In this document: positions 1-40,991 of the stretch, piece by piece
Layout: every line of letters begins with the position of its first letter
How positions within the stretch are numbered: position 1 is the first letter of the stretch
DNA from: a virus
Direction: 5' to 3' (one strand)
Length of the DNA stretch: 40,991 bases
Virus record (IMG/VR): IMGVR_UViG_3300025400_000036
Coordinates: 1-40,991 of that record
Made by a program: the position numbers and the translations under genes
The notes under the pieces: generated by a model
Seen by the model: the letters and a program-made list of their open reading frames with translations, nothing else
What the model was told of the DNA's origin: nothing
Databases searched by the model: none

Positions 1-1
1 C

Positions 2-988
2 ATCTCGGTTGCCTATTTGCAGAACACCAACAACTTCATTGCGGACACGGTTTTCCCTGTCATCCCAGTGGACAAGAAGTCGAACCTCTACTTCAAGTAC
101 ACGAAGGACGACTGGTTCCGTGACGAGGCTCAGCGTCGTGCCGACGGAACTGCCTCAGCAGGTTCGGGCTACGGCTTGACCACCGACACCTACATGGCAG
201 ACGTTTTCGCCTTCCACAAGGACATCGGTGACCAGACCCGTGCCAACTCGGACAACCCCCTCAACCCCGACATGGAAGCGACCCAGTTCGTGACCCAGCG
301 TTTGCTGCTCCGTCGTGAGGTTCAGTGGGCTAACGACTACTTTCAGGGTAACGTTTGGGGAACCACCATTCAGGGTGTAGCCGCTTCGGCAACGCCTACG
401 ACTGGTGTTTCCACCTACGTCTGGTCTGACTACATCGGTGCGACCTCTTACAAGTCGAACCCCATCACCGACGTGGAAGTCGCTAAGGCTTACGTCTTGC
501 AGACCACGGGCTACGAGCCGAACACGCTTGTTTTGGGCTACAAGGTTTTCCAAACCTTGAAGAACCACCCTCTGCTCGTTGACCGCTACAAGTACACGCA
601 ATCTGGCGCAATCGTCACTGAGGACTTGCTGGCGCAATTGTTCGGTGTTGACCGTGTCCTCGTTGCTAAGGCTGTAGTGAACGGCGCACAGGAGCAGGCT
701 CAGACCACCGCTGGTGTTCTGCCTACCAACGTTTCCGCCACGAACTACCAGTTCACCGTAGGTAACAACTGCCTGCTCTGCTACACCGCCCCGAACCCCG
801 GTCTGATGACCCCTTCGGCTGGCTACACGTTCATGTGGACGGGTGTATCGGGCGGTCTTGGAACCACCGTTGGTGTCTCACGCTTCCGTATGGAAGAGTT
901 GAAGGCTGACCGTGTTGAGGGTGAAATCGCCTTCGACAACAAGGTCGTCGCCTCTGACTTGGGATACTTCTGGCAGAACATCATCTAA
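2..988 (+). CDS. Major capsid protein, 5' end outside the window
   Basis: The reading frame is already open at the left edge (it reads ISVAYLQNTNNF) and ends with TAA at 986-988, so at least 328 C-terminal residues are present. A TTG at position 17 lies inside the frame but is unlikely to be the true start, because coding sense continues upstream of it. The segment around FPVIPVDKKSNLYFKY, then DDWFRDEAQRRADGT, STGY-type glycine turns, and a TDTYMADVFAFHKDI stretch followed by DQTRAN is the pattern I know from many siphophage major capsid proteins of HK97 fold. These assemble the icosahedral head. The position upstream of neck genes and the strong double hairpin after the stop fit a very highly expressed capsid gene. 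I am confident of capsid identity, less so of the exact family. Confidence 0.85.
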   Translation: MSVAYLQNTNNFIADTVFPVIPVDKKSNLYFKYTKDDWFRDEAQRRADGTASAGSGYGLTTDTYMADVFAFHKDIGDQTRANSDNPLNPDMEATQFVTQRLLLRREVQWANDYFQGNVWGTTIQGVAASATPTTGVSTYVWSDYIGATSYKSNPITDVEVAKAYVLQTTGYEPNTLVLGYKVFQTLKNHPLLVDRYKYTQSGAIVTEDLLAQLFGVDRVLVAKAVVNGAQEQAQTTAGVLPTNVSATNYQFTVGNNCLLCYTAPNPGLMTPSAGYTFMWTGVSGGLGTTVGVSRFRMEELKADRVEGEIAFDNKVVASDLGYFWQNII

Positions 989-1001
989 GGATGATTTCCG
1001 C

Positions 1002-1060
1002 CTAGCGGTTTCGCTAGTGAAATCCCCCTCAGCCTTCGGGTTGGGGGGGATTTTGCTTTG
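1002..1060 (+). terminator. Double hairpin with rho-independent terminator after the capsid gene
   Basis: Two hairpins follow the capsid stop. The first is CTAGCG-GTTT-CGCTAG at 1002-1017. The second pairs AAATCCCCC plus AGCC with GG-TT-GGGGGGGATTT across a TTCG loop at 1020-1054 and runs into a T-rich tract. The second is a classic intrinsic terminator. A copy of the TAGTGAAAT motif (1015-1023) sits exactly between them. Termination here would uncouple capsid mRNA from the downstream genes. Confidence 0.85.
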
Positions 1061-1067
1061 TTGAGTG

Positions 1068-1076
1068 TGCTACAGT
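1068..1076 (+). promoter_or_regulatory. Extended -10 promoter, probably leaderless
   Basis: TGCTACAGT is a TGN-extended -10 element placed 7 nt upstream of the ATG at 1084. No convincing -35 is present, as is usual for extended -10 promoters. The predicted transcript would start at or next to the start codon. It lies just after the terminator, where a new promoter would be needed. The same arrangement recurs at 8857 and 9180. Confidence 0.5.
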
Positions 1077-1083
1077 AATCACC

Positions 1084-1365
1084 ATGACAAAGAACTTTCG
1101 TGCCTTAGCATTTCTTGACTTTTACGGTCGCTCATCCATGAACGCTGGTGAAATCGGCACTTTCAACCCAGAGGATGACGGCTTCAAGGTGCTTATTGAG
1201 CGTGGTCTTATTGAGGTTCTGCCAGACACGGTGGAAACCGCACCAGTAAGCGAGCCTGAAACCGCCCCAACCGATGCTGAAGTCGTTGAGGAAGTAAAGG
1301 TCGTTCGCACTGCGAAGCAGACCGCCAAGAAAACTACTGCCAAAAAGGTTGCCCCAAAGGCGTAG
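1084..1365 (+). CDS. Small protein with acidic middle and Lys/Ala-rich tail, unknown function
   Basis: A 93-residue protein. The N-terminal part (residues about 1-50) is compact, with a LDFYGRSSMNAGEIGTF turn and a GFKVLIERGLIEVL segment. The middle is acidic and proline/threonine-rich, and the tail is basic (KKTTAKKVAPKA), resembling histone H1-type tails. No Shine-Dalgarno sequence precedes the ATG; an extended -10 ends 7 nt upstream, so a leaderless message is plausible. The stop is TAG followed directly by TGA, within a TAGTGAAAT motif. Its place after the capsid gene suggests a virion or DNA-associated role, but that is inference. The N-terminal part loosely resembles the product at 14412-14681 in layout (compact start, then an acidic Pro/Thr tail). 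I do not recognise the family. Confidence 0.65.
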   Translation: MTKNFRALAFLDFYGRSSMNAGEIGTFNPEDDGFKVLIERGLIEVLPDTVETAPVSEPETAPTDAEVVEEVKVVRTAKQTAKKTTAKKVAPKA

Positions 1366-1375
1366 TGAAATACCG

Positions 1376-1403
1376 TTGACGCTACGGCGCAATGATGTAT
1401 GCT
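1376..1403 (+). promoter_or_regulatory. Sigma70-type promoter for the 1410 gene
   Basis: TTGACG at 1376-1381, a 16-bp spacer and TATGCT at 1398-1403. The -10 ends 6 nt before the ATG at 1410, which would give a leaderless transcript. A TAGTGAAAT motif (1363-1371) lies immediately upstream of the -35. Confidence 0.5.
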
Positions 1404-1409
1404 TTGCGT

Positions 1410-1670
1410 ATGACACTACGGCAAGCGCAACAACTCGTTGTAAAGACCTCGTATTGTAGAGGTTTCACCTTTATTGATTCGCTTGATAAAGACGACTTGG
1501 CAGTATTCAATGAGTGGATAAAGGACAAGAAACCCGCTGGTTTTATCGCCCGTGTGGTGAAAGCGGACGGGCGTTTCCTACACGAAAAGACCATGAAGCG
1601 TCACCTTGACGGACAGTGCCACTGCCCTGATAAGACCAAGTTCAAGGGTGTCTATAATGTCTCTGCGTGA
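1410..1670 (+). CDS. Small protein of unknown function
   Basis: An 86-residue protein beginning MTLRQAQQLVV. I chose the ATG at 1410 because a promoter -10 ends 6 nt before it; in-frame ATGs at 1392 and 1395 would lie inside that promoter. It is rich in basic and aromatic residues, with a SLDKDDLAVFNEWIKDKKPAGFIARV stretch (split here at residues about 30-55) and a C-terminal HLDGQCHCPDK segment. The single CHC plus a nearby His might bind metal, but this is not a recognised zinc motif. The gene overlaps the phosphoesterase gene by 14 bp, so the two are probably translationally coupled. The family is unknown to me. Confidence 0.6.
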   Translation: MTLRQAQQLVVKTSYCRGFTFIDSLDKDDLAVFNEWIKDKKPAGFIARVVKADGRFLHEKTMKRHLDGQCHCPDKTKFKGVYNVSA

Positions 1671-2883
1671 TGCTGAAAAAGTCTTGCCACAGCGTCGGAC
1701 GAACGCAATCCCCAAAGGCAACGAACTGCAAATCAAGTGGGATGGCAAAAAGGGCTTTATTGACGCACCGCCAATGGCAGGTGAACCAGATGAGGGCATT
1801 TGGGCAGAAGTTATTGCCGACTGGGGCTTAGACCCTAACCTTACTGAAATCGTAGAGGGTTCGGTTCACATCCGAGCGTGGGATACGAACGTAGGCGACG
1901 GTGAAATCCGTCGTATGAAGTATTACCGAGCGCAGATACGTTCTCGTGAGGTGACGGGCGATAGAGCCGACATAGAGGCTCTGTGCGCCCTTGTGAGCCG
2001 TTATAAGACACCAAAGAAGCGTATCCCTACCGGAACGGGAAATAGGGCGTTTTTAGCGGTCGTTAGTGACTGGCAGATGGGCAAAAACGAAGGGGGTGGC
2101 TCTGAGGTCACCACCGAGCGTATCTTGCTGGCTTTTGACGGTATTTTGTTCCGCCTGAAAGAACTAGTGAAATCGGGTCGCACCCCAAACATTATTTACA
2201 TTGTGGGTCTGGGCGATTTAATTGAGCAATGTTCGGGACACTACGCAATGCAGGCGTGGAATACAGATTTAGACCGTCGCTCGCAGATGCGTGTTGTTCG
2301 TCGCCTGTTGCTGAAACTTATTGACTTGCTTGTTGATAACTTTGAGATTCCAATTGTTCTCGCAGCAGTACCGGGTAATCATGGTGAAAACCGCAACAGT
2401 TCAGGCAAGGCGTTCACGTCGTGGCTGGACAACGACGATTTGGCGGTCTTTGAGCAGTTAGGTGAAATCCTAAGCGCAAACCCTGAACGTTATGGGCAAG
2501 TAGTTGTTCCTGACTTTGACGAAATCCTGAACAGCGACGACCTCTCAATGACACTAGAAATCTCTGGCGTTCCCGTATCGTTTATTCACGGACACCAGTG
2601 CGCTAAAGGTGGAAAGTCGCAGGCGAAGTTAGAGGGCTGGCTTACGGGGCAAGTTATGGGGCGCACACCCGTATCGCAGTGCGCTATCTTGTTCGCCGGT
2701 CACCTTCACCACTTCATTTGTTCAGAGGAATCGGGTCGCACCGTATTCCAAAGCCCTGCTATGGACGGTGGCTCAAACTGGTTCACGTCAGGCACGGGCA
2801 AGAATAGCCCTGCTGGAATGATTACTATTGGCATTGGACTTGACTACGGTGTTCGTGGTTGGGGCGATTTGGAAATTATTTAG
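1657..2883 (+). CDS. Calcineurin-like metallophosphoesterase (Mre11/SbcD-like)
   Basis: A 408-residue protein from the ATG at 1657, which has AAGGG upstream. A longer GTG start at 1606 is possible but would overlap the upstream gene by more than 60 bp. Phosphoesterase motifs occur in order: SDWQMGK with Asp138, GDLIE with Asp187, GNHGE with Asn241/His242, HGH at 311-313, and GHLHH with His349/His351. The classical first motif D-x-H is altered to D-W-Q here, a change I associate with phage members. The family binds two metal ions and hydrolyses phosphodiesters; actinophage versions are usually annotated as Mre11-like nucleases acting on DNA ends. About 130 N-terminal residues precede the catalytic core. 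The gene sits with a DUF1599-like gene between capsid and fibre genes, so a role in DNA processing or modification is possible. The substrate cannot be read from the sequence. Confidence 0.85.
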   Translation: MSLRDAEKVLPQRRTNAIPKGNELQIKWDGKKGFIDAPPMAGEPDEGIWAEVIADWGLDPNLTEIVEGSVHIRAWDTNVGDGEIRRMKYYRAQIRSREVTGDRADIEALCALVSRYKTPKKRIPTGTGNRAFLAVVSDWQMGKNEGGGSEVTTERILLAFDGILFRLKELVKSGRTPNIIYIVGLGDLIEQCSGHYAMQAWNTDLDRRSQMRVVRRLLLKLIDLLVDNFEIPIVLAAVPGNHGENRNSSGKAFTSWLDNDDLAVFEQLGEILSANPERYGQVVVPDFDEILNSDDLSMTLEISGVPVSFIHGHQCAKGGKSQAKLEGWLTGQVMGRTPVSQCAILFAGHLHHFICSEESGRTVFQSPAMDGGSNWFTSGTGKNSPAGMITIGIGLDYGVRGWGDLEII

Positions 2884-2890
2884 GAGCGTC

Positions 2891-3328
2891 ATGGCAGATA
2901 CAACTTTCACCACAAATAACGGTATTCGTATTCACGCCTACCACCCAGACAACGTAAATATCAACATTGACGACGCAAAGAACCAGTCGTTTGGTGGAAA
3001 AGTTGTTCGTGCTGGCTCTCTAGAGCAAGAGTTCCCCGAAGGTGGCGACCCACGTTTCCGTGCGGTTCTTGCTGAAATGTTGCGTATCCACATTTCCAAA
3101 TCAAGCGACTACGGCACGGGCGATGACGTGTATGCGAACTACCGTGCTGCTGAAATCATTGGCGTTCCGGCGTGGAAGTCGTGCTTTGTTCGTGCTTTGG
3201 AAAAGGTGCAACGTCTGAACAATGCCTTTGGTGGAAAGAAACTCAACCACGAAAACATTGACGACAGCCTGCTTGACCTCGCTAACCAAATCGTTATCAC
3301 GAAGGTTCTGTACGGCTCTAAGGGCTAG
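2891..3328 (+). CDS. DUF1599 / Nmad1-like all-helical protein
   Basis: A 145-residue protein from the ATG at 2891, with TAGGAG 5 nt upstream. The C-terminal part (from about residue 70) has KSSDYGTGDDVYANYRAAE, then a WKSCFVRALEKVQRLNNAF helix, then ENIDDSLLDLANQIVI. The order K..DYG, N, R..K..R and D-x-x-x-D-x-A-N matches my memory of the DUF1599 (nucleotide modification associated domain 1) family found in phages. Comparative genomics links that family to DNA base modification; its biochemistry is not settled. It follows the phosphoesterase by 7 bp, so the two are probably one operon. It could also be read as a remote MazG-like NTP pyrophosphohydrolase. Its stop lies in a TAGTGAAAT motif. 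Confidence 0.6.
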   Translation: MADTTFTTNNGIRIHAYHPDNVNINIDDAKNQSFGGKVVRAGSLEQEFPEGGDPRFRAVLAEMLRIHISKSSDYGTGDDVYANYRAAEIIGVPAWKSCFVRALEKVQRLNNAFGGKKLNHENIDDSLLDLANQIVITKVLYGSKG

Positions 3329-3361
3329 TGAAATAACGAAGTTGTAGCCTAAACTAAGGGC

Positions 3362-6300
3362 ATGGCGTATCCCCTCCCGACAGCGGCTATTTCTGTTTCA
3401 GGTGAAGCAGTACCCACATACCTAACGGGTTCGCTGGCGAGTTCATACTCAACAGGGCAGACATTTACCCTTTCCACCACGACGACGTGGTTGGAAGTTG
3501 GAACAAACGGACAGATTACAGCGAACCCACTCGGAACGTCGGGCTTGTTTGTTGTGGTTGTTGATTTCGGTCTTTCCACAGAGGAACACATCCTTTGCTC
3601 GTCGCTAAACACCTCAACGGGCGTAGTCACGGTTTGGACAGACGGAACCTACAACGGTCGTGGCTGGGATGGAACGACTATTTCAGCACACTCGGCTGGC
3701 TCGTCAAGCAACCTCAACTGCTTTCCAATAGTCGGTGGAACCTACTTTGCTGGCTTGTCTAGCGTCATTTCCACGCTTTCCACCACTTACGCACCCTTGC
3801 TTTCGCCCAGCGTCACCGCCTCAGCGGCGAGTGCGGTTGGTTTGACGGTAAGGGGTGCGGTATCGCAAACTGGTGATTACTTTGACGTAAAAAACTCGGC
3901 AGGAACCATCCTCTACAGCATCAACTCGGCTGGTGCGGTCAACTTCAACGGTTTCACCATCAACACGAACGTTCTGACGGGTCTATCGTCGGTTTCGGCA
4001 ACAGGCAACCAGACCATTATTCAGCCCGGAACCAACCTAGCCACCGTCACAAATGTTGCTACCGCATCGCCGTCGGCAGGCTCACTCACTTTCACCGCCA
4101 ACAACAACTTCGTGGTCGGGCAAATCGTCACTACGTCGGGCATTGCCCCGTCGCAGTTCAACATTTCACTACTGACAGTTACGGCAGTTTCCTCAACGGG
4201 ATTCTCTGTCGCCTCAAATGCTACGGGAACGTATGTTTCTGGTGGAACCGCAACGGCGTGGGCGAACGACTACGCCCTCACGGTGAAAAAGGCAACAGGC
4301 GGTATTTCGTTTCAGGCTGGTAACACTTCAAACATTATTAACGTCAATGACACAATCAACTCGTCTGGGTCTATGACCCTTGTGGGGGCAGGATTTGGTG
4401 GCTCTTTGGCAGTTCAGGGATACGGACAAGCGTATCCAACCATCAACTCTCAACTTCGTGGCAATAGCGGTCTATTTAGCGATTCATATGTCTCAACGCT
4501 TTACTCCAACGCAAACTATCGGCTGTTCCGTGTGGATGGCTGGGGTCGCCTTGCCTCTCTTGGTGATAATCGCCCAGCAACGGTTATCCCTGTTGCGCCG
4601 TCAAACATTACGAGTGTGTCGGGCAACGGCACAACTATTACCGTCAACACCAATAACCACTCTTTTTCGGCCGGTCAGTATGTAGTTATTTCGGGCATTA
4701 CGACTACGACGGCATACAACGGCACTTACCAAATCACGGCAGTATCAACTGGGCAAATCTTTACAGTTAGTGGAACCGCAACAGGAACCGCTACGTTCGG
4801 AACTGCGTCCGTTGCCGTTTCTGCCGTTTCTGCCGGAAACCCAGCGACAAACTACGTCACATACACAACTTCTACCAACCACGGCTTGTGGATTGGTGCG
4901 ACAGTCACCGTAGCAGGCATTACGGGTGCGACAGCATACAACAACTCAAACGCCGTTGTTCTTTCCATTCCATCACCAACAACCTTTGTCCTTTACAACA
5001 CGGCAACGGGTGGCTCGCCGGTTTTCACCTCTGCGACCGTTTCTTACAACACGGCACTTGCCACCCCGTCAAACTCGGCTGGCAACACCACTAACCCGTC
5101 GGACACGTTCCAAGTTGTAGACATTTATCAGAACCCCCGATTTGGTATTTCCAATACGTCGACCGCACTCAACTCGCCTGTCTGGGCGGTCAATGCGTAT
5201 AGTGGAAAGATAATCAACGTCGCCAACGGCTCGGCAACAGGCGACGCTGTGAACTACGGGCAACTTTCCACCTTTGCTGGTGCGACCTCTATTGCTACCG
5301 TCGGCACAGTCACCAGCGGAACGTGGAACGCCACGCCCATTTCCAATACTTACCTTGCTAACTCGTCGGTAACTATTGGCACAACAAGTATTTCACTAGG
5401 CACGACCGCCACAAGTATTTCTAGTCTCGTCGCCCCGTCGGCAGCATTGTTCGCACCAAACATTTCTGTTCCAAACTTTTATGTAAATCCGGGTGGCTAC
5501 CCATCAGCAATTACTTGGTACACGTATGGAACCACTAACGCCCAATACCTCATCCCCGTCGCGAGTGCAACCGGCACATTGACCCTGCCAAACGGCACGG
5601 ACACCCTTGCTGGAATATCGCTGTCGCAAACCTTGACGAACAAGACCATCTCTGGCTCGTCAAACACCCTTTCCAATATCGCCCCAAGTTCCTTGACCGC
5701 AAGTGCCGTGACCGTCGGTTCCACCAGCATTGGTTTAGGTGCGACCGCCACAACGGTGGCAGGTCTGACCTTGACCTCGCCAACTGCCAATAACGCCATT
5801 ATTTCCACCACCGCATCAGGGTCAATACCCCTTGTCATTCGTGGTGTGGTTGCCCAAACCGCTGACCTTGAAGAGTGGCAAAACAGCGCATCAACCGTTT
5901 TGGCAAAAATTGACGCTGGTGGAAACCTTGTAGCGCAAAGCATTACGCCGTCGGGAATTGGAACCGCCACCGCATCAACTCGCTATGTTGGCGGAACAAA
6001 CAACGGTTACCCGACGGTAGGAACATTTACGGTCGGTGATTTCATTGTCGACCACAGCGCAACCATTTGGGTATGTTCGTCTAGTTCGGTCACTTACGCC
6101 CTTACCGCAGCGGTTTCAGGTAGTTCCACCATCACCTACACGACAAGTGCGACTTCCGTGCCAAAGGTGGGCGACTACATCACGGTAACGGGTTTTTCAC
6201 CAACTGCGTTCAACGTCACGGGCTTGGCAGTTATCTCGTCAAACTTTGGCGCAAAGCAGTTCTCGGTTGGCGCATCAGCGTCAGGTCTTACCGCCACAGG

Positions 6301-8017
6301 CACAGGCACGGGTATCACCAACGGGTACTGGTCGCCAACGGAAAGCCAATCCGTAACCACACGTTCCAGCGGTTCGGCAACGGCGCAACTTGGAGAACTC
6401 ACGCTCTTTTCACCATCAGCGACCGCCAACCTGACCTTGACTATGCCAGCGAACCCCGTTGCTGGCTCTCAATACAGCGTTATCAACAACAACGCCACCT
6501 ACTCCGTGAAACTGTCTGGCGCACTTTCACTACAGGGTGTCACAACCACCTTGTATTCTGTTGACCCCGGTGAGGCTTATGGGTTCGTGTATGACGGAAC
6601 GAACTACTGGTACAACACTTGGACTACTGACATCACCAACCTTGTCGGTATCCTGCCTACAACAAACGGTGGAACGGGTCTAAACGGCTTTACGGCGGCT
6701 AACAACGCCCTGTATTCCACCTCTGCCTCTGTCTTGACCGCAGGCACTCTGCCTATCGTCGCTGGTGGAACGGGTGCTACAAGCGCATCTGGGGTGCTTA
6801 CAAACATTGGTGCTTCACCAGCCACAGGCTCGTCGTCTATCTCAACCGTCGGAACCATCACCTCTGGTGTCTGGCAAGGAACGGCGATTTCCAATACATA
6901 CATCGCCAACCCCTCTGTGACCGTCGGCTCTACCACGATTTCACTAGGCTCAACGGCGACCGCCATTACGGGTCTTACCCTGTCGGGCACGGCGAACACG
7001 TTTAGTGGAATCCCTGCGAGTGCGCTCTCTGCGTCGGCAGTCACTATTGGCACGACAACCATTGGACTGGGCGCAACTTCCACCACAGTCAACGGGTTGA
7101 CGATTGCTGGTGCGACGGCGACCAACCCTGCCGGTAGTTACCCCGGATTTATTGTGTTCTCTAGCGGCCCAACGGGATTTACCCAAATTACAGGGACTAC
7201 GGCGACGGGAAATAACTACCTTACGTTGCCTAACATTTCGGGTAGCGACACACTTGTAGCGGTTTCAGTCGCACAAACCCTTACCAACAAGACCCTTACC
7301 TCGCCAACTGCCACAAACGCCGTGATAAACACCACAGCGACAGGCACGGTTCCTTTGACTATCAACGGAATTGCCTCGCAAACTGCCGACTATTTGGACA
7401 TCAAGAACTCGGCTGGCACAATCCTTTTCAGCATCAGTTCGGCTGGTTTGGTATCGGCAACGAACTACATTCAGGGCGCACAGGGAATCACCGTAAATAC
7501 GTCATCTACGGGTAGTTCGTCGGATGCCGTCACCCTTACAGACCGTTCCTCAACAGCAACACCAAAGTCGGTAAGCCTGCGAGCCAAATCTGCCAGTAGC
7601 GGTGGCGGTTTGGAAGCCATCAACGACGCTTTCAGCCAGTCAATTATGAGCCTCACAAACACGGGGGCGTTTTCTAGTTTTGGTGGAACAGTATTCTGGT
7701 CTATCAACTCGGTCACGGCATCCGCCTATACAACGGTTCTTAGCGACGGTGGCGCACTGATTACCCTTAGTGCCGCCTCTGCCACAACCGTCACTATTCC
7801 ACCAGCCTCATCAGTTGCCTATCCCGTAGGAACGCAGTTGAACATTGTCGGAACGGCAGCATCAGCAAATACCGTCACTATTCAGGGTGGCAGTGGCGTT
7901 ACTATCCAATCTACGGGTGCTACGTCGTCAGCCCCTAAACTACGAACGCAGTATTCATCAGCATCAGTTATCCAATACGCAACTAACACTTGGCTCGTGG
8001 TGGGAGACATTGCCTAA
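3362..8017 (+). CDS. Giant Ser/Thr/Gly-rich fibre protein with internal repeats
   Basis: A 1551-residue protein, very rich in Ser, Thr, Gly, Ala and Asn and almost without Cys or Trp, typical of a beta-structured phage fibre. Within it are: four copies of an SVTIGTTSISLGTTAT-type unit (residues about 675, 785, 1185 and 1225); three copies of a RGAVSQTGDYFDVKNSAGTI-type unit (near residues 160, 825 and 1340); two copies of VGTVTSGTWNATPIS; a GGTG segment near 1105; and several Ig-like HGLWIGATVTVAGI modules between about 420 and 560. The C-terminus, ending in NTWLVVGDIA, resembles fibre ends. The ATG at 3362 lies 6 nt after TAAACT, so initiation may be leaderless. Placement between capsid and neck genes would fit a head or neck fibre as well as a tail fibre; I cannot decide. 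Confidence 0.75.
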   Translation: MAYPLPTAAISVSGEAVPTYLTGSLASSYSTGQTFTLSTTTTWLEVGTNGQITANPLGTSGLFVVVVDFGLSTEEHILCSSLNTSTGVVTVWTDGTYNGRGWDGTTISAHSAGSSSNLNCFPIVGGTYFAGLSSVISTLSTTYAPLLSPSVTASAASAVGLTVRGAVSQTGDYFDVKNSAGTILYSINSAGAVNFNGFTINTNVLTGLSSVSATGNQTIIQPGTNLATVTNVATASPSAGSLTFTANNNFVVGQIVTTSGIAPSQFNISLLTVTAVSSTGFSVASNATGTYVSGGTATAWANDYALTVKKATGGISFQAGNTSNIINVNDTINSSGSMTLVGAGFGGSLAVQGYGQAYPTINSQLRGNSGLFSDSYVSTLYSNANYRLFRVDGWGRLASLGDNRPATVIPVAPSNITSVSGNGTTITVNTNNHSFSAGQYVVISGITTTTAYNGTYQITAVSTGQIFTVSGTATGTATFGTASVAVSAVSAGNPATNYVTYTTSTNHGLWIGATVTVAGITGATAYNNSNAVVLSIPSPTTFVLYNTATGGSPVFTSATVSYNTALATPSNSAGNTTNPSDTFQVVDIYQNPRFGISNTSTALNSPVWAVNAYSGKIINVANGSATGDAVNYGQLSTFAGATSIATVGTVTSGTWNATPISNTYLANSSVTIGTTSISLGTTATSISSLVAPSAALFAPNISVPNFYVNPGGYPSAITWYTYGTTNAQYLIPVASATGTLTLPNGTDTLAGISLSQTLTNKTISGSSNTLSNIAPSSLTASAVTVGSTSIGLGATATTVAGLTLTSPTANNAIISTTASGSIPLVIRGVVAQTADLEEWQNSASTVLAKIDAGGNLVAQSITPSGIGTATASTRYVGGTNNGYPTVGTFTVGDFIVDHSATIWVCSSSSVTYALTAAVSGSSTITYTTSATSVPKVGDYITVTGFSPTAFNVTGLAVISSNFGAKQFSVGASASGLTATGTGTGITNGYWSPTESQSVTTRSSGSATAQLGELTLFSPSATANLTLTMPANPVAGSQYSVINNNATYSVKLSGALSLQGVTTTLYSVDPGEAYGFVYDGTNYWYNTWTTDITNLVGILPTTNGGTGLNGFTAANNALYSTSASVLTAGTLPIVAGGTGATSASGVLTNIGASPATGSSSISTVGTITSGVWQGTAISNTYIANPSVTVGSTTISLGSTATAITGLTLSGTANTFSGIPASALSASAVTIGTTTIGLGATSTTVNGLTIAGATATNPAGSYPGFIVFSSGPTGFTQITGTTATGNNYLTLPNISGSDTLVAVSVAQTLTNKTLTSPTATNAVINTTATGTVPLTINGIASQTADYLDIKNSAGTILFSISSAGLVSATNYIQGAQGITVNTSSTGSSSDAVTLTDRSSTATPKSVSLRAKSASSGGGLEAINDAFSQSIMSLTNTGAFSSFGGTVFWSINSVTASAYTTVLSDGGALITLSAASATTVTIPPASSVAYPVGTQLNIVGTAASANTVTIQGGSGVTIQSTGATSSAPKLRTQYSSASVIQYATNTWLVVGDIA

Positions 8018-8844
8018 TGCCTATTCAGGGGATTATCGCCTCTAGCCACTCTCACGGCACTCCGTTTTCACTAGATTTCCTTGTCGCAGGTGGCGGTGGT
8101 GGAGCAGGTGGCGGTACGTCACGTCGTGGTGGTGGTGGCGGTGCTGGCGACCTACGTTCGTCGGTGACCCTTTCCACCGCAGGAGGCAGTTCCACGCCAA
8201 CCCTTGATTCAGCACTAACGGGCATTGGCGTTGGCTCTACGCTCACTATTAGCGTCGGTTCCGCTGGCACATACGGCAACTCAAGCGGCGGTAGTACAAA
8301 TGGTGGAAACTCGGTATTGACTTTTGGGGCAACGACCATCACCTCTCTCGGCGGTGGTTACGGTGGTTACGGCACAACATCCCAGACCGCAGGCAACAAG
8401 GGTGGTTCGGGTGGTGGTGGCGGCGGAAACTCCTCATCTGGCGGTGCTGCCTCTGGTGTGAACACCTTTGCCGGTGGTGCCGCCAACGTGGCAGGAACCT
8501 CTGTAAATGGCGGTGGAGGTGGTGGCGCAGGCGGCGCAGGTGCTACGTCTCTAGCAAGCGGTTCAGGTGGTTTCGGTCTAAGTAGTTCCATTACCGGAAC
8601 TGCCACAACTTATTGCGTTGGTGGCGTTGGAACAGGAACAGCACAATCGGGGCGAACCTACGGATGGGGTGGCGACAGTGAGGTTTCCAATGCAAACAAC
8701 GGCGTGGTGATTGTCCGTTGGCTAACTTCTGCCTATTCGGGAACCCCGACGTTTAGCGGTTTGACGCACGGCTCTATCAGCACAACTGGTTTGTATAGTT
8801 ATGTTGTTATTACTGCCGGAACAAGCGGAACTATGACGTTCTAG
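8017..8844 (+). CDS. Glycine-rich fibre-tip or adhesin-like protein
   Basis: A 275-residue protein whose ATG overlaps the stop of the giant fibre gene (TAATG), so the two are translationally coupled. It starts a glycine-rich domain with DFLVAGGGGGAGGG and holds at least five Gly runs separated by short hydrophobic strands. It then has a NNGVVIVRWL strand, the typical closing strand of the Gly-rich domain found in phage and bacterial adhesins. Such domains can fold as bundles of polyglycine type II helices, as in the gp38-type tip adhesins of T-even-like phages; applying that fold here is inference. The C-terminal 40 residues (from SAYSGTPTFSG) form a separate beta-rich end. Most likely it tips or decorates the fibre made by the preceding gene and contacts the host surface. 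Confidence 0.65.
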   Translation: MPIQGIIASSHSHGTPFSLDFLVAGGGGGAGGGTSRRGGGGGAGDLRSSVTLSTAGGSSTPTLDSALTGIGVGSTLTISVGSAGTYGNSSGGSTNGGNSVLTFGATTITSLGGGYGGYGTTSQTAGNKGGSGGGGGGNSSSGGAASGVNTFAGGAANVAGTSVNGGGGGGAGGAGATSLASGSGGFGLSSSITGTATTYCVGGVGTGTAQSGRTYGWGGDSEVSNANNGVVIVRWLTSAYSGTPTFSGLTHGSISTTGLYSYVVITAGTSGTMTF

Positions 8845-8856
8845 TTTCCTTCACTC

Positions 8857-8865
8857 TGGTATAGT
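8857..8865 (+). promoter_or_regulatory. Extended -10 promoter overlapping a TAGTGAAAT motif
   Basis: TGGTATAGT is a TGN-extended -10 that ends 7 nt before the ATG at 8873, which predicts a leaderless message. The last bases of the -10 are shared with TAGTGAAAT at 8862-8870, so a protein binding that motif would cover the promoter and start site. Confidence 0.5.
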
Positions 8866-8872
8866 GAAATCT

Positions 8873-9166
8873 ATGGACTACTCATCTTTGCTCTCCGACG
8901 ACCAGAAGCGTGAACTTCTTACCCAGCGCATCCAGCAGTTTGCTGCTGAGGCGTATCAGCACAGCCTGAACTTGCAGGTGGCACAGGCGAATAGCGACAC
9001 GCAAGCCGAAACCATTGCCCAGAACGCAATCAGCACGTTGGACAACGCCCTACAGGTTCACATTGACGCTCTGAACGCTCTTGCGCCAGCGGTTTCCACC
9101 ACACCGCCCATTGACCCAACTGCAAGCGCAAATCCTGAATCTGCGCCGATTACACCAGCCCAGTAA
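8873..9166 (+). CDS. Small helical protein, unknown function
   Basis: A 97-residue protein. I prefer the ATG at 8873 (7 nt after an extended -10) to the GTG at 8864, which would lie inside that promoter. Residues about 5-65 are predicted helical from composition (DDQKRELLTQRIQQFAAEAY, then an AETIAQNAISTLDNAL segment), with spaced hydrophobics that could form a coiled coil. The last 30 residues are Pro/Thr/Ala-rich and disordered-looking. There are no Cys, no membrane segment and no known motif. It sits between the glycine-rich tip gene and a structural gene, so it may be a virion component or an assembly helper for fibres. That is inference from position only. Confidence 0.6.
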   Translation: MDYSSLLSDDQKRELLTQRIQQFAAEAYQHSLNLQVAQANSDTQAETIAQNAISTLDNALQVHIDALNALAPAVSTTPPIDPTASANPESAPITPAQ

Positions 9167-9179
9167 ATTAGAAATCCTT

Positions 9180-9188
9180 TGGTAAAGT
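9180..9188 (+). promoter_or_regulatory. Extended -10 promoter for the 9224 gene
   Basis: TGGTAAAGT is a TGN-extended -10 element. The predicted start near 9195 gives a leader of about 30 nt that carries AGGAG (9212-9216) before the GTG at 9224. It has the same TGNTANAGT form as the elements at 1068 and 8857. Confidence 0.45.
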
Positions 9189-9223
9189 GTTGCCATAAGG
9201 CACACTATCCATAGGAGTTGTAA

Positions 9224-9949
9224 GTGGCACAGGTATTTCTCAACTCTGGCTTGACCGTCATGCTCAACCAGATTATTACAGCAACACCATCTACCTACTC
9301 GCAACTCTACGTTGGTCTTTACACGGGTCTGTCGGGAACGACAGTTCCGTCGGCTACCGCCACTGTAGGTAGTGGAATCACGGAAGTCACGGGTGCTGGC
9401 TATGCCCGTCAGGCTGTCACGTTTGCCACGCCCGTAACTGCTGCATCGGGTCTTTCCACCTCAACCACGACTTCAACCGGCAACACGGCTGGCAACTCAT
9501 ACATCACTACGAACGGAACCTACACGGGAACCATTACCACTTACGCTGGTCTGAAAGCCGGTATGGTGATTACGCTCGGAACGGGTGGCACATTGGAAAG
9601 CCACATCATTACGGGTCTGCCCGGTTCTAACCAAATCGTTATCAGCGGAACCCTGACGAACACGCAGAACTCTGCCAACATCAGCATTGGCGACAACTTG
9701 CCACCGACCTCTGACACCTATTACGGTGGTCAGAACTTTCTCGGAACTGGTATCAAGACGACACCAACCGCAGCATCAACGTTCGGCCCAGCACTCGGAA
9801 CTTGGACTGCCGCTAACGGCTACTTCATCATTACCGCCTCGTCTGGTGGAACTGCGCTCTACGCCGCTAACTTTGCCGACGCTTCATCGCCAGTTCTTGC
9901 TGCGAACGACACGCTTGCCTTCACGCCTACTTGGCTTATGAGCAACTAG
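9224..9949 (+). CDS. Virion structural protein, beta-rich
   Basis: A 241-residue protein starting at GTG 9224 with AGGAG well placed upstream. The N-terminus has SQLYVGLYTGLSG, then ITEVTGAGYARQAVTF. The C-terminus has FGPALGTWTAANGYFI, then SSGGTALYAANF and NDTLAFTP. This bipartite pattern (LYVGLYT..., TE..G.GYARQ..., then a strand set ending in a GD/ND-T-L-F turn) is one I know from small phage virion proteins of uncertain role. Between the two halves (residues about 85-160) lies an inserted beta module rich in Thr and Gly (AGMVITLGTGGTLESHIITG). It lies in the appendage cluster and is probably incorporated in virions. I cannot name a function. Confidence 0.55.
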   Translation: MAQVFLNSGLTVMLNQIITATPSTYSQLYVGLYTGLSGTTVPSATATVGSGITEVTGAGYARQAVTFATPVTAASGLSTSTTTSTGNTAGNSYITTNGTYTGTITTYAGLKAGMVITLGTGGTLESHIITGLPGSNQIVISGTLTNTQNSANISIGDNLPPTSDTYYGGQNFLGTGIKTTPTAASTFGPALGTWTAANGYFIITASSGGTALYAANFADASSPVLAANDTLAFTPTWLMSN

Positions 9950-9968
9950 TAGAGGCTGGTGATGGGCT

Positions 9969-11150
9969 ATGCCCACGACAGTTTCTAATGCCAACATAAC
10001 CTTTGCGTTCTATAACGGTGGTGGAAACACGCCGTTTATTGGGCTTTACAAGGGCGGTCGGACTGGCAATGCCTACGTCACCATCGGTTCGGTGGTCGGC
10101 ATCCCCGTCACCGACGGAACAAAGTCAATCCCGTATGTCCGGTTTGGCTCTACGCCAGAAATCCAAATCACCACGCTGTCAAAGACTTTGGCACACACAA
10201 ATGCTGCATCCTTCTGGGAAGTTTCCACCACATCAGGGGTTGTTTCCAATACGCACAATGTCAATGGCTCTACGTCAGAGGCAAGCGTCACCACTGGCAA
10301 CAAGTTCACGGCATACATAGAAAACTCGTCTGCTGTTCAGGGTGCGGTCGCCGTCGGCTCAAAGGTTTTCCAATACCTCTCTAACTCGTCTGTCGCCCAA
10401 GTTTTCACTACGGTGGGAACGAATACAACCGAACTGGTTGTTGCCGTCTATGGTTCGGCGGTTCAGTTATTCAGTTTCACCAGCACTAAGGTTCGTTCGG
10501 CATTAAGGGCAGGAAGCACAACTGGGGCTGAAGTGAGTGACGGGGTGAAAACCCTTACGCACACTGTTGTTGGCGACGCTACAGAGGTTTCCACCACCGA
10601 CGGGACAACCATTAGGTCGCACAACGTATCTGGCTCTACGCCCCAAAGTCAAGTCACCACAGGCACAAAGTTTTCTGCCCGTGCCAATTTTGCAGCATCT
10701 GTCGCCGTTTCTGGGGCTACGGGGGCATTTCTACGCTCACTAACTCGCAACGGGTCGTCAGTTCAGGTGGAAACGCAAGGAAACGGCAAATTACTTACCC
10801 ACAATGTCGCTGGCTCTACGACACAGGCGCAAGTTTCCACCTCGAAGCGTGTATCTACACGTTTGCGAGCATCGTCAAACGCCCTACTCAACACTTTCAC
10901 CTCACTAAAGCAGGTAGCCAGTAAGCGATACGGGTCGTCTGTAGATTTCCAAATGCAGACTGGTTTTGCGCTTGTTTCTCAACTGTTTGTTTCAGCACCC
11001 GTTATCTTTCAGGAATACCTGACTTTTGAGCAACTAAACGACGCTCCTATCACGACAAACCGAGAACAAGCAGTAGCATCATTCACAGACTCGGTGGTTA
11101 GTGAAATAATCCAAGACGCACCAGTTATTACGTTTGAGGAGCGAAACTAA
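9969..11150 (+). CDS. Repeat-containing virion-associated protein, unknown function
   Basis: A 393-residue protein, Ser/Thr/Val-rich. After a short N-terminal part (AFYNGGGNTPFIGLYKGG) the body is built of degenerate repeats: a HNVxGSTxxxxVTTGxKF unit occurs at residues about 96, 218 and 278, and a weaker HTVVGDATEVSTTDGTTI unit lies near 198. Intervening segments repeat an S-V-Q-(V/L) strand. The last 70 residues differ and hold alternating acidic/hydrophobic segments (FQEYLTFEQLNDAPI, FTDSVVSEIIQDAPVITF). No enzyme motif is visible. It fits a beta-solenoid-like or stalk protein in the virion appendage cluster, but this is inference. The stop overlaps the next start (TAATG). Confidence 0.6.
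   Translation: MPTTVSNANITFAFYNGGGNTPFIGLYKGGRTGNAYVTIGSVVGIPVTDGTKSIPYVRFGSTPEIQITTLSKTLAHTNAASFWEVSTTSGVVSNTHNVNGSTSEASVTTGNKFTAYIENSSAVQGAVAVGSKVFQYLSNSSVAQVFTTVGTNTTELVVAVYGSAVQLFSFTSTKVRSALRAGSTTGAEVSDGVKTLTHTVVGDATEVSTTDGTTIRSHNVSGSTPQSQVTTGTKFSARANFAASVAVSGATGAFLRSLTRNGSSVQVETQGNGKLLTHNVAGSTTQAQVSTSKRVSTRLRASSNALLNTFTSLKQVASKRYGSSVDFQMQTGFALVSQLFVSAPVIFQEYLTFEQLNDAPITTNREQAVASFTDSVVSEIIQDAPVITFEERN
10254..10850 (+). repeat. Degenerate coding repeats within the 9969 gene
   Basis: Three DNA copies begin near 10254, 10620 and 10800. Each starts CACAA(T/C)GT and keeps GGCTCTACG at the same offset, followed by a CAA/GCAAG-type stretch and TCACCAC or TTTCCAC. Spacing is 366 and 180 bp. Similarity at the nucleotide level as well as the protein level suggests fairly recent duplication or gene conversion. 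Confidence 0.5.
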
Positions 11151-11491
11151 TGGCAGACACACTTACTTACCCAACACCAGCAGCAAACCTGCCACAGGCC
11201 TCGTTTCTCTGGCTTGACGCAAGCGGAACGCCATTGGATTTCAGCACGGGTTGGACGTTCCAAATGAAGATTGGTCGCCCTCCAAACCCTGCGCAAGTCA
11301 TTATTTCATCAGGGATTATTGGTCTTACCAGCACCAACGGTTCGGCAAACATGGTTGTTCAGTGGGCTGACGGCGCACTCTCGACACTCACACCGGGTCG
11401 TTGGTATTTCCAAATCACCGCAACACAAACGTCAAACGGCGCACAGCGTATTTTGACTGGCTCAATCGTATTCAACTTCGCCCAAATGTAA
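11150..11491 (+). CDS. Small beta-sandwich structural protein
   Basis: A 113-residue protein whose ATG overlaps the stop of the upstream gene. It has SFLWLDASGTPLDFSTGWTF, a WADGALSTLTPGRWYFQITA strand pair and a final RILTGSIVFNF strand. The order (polar N-terminus, a W-T-F-x-M-K-I strand, then L-x-P-G-x-W-Y-x-x-x-I-T-A) resembles small Ig-like phage domains such as the N-terminal domain of baseplate upper proteins (BppU-like); the match is only by pattern. It is the last gene before the neck cluster, so it may be an attachment or decoration domain for the preceding fibre proteins. Confidence 0.55.
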   Translation: MADTLTYPTPAANLPQASFLWLDASGTPLDFSTGWTFQMKIGRPPNPAQVIISSGIIGLTSTNGSANMVVQWADGALSTLTPGRWYFQITATQTSNGAQRILTGSIVFNFAQM

Positions 11492-11501
11492 GGATAGTGA
11501 A

Positions 11502-12020
11502 ATGACTTGGACATACTCCGCAGACCCAACTTCGTCGCAAAAGGACGCTATTCGTTGGCTTGTTGGTGATACCAACCCCGATACGCCACTTGTTCAGGAC
11601 GAGGAAATCGCCTTCAACCTGATGGAAATGAACTACGAGATTTACCGTGCGGCAGCGAACACCGCACAGAACATTGCCTCTACGTTCACAGGTTTGTCTC
11701 AAAGCACCTCTAAGAGCGTCGGAGGGCTTTCTCTGTCGCAGTCCTATGGTGACCGTGCGCAACGCTACGAACGTCTGGCTAAAGACCTTCTGGCTCGTAG
11801 TCGCCGTGTGAACCCACCGATGGTGAACGCCGCTCCACAGGCTCTTGGCGCAGAATTCAAGGTTGGCGGTTCGTTTGACCCCTACTACGCCGAAACGAAC
11901 TACTGGCCTACAAACTCTACTCTTGGTGTTACCAGCACCTACGGCACGGGATACAACCCCAGTGGCGACGGTAGTGGTGGTGACGGTCAAGGCGATGCGT
12001 TCAACGGTGAGAACCCGTAA
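11502..12020 (+). CDS. Head-tail connector (adaptor) protein
   Basis: A 172-residue protein. The N-terminus, with DPTSSQKDAIRWLVGDTNP followed by PLVQDEEIAFNLMEMN and an AAANTAQNIASTFTGL helix, is the pattern of siphophage head-tail adaptors (HK97 gp6-like). These form a ring under the portal. A second helix (YGDRAQRYERLAKDLLARSR) is also typical. The last 60 residues are Gly/Asn/Ser-rich and probably flexible. The ATG at 11502 is embedded in a TAGTGAAATG sequence, so the motif overlaps the start codon. Neck genes in the usual order follow immediately, which strengthens the call. Confidence 0.8.
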   Translation: MTWTYSADPTSSQKDAIRWLVGDTNPDTPLVQDEEIAFNLMEMNYEIYRAAANTAQNIASTFTGLSQSTSKSVGGLSLSQSYGDRAQRYERLAKDLLARSRRVNPPMVNAAPQALGAEFKVGGSFDPYYAETNYWPTNSTLGVTSTYGTGYNPSGDGSGGDGQGDAFNGENP

Positions 12021-12427
12021 TGGCAGTTGACCCACTTCTGCTGGAAATGATGACCCAGACGATTCTGGTTCAGAACCCCCCAACCTACGCCGTTCCTACG
12101 CCGTCAGCACCTTTGGACATTTATGGTCGTCACGCACAACCTCTGCCCAGCGGTTCCACCAACACCAGTGAGCAAGCGTGGACAACGGCAAAGTCATACG
12201 CCTGCCGTATTGAGTTCCAAACAATGATATTCAAGGACAGCGAGGGGCGTGAGCGCAAGTCGTCTGGTCGTGCCTACCTGACGAGTTTCTTTCCCGAAAT
12301 CAGCACGGAAAGCCTTGTCTGTATCCCCAGCCAAACGCAACCTGCCCTGCGATACCCCGTAATCGCTTACATAGACAACAACTACGACGAAAACGGGCCT
12401 TATTCCACGACTATCCACTTCGCATAG
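12020..12427 (+). CDS. Head-tail stopper (head closure) protein
   Basis: A 135-residue protein with a TAATG overlap to the connector gene. It is beta-rich with a central KSYACRIEFQTMIFKDSEGR strand and a YLTSFFPEISTESLVCIPS segment, ending YDENGPYSTTIHFA. Short beta-barrel proteins with this layout between connector and tail-terminator genes are head closure proteins (SPP1 gp16-like or HK97 gp8-like), which seal the filled head. The call rests mostly on gene order and partly on sequence pattern. Confidence 0.7.
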   Translation: MAVDPLLLEMMTQTILVQNPPTYAVPTPSAPLDIYGRHAQPLPSGSTNTSEQAWTTAKSYACRIEFQTMIFKDSEGRERKSSGRAYLTSFFPEISTESLVCIPSQTQPALRYPVIAYIDNNYDENGPYSTTIHFA

Positions 12428-12440
12428 GGAATAGTGAAAA

Positions 12441-12893
12441 GTGGCTACGTTCAAGGTTTTGTTTGACGCTTCTAGCCTGCCAAGCAAGGCAAAGGTAGAA
12501 CACATATTCAAGACGGCTATGGTCAATGCCCAGAACACCGTAATGAAAAGGGTTTTTGACGAAAGCCAGCAACTTGTTCCCGTCGACACTGGTGCGTTGA
12601 AAGCGTCTGGCACATTGGAACTGGCTAATGAGTTCTTTCTAGAGGCGACGGTGGAATACGGCGCAAACATTGACCCAACCATTGACTACGCCGTTGTCGT
12701 CCATGAGGATTTGGAATTCAGCCACGCAGCGCCTACGCAAGCAAAGTATTTGGAAGTTCCCTTCACTCGCCATCAAGACGAAATCAGAGAGGAAGTGCTG
12801 AAAAACTTGCGTGAGGAATGGGCGAGGTCGGGAATTGGCGCATCGTTCAACGCCGGAACCTTCTCAGAGGATTTGAAGTCATTTGGGCTGTAG
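12441..12893 (+). CDS. HK97 gp10-like neck/tail protein
   Basis: A 150-residue protein starting at GTG 12441. It contains QQLVPVDTGALKASGT and, further on, DYAVVVHEDLEF, then an AAPTQAKYLEVPF segment and a C-terminal helix. The V-P-V-D-T-G-x-L-x-x-S signature, with Y-A-x-x-V-H and a K-Y-L-E motif, is diagnostic of the HK97-gp10-like family. These proteins act at the head-tail joint or tail top in siphophages. A TAGTGAAAA motif (12432-12440) ends directly at the start codon. No Shine-Dalgarno sequence stands out there; GGGAA at 12427-12431 might serve. Confidence 0.8.
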   Translation: MATFKVLFDASSLPSKAKVEHIFKTAMVNAQNTVMKRVFDESQQLVPVDTGALKASGTLELANEFFLEATVEYGANIDPTIDYAVVVHEDLEFSHAAPTQAKYLEVPFTRHQDEIREEVLKNLREEWARSGIGASFNAGTFSEDLKSFGL

Positions 12894-12902
12894 TATTTCA
12901 CT

Positions 12903-13355
12903 ATGGCTCTCTTAGACGACATTGCAACTTTTCTGGTGGCTAAGGTCACTGCCTCTGCCTATGGCACGTCACAGGGGCTTGTGGCAGGTGTAAATCTGTT
13001 TATCGGGCGTATGCCAGCCGAAGCACCAGATGCCGCTGTAGTCGTTCAGCAGTATGAGGGCAAGGGTTCTGACTTCACTATGGGCAACGGAATCACCGCC
13101 CTTGACTATCCACGAGCGCAAGTTACCGTGCGTGGCTTGCGAGAGGACTATCCGGGTGCGTATGCGTGGGCGAACACCATCCGTGACGTTCTAGGTGGCT
13201 GGGTGGTTCCCGACCCCGTGTATTTCCCTTACGTTGTGCGTATTCAGCCCATTGGTATCCCAAACCCGATTGGATACGACGACGTTGAGCGACCACGCTT
13301 CACCATCAATTTACAATTCACGACGAACAACAACAACGGGTTGCCGACGACATGA
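12903..13355 (+). CDS. Tail terminator (tail completion) protein
   Basis: A 150-residue protein. It opens with a helix, ALLDDIATFLVAKV, then NLFIGRMPAEAPDAAVVVQQ, YPRAQVTVRGLREDYPGAYA, an AWANTIRDVLGG helix and a final FTINLQFTTN strand. This is the layout of the phage tail-terminator family typified by the minor capsid protein family found next to gp10-like genes. Such proteins cap the tail tube at its head-proximal end. The ATG at 12903 overlaps the last base of an inverted TAGTGAAAT copy (12895-12903), and there is no clear Shine-Dalgarno sequence. Confidence 0.75.
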   Translation: MALLDDIATFLVAKVTASAYGTSQGLVAGVNLFIGRMPAEAPDAAVVVQQYEGKGSDFTMGNGITALDYPRAQVTVRGLREDYPGAYAWANTIRDVLGGWVVPDPVYFPYVVRIQPIGIPNPIGYDDVERPRFTINLQFTTNNNNGLPTT

Positions 13356-13597
13356 CCGTAGAGCGTGAGGTGATTATCAAAACCTTACGGGCGGCTCGCA
13401 AGGCTAATGAGGCGGCCGTGTTCGCTCTTGGGGCTGTGGAGAAAATGCTCTTAGAGCCAGAGGCAACGCCACTCGCAGACGATGCTGAACCGGCAGAGGA
13501 AACGCCAAAGACGTGCGACCACGCTGATGCCATACCAGTTCAGACAACCGACGGTTCGTATTTGGTATGCCACTGTGGTGAACAAATAAAGTCATAA
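13352..13597 (+). CDS. Small protein with a zinc-ribbon-like C-terminus
   Basis: An 81-residue protein whose ATG overlaps the tail-terminator stop (ATGA), so it is coupled to it. An N-terminal helix (REVIIKTLRAARKANEAAVF) is followed by a Pro/Glu-rich acidic linker. The C-terminal segment has C-D-H followed 19 residues later by C-H-C, a plausible CxH...CxC metal-binding ribbon. The family is unknown to me. Being coupled to structural genes, it may regulate expression or be a minor virion part; neither is shown. Confidence 0.6.
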   Translation: MTVEREVIIKTLRAARKANEAAVFALGAVEKMLLEPEATPLADDAEPAEETPKTCDHADAIPVQTTDGSYLVCHCGEQIKS

Positions 13598-13598
13598 C

Positions 13599-13627
13599 TT
13601 GACTTTGCTAGTGCCAGTCTGTATAAT
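13599..13627 (+). promoter_or_regulatory. Near-consensus sigma70 promoter
   Basis: TTGACT at 13599-13604, a 17-bp spacer and TATAAT at 13622-13627. This is the best match to the consensus in the window. The start near 13634 gives a leader of about 49 nt with AGGAG at 13673-13677 before the ATG at 13683. A strong host-type promoter in the middle of late structural genes suggests the two genes behind it are expressed on their own, possibly early or from a prophage. Confidence 0.8.
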
Positions 13628-13682
13628 GAGTAGGCGCAGTTATGACTGTGTTTTTTGCAATTGACACCTGATAGGAGTGATT

Positions 13683-14012
13683 ATGAATAAGCGCAAAGGC
13701 CTCATCTACCACACTGGTCGCTTCCACGCCGCTTGCAGGGCTTGTGAGCAACAACTAAGCCCACAAAACTCTTGGTTTGAGAATATGAACGTTGCACGGG
13801 CGTGGCTTGACACAGAAGAAGGCAACAAGACGTTTGCCGACCACGTTTGCGACCCAGAGTTTGCCGAAATCGTTGAAGCCAAAATGGCTCGCAATAGGGA
13901 AAACTTTGCTAGGAACAAGGCCGCCGACGAGGCTAAGCGGGCGAAACGCCGTGCTACTATCAGCGACACCCCCGCTCCACCTGCTCTCACTCGTATGCTG
14001 GGGGGGTTCTAG
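13683..14012 (+). CDS. Small basic protein behind its own promoter
   Basis: A 109-residue protein. I chose the ATG at 13683 because AGGAG lies 5 nt upstream; a GTG at 13677 overlaps that ribosome site. It has an N-terminal HAACRACEQQLS segment with a C-x-x-C pair, one further Cys at about residue 56, and a strongly charged helix (RENFARNKAADEAKRAKRR), then a Pro-rich end. The C-x-x-C pair with nearby His residues might bind zinc. There is no homologue I recognise. Its own strong promoter and lack of structural features suggest an accessory (moron-like) gene. Confidence 0.6.
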   Translation: MNKRKGLIYHTGRFHAACRACEQQLSPQNSWFENMNVARAWLDTEEGNKTFADHVCDPEFAEIVEAKMARNRENFARNKAADEAKRAKRRATISDTPAPPALTRMLGGF

Positions 14013-14014
14013 TT

Positions 14015-14278
14015 ATGGCAAATAAAAAGGAAATCACCCCTCGCTACGTTCCCACCTACGAGGTGGCGACCGAGTGGAACGAAATCAACGCTGGCGACCT
14101 TGTAAAGATTTCCGGTGAGCGTGGCGAGTTCACGTTCATCAAGGTTCACCTCCGCAACAACGAGGTCACTGACGTAATCGTTCACGGCGGAACGACAGGG
14201 AACACCACTATCCGTGCGTTCTATCCCCACCGAGTATCCGCTATCAAAAAGCGCAAAAAGCGTCAAAGCGAAGAATAA
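14015..14278 (+). CDS. Small basic beta-rich protein, unknown function
   Basis: An 87-residue protein 2 bp downstream of the preceding gene and presumably co-transcribed with it. It contains NEINAGDLVKISGERGEFTF followed by VHLRNNEVTDVIVHGG and an IRAFYPHRVSAIKKRKKR tail. The D-L-V-K-I-x-G-E-R-G-x-F-x-F strand-turn-strand looks like an SH3-like or KOW-like small barrel, and the very basic C-terminus could bind nucleic acid. This is inference from pattern. It might be an accessory protein acting on host or phage nucleic acid. Confidence 0.6.
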   Translation: MANKKEITPRYVPTYEVATEWNEINAGDLVKISGERGEFTFIKVHLRNNEVTDVIVHGGTTGNTTIRAFYPHRVSAIKKRKKRQSEE

Positions 14279-14411
14279 ACAGCACCCCTAGAGCCTCATA
14301 CAGCCTCTCTAATGGGTCTGCCTATACCTTCCCCTACCCGATTAGCAAACTAAAAATCCAATTATGGGTGGTAGTCTCTACCCCGTAGGGTCACTAGTCG
14401 CTAAGGGCGTT
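14279..14411. other. Non-coding gap with small hairpins
   Basis: About 130 bp lacks a convincing gene. It holds two small inverted repeats: GGTAG-TCT-CTACC just after 14367, then ACCC-CGTA-GGGT overlapping its end. There is no clear T-tract, so it is not an obvious terminator. An in-frame ATG at 14364 could extend the next gene by 16 residues, but coding character there is weak and it would span the hairpins. A TAGTGAAA copy is absent here. Confidence 0.4.
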
Positions 14412-14681
14412 ATGGCAAAATCAACACCGTCATACCAAGTTTCAGGCAATTCACCGTTATGGTATAACGGCAAGGTTGCCAACGTTGGTGATGTCGTCAA
14501 TGATATTCCCGGCGAAAGCATCTCGTGGTTGCTCGCAGACGGATTCATTATCCCCGTCGCACAGCCCGTCACGCCTGACGTTGCCCCAGAGCCTAGCGAC
14601 GCACCTGTCGCTGACCCCTCAACCGACCAAACACCTACGGAAAGCGCACCCGTTGAGCCAAGCGCAGAGGCTGGTAACTAA
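14412..14681 (+). CDS. Small protein with compact N-terminus and acidic Pro/Thr tail
   Basis: An 89-residue protein from the ATG at 14412 (AAGGG upstream); 14364 is an alternative start. The N-terminal half has SGNSPLWYNGKVANVGDVVN followed by ISWLLADGFIIPV. The C-terminal half is a disordered-looking acidic Pro/Ser/Thr tail. The layout, a short domain with a Y-x-G...G-D/E-I/V turn and a final x-W-L-L/L-I-x-x-G-x-I helix, recalls the product at 1084-1365. Its stop overlaps the tail-tube start, so it is coupled to tail genes. No family is recognised. Confidence 0.6.
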   Translation: MAKSTPSYQVSGNSPLWYNGKVANVGDVVNDIPGESISWLLADGFIIPVAQPVTPDVAPEPSDAPVADPSTDQTPTESAPVEPSAEAGN

Positions 14682-15886
14682 TGCCTAATTTCGTTCACGG
14701 TAAGAATGTACGAGTAGCGTTCATCAACAACTCGGCAAGCGCAACCGTTGTAAATGGTTATGGGCCTCTGGCTATTACGGCAGTAGCGACCTCATCACCT
14801 TCGGCTGGATACACCACTTATACGACCGTTGCGCCACACGGCTTGTATGTCGGTGGAACCGTCACCGTCATCAATATGTTGCCGACCGCTTACAACGCCT
14901 CTGGTGCGACCATTACTGGCGTTGCATCGCCCACCAGTTTCACCATTGCCAACTCTGCCACTGCCGCTATCACGCAGTTGGGTGGCGTTTCGGGTCTGGT
15001 TGGCTACACGGGCTACAACCCTTTTGTCGCAAACCAATATGTGACCGTTGCTGGAAACACCAACTCATCGCTCAACCTGACGGGAACCGTCGCTGGCGCA
15101 AACAACATTGGCTTTTCACTAAGCACAACCGCCACTGTCGCAACGGGAACCGCCGCTACCGGAACTGGTGGAACCGGAACCAGTGTTGCCACTGGCTACG
15201 ACCTCTCGCAGTTCTTTAACGACGCTGGGCTTAGTTTCACGGCGGAAGCCACTGAATCAACCACTTTCCAAACTGGCGGCGTAAAGTCATACATCAAGGG
15301 TCTAAAAGACGGCACAATCACCTTGTCTGGCTACTACGACGGAACGCAACAGGGCGTTGACGCAATTATGACTGAGGCGATTAACAACAACGGCGACGAC
15401 GCAGTTATTGTTTTCCCTTTCGGTGGAAACACTGACAATGAGCGTTGCTGGCTGTCGCAGGGTATTGAGACTAAGTATGAACTGAAGTCGCCTGTTGCTG
15501 GCATTGTGACCATCGATACTGAAATCCAAGCGGACGGTGGCGTTGCTTACGGAACCGGCAAGTCTTTCAGCATTACGGGAACGGGTGCTTCTGCCTCAAC
15601 TGTCGCTCTCAACAACCAGCAGGCTTCTAACAATGGTGGCTTGCTGTTGGTTGCGGTCACCGCTTTGTCCGCAGGGGCAACGTTGAGCCTATATTTCCAG
15701 TCGTCGTCAGACGGCGTAACTTGGACTAGCGGCGCAAGCAGCCAGACCCCAATTGGAAACACGATTTCGGCTGTTGGTGCTGAAATCTACCCGATTTCGG
15801 GAAGCATTTACCAATACACACGTCTTTACTGGACACTCAATAGCGGTGCTTCAGCAACTATTTTCTACGGGTTCGCCCGTTATTAG
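14681..15886 (+). CDS. Major tail (tube) protein, enlarged paralogue
   Basis: A 401-residue protein. It begins MPNFVHGKNVRVAF, and its core (residues about 180-290) has a LSQFFNDAGLSFTAEATEST, TFQTGGVKSYIKGLKDGTIT and TKYELKSPVAGIVTIDTEIQ pattern, typical of siphophage tail-tube proteins of this kind. Between the N-terminal strand and the core, residues about 28-100 form an inserted beta module (THGLYVGGTVTVINM-type, ending FTIANSATA) of the same kind as those repeated in the giant tail proteins. The last 110 residues (from SITGTGASAS) form another beta domain with LYFQSSSDGVTWTSG, which may be carbohydrate-binding or decorative. Those extra parts would project from the tube. Overlap with the previous gene (TAATG) suggests coupling. 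Confidence 0.8.
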   Translation: MPNFVHGKNVRVAFINNSASATVVNGYGPLAITAVATSSPSAGYTTYTTVAPHGLYVGGTVTVINMLPTAYNASGATITGVASPTSFTIANSATAAITQLGGVSGLVGYTGYNPFVANQYVTVAGNTNSSLNLTGTVAGANNIGFSLSTTATVATGTAATGTGGTGTSVATGYDLSQFFNDAGLSFTAEATESTTFQTGGVKSYIKGLKDGTITLSGYYDGTQQGVDAIMTEAINNNGDDAVIVFPFGGNTDNERCWLSQGIETKYELKSPVAGIVTIDTEIQADGGVAYGTGKSFSITGTGASASTVALNNQQASNNGGLLLVAVTALSAGATLSLYFQSSSDGVTWTSGASSQTPIGNTISAVGAEIYPISGSIYQYTRLYWTLNSGASATIFYGFARY

Positions 15887-15897
15887 AAAGGAATAAA

Positions 15898-16650
15898 ATG
15901 CCTACTTTCCAGCACGGTAAGAACGGTTTTCTAGCGTTGGGATTTGAGAATGTCGGCGGTTTGACTTCCGTGACGACCCTCTCGGCATCGGCAACTGGTT
16001 CACCTTCGGTTCTTTCGCTTACCCCAGCGACGGGAACGTTGTTGGCTGGTGGAAACCCAACCCTCACGGGTGGTTCGGTCTACGGCGGTTTCGTGAACGG
16101 TATCCCATTTGCTACCGCTACGAAGTTCGCTAACGGAACTACGTCATACACCGCGTCGGTGAACACCAGCGTTCAGGCGGCATCTGGCTCGCCAGTTCTG
16201 CCAATGATTAACGTTTCACCATACCTGAGCGACTTGGGCTTGCCAATCGCCATTGACCCCAATGAAACGACGACGTTCTCACAGCAGGGTGTCAAGACTT
16301 ACATTGTCGGTCTGAAGGGCTACACCCTGTCGTTTAGTGGAATGTACGACCCCACGCCTTCGACGGTGGCTTCATCTGCCTCAACGCCCGGTGGTATGGA
16401 CGCTATCTTGACCGCCATGATTGCTTGGCAGGACAACTACAACACCATCAACGGTATCTACACGCCGAACTTTATCTCGTTCGTGTATGGCCCAGCCACG
16501 CCCGGTGCTTTCACCGGACAGTCTCCTGCGCCTCAATACTACGGTCAGGGTATCCTCACCAAGTACGAACTGAAATCGTCAGTTTCGGGTGTTGTGACGT
16601 TTGACGCTGAACTCCAAATCACGGGCGCAGTCACACGCACCACGCTTTAG
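15898..16650 (+). CDS. Major tail (tube) protein, short paralogue
   Basis: A 250-residue protein with a good AAAGGA site before the ATG. It begins MPTFQHGKNGFLALGF and has the same core as the preceding product: YLSDLGLPIAIDPNETTTFS, VKTYIVGLKGYTLSFSG and LTKYELKSSVSGVVTFDAEL. It has a different N-terminal insert and lacks the C-terminal extra domain. Tail tubes made of two related proteins are known (for example lambdoid splice or frameshift products and T5-like sets), so either both assemble or one is a minor or decorative form. An 11-bp inverted repeat follows the stop. Confidence 0.8.
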   Translation: MPTFQHGKNGFLALGFENVGGLTSVTTLSASATGSPSVLSLTPATGTLLAGGNPTLTGGSVYGGFVNGIPFATATKFANGTTSYTASVNTSVQAASGSPVLPMINVSPYLSDLGLPIAIDPNETTTFSQQGVKTYIVGLKGYTLSFSGMYDPTPSTVASSASTPGGMDAILTAMIAWQDNYNTINGIYTPNFISFVYGPATPGAFTGQSPAPQYYGQGILTKYELKSSVSGVVTFDAELQITGAVTRTTL

Positions 16651-16664
16651 TTGTAGTAGTATCC

Positions 16665-16705
16665 ATCCGTCAGGGTTTTAGGCAAATCGTCTAGCCCTGA
16701 CGGAT
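16665..16705 (+). terminator. Perfect 11-bp inverted repeat after the tail-tube gene
   Basis: ATCCGTCAGGG (16665-16675) pairs perfectly with CCCTGACGGAT (16695-16705) across a 19-nt loop. The T-run TTTT lies inside the loop, not after the stem, so it is not a standard intrinsic terminator. It may act as an attenuator or mRNA-stabilising stem reducing expression of the chaperone relative to the tube protein. The chaperone ATG is 12 nt downstream. Confidence 0.5.
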
Positions 16706-16717
16706 TGGAAACTATTT

Positions 16718-17101
16718 ATGTCTAATCTTAGTGAAATCATTTTTGCCACCAGCGACATCGCTGAGGAAACCATCCACGTCAACGCTTGGGATGTAGACAT
16801 TCTTGTCAAGGCAATGACCGCCCGTGACCGTGCCAAGATGGTTGAGCAGGCTGGTGGTGAAACGGGTATGAACCTCGAACAGATTTTGCCTGACTTGGTG
16901 ATTCTGTGTTCATTTGACCCAGCGACGGGCGAGCGTATTTTCCAGCCCAGCGACCGTGACGCTCTGCTTGCTAAGGCAGCAGACCCCATTGAGCAAATCG
17001 CTATCAAGGCTATGGCTCTTAGTGGAATGTCGCAAGATTCGGTGGACGAAGCGGGAAAAGGCTCATCGCCAACCCCGACCGCCGGTTCATCTTTGAACTA
17101 G
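16718..17101 (+). CDS. Tail assembly chaperone, short (unshifted) form
   Basis: A 127-residue product with the layout of siphophage tail assembly chaperones (lambda gpG-like). An N-terminal part (NLSEIIFATSDIAEETIHVN) leads into WDVDILVKAMTARDRAKMVE, FDPATGERIFQPSDRDALL and an AADPIEQIAIKAMALSGM helix. It precedes the tape measure gene, as is standard; the chaperone coats the tape measure during tail assembly. The gene ends 17 codons after a slippery heptamer at 17053-17059. A TAGTGAAAT copy overlaps codons 4-7. No clear Shine-Dalgarno sequence is visible. Confidence 0.85.
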   Translation: MSNLSEIIFATSDIAEETIHVNAWDVDILVKAMTARDRAKMVEQAGGETGMNLEQILPDLVILCSFDPATGERIFQPSDRDALLAKAADPIEQIAIKAMALSGMSQDSVDEAGKGSSPTPTAGSSLN

Positions 17102-17256
17102 CCGACGCTTTAGGACGAACGGTTGGCGAACTCTTAGAGGGTTCGCCAGCCCATCGCCCCCTATCGTCATCGGAGTTGGTGGAATGGCAAGCGGTTTACA
17201 AACTGCGAGCATTTGAGAACGAGCAAGCCTCAAAGAATTCCAATAACGGGTTGTAG
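16718..17256 (+). CDS. Tail assembly chaperone, -1 frameshifted long form (gpGT-like)
   Basis: Reading shifts by -1 at G GGA AAA (17053-17059), after codon 114, and continues in the other frame to TAG at 17254-17256, giving about 179 residues. The added 65 residues begin RLIANPDRRFIFELADALG and include RTVGELLEG and SSELVEWQAVYKLRAFENE, which is the expected T-type domain (R-T-V-x-E-L, then S-S-x-E-L-x-E-W). That domain binds the tape measure in lambda. It has no start codon of its own, so the frameshift is the only sensible route to express it. The join is 16718-17059 followed by 17059-17256 (base 17059 read twice). Confidence 0.88.
17053..17059 (+). promoter_or_regulatory. Programmed -1 ribosomal frameshift site GGGAAAA
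   Basis: A canonical X-XXY-YYZ heptamer in the correct register (GCG GGA AAA). Slippage re-pairs the tRNAs on GGG AAA and the next codon is AGG at 17059. Lambda G/GT uses the close relative GGGAAAG. The downstream frame stays open for 65 codons and encodes the family's expected C-terminal domain. Confidence 0.9.
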
Positions 17257-17275
17257 GATTATCCACAGGTGACCA

Positions 17276-20200
17276 ATGGATGAATCCTTACGAATAAAGA
17301 TTATTGGTGACCCCACAGGGGCTATCACCTCTCTAAATCAGGTCAATGCCGTAGCCGCTGGCGTGGCTGGTGGAATGAAAACCGCCTTTACAGGCGTTGG
17401 CGAAATCATCAAGTCGTCACTCGGCTGGTTGGCTGGATTTGAGGCTATCAAAAAAGGTCTTGACCTAGCCTCGTCAAACGAAAGTCTGCTTCGCTCACAG
17501 ACAGCCCTGCTGAAAAATCAGGGCGCACTTGGTGTGGCTCTTGCTGGTGGCAAGAGCGCAATGGCGGACATTGCTGGAACATACGATAAGGTCACCGGCA
17601 AAGCGGATAAGTATTCGACGGTGCTTGCCTCACAGGCGATGGCACTCTCAATGCAAACGGGTATCTCGGATAACGCTATTACCCAAGCGCAGAACCTACT
17701 TATTCCGAACCAAGACCTGCTGAAACTCTTTCAGAACCAGAAAGGTGCGTTCGCAGACACTGTTCAGGCTGCCGCAAACCTTTCTGGTCTTATGCACACC
17801 AGTATGCCAGCGGCCGCTCGCACACTGTCTCGTGTATTGGCTGACCCGGCCAAGAAGATGTCGGGGCTTACTCGCTACGGTTTTTCACTAACACAGACAC
17901 AATTGGCTGGCATCAAGGGCGCAGGTAGCCTTATCAACCAGCAAAAGTTGTTCATCAAGGACATCAACACAACGCTGGGTGGCGTGGCGCAAGCCGGTGT
18001 TTCACCAATGGAAAGGTTGGCTAACGACTTCCAAAACGTTTTGATGCAACTCGGTAAGGGTCTGTTGCCTATCGTTGATGCTTTTGCCACTGTTTTGGCT
18101 AACCCAACATTTATTCAGGGAGTCACCACTGCGTTTACCGGAATGGCGCAAGCAATTGCCCCCATTGCTCAAACAATGGGTGACGCTTTTGGTAGTGCTG
18201 TCGCAGCACTTACACCACTTATTCAGGTCTTTACGCAGGGCGTTGTTCCAGCGATTATGACTGTCGTTCAGCCATTCATCACTGCTGTCGGCTCAATTCT
18301 TGGTTCCATCGGCAAGATTTTCACTACACCAGCCGTTATGAACTTGGTCACAATGATGACCAAACTGGCAAACGTAGTGGTTGCCGCTGTCGGCCCGTCG
18401 CTCAAACTCATCGCCGACACCTTTGACAAAATGAGTAAGAACAATGGGCCTCTTACGCAGTTTTTCACCAGCCTGACGCAATCGCTACAAATCATGGCTC
18501 CGTTGTTGCCAGCATTTGTAAATCTGCTTACACAGTTGCTCGTGGCGTTCTTGCCAATTATGCAAACAATGTTGCCCAGTATCGCTTTCATTGTCCGCAT
18601 AGTTGCTGATGTGGCTAAGGGTATCGCCAACGTGGTCGACTTCATCGCCAAGATGATTGGAAAAGCCCACGGGTTGTTCAAGATTATTTCACTAGCCATC
18701 GGCGTGGTTCTGGCGGTTTGGTTCACTCGTAGCCTGTTCCTGAACCCCGTCATGGCTGCCATCGCTCAACTTCGCTCGTTTATGGCTACCTTGCTGAAAG
18801 TCGGCACGGTGGGCAAGGATGCCTTTGACGGGATGGCAAAGGGTGAAAAGGGTTTCGCCGGTCGCCTAAAGGGCTATCAGGGCGGTGTTGCTAAGGCAAA
18901 GACGTATCTCTTGCAACAGCAGGTAGGTAGGCAGTTCGCAGAGGGCGACATCAACATCCGTGGCTATCGCCGTGAAATGCGCAAAATTCAGATGCAAGGC
19001 CCTGCGTTTGAAGAGGAAATGAAACGCCTGCGTCGCACCAGCAACCCGATTTACGGTCGTGCGTTCGGTCAAGAGGGCGGAGGCATGATTAGTCGCCTAC
19101 AGACTATGTTGCTTGGCCCGAACAAGAAAGTTCTTGCTGACCTAATGGCAGCATCGCAACGGTTTGAGCAAGGCGAGGACGAGAACGACAATGCTCTTAG
19201 TGAAAACACCAATGCGCTTCTAGATGTAAAGACGAACCTAGAAAAAGCCAATGGGATTTTGGGCGGTGCTGGAAACGTCTCTGCGAACGCCGAAATCGCA
19301 AATGCGGCAACGATACAAGAGGAATCAAACGCCAAAGTCGTCACCGCCGTAGAAAGCCTTACGGACAAGACGGCGGAACTTGCTGTTGTGAACCGGCAAC
19401 TCCAAACCTCTAGTCGTCGCACCACTGGTTCGTTCCTCTACCAGTCATCTATTGGTGGCTACGTCAAGTGGGCAAAGGGTATCTACAGCGGTATTGACCG
19501 TGCTGGAAGGCTTTTTGGGCTTGACATCAAGAACTCTGTGGGATACGCCGGTCTTTACATCCAAGACAAGTTCCAGCAGGCAAGCGCAATTATCGTTTCA
19601 TCGGCACAAAAGTTCGGTGGCTTGCTTGCCACAAAGGTGAAAGCAGCGTTCTATCCCATTTCTGTTGTCGCCAAGCAAATTGGAACAACAATTAGTGAAA
19701 AGATGGCGCAAGGGTCGTTTATCCTGCGTGGCGTTGCCGACATTGCCATGAACAAGGTTTCTGCGACCTTTGACACAGCCACTCAAAAGGTGAAAACGGC
19801 GTTTAGTAGTGCCACTGCATTGGTTTCTCAGGCATTTGAAACTGCTGGAAACGCCGTTCAAAGCAAGTTCCTACAAATTGACAACGCACTTAACGGTGCT
19901 ATTTCAGCATCGGCAAAGATTTTGGCAAACGCTGGGCGTGTGGTTGGCGACAACCTTTACTTGGTTGGCTCGGTTCTGGGCGACAAACTAAAGAGTGCTG
20001 GCGAAACCGTCAAGACCGCCATCGGTGTGGCTGGTATTGCCTTTGGTGAAAAGATTACGGGTGCTATGTCCTCAATGTCCGACAGTATCCGCTTGTCGGG
20101 TATGTATCTGCTGGAAACCATTGGCAAGTCGGGTAGCGCACTCGTAAGTGCTGGCGAAACCGTTGCCCTGAAGTTTATGTATGGTGCTGATAAGGCGGTC

Positions 20201-21442
20201 GCCATCCTGAAGGGTGCTGGCTCAATGATTGGTGGCGGCATCGGCAAACTTGGTAGTGGAATCGGCAAGATATTCAGTAGCAAGTTGGGTGCTGGTCTTA
20301 TGGGCGGCTTGGGCTTAGCGTCCTCAATGATTTCCACCCAAACGCTAGACAAGATTATGCCCAAGAATGCGGCTATTGACACCACAGGGGCTTTACAGGG
20401 TGCTTCTATCGGCATGATGTTCGGCCCGTGGGGTGCGGCTATCGGTGCGGCTATCGGTCTAATGAAATCGCTCTACAACACCTGTAAGCCCGTTCACAAT
20501 TTCGTCCACAAGATTGGGACGACGCTCAAAGAGTGGTGGACGAAACACCTGCCGACAATCAAGAAAATCTTTGAGGTTATCGGTAAGACGGTTATGAAGG
20601 TGTTTGGATTTATCCGCACTCACTTGAAGCAAATTGCTGTAATCGCTGCTATCGCCTTTGCGCCTATACTCTGGCCGCTCGAACTTGCCGTCGGCGTGGT
20701 TTTCCTTATTGTCAAGCACTTCAAGGGATTTATGAAAATCGTCAAGGACATTATGCCCGTCCTAAAGGTGATTGGGGCGATACTGCTAAAGGTAGCAATG
20801 TTCCTAGCGAACATGATTATCAAGGCGGTCAAGATTCTCTGGGATATTTTGAAGTTCATCTTTGGTGTTTTCAAGGACATTTGGAACATCCTCTACGACA
20901 TTGGAAAGTTCATTGTGACGGGCATTATCGCCTATGTTCAGTTCTGGTGGAATCTTGCCCAGAACATTGCCCATATATTTGTGACTATGTGGGATGGGCT
21001 GGTGAACGGGGCTAAGGCTGCTTGGGGCTTTATCAAGCGTATGTTCCACTGGATTGAGAACATCGGCGGGACGATTTGGGATGGGCTTTACAACGGGTTC
21101 GTGTGGATTGCCAACAAGATTATTGGGGCATACAACGACACCGTTGGTCTTATTCCGGGTATGTCAATTGGAAAACTGAAGGACATTGGCGGAAGTTCTA
21201 AGCCCGCAAAGGGTGCGGAGGCTGGTAAAAACGCTGGTCACACGCTTGTTGCTGCTCACGAAGCGGTGAAATCCCTGAAGGCAAACAAGGGTTCTGGCAC
21301 GACAAACCTTAATGTTCACCCGAACGCTGTGACTATCAACATCTCTGGAAACGCCGATAAGGCAACCACCGAGCAAATCAAGAAAGTCGTTGACGACCAA
21401 TTCAAGGAACTGCACCGCACCCTGAAGTCAATGGGTAGATAG
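17276..21442 (+). CDS. Tail tape measure protein
   Basis: A 1388-residue protein following the chaperone gene, the standard tape measure position. It is helix- and Ala/Lys/Ile-rich. An N-terminal PTGAITSLNQVNAVAAGVAG start is followed by a region with FQNVLMQLGKGLLPIVDAFA (residues about 255-275) typical of tape measures. Hydrophobic segments lie at about 465-488 (LFKIISLAIGVVLAVWF) and about 1122-1146 (AIAFAPILWPLELAVGVVFL), and the region to about 1330 is strongly hydrophobic and amphipathic. At roughly 1.5 angstrom per residue (family rule) the tail would be about 200 nm. I see no lysozyme or peptidase motif. The protein sets tail length and is ejected into the envelope during DNA entry. 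AGGTGA precedes the ATG. Confidence 0.9.
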   Translation: MDESLRIKIIGDPTGAITSLNQVNAVAAGVAGGMKTAFTGVGEIIKSSLGWLAGFEAIKKGLDLASSNESLLRSQTALLKNQGALGVALAGGKSAMADIAGTYDKVTGKADKYSTVLASQAMALSMQTGISDNAITQAQNLLIPNQDLLKLFQNQKGAFADTVQAAANLSGLMHTSMPAAARTLSRVLADPAKKMSGLTRYGFSLTQTQLAGIKGAGSLINQQKLFIKDINTTLGGVAQAGVSPMERLANDFQNVLMQLGKGLLPIVDAFATVLANPTFIQGVTTAFTGMAQAIAPIAQTMGDAFGSAVAALTPLIQVFTQGVVPAIMTVVQPFITAVGSILGSIGKIFTTPAVMNLVTMMTKLANVVVAAVGPSLKLIADTFDKMSKNNGPLTQFFTSLTQSLQIMAPLLPAFVNLLTQLLVAFLPIMQTMLPSIAFIVRIVADVAKGIANVVDFIAKMIGKAHGLFKIISLAIGVVLAVWFTRSLFLNPVMAAIAQLRSFMATLLKVGTVGKDAFDGMAKGEKGFAGRLKGYQGGVAKAKTYLLQQQVGRQFAEGDINIRGYRREMRKIQMQGPAFEEEMKRLRRTSNPIYGRAFGQEGGGMISRLQTMLLGPNKKVLADLMAASQRFEQGEDENDNALSENTNALLDVKTNLEKANGILGGAGNVSANAEIANAATIQEESNAKVVTAVESLTDKTAELAVVNRQLQTSSRRTTGSFLYQSSIGGYVKWAKGIYSGIDRAGRLFGLDIKNSVGYAGLYIQDKFQQASAIIVSSAQKFGGLLATKVKAAFYPISVVAKQIGTTISEKMAQGSFILRGVADIAMNKVSATFDTATQKVKTAFSSATALVSQAFETAGNAVQSKFLQIDNALNGAISASAKILANAGRVVGDNLYLVGSVLGDKLKSAGETVKTAIGVAGIAFGEKITGAMSSMSDSIRLSGMYLLETIGKSGSALVSAGETVALKFMYGADKAVAILKGAGSMIGGGIGKLGSGIGKIFSSKLGAGLMGGLGLASSMISTQTLDKIMPKNAAIDTTGALQGASIGMMFGPWGAAIGAAIGLMKSLYNTCKPVHNFVHKIGTTLKEWWTKHLPTIKKIFEVIGKTVMKVFGFIRTHLKQIAVIAAIAFAPILWPLELAVGVVFLIVKHFKGFMKIVKDIMPVLKVIGAILLKVAMFLANMIIKAVKILWDILKFIFGVFKDIWNILYDIGKFIVTGIIAYVQFWWNLAQNIAHIFVTMWDGLVNGAKAAWGFIKRMFHWIENIGGTIWDGLYNGFVWIANKIIGAYNDTVGLIPGMSIGKLKDIGGSSKPAKGAEAGKNAGHTLVAAHEAVKSLKANKGSGTTNLNVHPNAVTINISGNADKATTEQIKKVVDDQFKELHRTLKSMGR

Positions 21443-21483
21443 TAAAATCGCTAAACAGGGGGTAGAGTTAGGGGTGAGCCGCT

Positions 21484-24400
21484 ATGAAAATACTTACTCT
21501 TAACCCTATTTCCACCAGCGCAATAACAGAAAACCTACAGGTTGTTGGTGCGGCTGACGGGGCATCTGCCCAGAACGACCTAACAAAGACTTCGGTTGGA
21601 ACTATCAACAACCCGTATGGTCACGTTGATTCTGTCCACGTTGAGAACTTGGCGCAGTTTTTCACCTCATACACGCAGTTGTCCTTGCCGACGCTGGGTG
21701 TTACGCCTCAAAAATACGGCACTTCACGGTTTTTCAGCCCGTATTACGGTCAGTATTACGCCTTTATCAACGACACGACAAACGTCTCTGGCGCAGACGA
21801 AGTGGTGATTTTGGAAGGCTCAAACGGCTACTCACCCGACTTACTGCTTAGTAGTTACACCACAATGAACGAAACGTTGCCCGTTGTTGGTGCTGGCGTA
21901 ATCCCATTGTCGTCACCATCGCCGTCGGACGTATTTCCCCCTAGTGCCGACCCGTTGCCAGCAACCATCGGTAGTGAAAACTACCCGACCGTTGTTGTGA
22001 ACGCCCCGTGGGAGGACGCACCGCTTTCTACCGCCCAACGCATTATCTCTGACTACTACGTTGCCTCAAACGTAAGTTCTATCCGCCCAAAAGACAACTT
22101 CGGTGGTGGAACCACGACGACCGCCAGTGGCTCAAACATTGTTTCCGTTTTTTCCAATACCGGAATTGTGGTGGGTATGCCCATCTCTGGCGCATACGTT
22201 CCGTCGGGAACCACAGTCACCGCCACAACAAACGTCGCCACCCTAACTGGTGTTACCGCCACGCCGTCTGCTGGAACCTTGACCTACGGCGTTTCTGGCT
22301 ATTCGGCAAGCGCATCTTTCTCAAATGGTGACGCAATTAGCGTGACGAGCGCAACACCATCGTTCTACAACATCCCAACCAGCCTCAACTACACGGCTAC
22401 GGGTGTCACGTCAACCAGTTTCACCACCACCGACCCCAACTTCCAGCCCATTTCGGGCATTACGGCAAACGGCAACCAGATTATTTTTACTACAGCGAGC
22501 GCACACGGCTACTCGGTAGGGCAGAGCATCCTGACGGACGGAACAGGTGTTTCAGCGTTCAACTTCCCCAGCACCCCACAGTTGATTACGGCGGTCAGCA
22601 CCTACACGTTCACTATCTCATCAACGGCTACAGGCTCATACACTTCTGGTGGAAACGCAACTCTTTACGGCACTTGGGTAGCGAGCAACGCCATCGCCAC
22701 AGACAGCAACCAAATTGTTATGTCTAATAACGCCACCGGCAGTAGTGGTGTTTCTTTCCCCAACAACGTTGTGACGTTTGCCAATGGCGACGCAGGCTCA
22801 CTGTCCGTTGGACAGGTGATTGTAAATCGCTACAGCCTGCAAGTTGGCGTTATCTCTAGCGTTGATTCGTCTGGCAACTTTGTGACGCTTACGGGTGCGG
22901 CTGCGATTTCACTAAACAACGAAAACGCACACATCTGCACGTTGATGTCCAATATCGACACGACGAACTCTGGTGCGAACCAGAACACCATGTATGACTC
23001 CTACAGCAATTCCATTACCGTTCTTAGCAATACGGCACAGGTCTATGGGGCTAGTGCTGGGCAGACGACAACGGGCTGGACTGCTGGTGTTAGTGGAACC
23101 ACAGCGATATACCAGACAGCGTCAGGAACGTTCAATAACTACGTTGCTGGGCAACAAGTCACCATTACGGGCTTTGCGAATACGTCATTCAACGGAACGT
23201 TCTATGTCAGCATTGGCACAAATTATACTTTTACTGTTGCCAACTCAACCGCCACCGGAACAACAACTGGAACCGGCACGGTTCAGGCGACCGGAACGAC
23301 CTATTACGGATACAACCAGTTCTACTCTGGGCAGAACGTATCGGTCACTGGTTTCAGCGGAACGGCAACCGCCTTCAACGCTTCTGGCACGGTTATCGCC
23401 CAGAACTCTAACCTTTTCCAAATCGCTTCTAGCCTTACCGCCACTGCGACGGCTAATGCGACGGCTACCGTTTCCACCTCAAACTGGATGGTTCCAACCC
23501 TCACAACGGCGACGCTAACAAGTGCTTCATCGACGGGTTCCAGCACATCTACCGGCTCTGTGACCTACACGGTTTCTGGAACAAATCCATTTAGCGTTGG
23601 TGAAATCGTAAGTATTACGGGCTTCTCTAGCACCGCATACAACCTCACCCTTGCCACTGTTGCTAGTGCCACAACCTCTACGTTCTCAATTTCCACCAAC
23701 AGCATCGCCAGCGCAGGAAACGCAACGGGAACCGGAACAGCGACACTCAACCCAGCGATTTACGACGCTCAGGGGGTTTTTATTGGCTACTCAAAGTCAA
23801 ATCAGGCTGGTGGAACCTACGGAACAATTATCAACAATCCGTCCGTCACGTTCAGCATCCAAAGTAATCCAAACAACGTATCCGCCAGCAATAACAACAA
23901 CACTGGCTCTGGCACAGGGTGGAATAACTACAACCAGACCCTCAACGAAATCGTGGCTGGTCAGTATGTATTCCCAGTTCAGACCTACAACCCTTTCTAC
24001 ACCACCACTAGCCCAGCATTCAACGCGCTGAACTACGACAACAACATCGCTGGCATTTTGCCCGGTATGTGGTTTGCAGGGCTTTACAACAACTCAACGC
24101 AGATTATTCCACCCTGCCTTATCAACTACGTCGACTACACAAATCAGACAATTACGCTGTCGGCATCAGCGGTGGCGAACCTCAGCAACAACACCGCCCA
24201 GCAACCAGCCCTTTTCTGCGTGGCGACCACAAACACTGCTTCCAGCACCCTCTACAACCGTGTTGTGACGGGTTCTAATGCCTACTACGTCACGGCGACG
24301 GCGAACATTACGTCTAGTGGAAACAGTGCCACAGCATCAACGGCATCGGCGCACGGGCTTTCAGTTGGCTCACCAATCACCATTACAGGGGCAAGCGTTA

Positions 24401-27400
24401 CCGCCCAAAATGGAACATTTGCGGTTTATTCAGTGCCTTCGCCAACCTCGTTCGTTTATCTACCACAGGTATCCTCAACTGGCACGTCGGCTGGTGCTAC
24501 ATACACCTCTTGCGGTCTTGATGAAGCGTCTAACGCTTTTAGTCTAGTTAGCGCAACCTCAAATGGCACGAGCGTCACTTTCACCACCGCTGGCGGAACG
24601 TTCAATATCGGTCAATACGTCACCATTACGGGTTGTTTGCCAATCGACTACAACGTGGCGAACGTTCCCGTGACGGCAACTGGAACAAACACCTTTACCG
24701 TCACAATGCCAAACGTCGTGAGTGATGCCTTCAACACCAACTCACTAGCCCCGCAGGCGTATTCAACAATGTCCGTTATGCCCTACAGCAACGACTTTGC
24801 TGATAGCACTACCTTTACACGGGGTCTTGTTTCGGGAAGTAACATCCCAGCCAACACAGTTATTTCACTAAACACGGTGGCAACTGCGAATGGAACGCAG
24901 TATGTAAGTCTCGGTGCTGGAACCGGCTCATACAACATCAACGTTGGCGACTTTGTTTATGGAACGGGTATCCCATTAGGCACACAAATTGCCTATCTGG
25001 GATACACAACGCCTTCTGCTTTCAACACCGCCACTGTTAGTGCCTCTGCTGGAACGGTGACGCTTGTTGGAACGGCAGGCTGGCACAACTCGTCCGCCGG
25101 TCAAACCGTTAGCGTCACGAGTGCGACCTCAAACGCAACAGCAAACCCCAACGCATACAACCTTTCGGACGCATATGTTCAATCAGTAACTACGACAAAC
25201 GTTGTTCTTGTTGACCCCACCGTAGTGAAAATCACGTCTGGCTCAACAACGGGAACGACCGGCAACTACTCGTTTGTTTATGTAACACCTGCCCACAACT
25301 ACCAGAGTGGCGATATTGTTACCGTAAGCAACTTTTCCAGCACGGCGTACAACAAGTCAAACGCCACCATTACAGGCGTTACGCCGACCTCTTTTACGGT
25401 CGGCCCATTCTCGGCTAGTGCCGCTTCTGCCACAGCAACGGCATACGCAACTCAGGTTGTCGGAACCGTTACTGCTGGAAACGGCGGTTATGTAGGAACC
25501 GACCAAATCGTTCAGTTGACCAACAACGCAGCATCTGGCACGATTTCCAATTTCACCATCTACAACGAGTCGTCATACAATACGAACTACAACAATGCGG
25601 CGACTAATTATAACGACAACGGGTATGCCTTATTGAGCCAAGCGGCTACAGGCATTTCACCTAACACGCCCGTTGCTTTTGAGGTCGTCACGCCAGCGGT
25701 AATTGGTAACACGTCTTACAACACGATAATCGTCGGTGGTGGCGGATATTCGTTGAACGAAAACAGCAACGGCAATATTTTGTTCAACAGTAGCCCTGCG
25801 GTTTGGAAGAACAAGGCGTATCTTTCTACTACAAATAACAACAAGTTTTTGTCCAACATCATCAACGTTCCCTCTTTCTACACACCGCTACAACTCATCA
25901 ACACACAATCAACGCCCGTAACGACGATTACGCAAGGTTCCACCTCGTCCGTCATAAATGTGAGCAACGCCTCTGCCTTGACGGTTGGCAACACCTACAT
26001 GATTCAGGGCTTTGTAATTACGGTTATTAGCATCAATGCCCTAAGCAACACGGCGACCGTTTCGCCACCTTTCACCTCTGGTTCGCCACTGGTTCTTAGT
26101 TCCACGCCGTATGCCAATGGTGACGCTGTAAATAACAACATTTACAACTACGAGTCGGCCTTCAGTCAAGGCAGTTTTATCAACTCAACCGACTACGCCT
26201 CTACGGGCGCAGGTGCGATTTCTGTATCCTCGCCCATTACTCGTTATCACCAACAGGGTATGTATCTCGGTTCATACGCTATTGGAAATCGTTACTTCGG
26301 CTCGCAGACCAACCAAGACTTTGAGCAGATTTACATCACCCCACCCGTTCTCGGTAGCCACGTCGGCACGACACTCAACCAGCCGATTTCAGCAAACTTG
26401 GATACGCAGTTCATCGTAAATCCGGCAACCACGACGTTCAACACCTACACGGACACTTTCGGACACACGGTTCAAAACAAAAACTTTATTGACTTGACGC
26501 TCGGTGCGGTCGGCGGTCAGGCTGTTCGCACAAACTATGTCGTCATTGTCGGCTCTGGGGCGACACAAGAGGCTGTGCTGATTAGCGGTCAGTATCAGAC
26601 CACCGACAACTCTGACGTGACACGAAGCGGTTCTGGGCCGGTTTCGTGGCAACTGGCGGATGGTCAGTCGTTCCAATACAACCACTTGGCCGGTGAGCCG
26701 GTCGTAACCCCGAACGTGAACCTTAGTCAAATGGTTATAACGGGCAACGTGGTCTATTCCATTACCGCAATCGCCCCTTCCACCCCGTCGGCTGGATACG
26801 TCCAATACACAACCAATTCGCCACACGGTTTGTCTGCTGGAAACCCCGTGTTTATTACGGGTTGCACCCCAACCTCATACAACACCCCCAGCGGTGGCGC
26901 AACGGTCGTCAGCACTACGCCCTACACCTTCGTTATCGCCAACTCGGCAACAAGTAGCGCAACGGTTCTCGGCACTCTGGCTAGTGAAAACGTCTACATC
27001 AACTCTGGTTTGCAGAGTTTGGAAGTCGGGCAACCCATCTACTCGCTTTACGGCAATATTCCAGCAGGCACGACAATTACGTCAATAGCCCCTGCCGGTA
27101 CTGGTTCAACGCAGGGGCAAATCACCATTAGCAACCTGCCGATTGCCACAAACACGGCGCAGGCATCCATTACGGGCGTTGCACCAGACCCAACAGGAAC
27201 GCTGGCTGTCTATACGGCGAACAACAATTTCTCTGCCGGTCAGCAAGTTTCTATTGCTATGACGGGAACCGCTACTGCTGCTAGTCAGGCACTTGCATTT
27301 GTTCTGTCCGCTACGCCATCAAGTTTCACTACAAGTGGCATCACGCCCAACCCGTTCTCGCCAAGCCAGATTTCCAAAATCGTCACCAACGCCAACAACT

Positions 27401-29466
27401 TGGTTATTACGTCGGCTAGTTATTACGCTGCCTCGCAGACAATTATTTACACCTACAAACTGCCATTTACTCCGGGTGTTGCGCTAGTTAGTGGCGACAC
27501 CGTGACGGTAGGCGGATACACGGGAACGACGAATAGCAAGTTCAACGTCACGAACGCTACGTTGTTTTCACCTACGGTCGGCTCAGCAACGGGAACCTTC
27601 ACGGTTCGTGTGAACTACATTTCGTCGTCTAACTTCACCATTACTCAATCGGCAACGGCAAATGCCAAGAAATCAACCAGCGTTGCCTATTACGTTCCGT
27701 CACCTACAACCACGCTTACGGCAGGTGAGACAGTCCAAGTGTCGGGTATCACGGTGGCTGGATACAACACGACGTTCAATATCACCAGCACGGCTACGGG
27801 CGGCTACATTACTTACAACAGCACCCAAACCTCGCTGGGCAACGTGAACTCAACGCCCACTGGGCAACTCTCAATCTCCAGCCTCTCTACGGCTAGTGGA
27901 AACGCTACGTCGGTCAATGAACCTCTGGGAACGGGATTTGCAAACACCCACTCGGCATACACCCCAGTGTTGGGCGGCGCCGACTTTGGAACTGTAAGTT
28001 CGCTCGGCTACAACGCTTCACCATCGGTTATTGGAAGCAACCCGTCAAAGACGGAAAACGCTGTGGTGGAAATGCACTCGACCTTCAACCAGCCGTGGCT
28101 TACGGCAGGAACAACGGGCAACGCCAATATTTCCACCACTTTGGCACAAACCGCAAGTGCTGGCTCAACCTCTCTTATCCTTGCCAGCAACGAGAACTTT
28201 CCTGTCGCCTACCCCACGCTCACACAAACAGGCGTGAACTTTCTACCACCGAAACTTGGTCGCTTGGCTGGCTCGGTAGTTGCCAACTCAACAACTATTC
28301 CGTTTGTTATCAACGGCGAACTGCCCGGTGCGTTCCCGTATTCGGTCACGCTGGGTAGTGAAACCCTTGTTGTCGGCTCGCTGGGGCAAAACTCTATGAC
28401 CCTCTCAACGGGTGCGTCGGGAACCTACAACTGCTTGCTCGGTTACTCATTCAGCGGAAGCACCACCGCAAGTAGCGCATCCATTACGAACATCACCTCA
28501 ACCGCCTTCAACTATTTGTCGGTAGGTCAGAGCGTCCAGTGCGCAGGTTTCCCATCAGGAACAACGATTTCCACCATTACGGCATCGGCAAACACGATTA
28601 CGTTGTCCGCAACGGGTCAATACACGGGAACCTATCCGCTGACGTTGGCTACCGTCAATAGCCACACTGACCTCACGCCAGTTCACCTCACGGCTATGCC
28701 GTCAAACGTCCAATACACCGCCCTTGACGTGCCGTATTTCTACCTGTTGCAGAACCTGTCTATTGGCGCAACCTACACGTCACTAACGACAACTCCTGTG
28801 CCGTGCGCTATTCCAGCAGGAACGACGCTCTACATCCAGTCCGGCAACTACTCGCAAGCATTGACGGTCGCCACAGCGATTTCAGCAGGCGCAACAACGA
28901 TTTCGGTCAATTCATTTGTTGCCAATTACGGCTATCTCGCTACGGTTGGCTCGGCTGGCGTAATCACCTCGTCTGGTTCTACGATTAGCGTTGGCTTGGG
29001 AACGTCACTCTCATACGGTCAGACCGTTGTTATGGCGCAAAGCGGAAACTATCAGCAACTTATTGTCGCCAAGCCCGTGTCGGTCAACAACCTGAACGTG
29101 ACGTTCCAGCCGTTCTACGTCACCTACAACTTTACGAGTTCGGCAAACGTGTTCGCCCCGTATGCGATTTCACTAGACACGGGCAACACTTTGGAAACCG
29201 TGTATCCGGTAACGATTCCTGCTTCGCAAAGTGCCGACGGCTACTCAGACCCGTATCTTGTGAACTTGCTTTCACCACTCACTTACGACCACTCGGCTGG
29301 CACGGTTTTCCAATACTATTCGTGGCCTAGCAATCCGGCGTTAGGTGATGTCACCTACCGACCCGATTTGGGCAATTTCTATATGTATGATGGTTCTATC
29401 TGGCGAACCTCCCGTGTCTTGGGGGTACAGGGGGTTTACGGATTGTTAGGTGCCGCCAATGGCTAG
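21484..29466 (+). CDS. Giant modular beta-rich tail protein (2660 residues)
   Basis: A 2660-residue protein directly after the tape measure, where distal tail and fibre-base proteins are encoded. Composition is dominated by Ser, Thr, Asn, Gly, Ala and Val with almost no Cys, Lys or Arg. At least a dozen Ig-like modules recur with the pattern hydrophobic-G-x-V-x-I-T-G-F/C, a Y/F-N turn, then F-x-I-x-x-x-A-T-A/G. Examples are ASAHGYSVGQSILTDG (about residue 340), VAGQQVTITGFANTSFNGTF (about 555) and SPHGLSAGNPVFITGC (about 1785). A second module type, V-G-x-x-I-x-G-x-x-I-P-x-G-T-T-I, occurs near 230, 1160, 1845 and 2355. A third (LGSETLVVG) occurs near 2295. The first 200 residues and the last 65 (DVTYRPDLGNFYMYDGSIW) are unique and probably anchor or tip domains. 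It is likely a long fibre or tail-sheathing adhesin. Confidence 0.7.
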   Translation: MKILTLNPISTSAITENLQVVGAADGASAQNDLTKTSVGTINNPYGHVDSVHVENLAQFFTSYTQLSLPTLGVTPQKYGTSRFFSPYYGQYYAFINDTTNVSGADEVVILEGSNGYSPDLLLSSYTTMNETLPVVGAGVIPLSSPSPSDVFPPSADPLPATIGSENYPTVVVNAPWEDAPLSTAQRIISDYYVASNVSSIRPKDNFGGGTTTTASGSNIVSVFSNTGIVVGMPISGAYVPSGTTVTATTNVATLTGVTATPSAGTLTYGVSGYSASASFSNGDAISVTSATPSFYNIPTSLNYTATGVTSTSFTTTDPNFQPISGITANGNQIIFTTASAHGYSVGQSILTDGTGVSAFNFPSTPQLITAVSTYTFTISSTATGSYTSGGNATLYGTWVASNAIATDSNQIVMSNNATGSSGVSFPNNVVTFANGDAGSLSVGQVIVNRYSLQVGVISSVDSSGNFVTLTGAAAISLNNENAHICTLMSNIDTTNSGANQNTMYDSYSNSITVLSNTAQVYGASAGQTTTGWTAGVSGTTAIYQTASGTFNNYVAGQQVTITGFANTSFNGTFYVSIGTNYTFTVANSTATGTTTGTGTVQATGTTYYGYNQFYSGQNVSVTGFSGTATAFNASGTVIAQNSNLFQIASSLTATATANATATVSTSNWMVPTLTTATLTSASSTGSSTSTGSVTYTVSGTNPFSVGEIVSITGFSSTAYNLTLATVASATTSTFSISTNSIASAGNATGTGTATLNPAIYDAQGVFIGYSKSNQAGGTYGTIINNPSVTFSIQSNPNNVSASNNNNTGSGTGWNNYNQTLNEIVAGQYVFPVQTYNPFYTTTSPAFNALNYDNNIAGILPGMWFAGLYNNSTQIIPPCLINYVDYTNQTITLSASAVANLSNNTAQQPALFCVATTNTASSTLYNRVVTGSNAYYVTATANITSSGNSATASTASAHGLSVGSPITITGASVTAQNGTFAVYSVPSPTSFVYLPQVSSTGTSAGATYTSCGLDEASNAFSLVSATSNGTSVTFTTAGGTFNIGQYVTITGCLPIDYNVANVPVTATGTNTFTVTMPNVVSDAFNTNSLAPQAYSTMSVMPYSNDFADSTTFTRGLVSGSNIPANTVISLNTVATANGTQYVSLGAGTGSYNINVGDFVYGTGIPLGTQIAYLGYTTPSAFNTATVSASAGTVTLVGTAGWHNSSAGQTVSVTSATSNATANPNAYNLSDAYVQSVTTTNVVLVDPTVVKITSGSTTGTTGNYSFVYVTPAHNYQSGDIVTVSNFSSTAYNKSNATITGVTPTSFTVGPFSASAASATATAYATQVVGTVTAGNGGYVGTDQIVQLTNNAASGTISNFTIYNESSYNTNYNNAATNYNDNGYALLSQAATGISPNTPVAFEVVTPAVIGNTSYNTIIVGGGGYSLNENSNGNILFNSSPAVWKNKAYLSTTNNNKFLSNIINVPSFYTPLQLINTQSTPVTTITQGSTSSVINVSNASALTVGNTYMIQGFVITVISINALSNTATVSPPFTSGSPLVLSSTPYANGDAVNNNIYNYESAFSQGSFINSTDYASTGAGAISVSSPITRYHQQGMYLGSYAIGNRYFGSQTNQDFEQIYITPPVLGSHVGTTLNQPISANLDTQFIVNPATTTFNTYTDTFGHTVQNKNFIDLTLGAVGGQAVRTNYVVIVGSGATQEAVLISGQYQTTDNSDVTRSGSGPVSWQLADGQSFQYNHLAGEPVVTPNVNLSQMVITGNVVYSITAIAPSTPSAGYVQYTTNSPHGLSAGNPVFITGCTPTSYNTPSGGATVVSTTPYTFVIANSATSSATVLGTLASENVYINSGLQSLEVGQPIYSLYGNIPAGTTITSIAPAGTGSTQGQITISNLPIATNTAQASITGVAPDPTGTLAVYTANNNFSAGQQVSIAMTGTATAASQALAFVLSATPSSFTTSGITPNPFSPSQISKIVTNANNLVITSASYYAASQTIIYTYKLPFTPGVALVSGDTVTVGGYTGTTNSKFNVTNATLFSPTVGSATGTFTVRVNYISSSNFTITQSATANAKKSTSVAYYVPSPTTTLTAGETVQVSGITVAGYNTTFNITSTATGGYITYNSTQTSLGNVNSTPTGQLSISSLSTASGNATSVNEPLGTGFANTHSAYTPVLGGADFGTVSSLGYNASPSVIGSNPSKTENAVVEMHSTFNQPWLTAGTTGNANISTTLAQTASAGSTSLILASNENFPVAYPTLTQTGVNFLPPKLGRLAGSVVANSTTIPFVINGELPGAFPYSVTLGSETLVVGSLGQNSMTLSTGASGTYNCLLGYSFSGSTTASSASITNITSTAFNYLSVGQSVQCAGFPSGTTISTITASANTITLSATGQYTGTYPLTLATVNSHTDLTPVHLTAMPSNVQYTALDVPYFYLLQNLSIGATYTSLTTTPVPCAIPAGTTLYIQSGNYSQALTVATAISAGATTISVNSFVANYGYLATVGSAGVITSSGSTISVGLGTSLSYGQTVVMAQSGNYQQLIVAKPVSVNNLNVTFQPFYVTYNFTSSANVFAPYAISLDTGNTLETVYPVTIPASQSADGYSDPYLVNLLSPLTYDHSAGTVFQYYSWPSNPALGDVTYRPDLGNFYMYDGSIWRTSRVLGVQGVYGLLGAANG

Positions 29467-32400
29467 TTCACACAAGTTCTCAATGTATCTGCTTGACCCA
29501 CTTACGGGCAACAGCACGACCGACGACAGTTTCGTAAGCACGAAATCAACTGCCTATGCCGTTCAGCACGGCGGTTTCCGCTCCAAAGACCCCAATGGCG
29601 ACGAATGGACGGCAGTGGTGTTATCACGGGTGCGTATGCGCCACACGGCGGCTATCCCCCACTCGCAAAAGGTTGGTTTCCGCACTTCCGGCATCCACCT
29701 TCACCACAAGTCTGCCCCTGTCGTGAGCCACATTACGGTTGCCCCCGGAACTCAACTGGTGTTCAAAGAGGGTGCTTCTAACGAAATCCACTGGGTCTAT
29801 GACGACTTTGATGGTGATGAGCAAACGCACTGGCACGTCAAGATATTTGACCAATACACCTACAACTCGCTGGCGTTCTCGGTAAATAACTCAACGCCTA
29901 TGTTTGAGCAGACGGGCAAGGATAAGTCCACCTCTGTGAGCATTGACAGCGCACTTCCGGTGGTTACTGGCACGGGAACTGGCAATACGGGGTTTGTGGA
30001 TGGTGGTGTTTATTACGCCGCCGTTCGGGTGGCAAAAGACCACAACAAAGACCCGTTTTGGAGCGATTGGGCTGTTCAGCAAATCACTGTTTATGTCGAC
30101 CAGCCAAAGCCGCCGCTTCTATCAGTATACACCAATACGTCTAACGCAAGCAATACCCTTGTCATACAATCGTCAGACAACTTGCTGGGCGACAACAATG
30201 GTGGAATGAGCAAGAATCAGGGCGACTGGCAACGCACCACCATTGACGCTTCCTCTGGTCAATCAACAGTTAGTTTCAGCCACACGGCTATTTCCAATAC
30301 GTTGGCACTCACCGACGGACAGGTAATCACCTCTATCCCCGTCGGAACAACTGGCTATATCTCTACGATTGGTGGAATCGCTGCTTCGGGCGTGACGACG
30401 TTCAAGGTTTCTGGCAAGAAAAACGTCAATACGTCAGCACTCGGCTTCCCAACGACCGGCACGTTTTGGATAACCATTGGTAGTGAAAAGTTGCTTGTTC
30501 GCAACCACATGGACGGAACTTCCAAAACCCCCGACACGTTTGATGTAGTTGCTCGTGGATACCTTTCCACCACAGCAACCTCGCACCCACAATGGGCGAC
30601 CGTCACTTACGGTCTGCAACAGGACATTTACACGGGTTCCAATGGTGAAATCGTCCACACCTTTGACGTAAAAAAGTATGGCAAGCCAATTGTTCACCAC
30701 GGCATTACTCGTTGGTACTCAGACGCAACAACGTCTAACAACAGTCCGACTGTTTCCACCATTAGCAAAACAATTCCTATTTATCAGGCGACTGACCCTA
30801 ACGACAAGAAATCTCGCAACCACTTCTGGGTCACCGACCCCGGTGGAACGCTGCAACCCGGTCAGAAAATCCAAATCGTCTATAACACTTGGAACAAGAC
30901 GGTTGTTTCAAATGGCACATACAACCCCACCAATCCAAAGAAAAACGGATTGCGCACTTCCACCACAACGACCGAAAACCTGCATCTCGCCCCACTCCTG
31001 ACGTTTGGAAATGCCCCTGCTGAAACCGTCACTATCAAGTCGGTTGAGACAGACAAAATCGTTACCACGCCATCAAAGGTGGTCGGCACTGTCGCTGGTT
31101 CTGTCTGCGGTGGGCCGGGTCACCCGATTACTCACATTGACATCCACATGGCGACCGACGGAACTGACGCAGGCCCGCAAAACTTCAATGGTGTTGTTCC
31201 AAAGAACACGCCGTTCATTGTTTCATCTGGTGGAAAATCTACGACCGTTTATGTTCAGAAGGACACGTCTTGGTCGGGAACTCGTGTCGGCTTCTGGTTC
31301 TGGGGCTGGGATAAGGTCACGCTTCCTATCCAGCCCGTAGTGAAATGCCCTGCGTTTGCCGTAAATGGTCACACAGACGGTTCTTACTTTGCCTTCCCAG
31401 ACGGCGCAACGGTCACCTCACTGTCGGCATCCAACACGAACGTAAAGAAAATCACCCTAGAGCAGAACTACGGACAAGGCAAGTTCGCCGGTCAAGTCCT
31501 GACGCTCAATGACGTTATTTATCAAACGTCAGCACGAACCGCCAACCCCTCGTCGTCCAACAGCAGCGGTCACTACGTCACCACACCCGGCTCAACGCAA
31601 ACGCCCTCGTGGATTGAGAAGCAAACGGCAGTTTTCCAATTCAAGGTAGACACCCTCGCCTCATCACCACCCGTTTCTTTCCGAAACGCCTCGTATCCTG
31701 CGACGAGTGCGAGTGGCTTTCCGCAGTTCAACACCACGACCGTTACCTTGCCACAGTTCGGTTGCTCTTTTAGCAGTGGCGTTCGTTCCATTACAGCAAA
31801 CTCCAACAGCGACGCTGCGAGTGTGTATGTCGGTATGCCCATTTCTGGCTCTGGTATCCAGCCGGGAACCACCGTGACATCCGTCTACATCACGCCCAGT
31901 AGCAACTCCATTTTGATTTCACTACCAACAACCGCTTCGTCTGCCCCGCTTGGAACAATTGTTTCCGTCACGGCATCAGCACTCTCATACAACAACTACG
32001 AAGTGGTTATGAACGGTGTTCCGCTGGGAACAACAGTCACAAACACTACCGCCTCTGGCAACAATGTTGTTTTGACCTTTTCAGCATCCGGCACGGTTCC
32101 AGTTAGTTCTTACACGTCGTCAGATGTTCCGTCGTATTTCACTACGAACCAGATTACGTTGCTTGCCCCGTCGCTCAATGTAATCCCAGCAGGGTCAATG
32201 AGTATTCCGATTACGCCAATGAAGGTGAATCACAACTACCCAATTCACTGCCCCGTGCGCATCAACTACCCAGCCTTGCTTGGTGATAACGGCATCATCG
32301 TCAAGCCGTCTCCCGCTTCAGGCAACGCCACTGCGGAAGTGTCTTTGGTTCCATCAGCAAACGCCACTTGGACAGCGACCAACAATATCCCCGTCACAGC

Positions 32401-34555
32401 AGGTCAGACCTACGGTTTGGCAGGATACACACGGCGCATTACTGGTGGTGGAACACCATCGTTCGCCCCATTTATTGACTGGTATAACGACTTAGGAAAC
32501 CTTATTTCCACCTCGTCGGGCAACCACAGTGTTATAACGCCATACTTTTACGGCAACGTCACAAGCGGTTCTGCCATTATCACCAGCCTGACGGGAACAA
32601 GCACGGCAGTCAAGGTCGGCAACGGCATCAAGGGCGTTGGTATTCCAGCAGGGGCGACCATTGTGAGCATTAGTGGCACGTCGCTTACGATGAGCGTCAC
32701 CGCCAACGCTACGAACACAAACGTTCGCATTTCCAATTACACAGCAATGGTTATCGGTGCGCCCATCACCTTTACGGGAACTATTGCGAGTGGTAGTCCG
32801 ACAACCATTTCGGGTCTTTCCACCACAACGGGTCTGGCTGTGGGTCAAGTTATCTATGGCTACGGCTTGCCTTTTGGAACGTCTATTTCTAGCATCACCG
32901 CCAGCGCAAGTTCATTGACTATTTCGCAGTCGGCAACAGCGTTCTCTAGCGGCAACTCTTTCCGCACTTGCTCAACTGGTGTAATCATTGGCGAGGTTGG
33001 CGCACCTTACTACCTGTCGCCTATGGGTCAGTATGGTCAGAACTGGACACCAAACGCTATTGTCGGCAAGGCTCCCGACTTACACACTCTTGTTTCCGCC
33101 TGTTACTTCACCTCAAACGGCGACGGGACAACGGGCTACTACACGGTAACCGCAGGCTCTACAACTATTTCACTATCCGCTGGCGCAACCGTGACTGACG
33201 GATTTGGAAATACAATGACCGTTATCCAAGCAGCATCAGCAGGCTCAACAACTCTGGCGGTCGGCTTCAACACAATCCCGTCTAGTTCACCTACCTACCT
33301 GACGGTTGCTGCGACCCGTGCCGTTCCACGCTTCCAGTGGTATAACCCCACGTCAGGTGACGTGTATGCGCTCGCCTCAGTGACGTTCCGTTCCGTGACC
33401 CCGAACTTGCCGAACAGCAACTACGTTCCCCTCGCCACACAGTTGGACACCGTTCAAAAGCCAGTCAGCACGACGGGCTACTCGCCTACGTCAATTATTT
33501 TGAACAAGACGACCAAGACCAACGGTAGTGAAACCGTGTATCTGTTAGACCCAGCAATGGACTACGGCACACGGGAAACAGCACAGGGAGCCTCAAAACA
33601 AGTTCTTTGGACTTTGACAACTAGTGCGGTGAAAAAGAACGCTACGTCTTTGTCCGTGACTGACGTTACGGGACTTGCGCCCGGTTCCACCTTGACCATT
33701 GGCTACGGAACGCCCGGTCAAGAGGACTTGCTTATCTCAACTGGTTGGGGTGGCTACAACCCCGTCACCATTGACCACTCTACGCCTATCAAAAACAATC
33801 ACCCAATCAACGACCGAGTGTATGCCTTCGTCAATTCCCTACAGGGGAACGTTTTTCAGCCACAACTTTCCGGCACACCCGTTGCCGTGTTCAACTGGAA
33901 CAGCGACGGATGGATTAACACGCCACAGGCGACCTACACGTTCACGGTGCAACGTAGTGAAAACAACGGCGCAACATGGACTACGTTGCGTAATGGCGGC
34001 AACCTGACGGTGAATTCAAACGGCGTGGCGACTATTCAGGACTACGAACTCACCCCCGGTGCGACACAGCAGTATCGTGCGTGGGCAACGTGGGTTTCAC
34101 CATCGGGGCAAAAGTGGCAAGGCGAAACGACTTACCAACTCACCGCCCCCGTTATGTCGAACAACCAGTGGTGGATTTCCAGCACCAGCAACCCTGCTCT
34201 GCGTTATCCGTTGCTTGTTCAGAACCAATCAACAGAAACAATGAAGCACCCAAACGGTGTCTTGTATCCTCTCGGCTCTCGCTTCCCAATCACCATCGCT
34301 GGTGTCGTAGGCGGTCGTGACGGCTCTATTGACGTTATGTGGACTGACATTCCAAACTGGCAGAACTTCCTCAACTTCTTGCGTCTTGGTGAAATCTACG
34401 TCTTGCAGAACCCTGTGGAAAACACCAAGTCGTATATCTTTATCAACGATGACGTGACGTGGGAAAACAACGCTTCAAGTCAGCCTTACCGCAAGGTAAC
34501 TATCCCCTACATTGAGGCAGCACCGCCGAACTTTGGCTACACTTACGGAAACTAG
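29459..34555 (+). CDS. Giant minor tail protein with beta modules (about 1699 residues)
   Basis: I chose the ATG at 29459 (AGGTG 7 nt upstream); a GTG at 29450 would add three residues. The gene overlaps the previous stop by 8 bp. The N-terminal part has a GFRTSGIHLHHKSAPVVSHI stretch and WVYDDFDGDEQTHWHVKIFD, a pattern of actinophage minor tail proteins that lead into FN3-like domains. Modules shared with the preceding giant protein include VGMPISGSGIQPGTTVTSV (about residue 795), GIKGVGIPAGATIVSIS and VGQVIYGYGLPFGTSISSI. The C-terminus (SSTSNPALRYPLLVQNQS, then PLGSRFPITIAGVVGGRDGS and LRLGEIYVLQNP) resembles the last domain of minor tail/distal-tail proteins. It is probably part of the baseplate with a long projecting stalk. 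Confidence 0.75.
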   Translation: MASSHKFSMYLLDPLTGNSTTDDSFVSTKSTAYAVQHGGFRSKDPNGDEWTAVVLSRVRMRHTAAIPHSQKVGFRTSGIHLHHKSAPVVSHITVAPGTQLVFKEGASNEIHWVYDDFDGDEQTHWHVKIFDQYTYNSLAFSVNNSTPMFEQTGKDKSTSVSIDSALPVVTGTGTGNTGFVDGGVYYAAVRVAKDHNKDPFWSDWAVQQITVYVDQPKPPLLSVYTNTSNASNTLVIQSSDNLLGDNNGGMSKNQGDWQRTTIDASSGQSTVSFSHTAISNTLALTDGQVITSIPVGTTGYISTIGGIAASGVTTFKVSGKKNVNTSALGFPTTGTFWITIGSEKLLVRNHMDGTSKTPDTFDVVARGYLSTTATSHPQWATVTYGLQQDIYTGSNGEIVHTFDVKKYGKPIVHHGITRWYSDATTSNNSPTVSTISKTIPIYQATDPNDKKSRNHFWVTDPGGTLQPGQKIQIVYNTWNKTVVSNGTYNPTNPKKNGLRTSTTTTENLHLAPLLTFGNAPAETVTIKSVETDKIVTTPSKVVGTVAGSVCGGPGHPITHIDIHMATDGTDAGPQNFNGVVPKNTPFIVSSGGKSTTVYVQKDTSWSGTRVGFWFWGWDKVTLPIQPVVKCPAFAVNGHTDGSYFAFPDGATVTSLSASNTNVKKITLEQNYGQGKFAGQVLTLNDVIYQTSARTANPSSSNSSGHYVTTPGSTQTPSWIEKQTAVFQFKVDTLASSPPVSFRNASYPATSASGFPQFNTTTVTLPQFGCSFSSGVRSITANSNSDAASVYVGMPISGSGIQPGTTVTSVYITPSSNSILISLPTTASSAPLGTIVSVTASALSYNNYEVVMNGVPLGTTVTNTTASGNNVVLTFSASGTVPVSSYTSSDVPSYFTTNQITLLAPSLNVIPAGSMSIPITPMKVNHNYPIHCPVRINYPALLGDNGIIVKPSPASGNATAEVSLVPSANATWTATNNIPVTAGQTYGLAGYTRRITGGGTPSFAPFIDWYNDLGNLISTSSGNHSVITPYFYGNVTSGSAIITSLTGTSTAVKVGNGIKGVGIPAGATIVSISGTSLTMSVTANATNTNVRISNYTAMVIGAPITFTGTIASGSPTTISGLSTTTGLAVGQVIYGYGLPFGTSISSITASASSLTISQSATAFSSGNSFRTCSTGVIIGEVGAPYYLSPMGQYGQNWTPNAIVGKAPDLHTLVSACYFTSNGDGTTGYYTVTAGSTTISLSAGATVTDGFGNTMTVIQAASAGSTTLAVGFNTIPSSSPTYLTVAATRAVPRFQWYNPTSGDVYALASVTFRSVTPNLPNSNYVPLATQLDTVQKPVSTTGYSPTSIILNKTTKTNGSETVYLLDPAMDYGTRETAQGASKQVLWTLTTSAVKKNATSLSVTDVTGLAPGSTLTIGYGTPGQEDLLISTGWGGYNPVTIDHSTPIKNNHPINDRVYAFVNSLQGNVFQPQLSGTPVAVFNWNSDGWINTPQATYTFTVQRSENNGATWTTLRNGGNLTVNSNGVATIQDYELTPGATQQYRAWATWVSPSGQKWQGETTYQLTAPVMSNNQWWISSTSNPALRYPLLVQNQSTETMKHPNGVLYPLGSRFPITIAGVVGGRDGSIDVMWTDIPNWQNFLNFLRLGEIYVLQNPVENTKSYIFINDDVTWENNASSQPYRKVTIPYIEAAPPNFGYTYGN

Positions 34556-34557
34556 CC

Positions 34558-36147
34558 ATGTATAAAATGTCCGAAAAGATGACGAAATCCCTAAAGGGGT
34601 CGCACCGACCAATGATTCTGGTCGGCGTGGTGTCGGTTGATGGCACTCAAACGTTTATCCCCATCGACAGCGGAACGGTGACGATTGACCGCACCAGCCA
34701 AGACGTGCGACGCACTCTCAATTTCACTACAGCGAAAGAGGATTTGGTTCCTCTCTACAACTACGACCCGTTGCAGATTTACGGCAACCACGTCTATGTC
34801 TATCGTGGCGTTCTTTGGAACCTTGACGCTATTGACCCCCGACTTTATTCAGCACCCCTACCGTTGGCAAAAGAGTGGCGTGTGCCAGCCAACGGGGCGT
34901 ATGAACTCGTGCCTCTGGGCGTATTCCGTATCAACACCGTTTCCGTTGCTGAGGATAAAGACGGTGACATCAAGATTACGGTTGACGCTTCGGACATCGC
35001 AGCAAACATTGGTAAAAACCACTGGACAAACCCCGTCACAGTTTGGAAAACCAAATACAGCGTTCCCGTCGCCAAGACCGACACAACGCCGGAACAGACC
35101 TACATCGCTTCCAGCACCCAAGAAGCAATCAAAATGCTTATCCAAGACCGTTGGCCTGCCCACAACTCATTCGGGCCTCCGACGTTCAACTTTTCTGGTG
35201 TAAATGACAAGGCGTTGAGCAAGCCAGTGATTATGGGTAGCCAGACCGTTTCCACCAGCGGTTCCAATAGCCCGTGGACAGACATTTCCGCTTTGGCAAC
35301 AGCACTCAACGCCGAACTGTATGTGGATGCCGACGGGGCTTTCACGCTCCACACCGTTCCTGACCCGAACACCATTCCACCAGTTTGGAACTTTCTTGAC
35401 GGCGAGGGTGGTTTGCTCACCAACGCAGAACGCAAAATCCAAGACTCTAAGGTTGTGAACTACGTCATTGCCACTGGTGAAAACACGGGGGCAAAGAAAC
35501 CTATTCGCTCTATCGCAACCGACAACGACCCCAGTTCACCAACGTATTATCTCGGAACATTTGGGCGAGTTGTTGGTATGGAACCCGGTCGCAAGAAACT
35601 GGTCACCCAAGCAGAGGTCGACGATGCCGCTAAGACCTACCTCAACTGGTATGCCGGTGGTGATGAGGAAGTCACTATCAAGGGCGTTGTAAATCCTGCT
35701 CTTGACACGGGCGACGTTATTCGTATTCGTCGTCGTAAGGTCGGCATCTTTGACATTTCAGCAGTTGTGTGCGAACTGGATGTCGAAGTCTTGCAAAGCA
35801 ATACCGTTATGGCTAGCACCCTTGTAGTGAAAAACGTCAAGAAGGATATACCCGTCGGCACTCAACTGCTCGTCAACACCAACTACGGCAGTCAGGCTCT
35901 ACGAGTGGCAAAGACGTGTGCCGCTAAATCAACGCTTTTGTATGTCGACCCGTTCTACCCTGCTGATAACTACCGCAAGGACACGATTATCTGCGACGCA
36001 AAGATTCCGAGTGACGGTGCGGTCAATTACTTTATCGACAAACTGACTATTCCACTAGACCTGACTACGGAAATTGAGATTACTGCCCGTGAGCGTCGTG
36101 TAGGAACCAAGAAGGACGCTGTTCGTATTGCGGAGTACAACCAATAA
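34558..36147 (+). CDS. Minor tail / baseplate hub protein (DUF5047-like)
   Basis: A 529-residue protein starting 2 bp after the previous stop. The N-terminal third has VGVVSVDGTQTFIPIDSGTV, TIDRTSQDVRRTLNF and YDPLQIYGNHVYVYRGVLW, followed by YELVPLGVFRINTVSVAEDK. This arrangement of strands and the P-L-G-x-F-x-I/V signature are characteristic of the DUF5047-type tail hub proteins of actinobacteriophages. The middle has AATALNAEL-like helices (TDISALATALNAELYVDADG). The C-terminus is beta-rich with a VNPALDTGDVIRIRRRKVG segment that looks like a gp27/gp44-type hub barrel. The protein probably forms the central hub at the tail tip. Confidence 0.8.
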   Translation: MYKMSEKMTKSLKGSHRPMILVGVVSVDGTQTFIPIDSGTVTIDRTSQDVRRTLNFTTAKEDLVPLYNYDPLQIYGNHVYVYRGVLWNLDAIDPRLYSAPLPLAKEWRVPANGAYELVPLGVFRINTVSVAEDKDGDIKITVDASDIAANIGKNHWTNPVTVWKTKYSVPVAKTDTTPEQTYIASSTQEAIKMLIQDRWPAHNSFGPPTFNFSGVNDKALSKPVIMGSQTVSTSGSNSPWTDISALATALNAELYVDADGAFTLHTVPDPNTIPPVWNFLDGEGGLLTNAERKIQDSKVVNYVIATGENTGAKKPIRSIATDNDPSSPTYYLGTFGRVVGMEPGRKKLVTQAEVDDAAKTYLNWYAGGDEEVTIKGVVNPALDTGDVIRIRRRKVGIFDISAVVCELDVEVLQSNTVMASTLVVKNVKKDIPVGTQLLVNTNYGSQALRVAKTCAAKSTLLYVDPFYPADNYRKDTIICDAKIPSDGAVNYFIDKLTIPLDLTTEIEITARERRVGTKKDAVRIAEYNQ

Positions 36148-37217
36148 TGTTCGACATGAAGGACTTGGCGAACTCGTTGGTGAACAACGGAACGTGGGGC
36201 TTTGCGCCCGTAGATACGTTCCGTATGGGCATTGTCGCCGGATACGACCCAGCGTTTTCGTTTGACGACGGGGCGAATACGTTTCCAGCACTAAGCGTTC
36301 AGTTGGCTGGCGACGAACGAATGATGCACGGCTTTCGCTTTGCTGAACACTACGTTCCGCACTTGGGCGACACAGTATGGGTCTTGATTTCACCAGACGA
36401 CCACTGGGTTGTCGGTGCTTTGGCAACCAGCGCAACAGAGCGAGCCAAGCGTTCACCTATGACGTATATGGGGTCTGCCACCGCCGCTGGGCAAACCAAC
36501 CCTGCCGTCACCACCGCCTTGCTTCCAAATCGTTTGTATCGGGTTGAGGGGCAAGTGCATTTCACTACAAGCGGGTCGGGCGCAAACTATGCGGGTCAAG
36601 TAAGCCTCAAAGTCACACAGCCGTATTCCAGCACACCGCTTGTATTGGAAACCCGTGATGTTTTCCCCAATAACTCGTATGTCGTCACCGGAAGTCAAGA
36701 GTGGTCAATCACCGACCAATCCAAATGGTCAAACGGGCTTTGGACGGCGACGAACACAAACTCGGAATACACATGGACGCTAGAGGTGAACTCTCTAGAC
36801 TCAACGCCGTCTTACGCTTCCTACAACGAAAATAACGCTTATAACGCTGGCGACTTGGTGGTCGACACCAACGGACACTATTGGAAGTGCGTTCAGTCGG
36901 TCGCTGGCGTTTGGTCAAGTTCAGCAACTTATTATCCGGGGCAACTTGTTCTTTACCCCGCTCAGAGCGAGTATTTGTTTGCAAACTTCAATAATCAAAA
37001 CATTTCACCTGCGACAACGGCAAATGGCTGGGATTCTAACTTCAACACTCAAACAAACGTTATAACCTCAACACCGTTCTATATGCCAACGTGGACGTTT
37101 ACGGGTGTGTTCGGCGGTTCATTGCCCACTACCCCGTATTTCACTAGGGTTACCCCGCCCACCATTACGGTTACCAGTAGCCGTTTGACCGTTCACGATA
37201 TGGGCGTTGCATCGTAA
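36147..37217 (+). CDS. Baseplate protein with OB-like domain and CBM-like modules
   Basis: A 356-residue protein whose ATG overlaps the hub stop (TAATG). Residues about 1-110 include HYVPHLGDTVWVLISPDDHW and VVGALATSATER, matching the small OB-fold domain that follows hub genes in actinophages. Residues about 225-270 contain YNENNAYNAGDLVVDTNGHYW and a second SATYYPGQLVLYP copy, which have the Y-x-x-G-D-x-V...G-x-x-Y/W-x-C pattern of carbohydrate-binding family 5/12 modules. These may bind cell-wall or capsular sugars. No catalytic motif is visible, so I would not call it an endolysin. It is the last tail gene of the plus-strand run. Confidence 0.65.
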   Translation: MFDMKDLANSLVNNGTWGFAPVDTFRMGIVAGYDPAFSFDDGANTFPALSVQLAGDERMMHGFRFAEHYVPHLGDTVWVLISPDDHWVVGALATSATERAKRSPMTYMGSATAAGQTNPAVTTALLPNRLYRVEGQVHFTTSGSGANYAGQVSLKVTQPYSSTPLVLETRDVFPNNSYVVTGSQEWSITDQSKWSNGLWTATNTNSEYTWTLEVNSLDSTPSYASYNENNAYNAGDLVVDTNGHYWKCVQSVAGVWSSSATYYPGQLVLYPAQSEYLFANFNNQNISPATTANGWDSNFNTQTNVITSTPFYMPTWTFTGVFGGSLPTTPYFTRVTPPTITVTSSRLTVHDMGVAS

Positions 37218-37251
37218 CGGGATTTACAAATCAGCATTGTATTATCGTGCT

Positions 37252-37560
37252 ATGGCAAGCACCTATTTAGTCACTGCGATATGCGCTGGAGTTCCAGCAC
37301 TGCTTAGTTCTGTTGCCGCCATCCACGAAATCCACAAGGGGCGCAAGGAGAACAGCGGTGACCACCGCAAAGTTCAGGGCGCATTGGAACGGTTGGACAA
37401 CCGGATGGAACGCCTAGATAACAAGATTGAGGGCGTAGACATCAAGGTGGAAAAGACGGATTTACGCTTTGACGCAATTGAGGATAAGATTGAGCGTCAC
37501 TTAGGGTGGCACAGAAGCCAAGCCGAAACCGATTTGGAAAAGGCTCTAAAGAAAGAGTAG
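37252..37560 (+). CDS. Membrane protein with coiled coil, holin-like (DUF2746-like)
   Basis: A 102-residue protein. I use the ATG at 37252, which stands 6 nt after a TATTAT box; an earlier in-frame start at 37207 would overlap the upstream gene. It has one N-terminal membrane segment (TYLVTAICAGVPALLSSVAAI, residues about 4-25), then a charged linker and a long coiled coil with repeated LDNRMERLDNKIEGVDIKVE heptads, ending with a basic tail. This layout is that of small membrane proteins found in actinophage lysis regions. It may be a holin partner or spanin-like regulator. It is followed 2 bp later by the second membrane protein gene. Confidence 0.7.
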   Translation: MASTYLVTAICAGVPALLSSVAAIHEIHKGRKENSGDHRKVQGALERLDNRMERLDNKIEGVDIKVEKTDLRFDAIEDKIERHLGWHRSQAETDLEKALKKE

Positions 37561-37562
37561 AT

Positions 37563-37907
37563 ATGCCGGACGCAATCACCACCACCGAAATTCAAGTTGC
37601 CGACCAAGCACTCGCAAAGGCAACTGCCGTTGTAGAGGCAAAGGGTCAGCCACTCGCCCCTACTAACGCCACCAACACCGAAATTGACGAACTGGGCAAC
37701 GACATTGTTCGCTACGTCACGCCGGTTCTGGTTGGTTGGTTCATTACCCTCGCCGCCAAGAAGGGCTTTCACATCAGCACGGCGACCGCCTACCAGCAGG
37801 TCTTTCCGTTCGTGTCGTCGGGATACTTCATCCTCGTTCGCTACCTTGAACAGCACATCCCTGCTCTCGGTCGCTTGCTCGGTATCAAGAAGCCAGCCAA
37901 AAAGTAG
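37563..37907 (+). CDS. Holin-like membrane protein
   Basis: A 114-residue protein. After a polar N-terminus (about 45 residues) come a membrane segment, YVTPVLVGWFITLAAKKGF, and a second hydrophobic stretch, QQVFPFVSSGYFILVRYLEQ, then a basic C-terminus (IKKPAKK). The R-Y-V-x-P-V-L-V-G-W start and V-R-Y-L-E after the second segment resemble actinophage holins. Two membrane segments and a positively charged tail fit a class II holin. With the preceding coiled-coil membrane protein it probably times lysis. No endolysin gene is seen next to it. A strong bidirectional terminator follows. Confidence 0.7.
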   Translation: MPDAITTTEIQVADQALAKATAVVEAKGQPLAPTNATNTEIDELGNDIVRYVTPVLVGWFITLAAKKGFHISTATAYQQVFPFVSSGYFILVRYLEQHIPALGRLLGIKKPAKK

Positions 37908-37958
37908 TGCTACGTTGGGGATAGAACCCCGACAAGAGTTTGTTTCGTAAGAAACAGC

Positions 37959-37999
37959 AAAACCCCTAGCCAATCCGTTTTGGAAAGGCTAGGGGTTTT
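37959..37999. terminator. Bidirectional intrinsic terminator between convergent genes
   Basis: AAAACCCCTAGCC (37959-37971) and GGCTAGGGGTTTT (37987-37999) form a perfect 13-bp stem with a 15-nt loop. The flanking A-run and T-run allow function on both strands, ending the plus-strand late transcript and the minus-strand gam transcript. Confidence 0.92.
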
Positions 38000-38024
38000 G
38001 TTCTGCGTCACTTTGAGCGACAAT

Positions 38025-38082
38025 CGTGGTGAACGAAACTTGCTATTACGACCGAGTTGGATAGCAAGTTTCGCCCACCACG
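38025..38082. repeat. Long inverted repeat between convergent genes
   Basis: Left arm CGTGGTG-AA-CGAAACTTGCTAT (38025-38046) pairs with ATAGCAAGTTTCG-CC-CACCACG (38061-38082). That is 20 paired bases per arm with one 2-nt mismatch and a 14-nt loop (38047-38060). There is no T-run after it. The sequence CGAAACTT recurs a third time just after the right arm (38081-38088). It lies only 26 bp from the intrinsic terminator and 8 bp from the stop of the gam-like gene, so it may be a mRNA 3'-end stabiliser, a small RNA, or a DNA cruciform/protein site. Confidence 0.8.
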
Positions 38083-38090
38083 AAACTTTG

Positions 38091-38666
38091 TTAGCCGACC
38101 ACCTTGACGCTGGTGCTAATACCGCCCTCAACTGGGGCTAGACCCTCAACGGCGATTCCTGTGGTCGGGTCAAGAACAGCACCGTCGGCGTAGTCGACGA
38201 ACTTCTTGATTTCCGCAAGGTTCGCCTCACGCTTTACACGCACCCACTCGTCCTTGCCGTAGTGTTCAGCCCACGACAGGAACACGTCAAGGTCGGTCAC
38301 CTCAACCTTTGGCGCAACGACACGGCTCGTCACCTTGCCGTCTGGGAAATCAAGGCTCTTGCGACCGTCAGTGTCGTTCTCACGAACACGCATAAGGTAA
38401 TCGCCCAAGATACGCTCAAAGTAATCAACGGTCTGTGAGTTAGACGTGGTGTTCGCCTCAACCCAAGCGTTGATGCGGTCAAGTTCGACCTGTGCCTGAC
38501 GCTTCACCTCGTCAATACGACGTTGTGCCTGTGCGAGACGGCGCATAGCCCACAAGGCTTCGTCGTCGTTGTTAATGGTGAACGCATTAGGGTTCTCAAA
38601 ACCCGTTGGCTCACCAAGCGAGGCTAGGTAATCCTCTAATGATTGGTCAATTGCTTCGTTCGGCAT
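38091..38666 (-). CDS. gam: Gam-like host-nuclease inhibitor / DNA end-binding protein
   Basis: A 191-residue protein on the minus strand, with AGAGGG 4 nt before the ATG. The central part has WAMRRLAQAQRRIDEVKRQA, a long helix (QVELDRINAWVEA), then FERILGDYLMRVREND, then KSLDFPDGKVTSRVVAPKVE. The helix-loop-helix followed by a K-x-L/F-D-x-P-x-G-x-V/x-S-R motif is the signature of the Mu Gam family. Mu Gam is a Ku-like protein that binds DNA ends and blocks exonucleases such as RecBCD. It is the first gene of a short minus-strand group and has its own TTGCGT/TATAGT promoter. Together with the Sak4-like ATPase it belongs to the phage's end-protection and recombination set. Confidence 0.85.
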   Translation of the reverse strand: MPNEAIDQSLEDYLASLGEPTGFENPNAFTINNDDEALWAMRRLAQAQRRIDEVKRQAQVELDRINAWVEANTTSNSQTVDYFERILGDYLMRVRENDTDGRKSLDFPDGKVTSRVVAPKVEVTDLDVFLSWAEHYGKDEWVRVKREANLAEIKKFVDYADGAVLDPTTGIAVEGLAPVEGGISTSVKVVG

Positions 38667-38706
38667 TTTGCCCTCTTTCTCTAATCGGTTATAACTGCTT
38701 GATACA

Positions 38707-38735
38707 ACTATACAGGTGTCTAGTGACTAACGCAA
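38707..38735 (-). promoter_or_regulatory. Promoter for the gam-like gene
   Basis: On the minus strand, TTGCGT (38730-38735), a 17-bp spacer, and TATAGT (38707-38712). A TAGTGACT near-copy of the octamer lies within the spacer as read on the plus strand (38721-38728). Confidence 0.75.
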
Positions 38736-38739
38736 GTCT

Positions 38740-39012
38740 TTAGGCGGAAATCTTTTCGCCGTTGCGGATTGCGCTCTCAACCATTGTGTCCATAAGGCGA
38801 CGTGCGCTCTCGTAGCGGTCAAGCGGATAAACACCACTACCCGACTTCACAGCGTAGGCACGGCGCAACTCGCCAACATAGGGCGAGATTATCTCAATCG
38901 TGCGCTTGCCACCACGCTTATTTACGAGGGTGACCTTGTTGTCCAGTTCGGCGATTGCGGCATCCTCACGCTGAGCCTTCACCTCAATGTCTGGGTCGTA
39001 TTCGTAGTCCAT
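38740..39012 (-). CDS. Small charged protein, unknown function
   Basis: A 90-residue protein on the minus strand. The start is ATG at 39012, 5 nt after AAGGAG; a GTG at 39015 would be only 2 nt away. It is acidic at the N-terminus (DYEYDPDIEVKAQREDAAIA) and has a central beta hairpin (VTLVNKRGGKRTIEII), then helical parts (YVGELRRAYAVKS, ESARRLMDTMVESAIRNGEK). There are no Cys and no HTH that I can identify with confidence. It is upstream of gam with a separate promoter (TTGCTT/TATAGT), so it is probably an early protein, possibly a regulator or a recombination accessory factor. Function is unknown. Confidence 0.6.
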   Translation of the reverse strand: MDYEYDPDIEVKAQREDAAIAELDNKVTLVNKRGGKRTIEIISPYVGELRRAYAVKSGSGVYPLDRYESARRLMDTMVESAIRNGEKISA

Positions 39013-39045
39013 CACAACTCCTTATCCGTTATCTGATACTAAACC

Positions 39046-39074
39046 ACTATACAGCATAGGTGCGACAAAAGCAA
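39046..39074 (-). promoter_or_regulatory. Leftward early promoter
   Basis: On the minus strand, TTGCTT (39069-39074), a 17-bp spacer and TATAGT (39046-39051). The -10 is identical to that of the promoter at 38707. It faces away from the rightward promoter at 39118. Confidence 0.6.
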
Positions 39075-39117
39075 ATACACACGAAACACCATACAAACAA
39101 AAGGTTTTAGATAACAC

Positions 39118-39146
39118 TTGACGGCGGTTGAGTGAGCGTGTAAGAT
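39118..39146 (+). promoter_or_regulatory. Rightward early promoter for the Sak4-like gene
   Basis: TTGACG (39118-39123), a 17-bp spacer, and TAAGAT (39141-39146), about 48 nt of leader before the ATG at 39201. The AT-rich stretch upstream (39070-39117) could act as an UP element or operator, shared with the leftward promoter. Confidence 0.75.
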
Positions 39147-39200
39147 TGCCCGTGACGACTCCGACGACAGATGTTAGAGCCTGATTAGAAAGAGAACCAA

Positions 39201-40109
39201 ATGTCCTTATTCACCAAAGCCACAAAGGCACAGGCAAAAGCCCGTGTCGCCTTCTGTGGCCCATCCGGCGCAGGCAAGACCTATTGGTCACTGCTCTGGG
39301 CAACCAAGTTGGCAGAGGGCGGCAAGATTGCCTTCATTGACACCGAACGTAGTTCAGCATCGTTGTATGCCGACAAGTTCGACTTCGACACCCTCTCAAT
39401 GTCACCGCCCTACCACCCCGACCGTTTGGTTGAGGCAATCCGTTCAGCAGAGGCAGAGGGATACGCCGTAATCGTTATCGACAGCCTCACGCACTTCTGG
39501 CAGGGCAAGGGTGGCGTTCTAGAAATCGTTGATGACGCTAAGGGTCGCTTCGGTGGCAATCAATACATGGCTTGGGGCGTGGGAACACCACTCCAGCAAG
39601 CAATGGTTGATGCCCTACTGGCGTTCAACGGACACGTCATTGTGACTATGCGCTCTAAGACCGAATACACAATGGACAAGAACGAAAAGGGCAAGACCGA
39701 AATCAAAAAGGTCGGTATGGCTCCGCAACAGCGTGACGGTATTGAGTATGAATTCACTCTTGTGTTTGACGTGGATATTCAGCACCGTGCCGTTGCCACC
39801 AAGACACGTTGCGACACGTTGGCAGACCGTTCGTTCCAGCCAAACGCCGCAGAGGAAGCCAGCGACATTTTCCTGAACTGGCTCTCGTCTGGTGACCCGT
39901 TGCTCTCGCAGAACGAGCGTGACGCTATCGACAACAAAATCAAGAGCCTGTCGCCGTCCCAGCGTCGCACTCTCGGTTCTGAGTGGGCGAGCAAGGGCTT
40001 GCCAAAGGTCGGCGCAATGACCGAAAGCCGTAAGGCAGACGCATTAGCGTTGATTGAACGAGCCTCAGAGTTTGACGACGAGGAAACGACCGACGAGGTT
40101 CCGTCGTAA
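39201..40109 (+). CDS. Sak4-like RecA-fold ATPase
   Basis: A 302-residue protein. Walker A GPSGAGKT at residues 20-27 (Lys26) and Walker B VIVIDSLTHF with Asp94. Between them are KIAFIDTERSSAS and a DRLVEAIRSAEAEGYA helix; later a VTMRSKTEYTMD segment and AATRCDTLADRSF-type strand pattern (KTRCDTLADRSFQP). This arrangement is that of the AAA_24/Sak4 family of short RecA/RAD51-like proteins. Phage Sak4 acts in single-strand annealing recombination, generally with an SSB. The C-terminal 80 residues (from NERDAID) form an extra acidic tail. It is the first gene of the rightward early operon, and a Gam-like protein is encoded divergently. Confidence 0.85.
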   Translation: MSLFTKATKAQAKARVAFCGPSGAGKTYWSLLWATKLAEGGKIAFIDTERSSASLYADKFDFDTLSMSPPYHPDRLVEAIRSAEAEGYAVIVIDSLTHFWQGKGGVLEIVDDAKGRFGGNQYMAWGVGTPLQQAMVDALLAFNGHVIVTMRSKTEYTMDKNEKGKTEIKKVGMAPQQRDGIEYEFTLVFDVDIQHRAVATKTRCDTLADRSFQPNAAEEASDIFLNWLSSGDPLLSQNERDAIDNKIKSLSPSQRRTLGSEWASKGLPKVGAMTESRKADALALIERASEFDDEETTDEVPS

Positions 40110-40151
40110 ATCACCACCAGAGGGGTCTATAAGGCTCTCTCACAGGCGCAA

Positions 40152-40187
40152 CCCCCATTGGGTAGGGATAGACCTACCTGATGGGGG
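40152..40187 (+). terminator. Hairpin terminator or attenuator after the Sak4-like gene
   Basis: CCCCCAT-TG-GGTAGG (40152-40166) pairs with CCTACC-TG-ATGGGGG (40173-40187) across a 6-nt loop. It is flanked downstream by ATTTGCCATTT, only weakly T-rich. It could reduce read-through into the replication initiator gene rather than fully terminate. Confidence 0.65.
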
Positions 40188-40232
40188 ATTTGCCATTTAC
40201 GAGCGTAATCACACACAGCGCATCCCGTTTGT

Positions 40233-40251
40233 GTAAGGTGAACAACCTTAC
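40233..40251. promoter_or_regulatory. 19-bp palindrome upstream of the replication initiator gene
   Basis: GTAAGGT-GAACA-ACCTTAC, 7 bp perfect arms around 5 bp. It lies 3-4 bp before the GAGGAG ribosome site and 14 bp before the start codon. The form fits a dimeric repressor operator or an RNA hairpin controlling translation. The initiator itself may autoregulate here. Confidence 0.5.
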
Positions 40252-40265
40252 GAGAGGAGTCTCTA

Positions 40266-40991
40266 GTGTCCATCCGGCGGTCGCCTTCAGCACTACGAAA
40301 GAACTACACGGTTCTGAGCAACACCACCCTTGCCGACGAGCGTTTGTCTTGGGAGGCACGAGGCTTATTGGCGTATTTGCTCTCAAAGCCCGACAACTGG
40401 CGTGTGAGCGTCAAGCATCTAGTGAAAATCAGCCCTAACTGCGGTCGGGTAAAGACCTATCGCATTATCAAAGAACTAGAGGACTACGGATACCTCACCC
40501 AAGAACAGACCCACGACGATGGTGGAAAGTTCGGGGAAATGGAACGCATTGTCCATGAGGTATCCGTAGGTGAAACGCCAGACGTTCTGCCCGACGAAAT
40601 CGACATCACCGTAGTTCCAAAAACCGTAAGCGGCTCAGCCGCAAGCGGCAAAACCGTATGCGGCAAACCCGCACACATAGTAAGTACTGATGATAAACAA
40701 GTACTGATTAGAACAAGTACGGACTTTAGTAATTCTTCATCACCCGATAAATCGGGCGATGGTTTCTCTCCGGAGCCAGTAGTGAAATCTGCTCCACAGC
40801 CGTATCAAGATGAGTTTGAGCAGGTGTGGAAGGCGTACCCTCGCAAAATCGGTAAGGCCGCCGCCTACAAGGTCTTTGTCGCCCGTATGCGTTCCGGCGT
40901 TTCACTACAAGAACTTTTGCAAGCGACCGAAAACTACGCCGACACCCGACGTGGCGAGCCAGACACTTTCACCATGCACGGCTCTACCTTT
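40266..40991 (+). CDS. Winged-helix replication initiator, 3' end outside the window
   Basis: Open from the GTG at 40266 (AGGAG 6 nt upstream) to the right edge, so at least 242 residues with no stop. The N-terminal part (SIRRSPSALRKNYTVLSNTT, then LADERLSWEARGLLAYLLSK, a WRVSVKHLVKISPNCGRVKT segment and IIKELEDYGYLTQEQ) is a winged helix-turn-helix of the phage replisome-organiser type. A low-complexity Ser/Gly/Lys-rich linker holds repeated SGSAASGKTVCGK-like units (DNA repeats AA-CCGTA-(A/T)GCGGC). A second domain begins at about residue 180 (FEQVWKAYPRKIGKAAAYKV), known from phage replication proteins that recruit helicase. It belongs to the rightward early operon. Confidence 0.8.
   Translation, partial: MSIRRSPSALRKNYTVLSNTTLADERLSWEARGLLAYLLSKPDNWRVSVKHLVKISPNCGRVKTYRIIKELEDYGYLTQEQTHDDGGKFGEMERIVHEVSVGETPDVLPDEIDITVVPKTVSGSAASGKTVCGKPAHIVSTDDKQVLIRTSTDFSNSSSPDKSGDGFSPEPVVKSAPQPYQDEFEQVWKAYPRKIGKAAAYKVFVARMRSGVSLQELLQATENYADTRRGEPDTFTMHGSTF

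Follow-up and report, generated by a model that had tools for sequence, protein, structure and literature searches.

The window analysed here is the whole of a 40,991-nt stretch of DNA from a freshwater virus (IMG/VR record IMGVR_UViG_3300025400_000036, positions 1-40,991), in which 33 genes were called, nearly all of them on the plus strand. Its right part encodes a Mu Gam-like DNA-end protection protein on the minus strand (38091-38666; PF07352, E=7.7e-17; phrog_2205, E=1.2e-36), followed on the plus strand by an AAA/RecA-like protein (39201-40109; phrog_1366, of unknown function, 2.7e-82; a weak Sak4-like match to phrog_124, 7.5e-08; PF13479 in the orthologue of the related record G003) and an HTH_36 replication-initiation-like protein (40266-40991, running off the window end; PF13730, 2e-06; phrog_270, 1.1e-31). 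The Gam-like and RecA-like genes and a nearby gene for a Cas4-like PD-(D/E)XK nuclease, all concerned with DNA ends, are the context of the motif described below and not part of it. Megablast of window positions 1-20000 against a phage collection returned no match, and no known phage is near at the DNA level. WhiB occurs in 8 of the 16 records and suggests actinobacterial hosts; a scan of genome contigs yielded two loci and no host for the window phage.

The top over-represented 8-mer of the window by Z is the octamer TAGTGAAA, an asymmetric site present in 44 dispersed copies, 22 per strand, or about one copy per kb (44 in 41 kb) inside and outside genes. Codon-preserving shuffles predict about 1.25 copies (O/E about 34), and an order-2 Markov model predicts 1.28. 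Pooled over 8 records, in sums made by hand and with the window and G001 overlapping by 7.5 kb, 372 copies are observed against 16.1 expected, while 20 one-base neighbours of the octamer are depleted in the same records (169 in total versus 251.5 expected). The density prediction holds in unseen sequence: the 7,675 new bases to the right of the window contain 9 copies, where 8.2 were predicted and 0.23 would be expected by chance. The constraint lies at the level of the DNA, the 34 copies within complete genes being spread over four codon phases and both strands. The sequences flanking the 44 copies show no relation to one another except at position 9, which is T in 24 and A in 15 (39/44), and no second arm that would complete a 17-bp inverted repeat of the Cluster O type was found in them. 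The available part of a paper on freshwater actinophages (PMC6802176) does not mention the octamer, and nothing resembling it was found in the open-access literature, from which it does not follow that it is unpublished.

A sequence-only reading of the stretch had drawn attention to copies lying on or beside stop and start codons at seven gene junctions, near 1015, 1363, 3326, 8862, 11495, 12432 and 12895. All seven copies exist, and most do overlap such codons. On the plus strand, the copies at 1363-1370 and 3326-3333 contribute the TAG stop codons of genes 1084-1365 and 2828-3328, respectively, the latter copy being kept in G003 and the former not; the copy at 8862-8869 contains the called GTG start at 8864, which is followed by an in-frame ATG at 8873; and the copy at 11495-11502, kept in G003 and G010, sits between AAGGA and the ATG at 11502. 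The last base of this copy is the A of the ATG; both the A and the T, as had been described, are included if the 9-mer TAGTGAAAT was meant. The inverted copy on the minus strand (12896-12903, read as TTTCACTA on the plus strand; kept in G003) similarly ends, as claimed, on the A of the ATG at 12903, the originally given position 12895 applying if the 9-mer ATTTCACTA was meant. The overlap does not extend to the remaining plus-strand copies: that at 1015-1022, kept in G003, is merely intergenic, between genes 17-988 and 1084-1365, and that at 12432-12439 stops one base short of the GTG start at 12441.

Judged by the 33 gene calls of the window, copies outside or touching genes are enriched (7 of 44 versus 1.63 expected; binomial p=0.0011), in agreement with the proposed preference for borders. 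Six of the seven junction copies run along transcription, compared with 16 of 37 inside genes (Fisher p=0.09 for the window alone), and in G003, where orientation counts rest on rough gene calls, the ratio of copies along to copies against transcription is 16:2 outside genes and 15:18 inside (p=0.003), so that the difference noted between junction and intragenic copies is also borne out. The border enrichment and the junction orientation are real, though limited to 7 of the 44 copies; with the other 37 lying in genes, on both strands, the motif is spread over the whole genome and borders account for little of it. The motif was rightly judged not to be a ribosome binding site, given its presence on both strands and its predominantly intragenic position.

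Among the 37 intragenic copies, 16 are sense and 21 antisense. The first, at 2165-2172 on the plus strand of gene 1606-2883, is kept in G003. Gene 3362-8017 carries minus-strand copies at 4164-4171, 5391-5398, 6525-6532 and 6939-6946, the last kept in G003; gene 7990-8844 one at 8066-8073 (minus); and gene 9969-11150 two, at 10403-10410 (minus) and 11099-11106 (plus; kept in G003). The copy at 15114-15121 (minus; gene 14681-15886) is lost in G003, while that at 16729-16736 (plus; gene 16718-17101) is kept in G003 and G018. Gene 17276-21442 contains minus-strand copies at 17883-17890, 18319-18326 and 18687-18694 and plus-strand copies at 19198-19205 and 19693-19700. Gene 21484-29466 has plus-strand copies at 21972-21979, 25223-25230, 26982-26989 and 28356-28363, and minus-strand copies at 22907-22914, 24863-24870, 27324-27331 and 29168-29175, the last kept in G003. 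Those of gene 29450-34555 are found at 30481-30488, 31338-31345, 33526-33533 and 33955-33962 (plus; the last lost in G003) and at 31917-31924, 32137-32144 and 33168-33175 (minus). Gene 34558-36147 carries 34722-34729 (minus; kept in G003, G008 and G018) and 35825-35832 (plus; kept in G003), and gene 36147-37217 carries 36560-36567 (minus; kept in G003) and 37139-37146 (minus). The initiator-like gene 40266-40991 includes 40420-40427 (plus; lost in G003), 40780-40787 (plus; replaced by TGGTGAAA in G017) and 40900-40907 (minus).

The copies are evenly spaced. In G001 joined to the window (66 copies), the variance/mean ratio of 5-kb counts is 0.21 (p=0.003) and the spacing CV 0.70 (p=0.002), lowest among the 21 8-mers that occur 22 times or more. 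Combined by Fisher's method over 5 genomes, which are not fully independent, evenness reaches 9e-5 for counts and 8e-4 for spacing; it is clear in G001 plus the window, weaker in G003 and G017, and absent in G007 and G016, records of the C and X dialects. The octamer is also strongly conserved: between the window and G003, 12 of 17 copies are kept, versus 16.3% of all 8-mers, which places it first among the 272 8-mers for which 5 or more copies are aligned. Related freshwater phages use different words, TAGTGAAA, CAGTGAAA or TGCTGAAA, each of which is kept only within its own dialect. Counting both directions of each pair, TAGTGAAA is kept in 164 of 323 cases between records of the same dialect (base 15.5%) and in 15 of 157 in T-to-C dialect pairs (base 12.5%), CAGTGAAA in 152 of 194 within the C dialect (base 54%), and TGCTGAAA in 100 of 156 within the X dialect (base 22.5%).

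Strand polarity is absent from the window (22:22), and a polar reading therefore relies on the relatives G020, G010, G014 and G016. All 21 copies of G020 are on the sense strand, and intragenic sense copies exceed codon opportunity in G020 (sense:antisense 13:0; p=4e-8), G010 (46:28; p=1e-7) and G003 (p=0.008). In G014 and G016, which use TGCTGAAA, the sense:antisense ratio is 91:22 in majority-strand genes and 2:9 in minority-strand genes (Fisher p=5e-5); in these two records, the word is oriented by genome direction and not by gene strand, a test resting on 11 copies in minority-strand genes. Pooled over 13 records, the same comparison gives 14:16 versus 538:290 (p=0.05), and the minority-strand genes of G010 go the opposite way (5:2).

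Chi, the octamer read by RecBCD, and KOPS are asymmetric octamers that are dispersed through genomes with polarity. The asymmetric dispersed TAGTGAAA shares these features, and the logic of a cis-acting tag is proposed for it as well. The best explanation, held tentatively and at somewhat less than even confidence, is that TAGTGAAA has been selected as a polar site that acts in cis and is recognised by a DNA-processing protein, with a logic similar to that of Chi or KOPS. Some protein would bind the octamer, presumably acting on DNA rather than on transcription, and this protein is probably phage-encoded, because the word is not shared by the sampled hosts. A sequence-specific reader could recognise the site on double-stranded DNA during genome replication, recombination, end-processing or packaging, and the neighbouring Gam-like, Cas4-like and RecA-like genes speak for such a role. 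If, like Chi, KOPS or HIP sites, the site worked in cis over about 1 kb, every stretch of the genome would need one copy; copies would then be placed wherever coding sequence permits, including at stop and start codons, and the word would change to CAGTGAAA or TGCTGAAA in relatives together with its reader. A bolder and improbable version is that the octamers serve a lytic actinophage as a sequence barcode that distinguishes its DNA from that of its host and of competing phages: a phage protein would read the word about once per kb and spare, replicate or package only tagged DNA, sister phages having diverged into mutually unreadable dialects.

Likeness to the stoperators of Cluster A phages had led the sequence-only reading to suggest that a phage repressor or silencer bound to the octamer blocks transcription elongation, a proposal that is weakened by the present data and now appears unlikely. 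The stoperators of L5, Bxb1 and Peaches are likewise asymmetric dispersed sites with variant motifs among relatives and copies at borders, and the dialects recall the Cluster A variants described in the available part of PMC6550527. Junction copies are above chance and mostly follow transcription (16 of 18 in G003), the coding-strand placement of every copy in G020 is likewise what a roadblock to transcription would produce, and the intragenic sense excess of G020, G010 and G003 fits it too. However, Cluster A stoperators are 13-bp sites that track transcription and are concentrated at borders: in Peaches, where the same analysis recovers them, 10 of 17 GATGTCAA copies are outside or touching genes and their orientation switches sides where transcription turns, compared with 7 of 44 copies at borders in the window and no single orientation relative to transcription there, such an orientation being found in G020 (21/21). 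Antisense copies are moreover conserved (6939, 12896, 29168, 34722 and 36560), and polarity follows genome direction in G014 and G016. Cluster A phages are temperate, with an integrase or parABS, and have a cognate immunity repressor of the gp71/gp69 family; neither integrase nor repressor was found here. No tyrosine integrase (PF00589), serine integrase/resolvase (PF00239) or HTH_3 repressor domain is present in any of the 16 records of 30-121 kb, which are fragments and possibly incomplete, so that absence is not proof; similarly, the Peaches and Bxb1 repressors have no phmmer match at E up to 10 among the 8,462 ORFs of 20 possibly incomplete records.

HIP1 of cyanobacteria, GCGATCGC, is a highly iterated palindromic octamer of bacterial chromosomes that, like TAGTGAAA, occurs about once per kb both within and between genes, with alternative words in some strains (PMC4390886, available part). 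The density, dialects and depleted one-base neighbours of TAGTGAAA recall HIP1, and its origin could follow the model given for HIP1, that of a word connected with mismatch repair and orphan DNA methylation, or else generated by biased repair without being selected for a function; G003 and G001 do carry five and three N6/N4 methyltransferase genes, respectively. Such an origin is nevertheless quite unlikely. HIP1 is tied to two orphan methyltransferases according to the same part of that source, whereas TAGTGAAA is asymmetric and resides in phages, and four enriched records (G008, G018, G019 and G021) show no match to PF01555, PF00145 or PF02086; the methyltransferase tree as a whole is not sorted by dialect, and neither even spacing nor a border excess is expected from pure mutation bias. 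That the octamer is instead the Chi site of the host RecBCD, AddAB or AdnAB, which the phage stocks up in order to survive, is improbable, even though it is asymmetric, dispersed and polar in some records, and phages without RecBCD inhibitors are rich in Chi (PMC3784561, available part). Chi is enriched in its host genome, with an O/E of 2.3 in E. coli (same source), whereas TAGTGAAA reaches about 34 in the phage and is enriched in none of the genomes sampled (197 of Actinomycetes and 149 of Actinomycetota), a set outside which the true host may lie. With a Gam-like end protector of its own, the phage should have no need of Chi, and several octamers are enriched per phage. A coding or assembly artefact, the word being spread by codon bias, by recurring protein modules or by a repeated DNA element, is barely credible: the tail proteins are large and repetitive, and CCYTGNNNACC, a strong motif in the relatives G018 and G020, proved to be a collagen-like coding repeat, but the codon-preserving shuffles refute this origin for TAGTGAAA, whose copies have unrelated flanks apart from position 9, occupy four codon phases on both strands and recur in independent contigs.

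Other dispersed phage repeats differ from the octamer in form or placement. The 17-bp inverted repeats of Cluster O phages (Corndog) are also dispersed, without clear orientation, in actinobacterial phages that lack an integrase; they number more than 30 per genome, stable lysogens are not formed, and their function is unknown (PMC4351075, available part, in which neither dialects nor even spacing is reported). About a third of them are intragenic and two thirds intergenic, as against 7 of 44 at borders for the asymmetric 8-bp TAGTGAAA. SPBRE of SPbeta, read by the regulator MrpR, lies in promoter regions, unlike TAGTGAAA (PMC10516654, available part), and the Start-Associated Sequences of Cluster K occupy, in a single orientation, positions 3-7 bp ahead of start codons (PMC3203893, available part), whereas only 4 of the 44 TAGTGAAA copies lie ten bases or fewer from a called start. 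Cluster O-type repeats in actinophages without known lysogeny have no explained function, and TAGTGAAA represents an asymmetric form of them that is far denser and exactly defined, with even spacing, strong conservation and dialect switches between sisters. If the octamer does mark DNA for nuclease, recombination or packaging machinery, phages would carry in it an equivalent of the Chi, KOPS or HIP sites.

Sister phages with different words and nearly the same genes narrow the candidates and make a search for the reader tractable. The best conserved small HTH protein (87 aa, adjoining an SNF2 helicase; L165, about 1067-1363, minus strand) was rejected as the dialect determinant because every dialect, and records without enrichment too, have the recognition helix TTDQALYKHHNR or one nearly identical to it. 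Methyltransferases were set aside as readers on the distribution and tree described above; one supported clade (G003, G017 and G020) is entirely TAGTGAAA-bearing, which may be chance. Comparison of G017, which uses TAGTGAAA, with its CAGTGAAA-using sisters G018, G019 and G021 did not reveal the reader: nearly every shared gene of G017 resembles its counterpart in the sisters more closely, the only exceptions, closer to TAGTGAAA phages, being the genes for a methyltransferase, a GHxFxGNQ protein and a 619-aa protein.

EM motif finding drifted to codon-phase patterns and gave no usable motif. Other octamers enriched in the window are TGGTGGAA (44 copies), TGCTGGAA (27), TGGTGAAA (25) and TGCTGAAA (20). 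The idea that they form one degenerate site was dropped and they are no part of the proposal made for TAGTGAAA, as TGGTGGAA and TGCTGGAA are clustered and not even, and only 1 of the 116 copies of the four words lies outside genes; TGGTGGAA is conserved all the same, with 11 of 20 copies kept between the window and G003.

The 40,991-base window contains 44 copies of the asymmetric octamer TAGTGAAA (inverse TTTCACTA), where an order-2 Markov model predicts 1.28 and 200 codon shuffles, which leave each protein and the codon pool intact and randomise the non-coding bases as well, predict 1.25. In the shuffle test the octamer ranks first among all 8-mers, with a Z of 34 against about 5 for the leading word in a shuffled replicate. 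Its definition is sharp: of the 24 words one base away, only TGGTGAAA (25) and TAGTGGAA (11) are clearly above expectation in the window, the base preceding AGTGAAA is T in 44/44 cases, and the flanks are biased at position 9 only (T 24/44, A 15/44). Across eight pooled records, 372 copies are found against 16.1 expected, and 20 neighbours (excluding TGGTGAAA, TACTGAAA, TAGTGGAA and CAGTGAAA) total 169 against 251.5. Other octamers are also enriched in the window, i.e., TGGTGGAA (44), GGTGGAAA (37), TGCTGGAA (27), TGGTGAAA (25) and TGCTGAAA (20); four of these further octamers, counted against genes, are almost exclusively intragenic, and TGGTGGAA and TGCTGGAA are clustered.

The 34 copies within completely contained genes lie on both strands and occupy four codon phases (13, 10, 7 and 4). 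In G003, a related phage 75% identical to the window across ~19 kb, 12 of the 17 copies that can be aligned are unchanged, whereas 8-mers at large are kept in 16.3% of cases (p = 8e-7); the octamer ranks first of the 272 8-mers that have five or more aligned copies. When all pairs of TAGTGAAA phages are pooled, 164/323 aligned copies survive, the figure for 8-mers in general being 15.5%, each pair being scored in both directions among relatives that are not independent, and pairs more than 97% identical being dropped.

The octamer is also evenly spaced. G001 extends the window leftward (99.9% identity over 7,505 bases), and the joined 63.5 kb holds 66 copies with a variance/mean per 5 kb of 0.21, far below random (p = 0.003), and a spacing CV of 0.70 (p = 0.002). 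Of the 21 8-mers that have 22 or more copies, none has a lower CV, and the other enriched octamers cluster instead of spreading evenly. Combining five TAGTGAAA genomes yields p-values of 9e-5 (counts) and 8e-4 (spacing); G003 and G017 taken singly show no significant evenness. It seems that the word is needed about once per kilobase. As a test of this, 7,675 bases lying rightward of the window, on a contig found later (L165), were counted; they contain 9 copies, the prediction being 8.2 and the chance expectation 0.23.

Among relatives (175 loci encoding a related capsid protein were found and 80 of them retrieved), TAGTGAAA reaches at least 5 per 10 kb in 15 of 54 loci of at least 8 kb, several of which are contigs of one population. 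Larger records carry 51 (G003), 100 (G010), 47 (G017) and 48 (G008) copies. Others use a changed word: CAGTGAAA in the C dialect (32 in G018, 39 in G019, 42 in G021, 60 in G007), or TGCTGAAA in the X dialect (76 in G014, 69 in G016), where TAGTGAAA is almost absent; G004 has neither. Each word is conserved inside its dialect, CAGTGAAA in 152/194 cases (base 54%) and TGCTGAAA in 100/156 (base 22.5%), but not across dialects: from TAGTGAAA phages to the C dialect, 15/157 copies are kept (base 12.5%), with TGGTGAAA (15) and CAGTGAAA (12) as replacements. G017 differs in dialect from its sisters G018, G019 and G021, though most of their genes are closest to one another. Evenness is slight or absent in the C and X records tested, G018 alone giving p = 0.045 by counts.

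Strand polarity is absent in the window (22:22). In G020, a 95-kb relative (L146-L150), one strand has 0 copies and the other 21; a wider octamer set there has 183/206 copies on one strand. Sense copies exceed codon opportunity in G020 (13:0), G010 (46:28) and G003 (15:18, 24% expected), with no such excess in the window, G017 or G008. Because nearly all genes of these phages point one way, the direction of transcription is confounded with that of the genome. In the two TGCTGAAA records the sense:antisense ratio is 91:22 where the gene lies on the majority strand and 2:9 where it lies on the minority strand (p = 5e-5), and the motif therefore follows genome direction there. The pooled contrast over 13 records is weak (14:16 against 538:290, p = 0.05), and G010 alone shows the opposite trend (5:2 in minority-strand genes).

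The sequence-only reading had noted copies at gene junctions near 1015, 1363, 3326, 8862, 11495, 12432 and 12895, and all seven lie there. Borders are indeed enriched: 7/44 copies lie outside genes or touch them, where the proportion of such positions predicts 1.63 (p = 0.0011; 33 gene calls). Junction copies do mostly point along transcription (6/7 against 16/37 within genes; Fisher p = 0.09). At two of the seven (1363 and 3326) the gene upstream takes its TAG stop codon from the octamer. A sense copy in phase 0 contains TAG TGA and is possible only at gene ends, which accounts for part of the border excess and orientation; the remaining border copies lie at varying distances from start codons. 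The junction observation is right, yet it covers one seventh of a phenomenon larger than reported.

The likeness that had been drawn to the stoperators of cluster A mycobacteriophages is partly supported. Identical counts run on the stoperator phage Peaches as a positive control recovered its stoperators (GATGTCAA, 17 against 1.4), of which 10/17 lie outside or touch genes, compared with 7/44 for the octamer, and which occupy opposite strands on the two genome sides, where transcription turns. A search of 8,462 ORFs from 20 records gave no match to the repressor of Peaches or of Bxb1, and 16/16 records lack tyrosine integrase, resolvase/serine integrase and HTH_3, with positive controls detected; all of the records may be incomplete. 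On these grounds the octamer is not classed as a stoperator, though a transcription roadblock is a possible, if unlikely, reading of it. The best explanation, a tentative one, makes the octamer a polar, cis-acting tag read by a putative DNA-processing protein. A role in DNA handling is favoured, by inference, because these phages carry a Mu Gam-like DNA-end protection gene (window 38091-38666, minus strand, opposite to almost all other genes), a RecA-like ATPase and a Cas4/RecB-like nuclease (19/20 records, all except the window; weakly akin to Cas4 of Peaches). The same Gam-like protector disfavours a host Chi site, an improbable reading that ranks last of these four. Enrichment is lacking in the genomes sampled, both for TAGTGAAA in 197 Actinomycetes (maximum ~0.6 per 10 kb; the window has 10.7) and for TAGTGAAAT in 149 members of the phylum. 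A HIP-like link to methylation or repair ranks between Chi and the roadblock and is rather doubtful. Methyltransferase genes abound (five in G003, three in G001), and a methyltransferase as reader of the octamer was rejected since four enriched records lack a match to the three families tested. A small conserved HTH protein was likewise rejected, its recognition helix being the same, or nearly so, in all dialects, and no reader was found among the candidates in these phages. In kind, the octamer is a denser, asymmetric variant of the dispersed repeats of lytic Cluster O actinophages, repeats that have no explained function (PMC4351075).

The methyltransferases are orphans, arrayed in G003 (L082:314-2597; L084:16272-20000 with L085) and three in tandem in G001 (L100:12909-17634). 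A GHxFxGNQ(Y/W) motif recurs in 59 otherwise dissimilar proteins of 16/20 records, often several per genome (e.g., L082:7595-8020). CCYTGNNNACC was discarded as a DNA motif, as it reflects collagen-like Gly-X-Y coding repeats (L148 of G020, ~59000-60000; L109-L110 of G018). Three very large genes, in one siphovirus tail region, lie at 3362-8017, 21484-29466 and 29450-34555 of the window (1551, 2660 and 1701 aa). WhiB genes in 8/16 records and the nearest isolates, Arthrobacter phages with capsid proteins 46-50% identical, point to actinobacteria as the probable host group. Palindromes are strongly avoided across the window relative to codon shuffles (GGTACC 0 against 48, ACCGGT 0 against 46, GTTAAC 0 against 38 and GCCGGC 0 against 34 expected), suggesting heavy restriction pressure.
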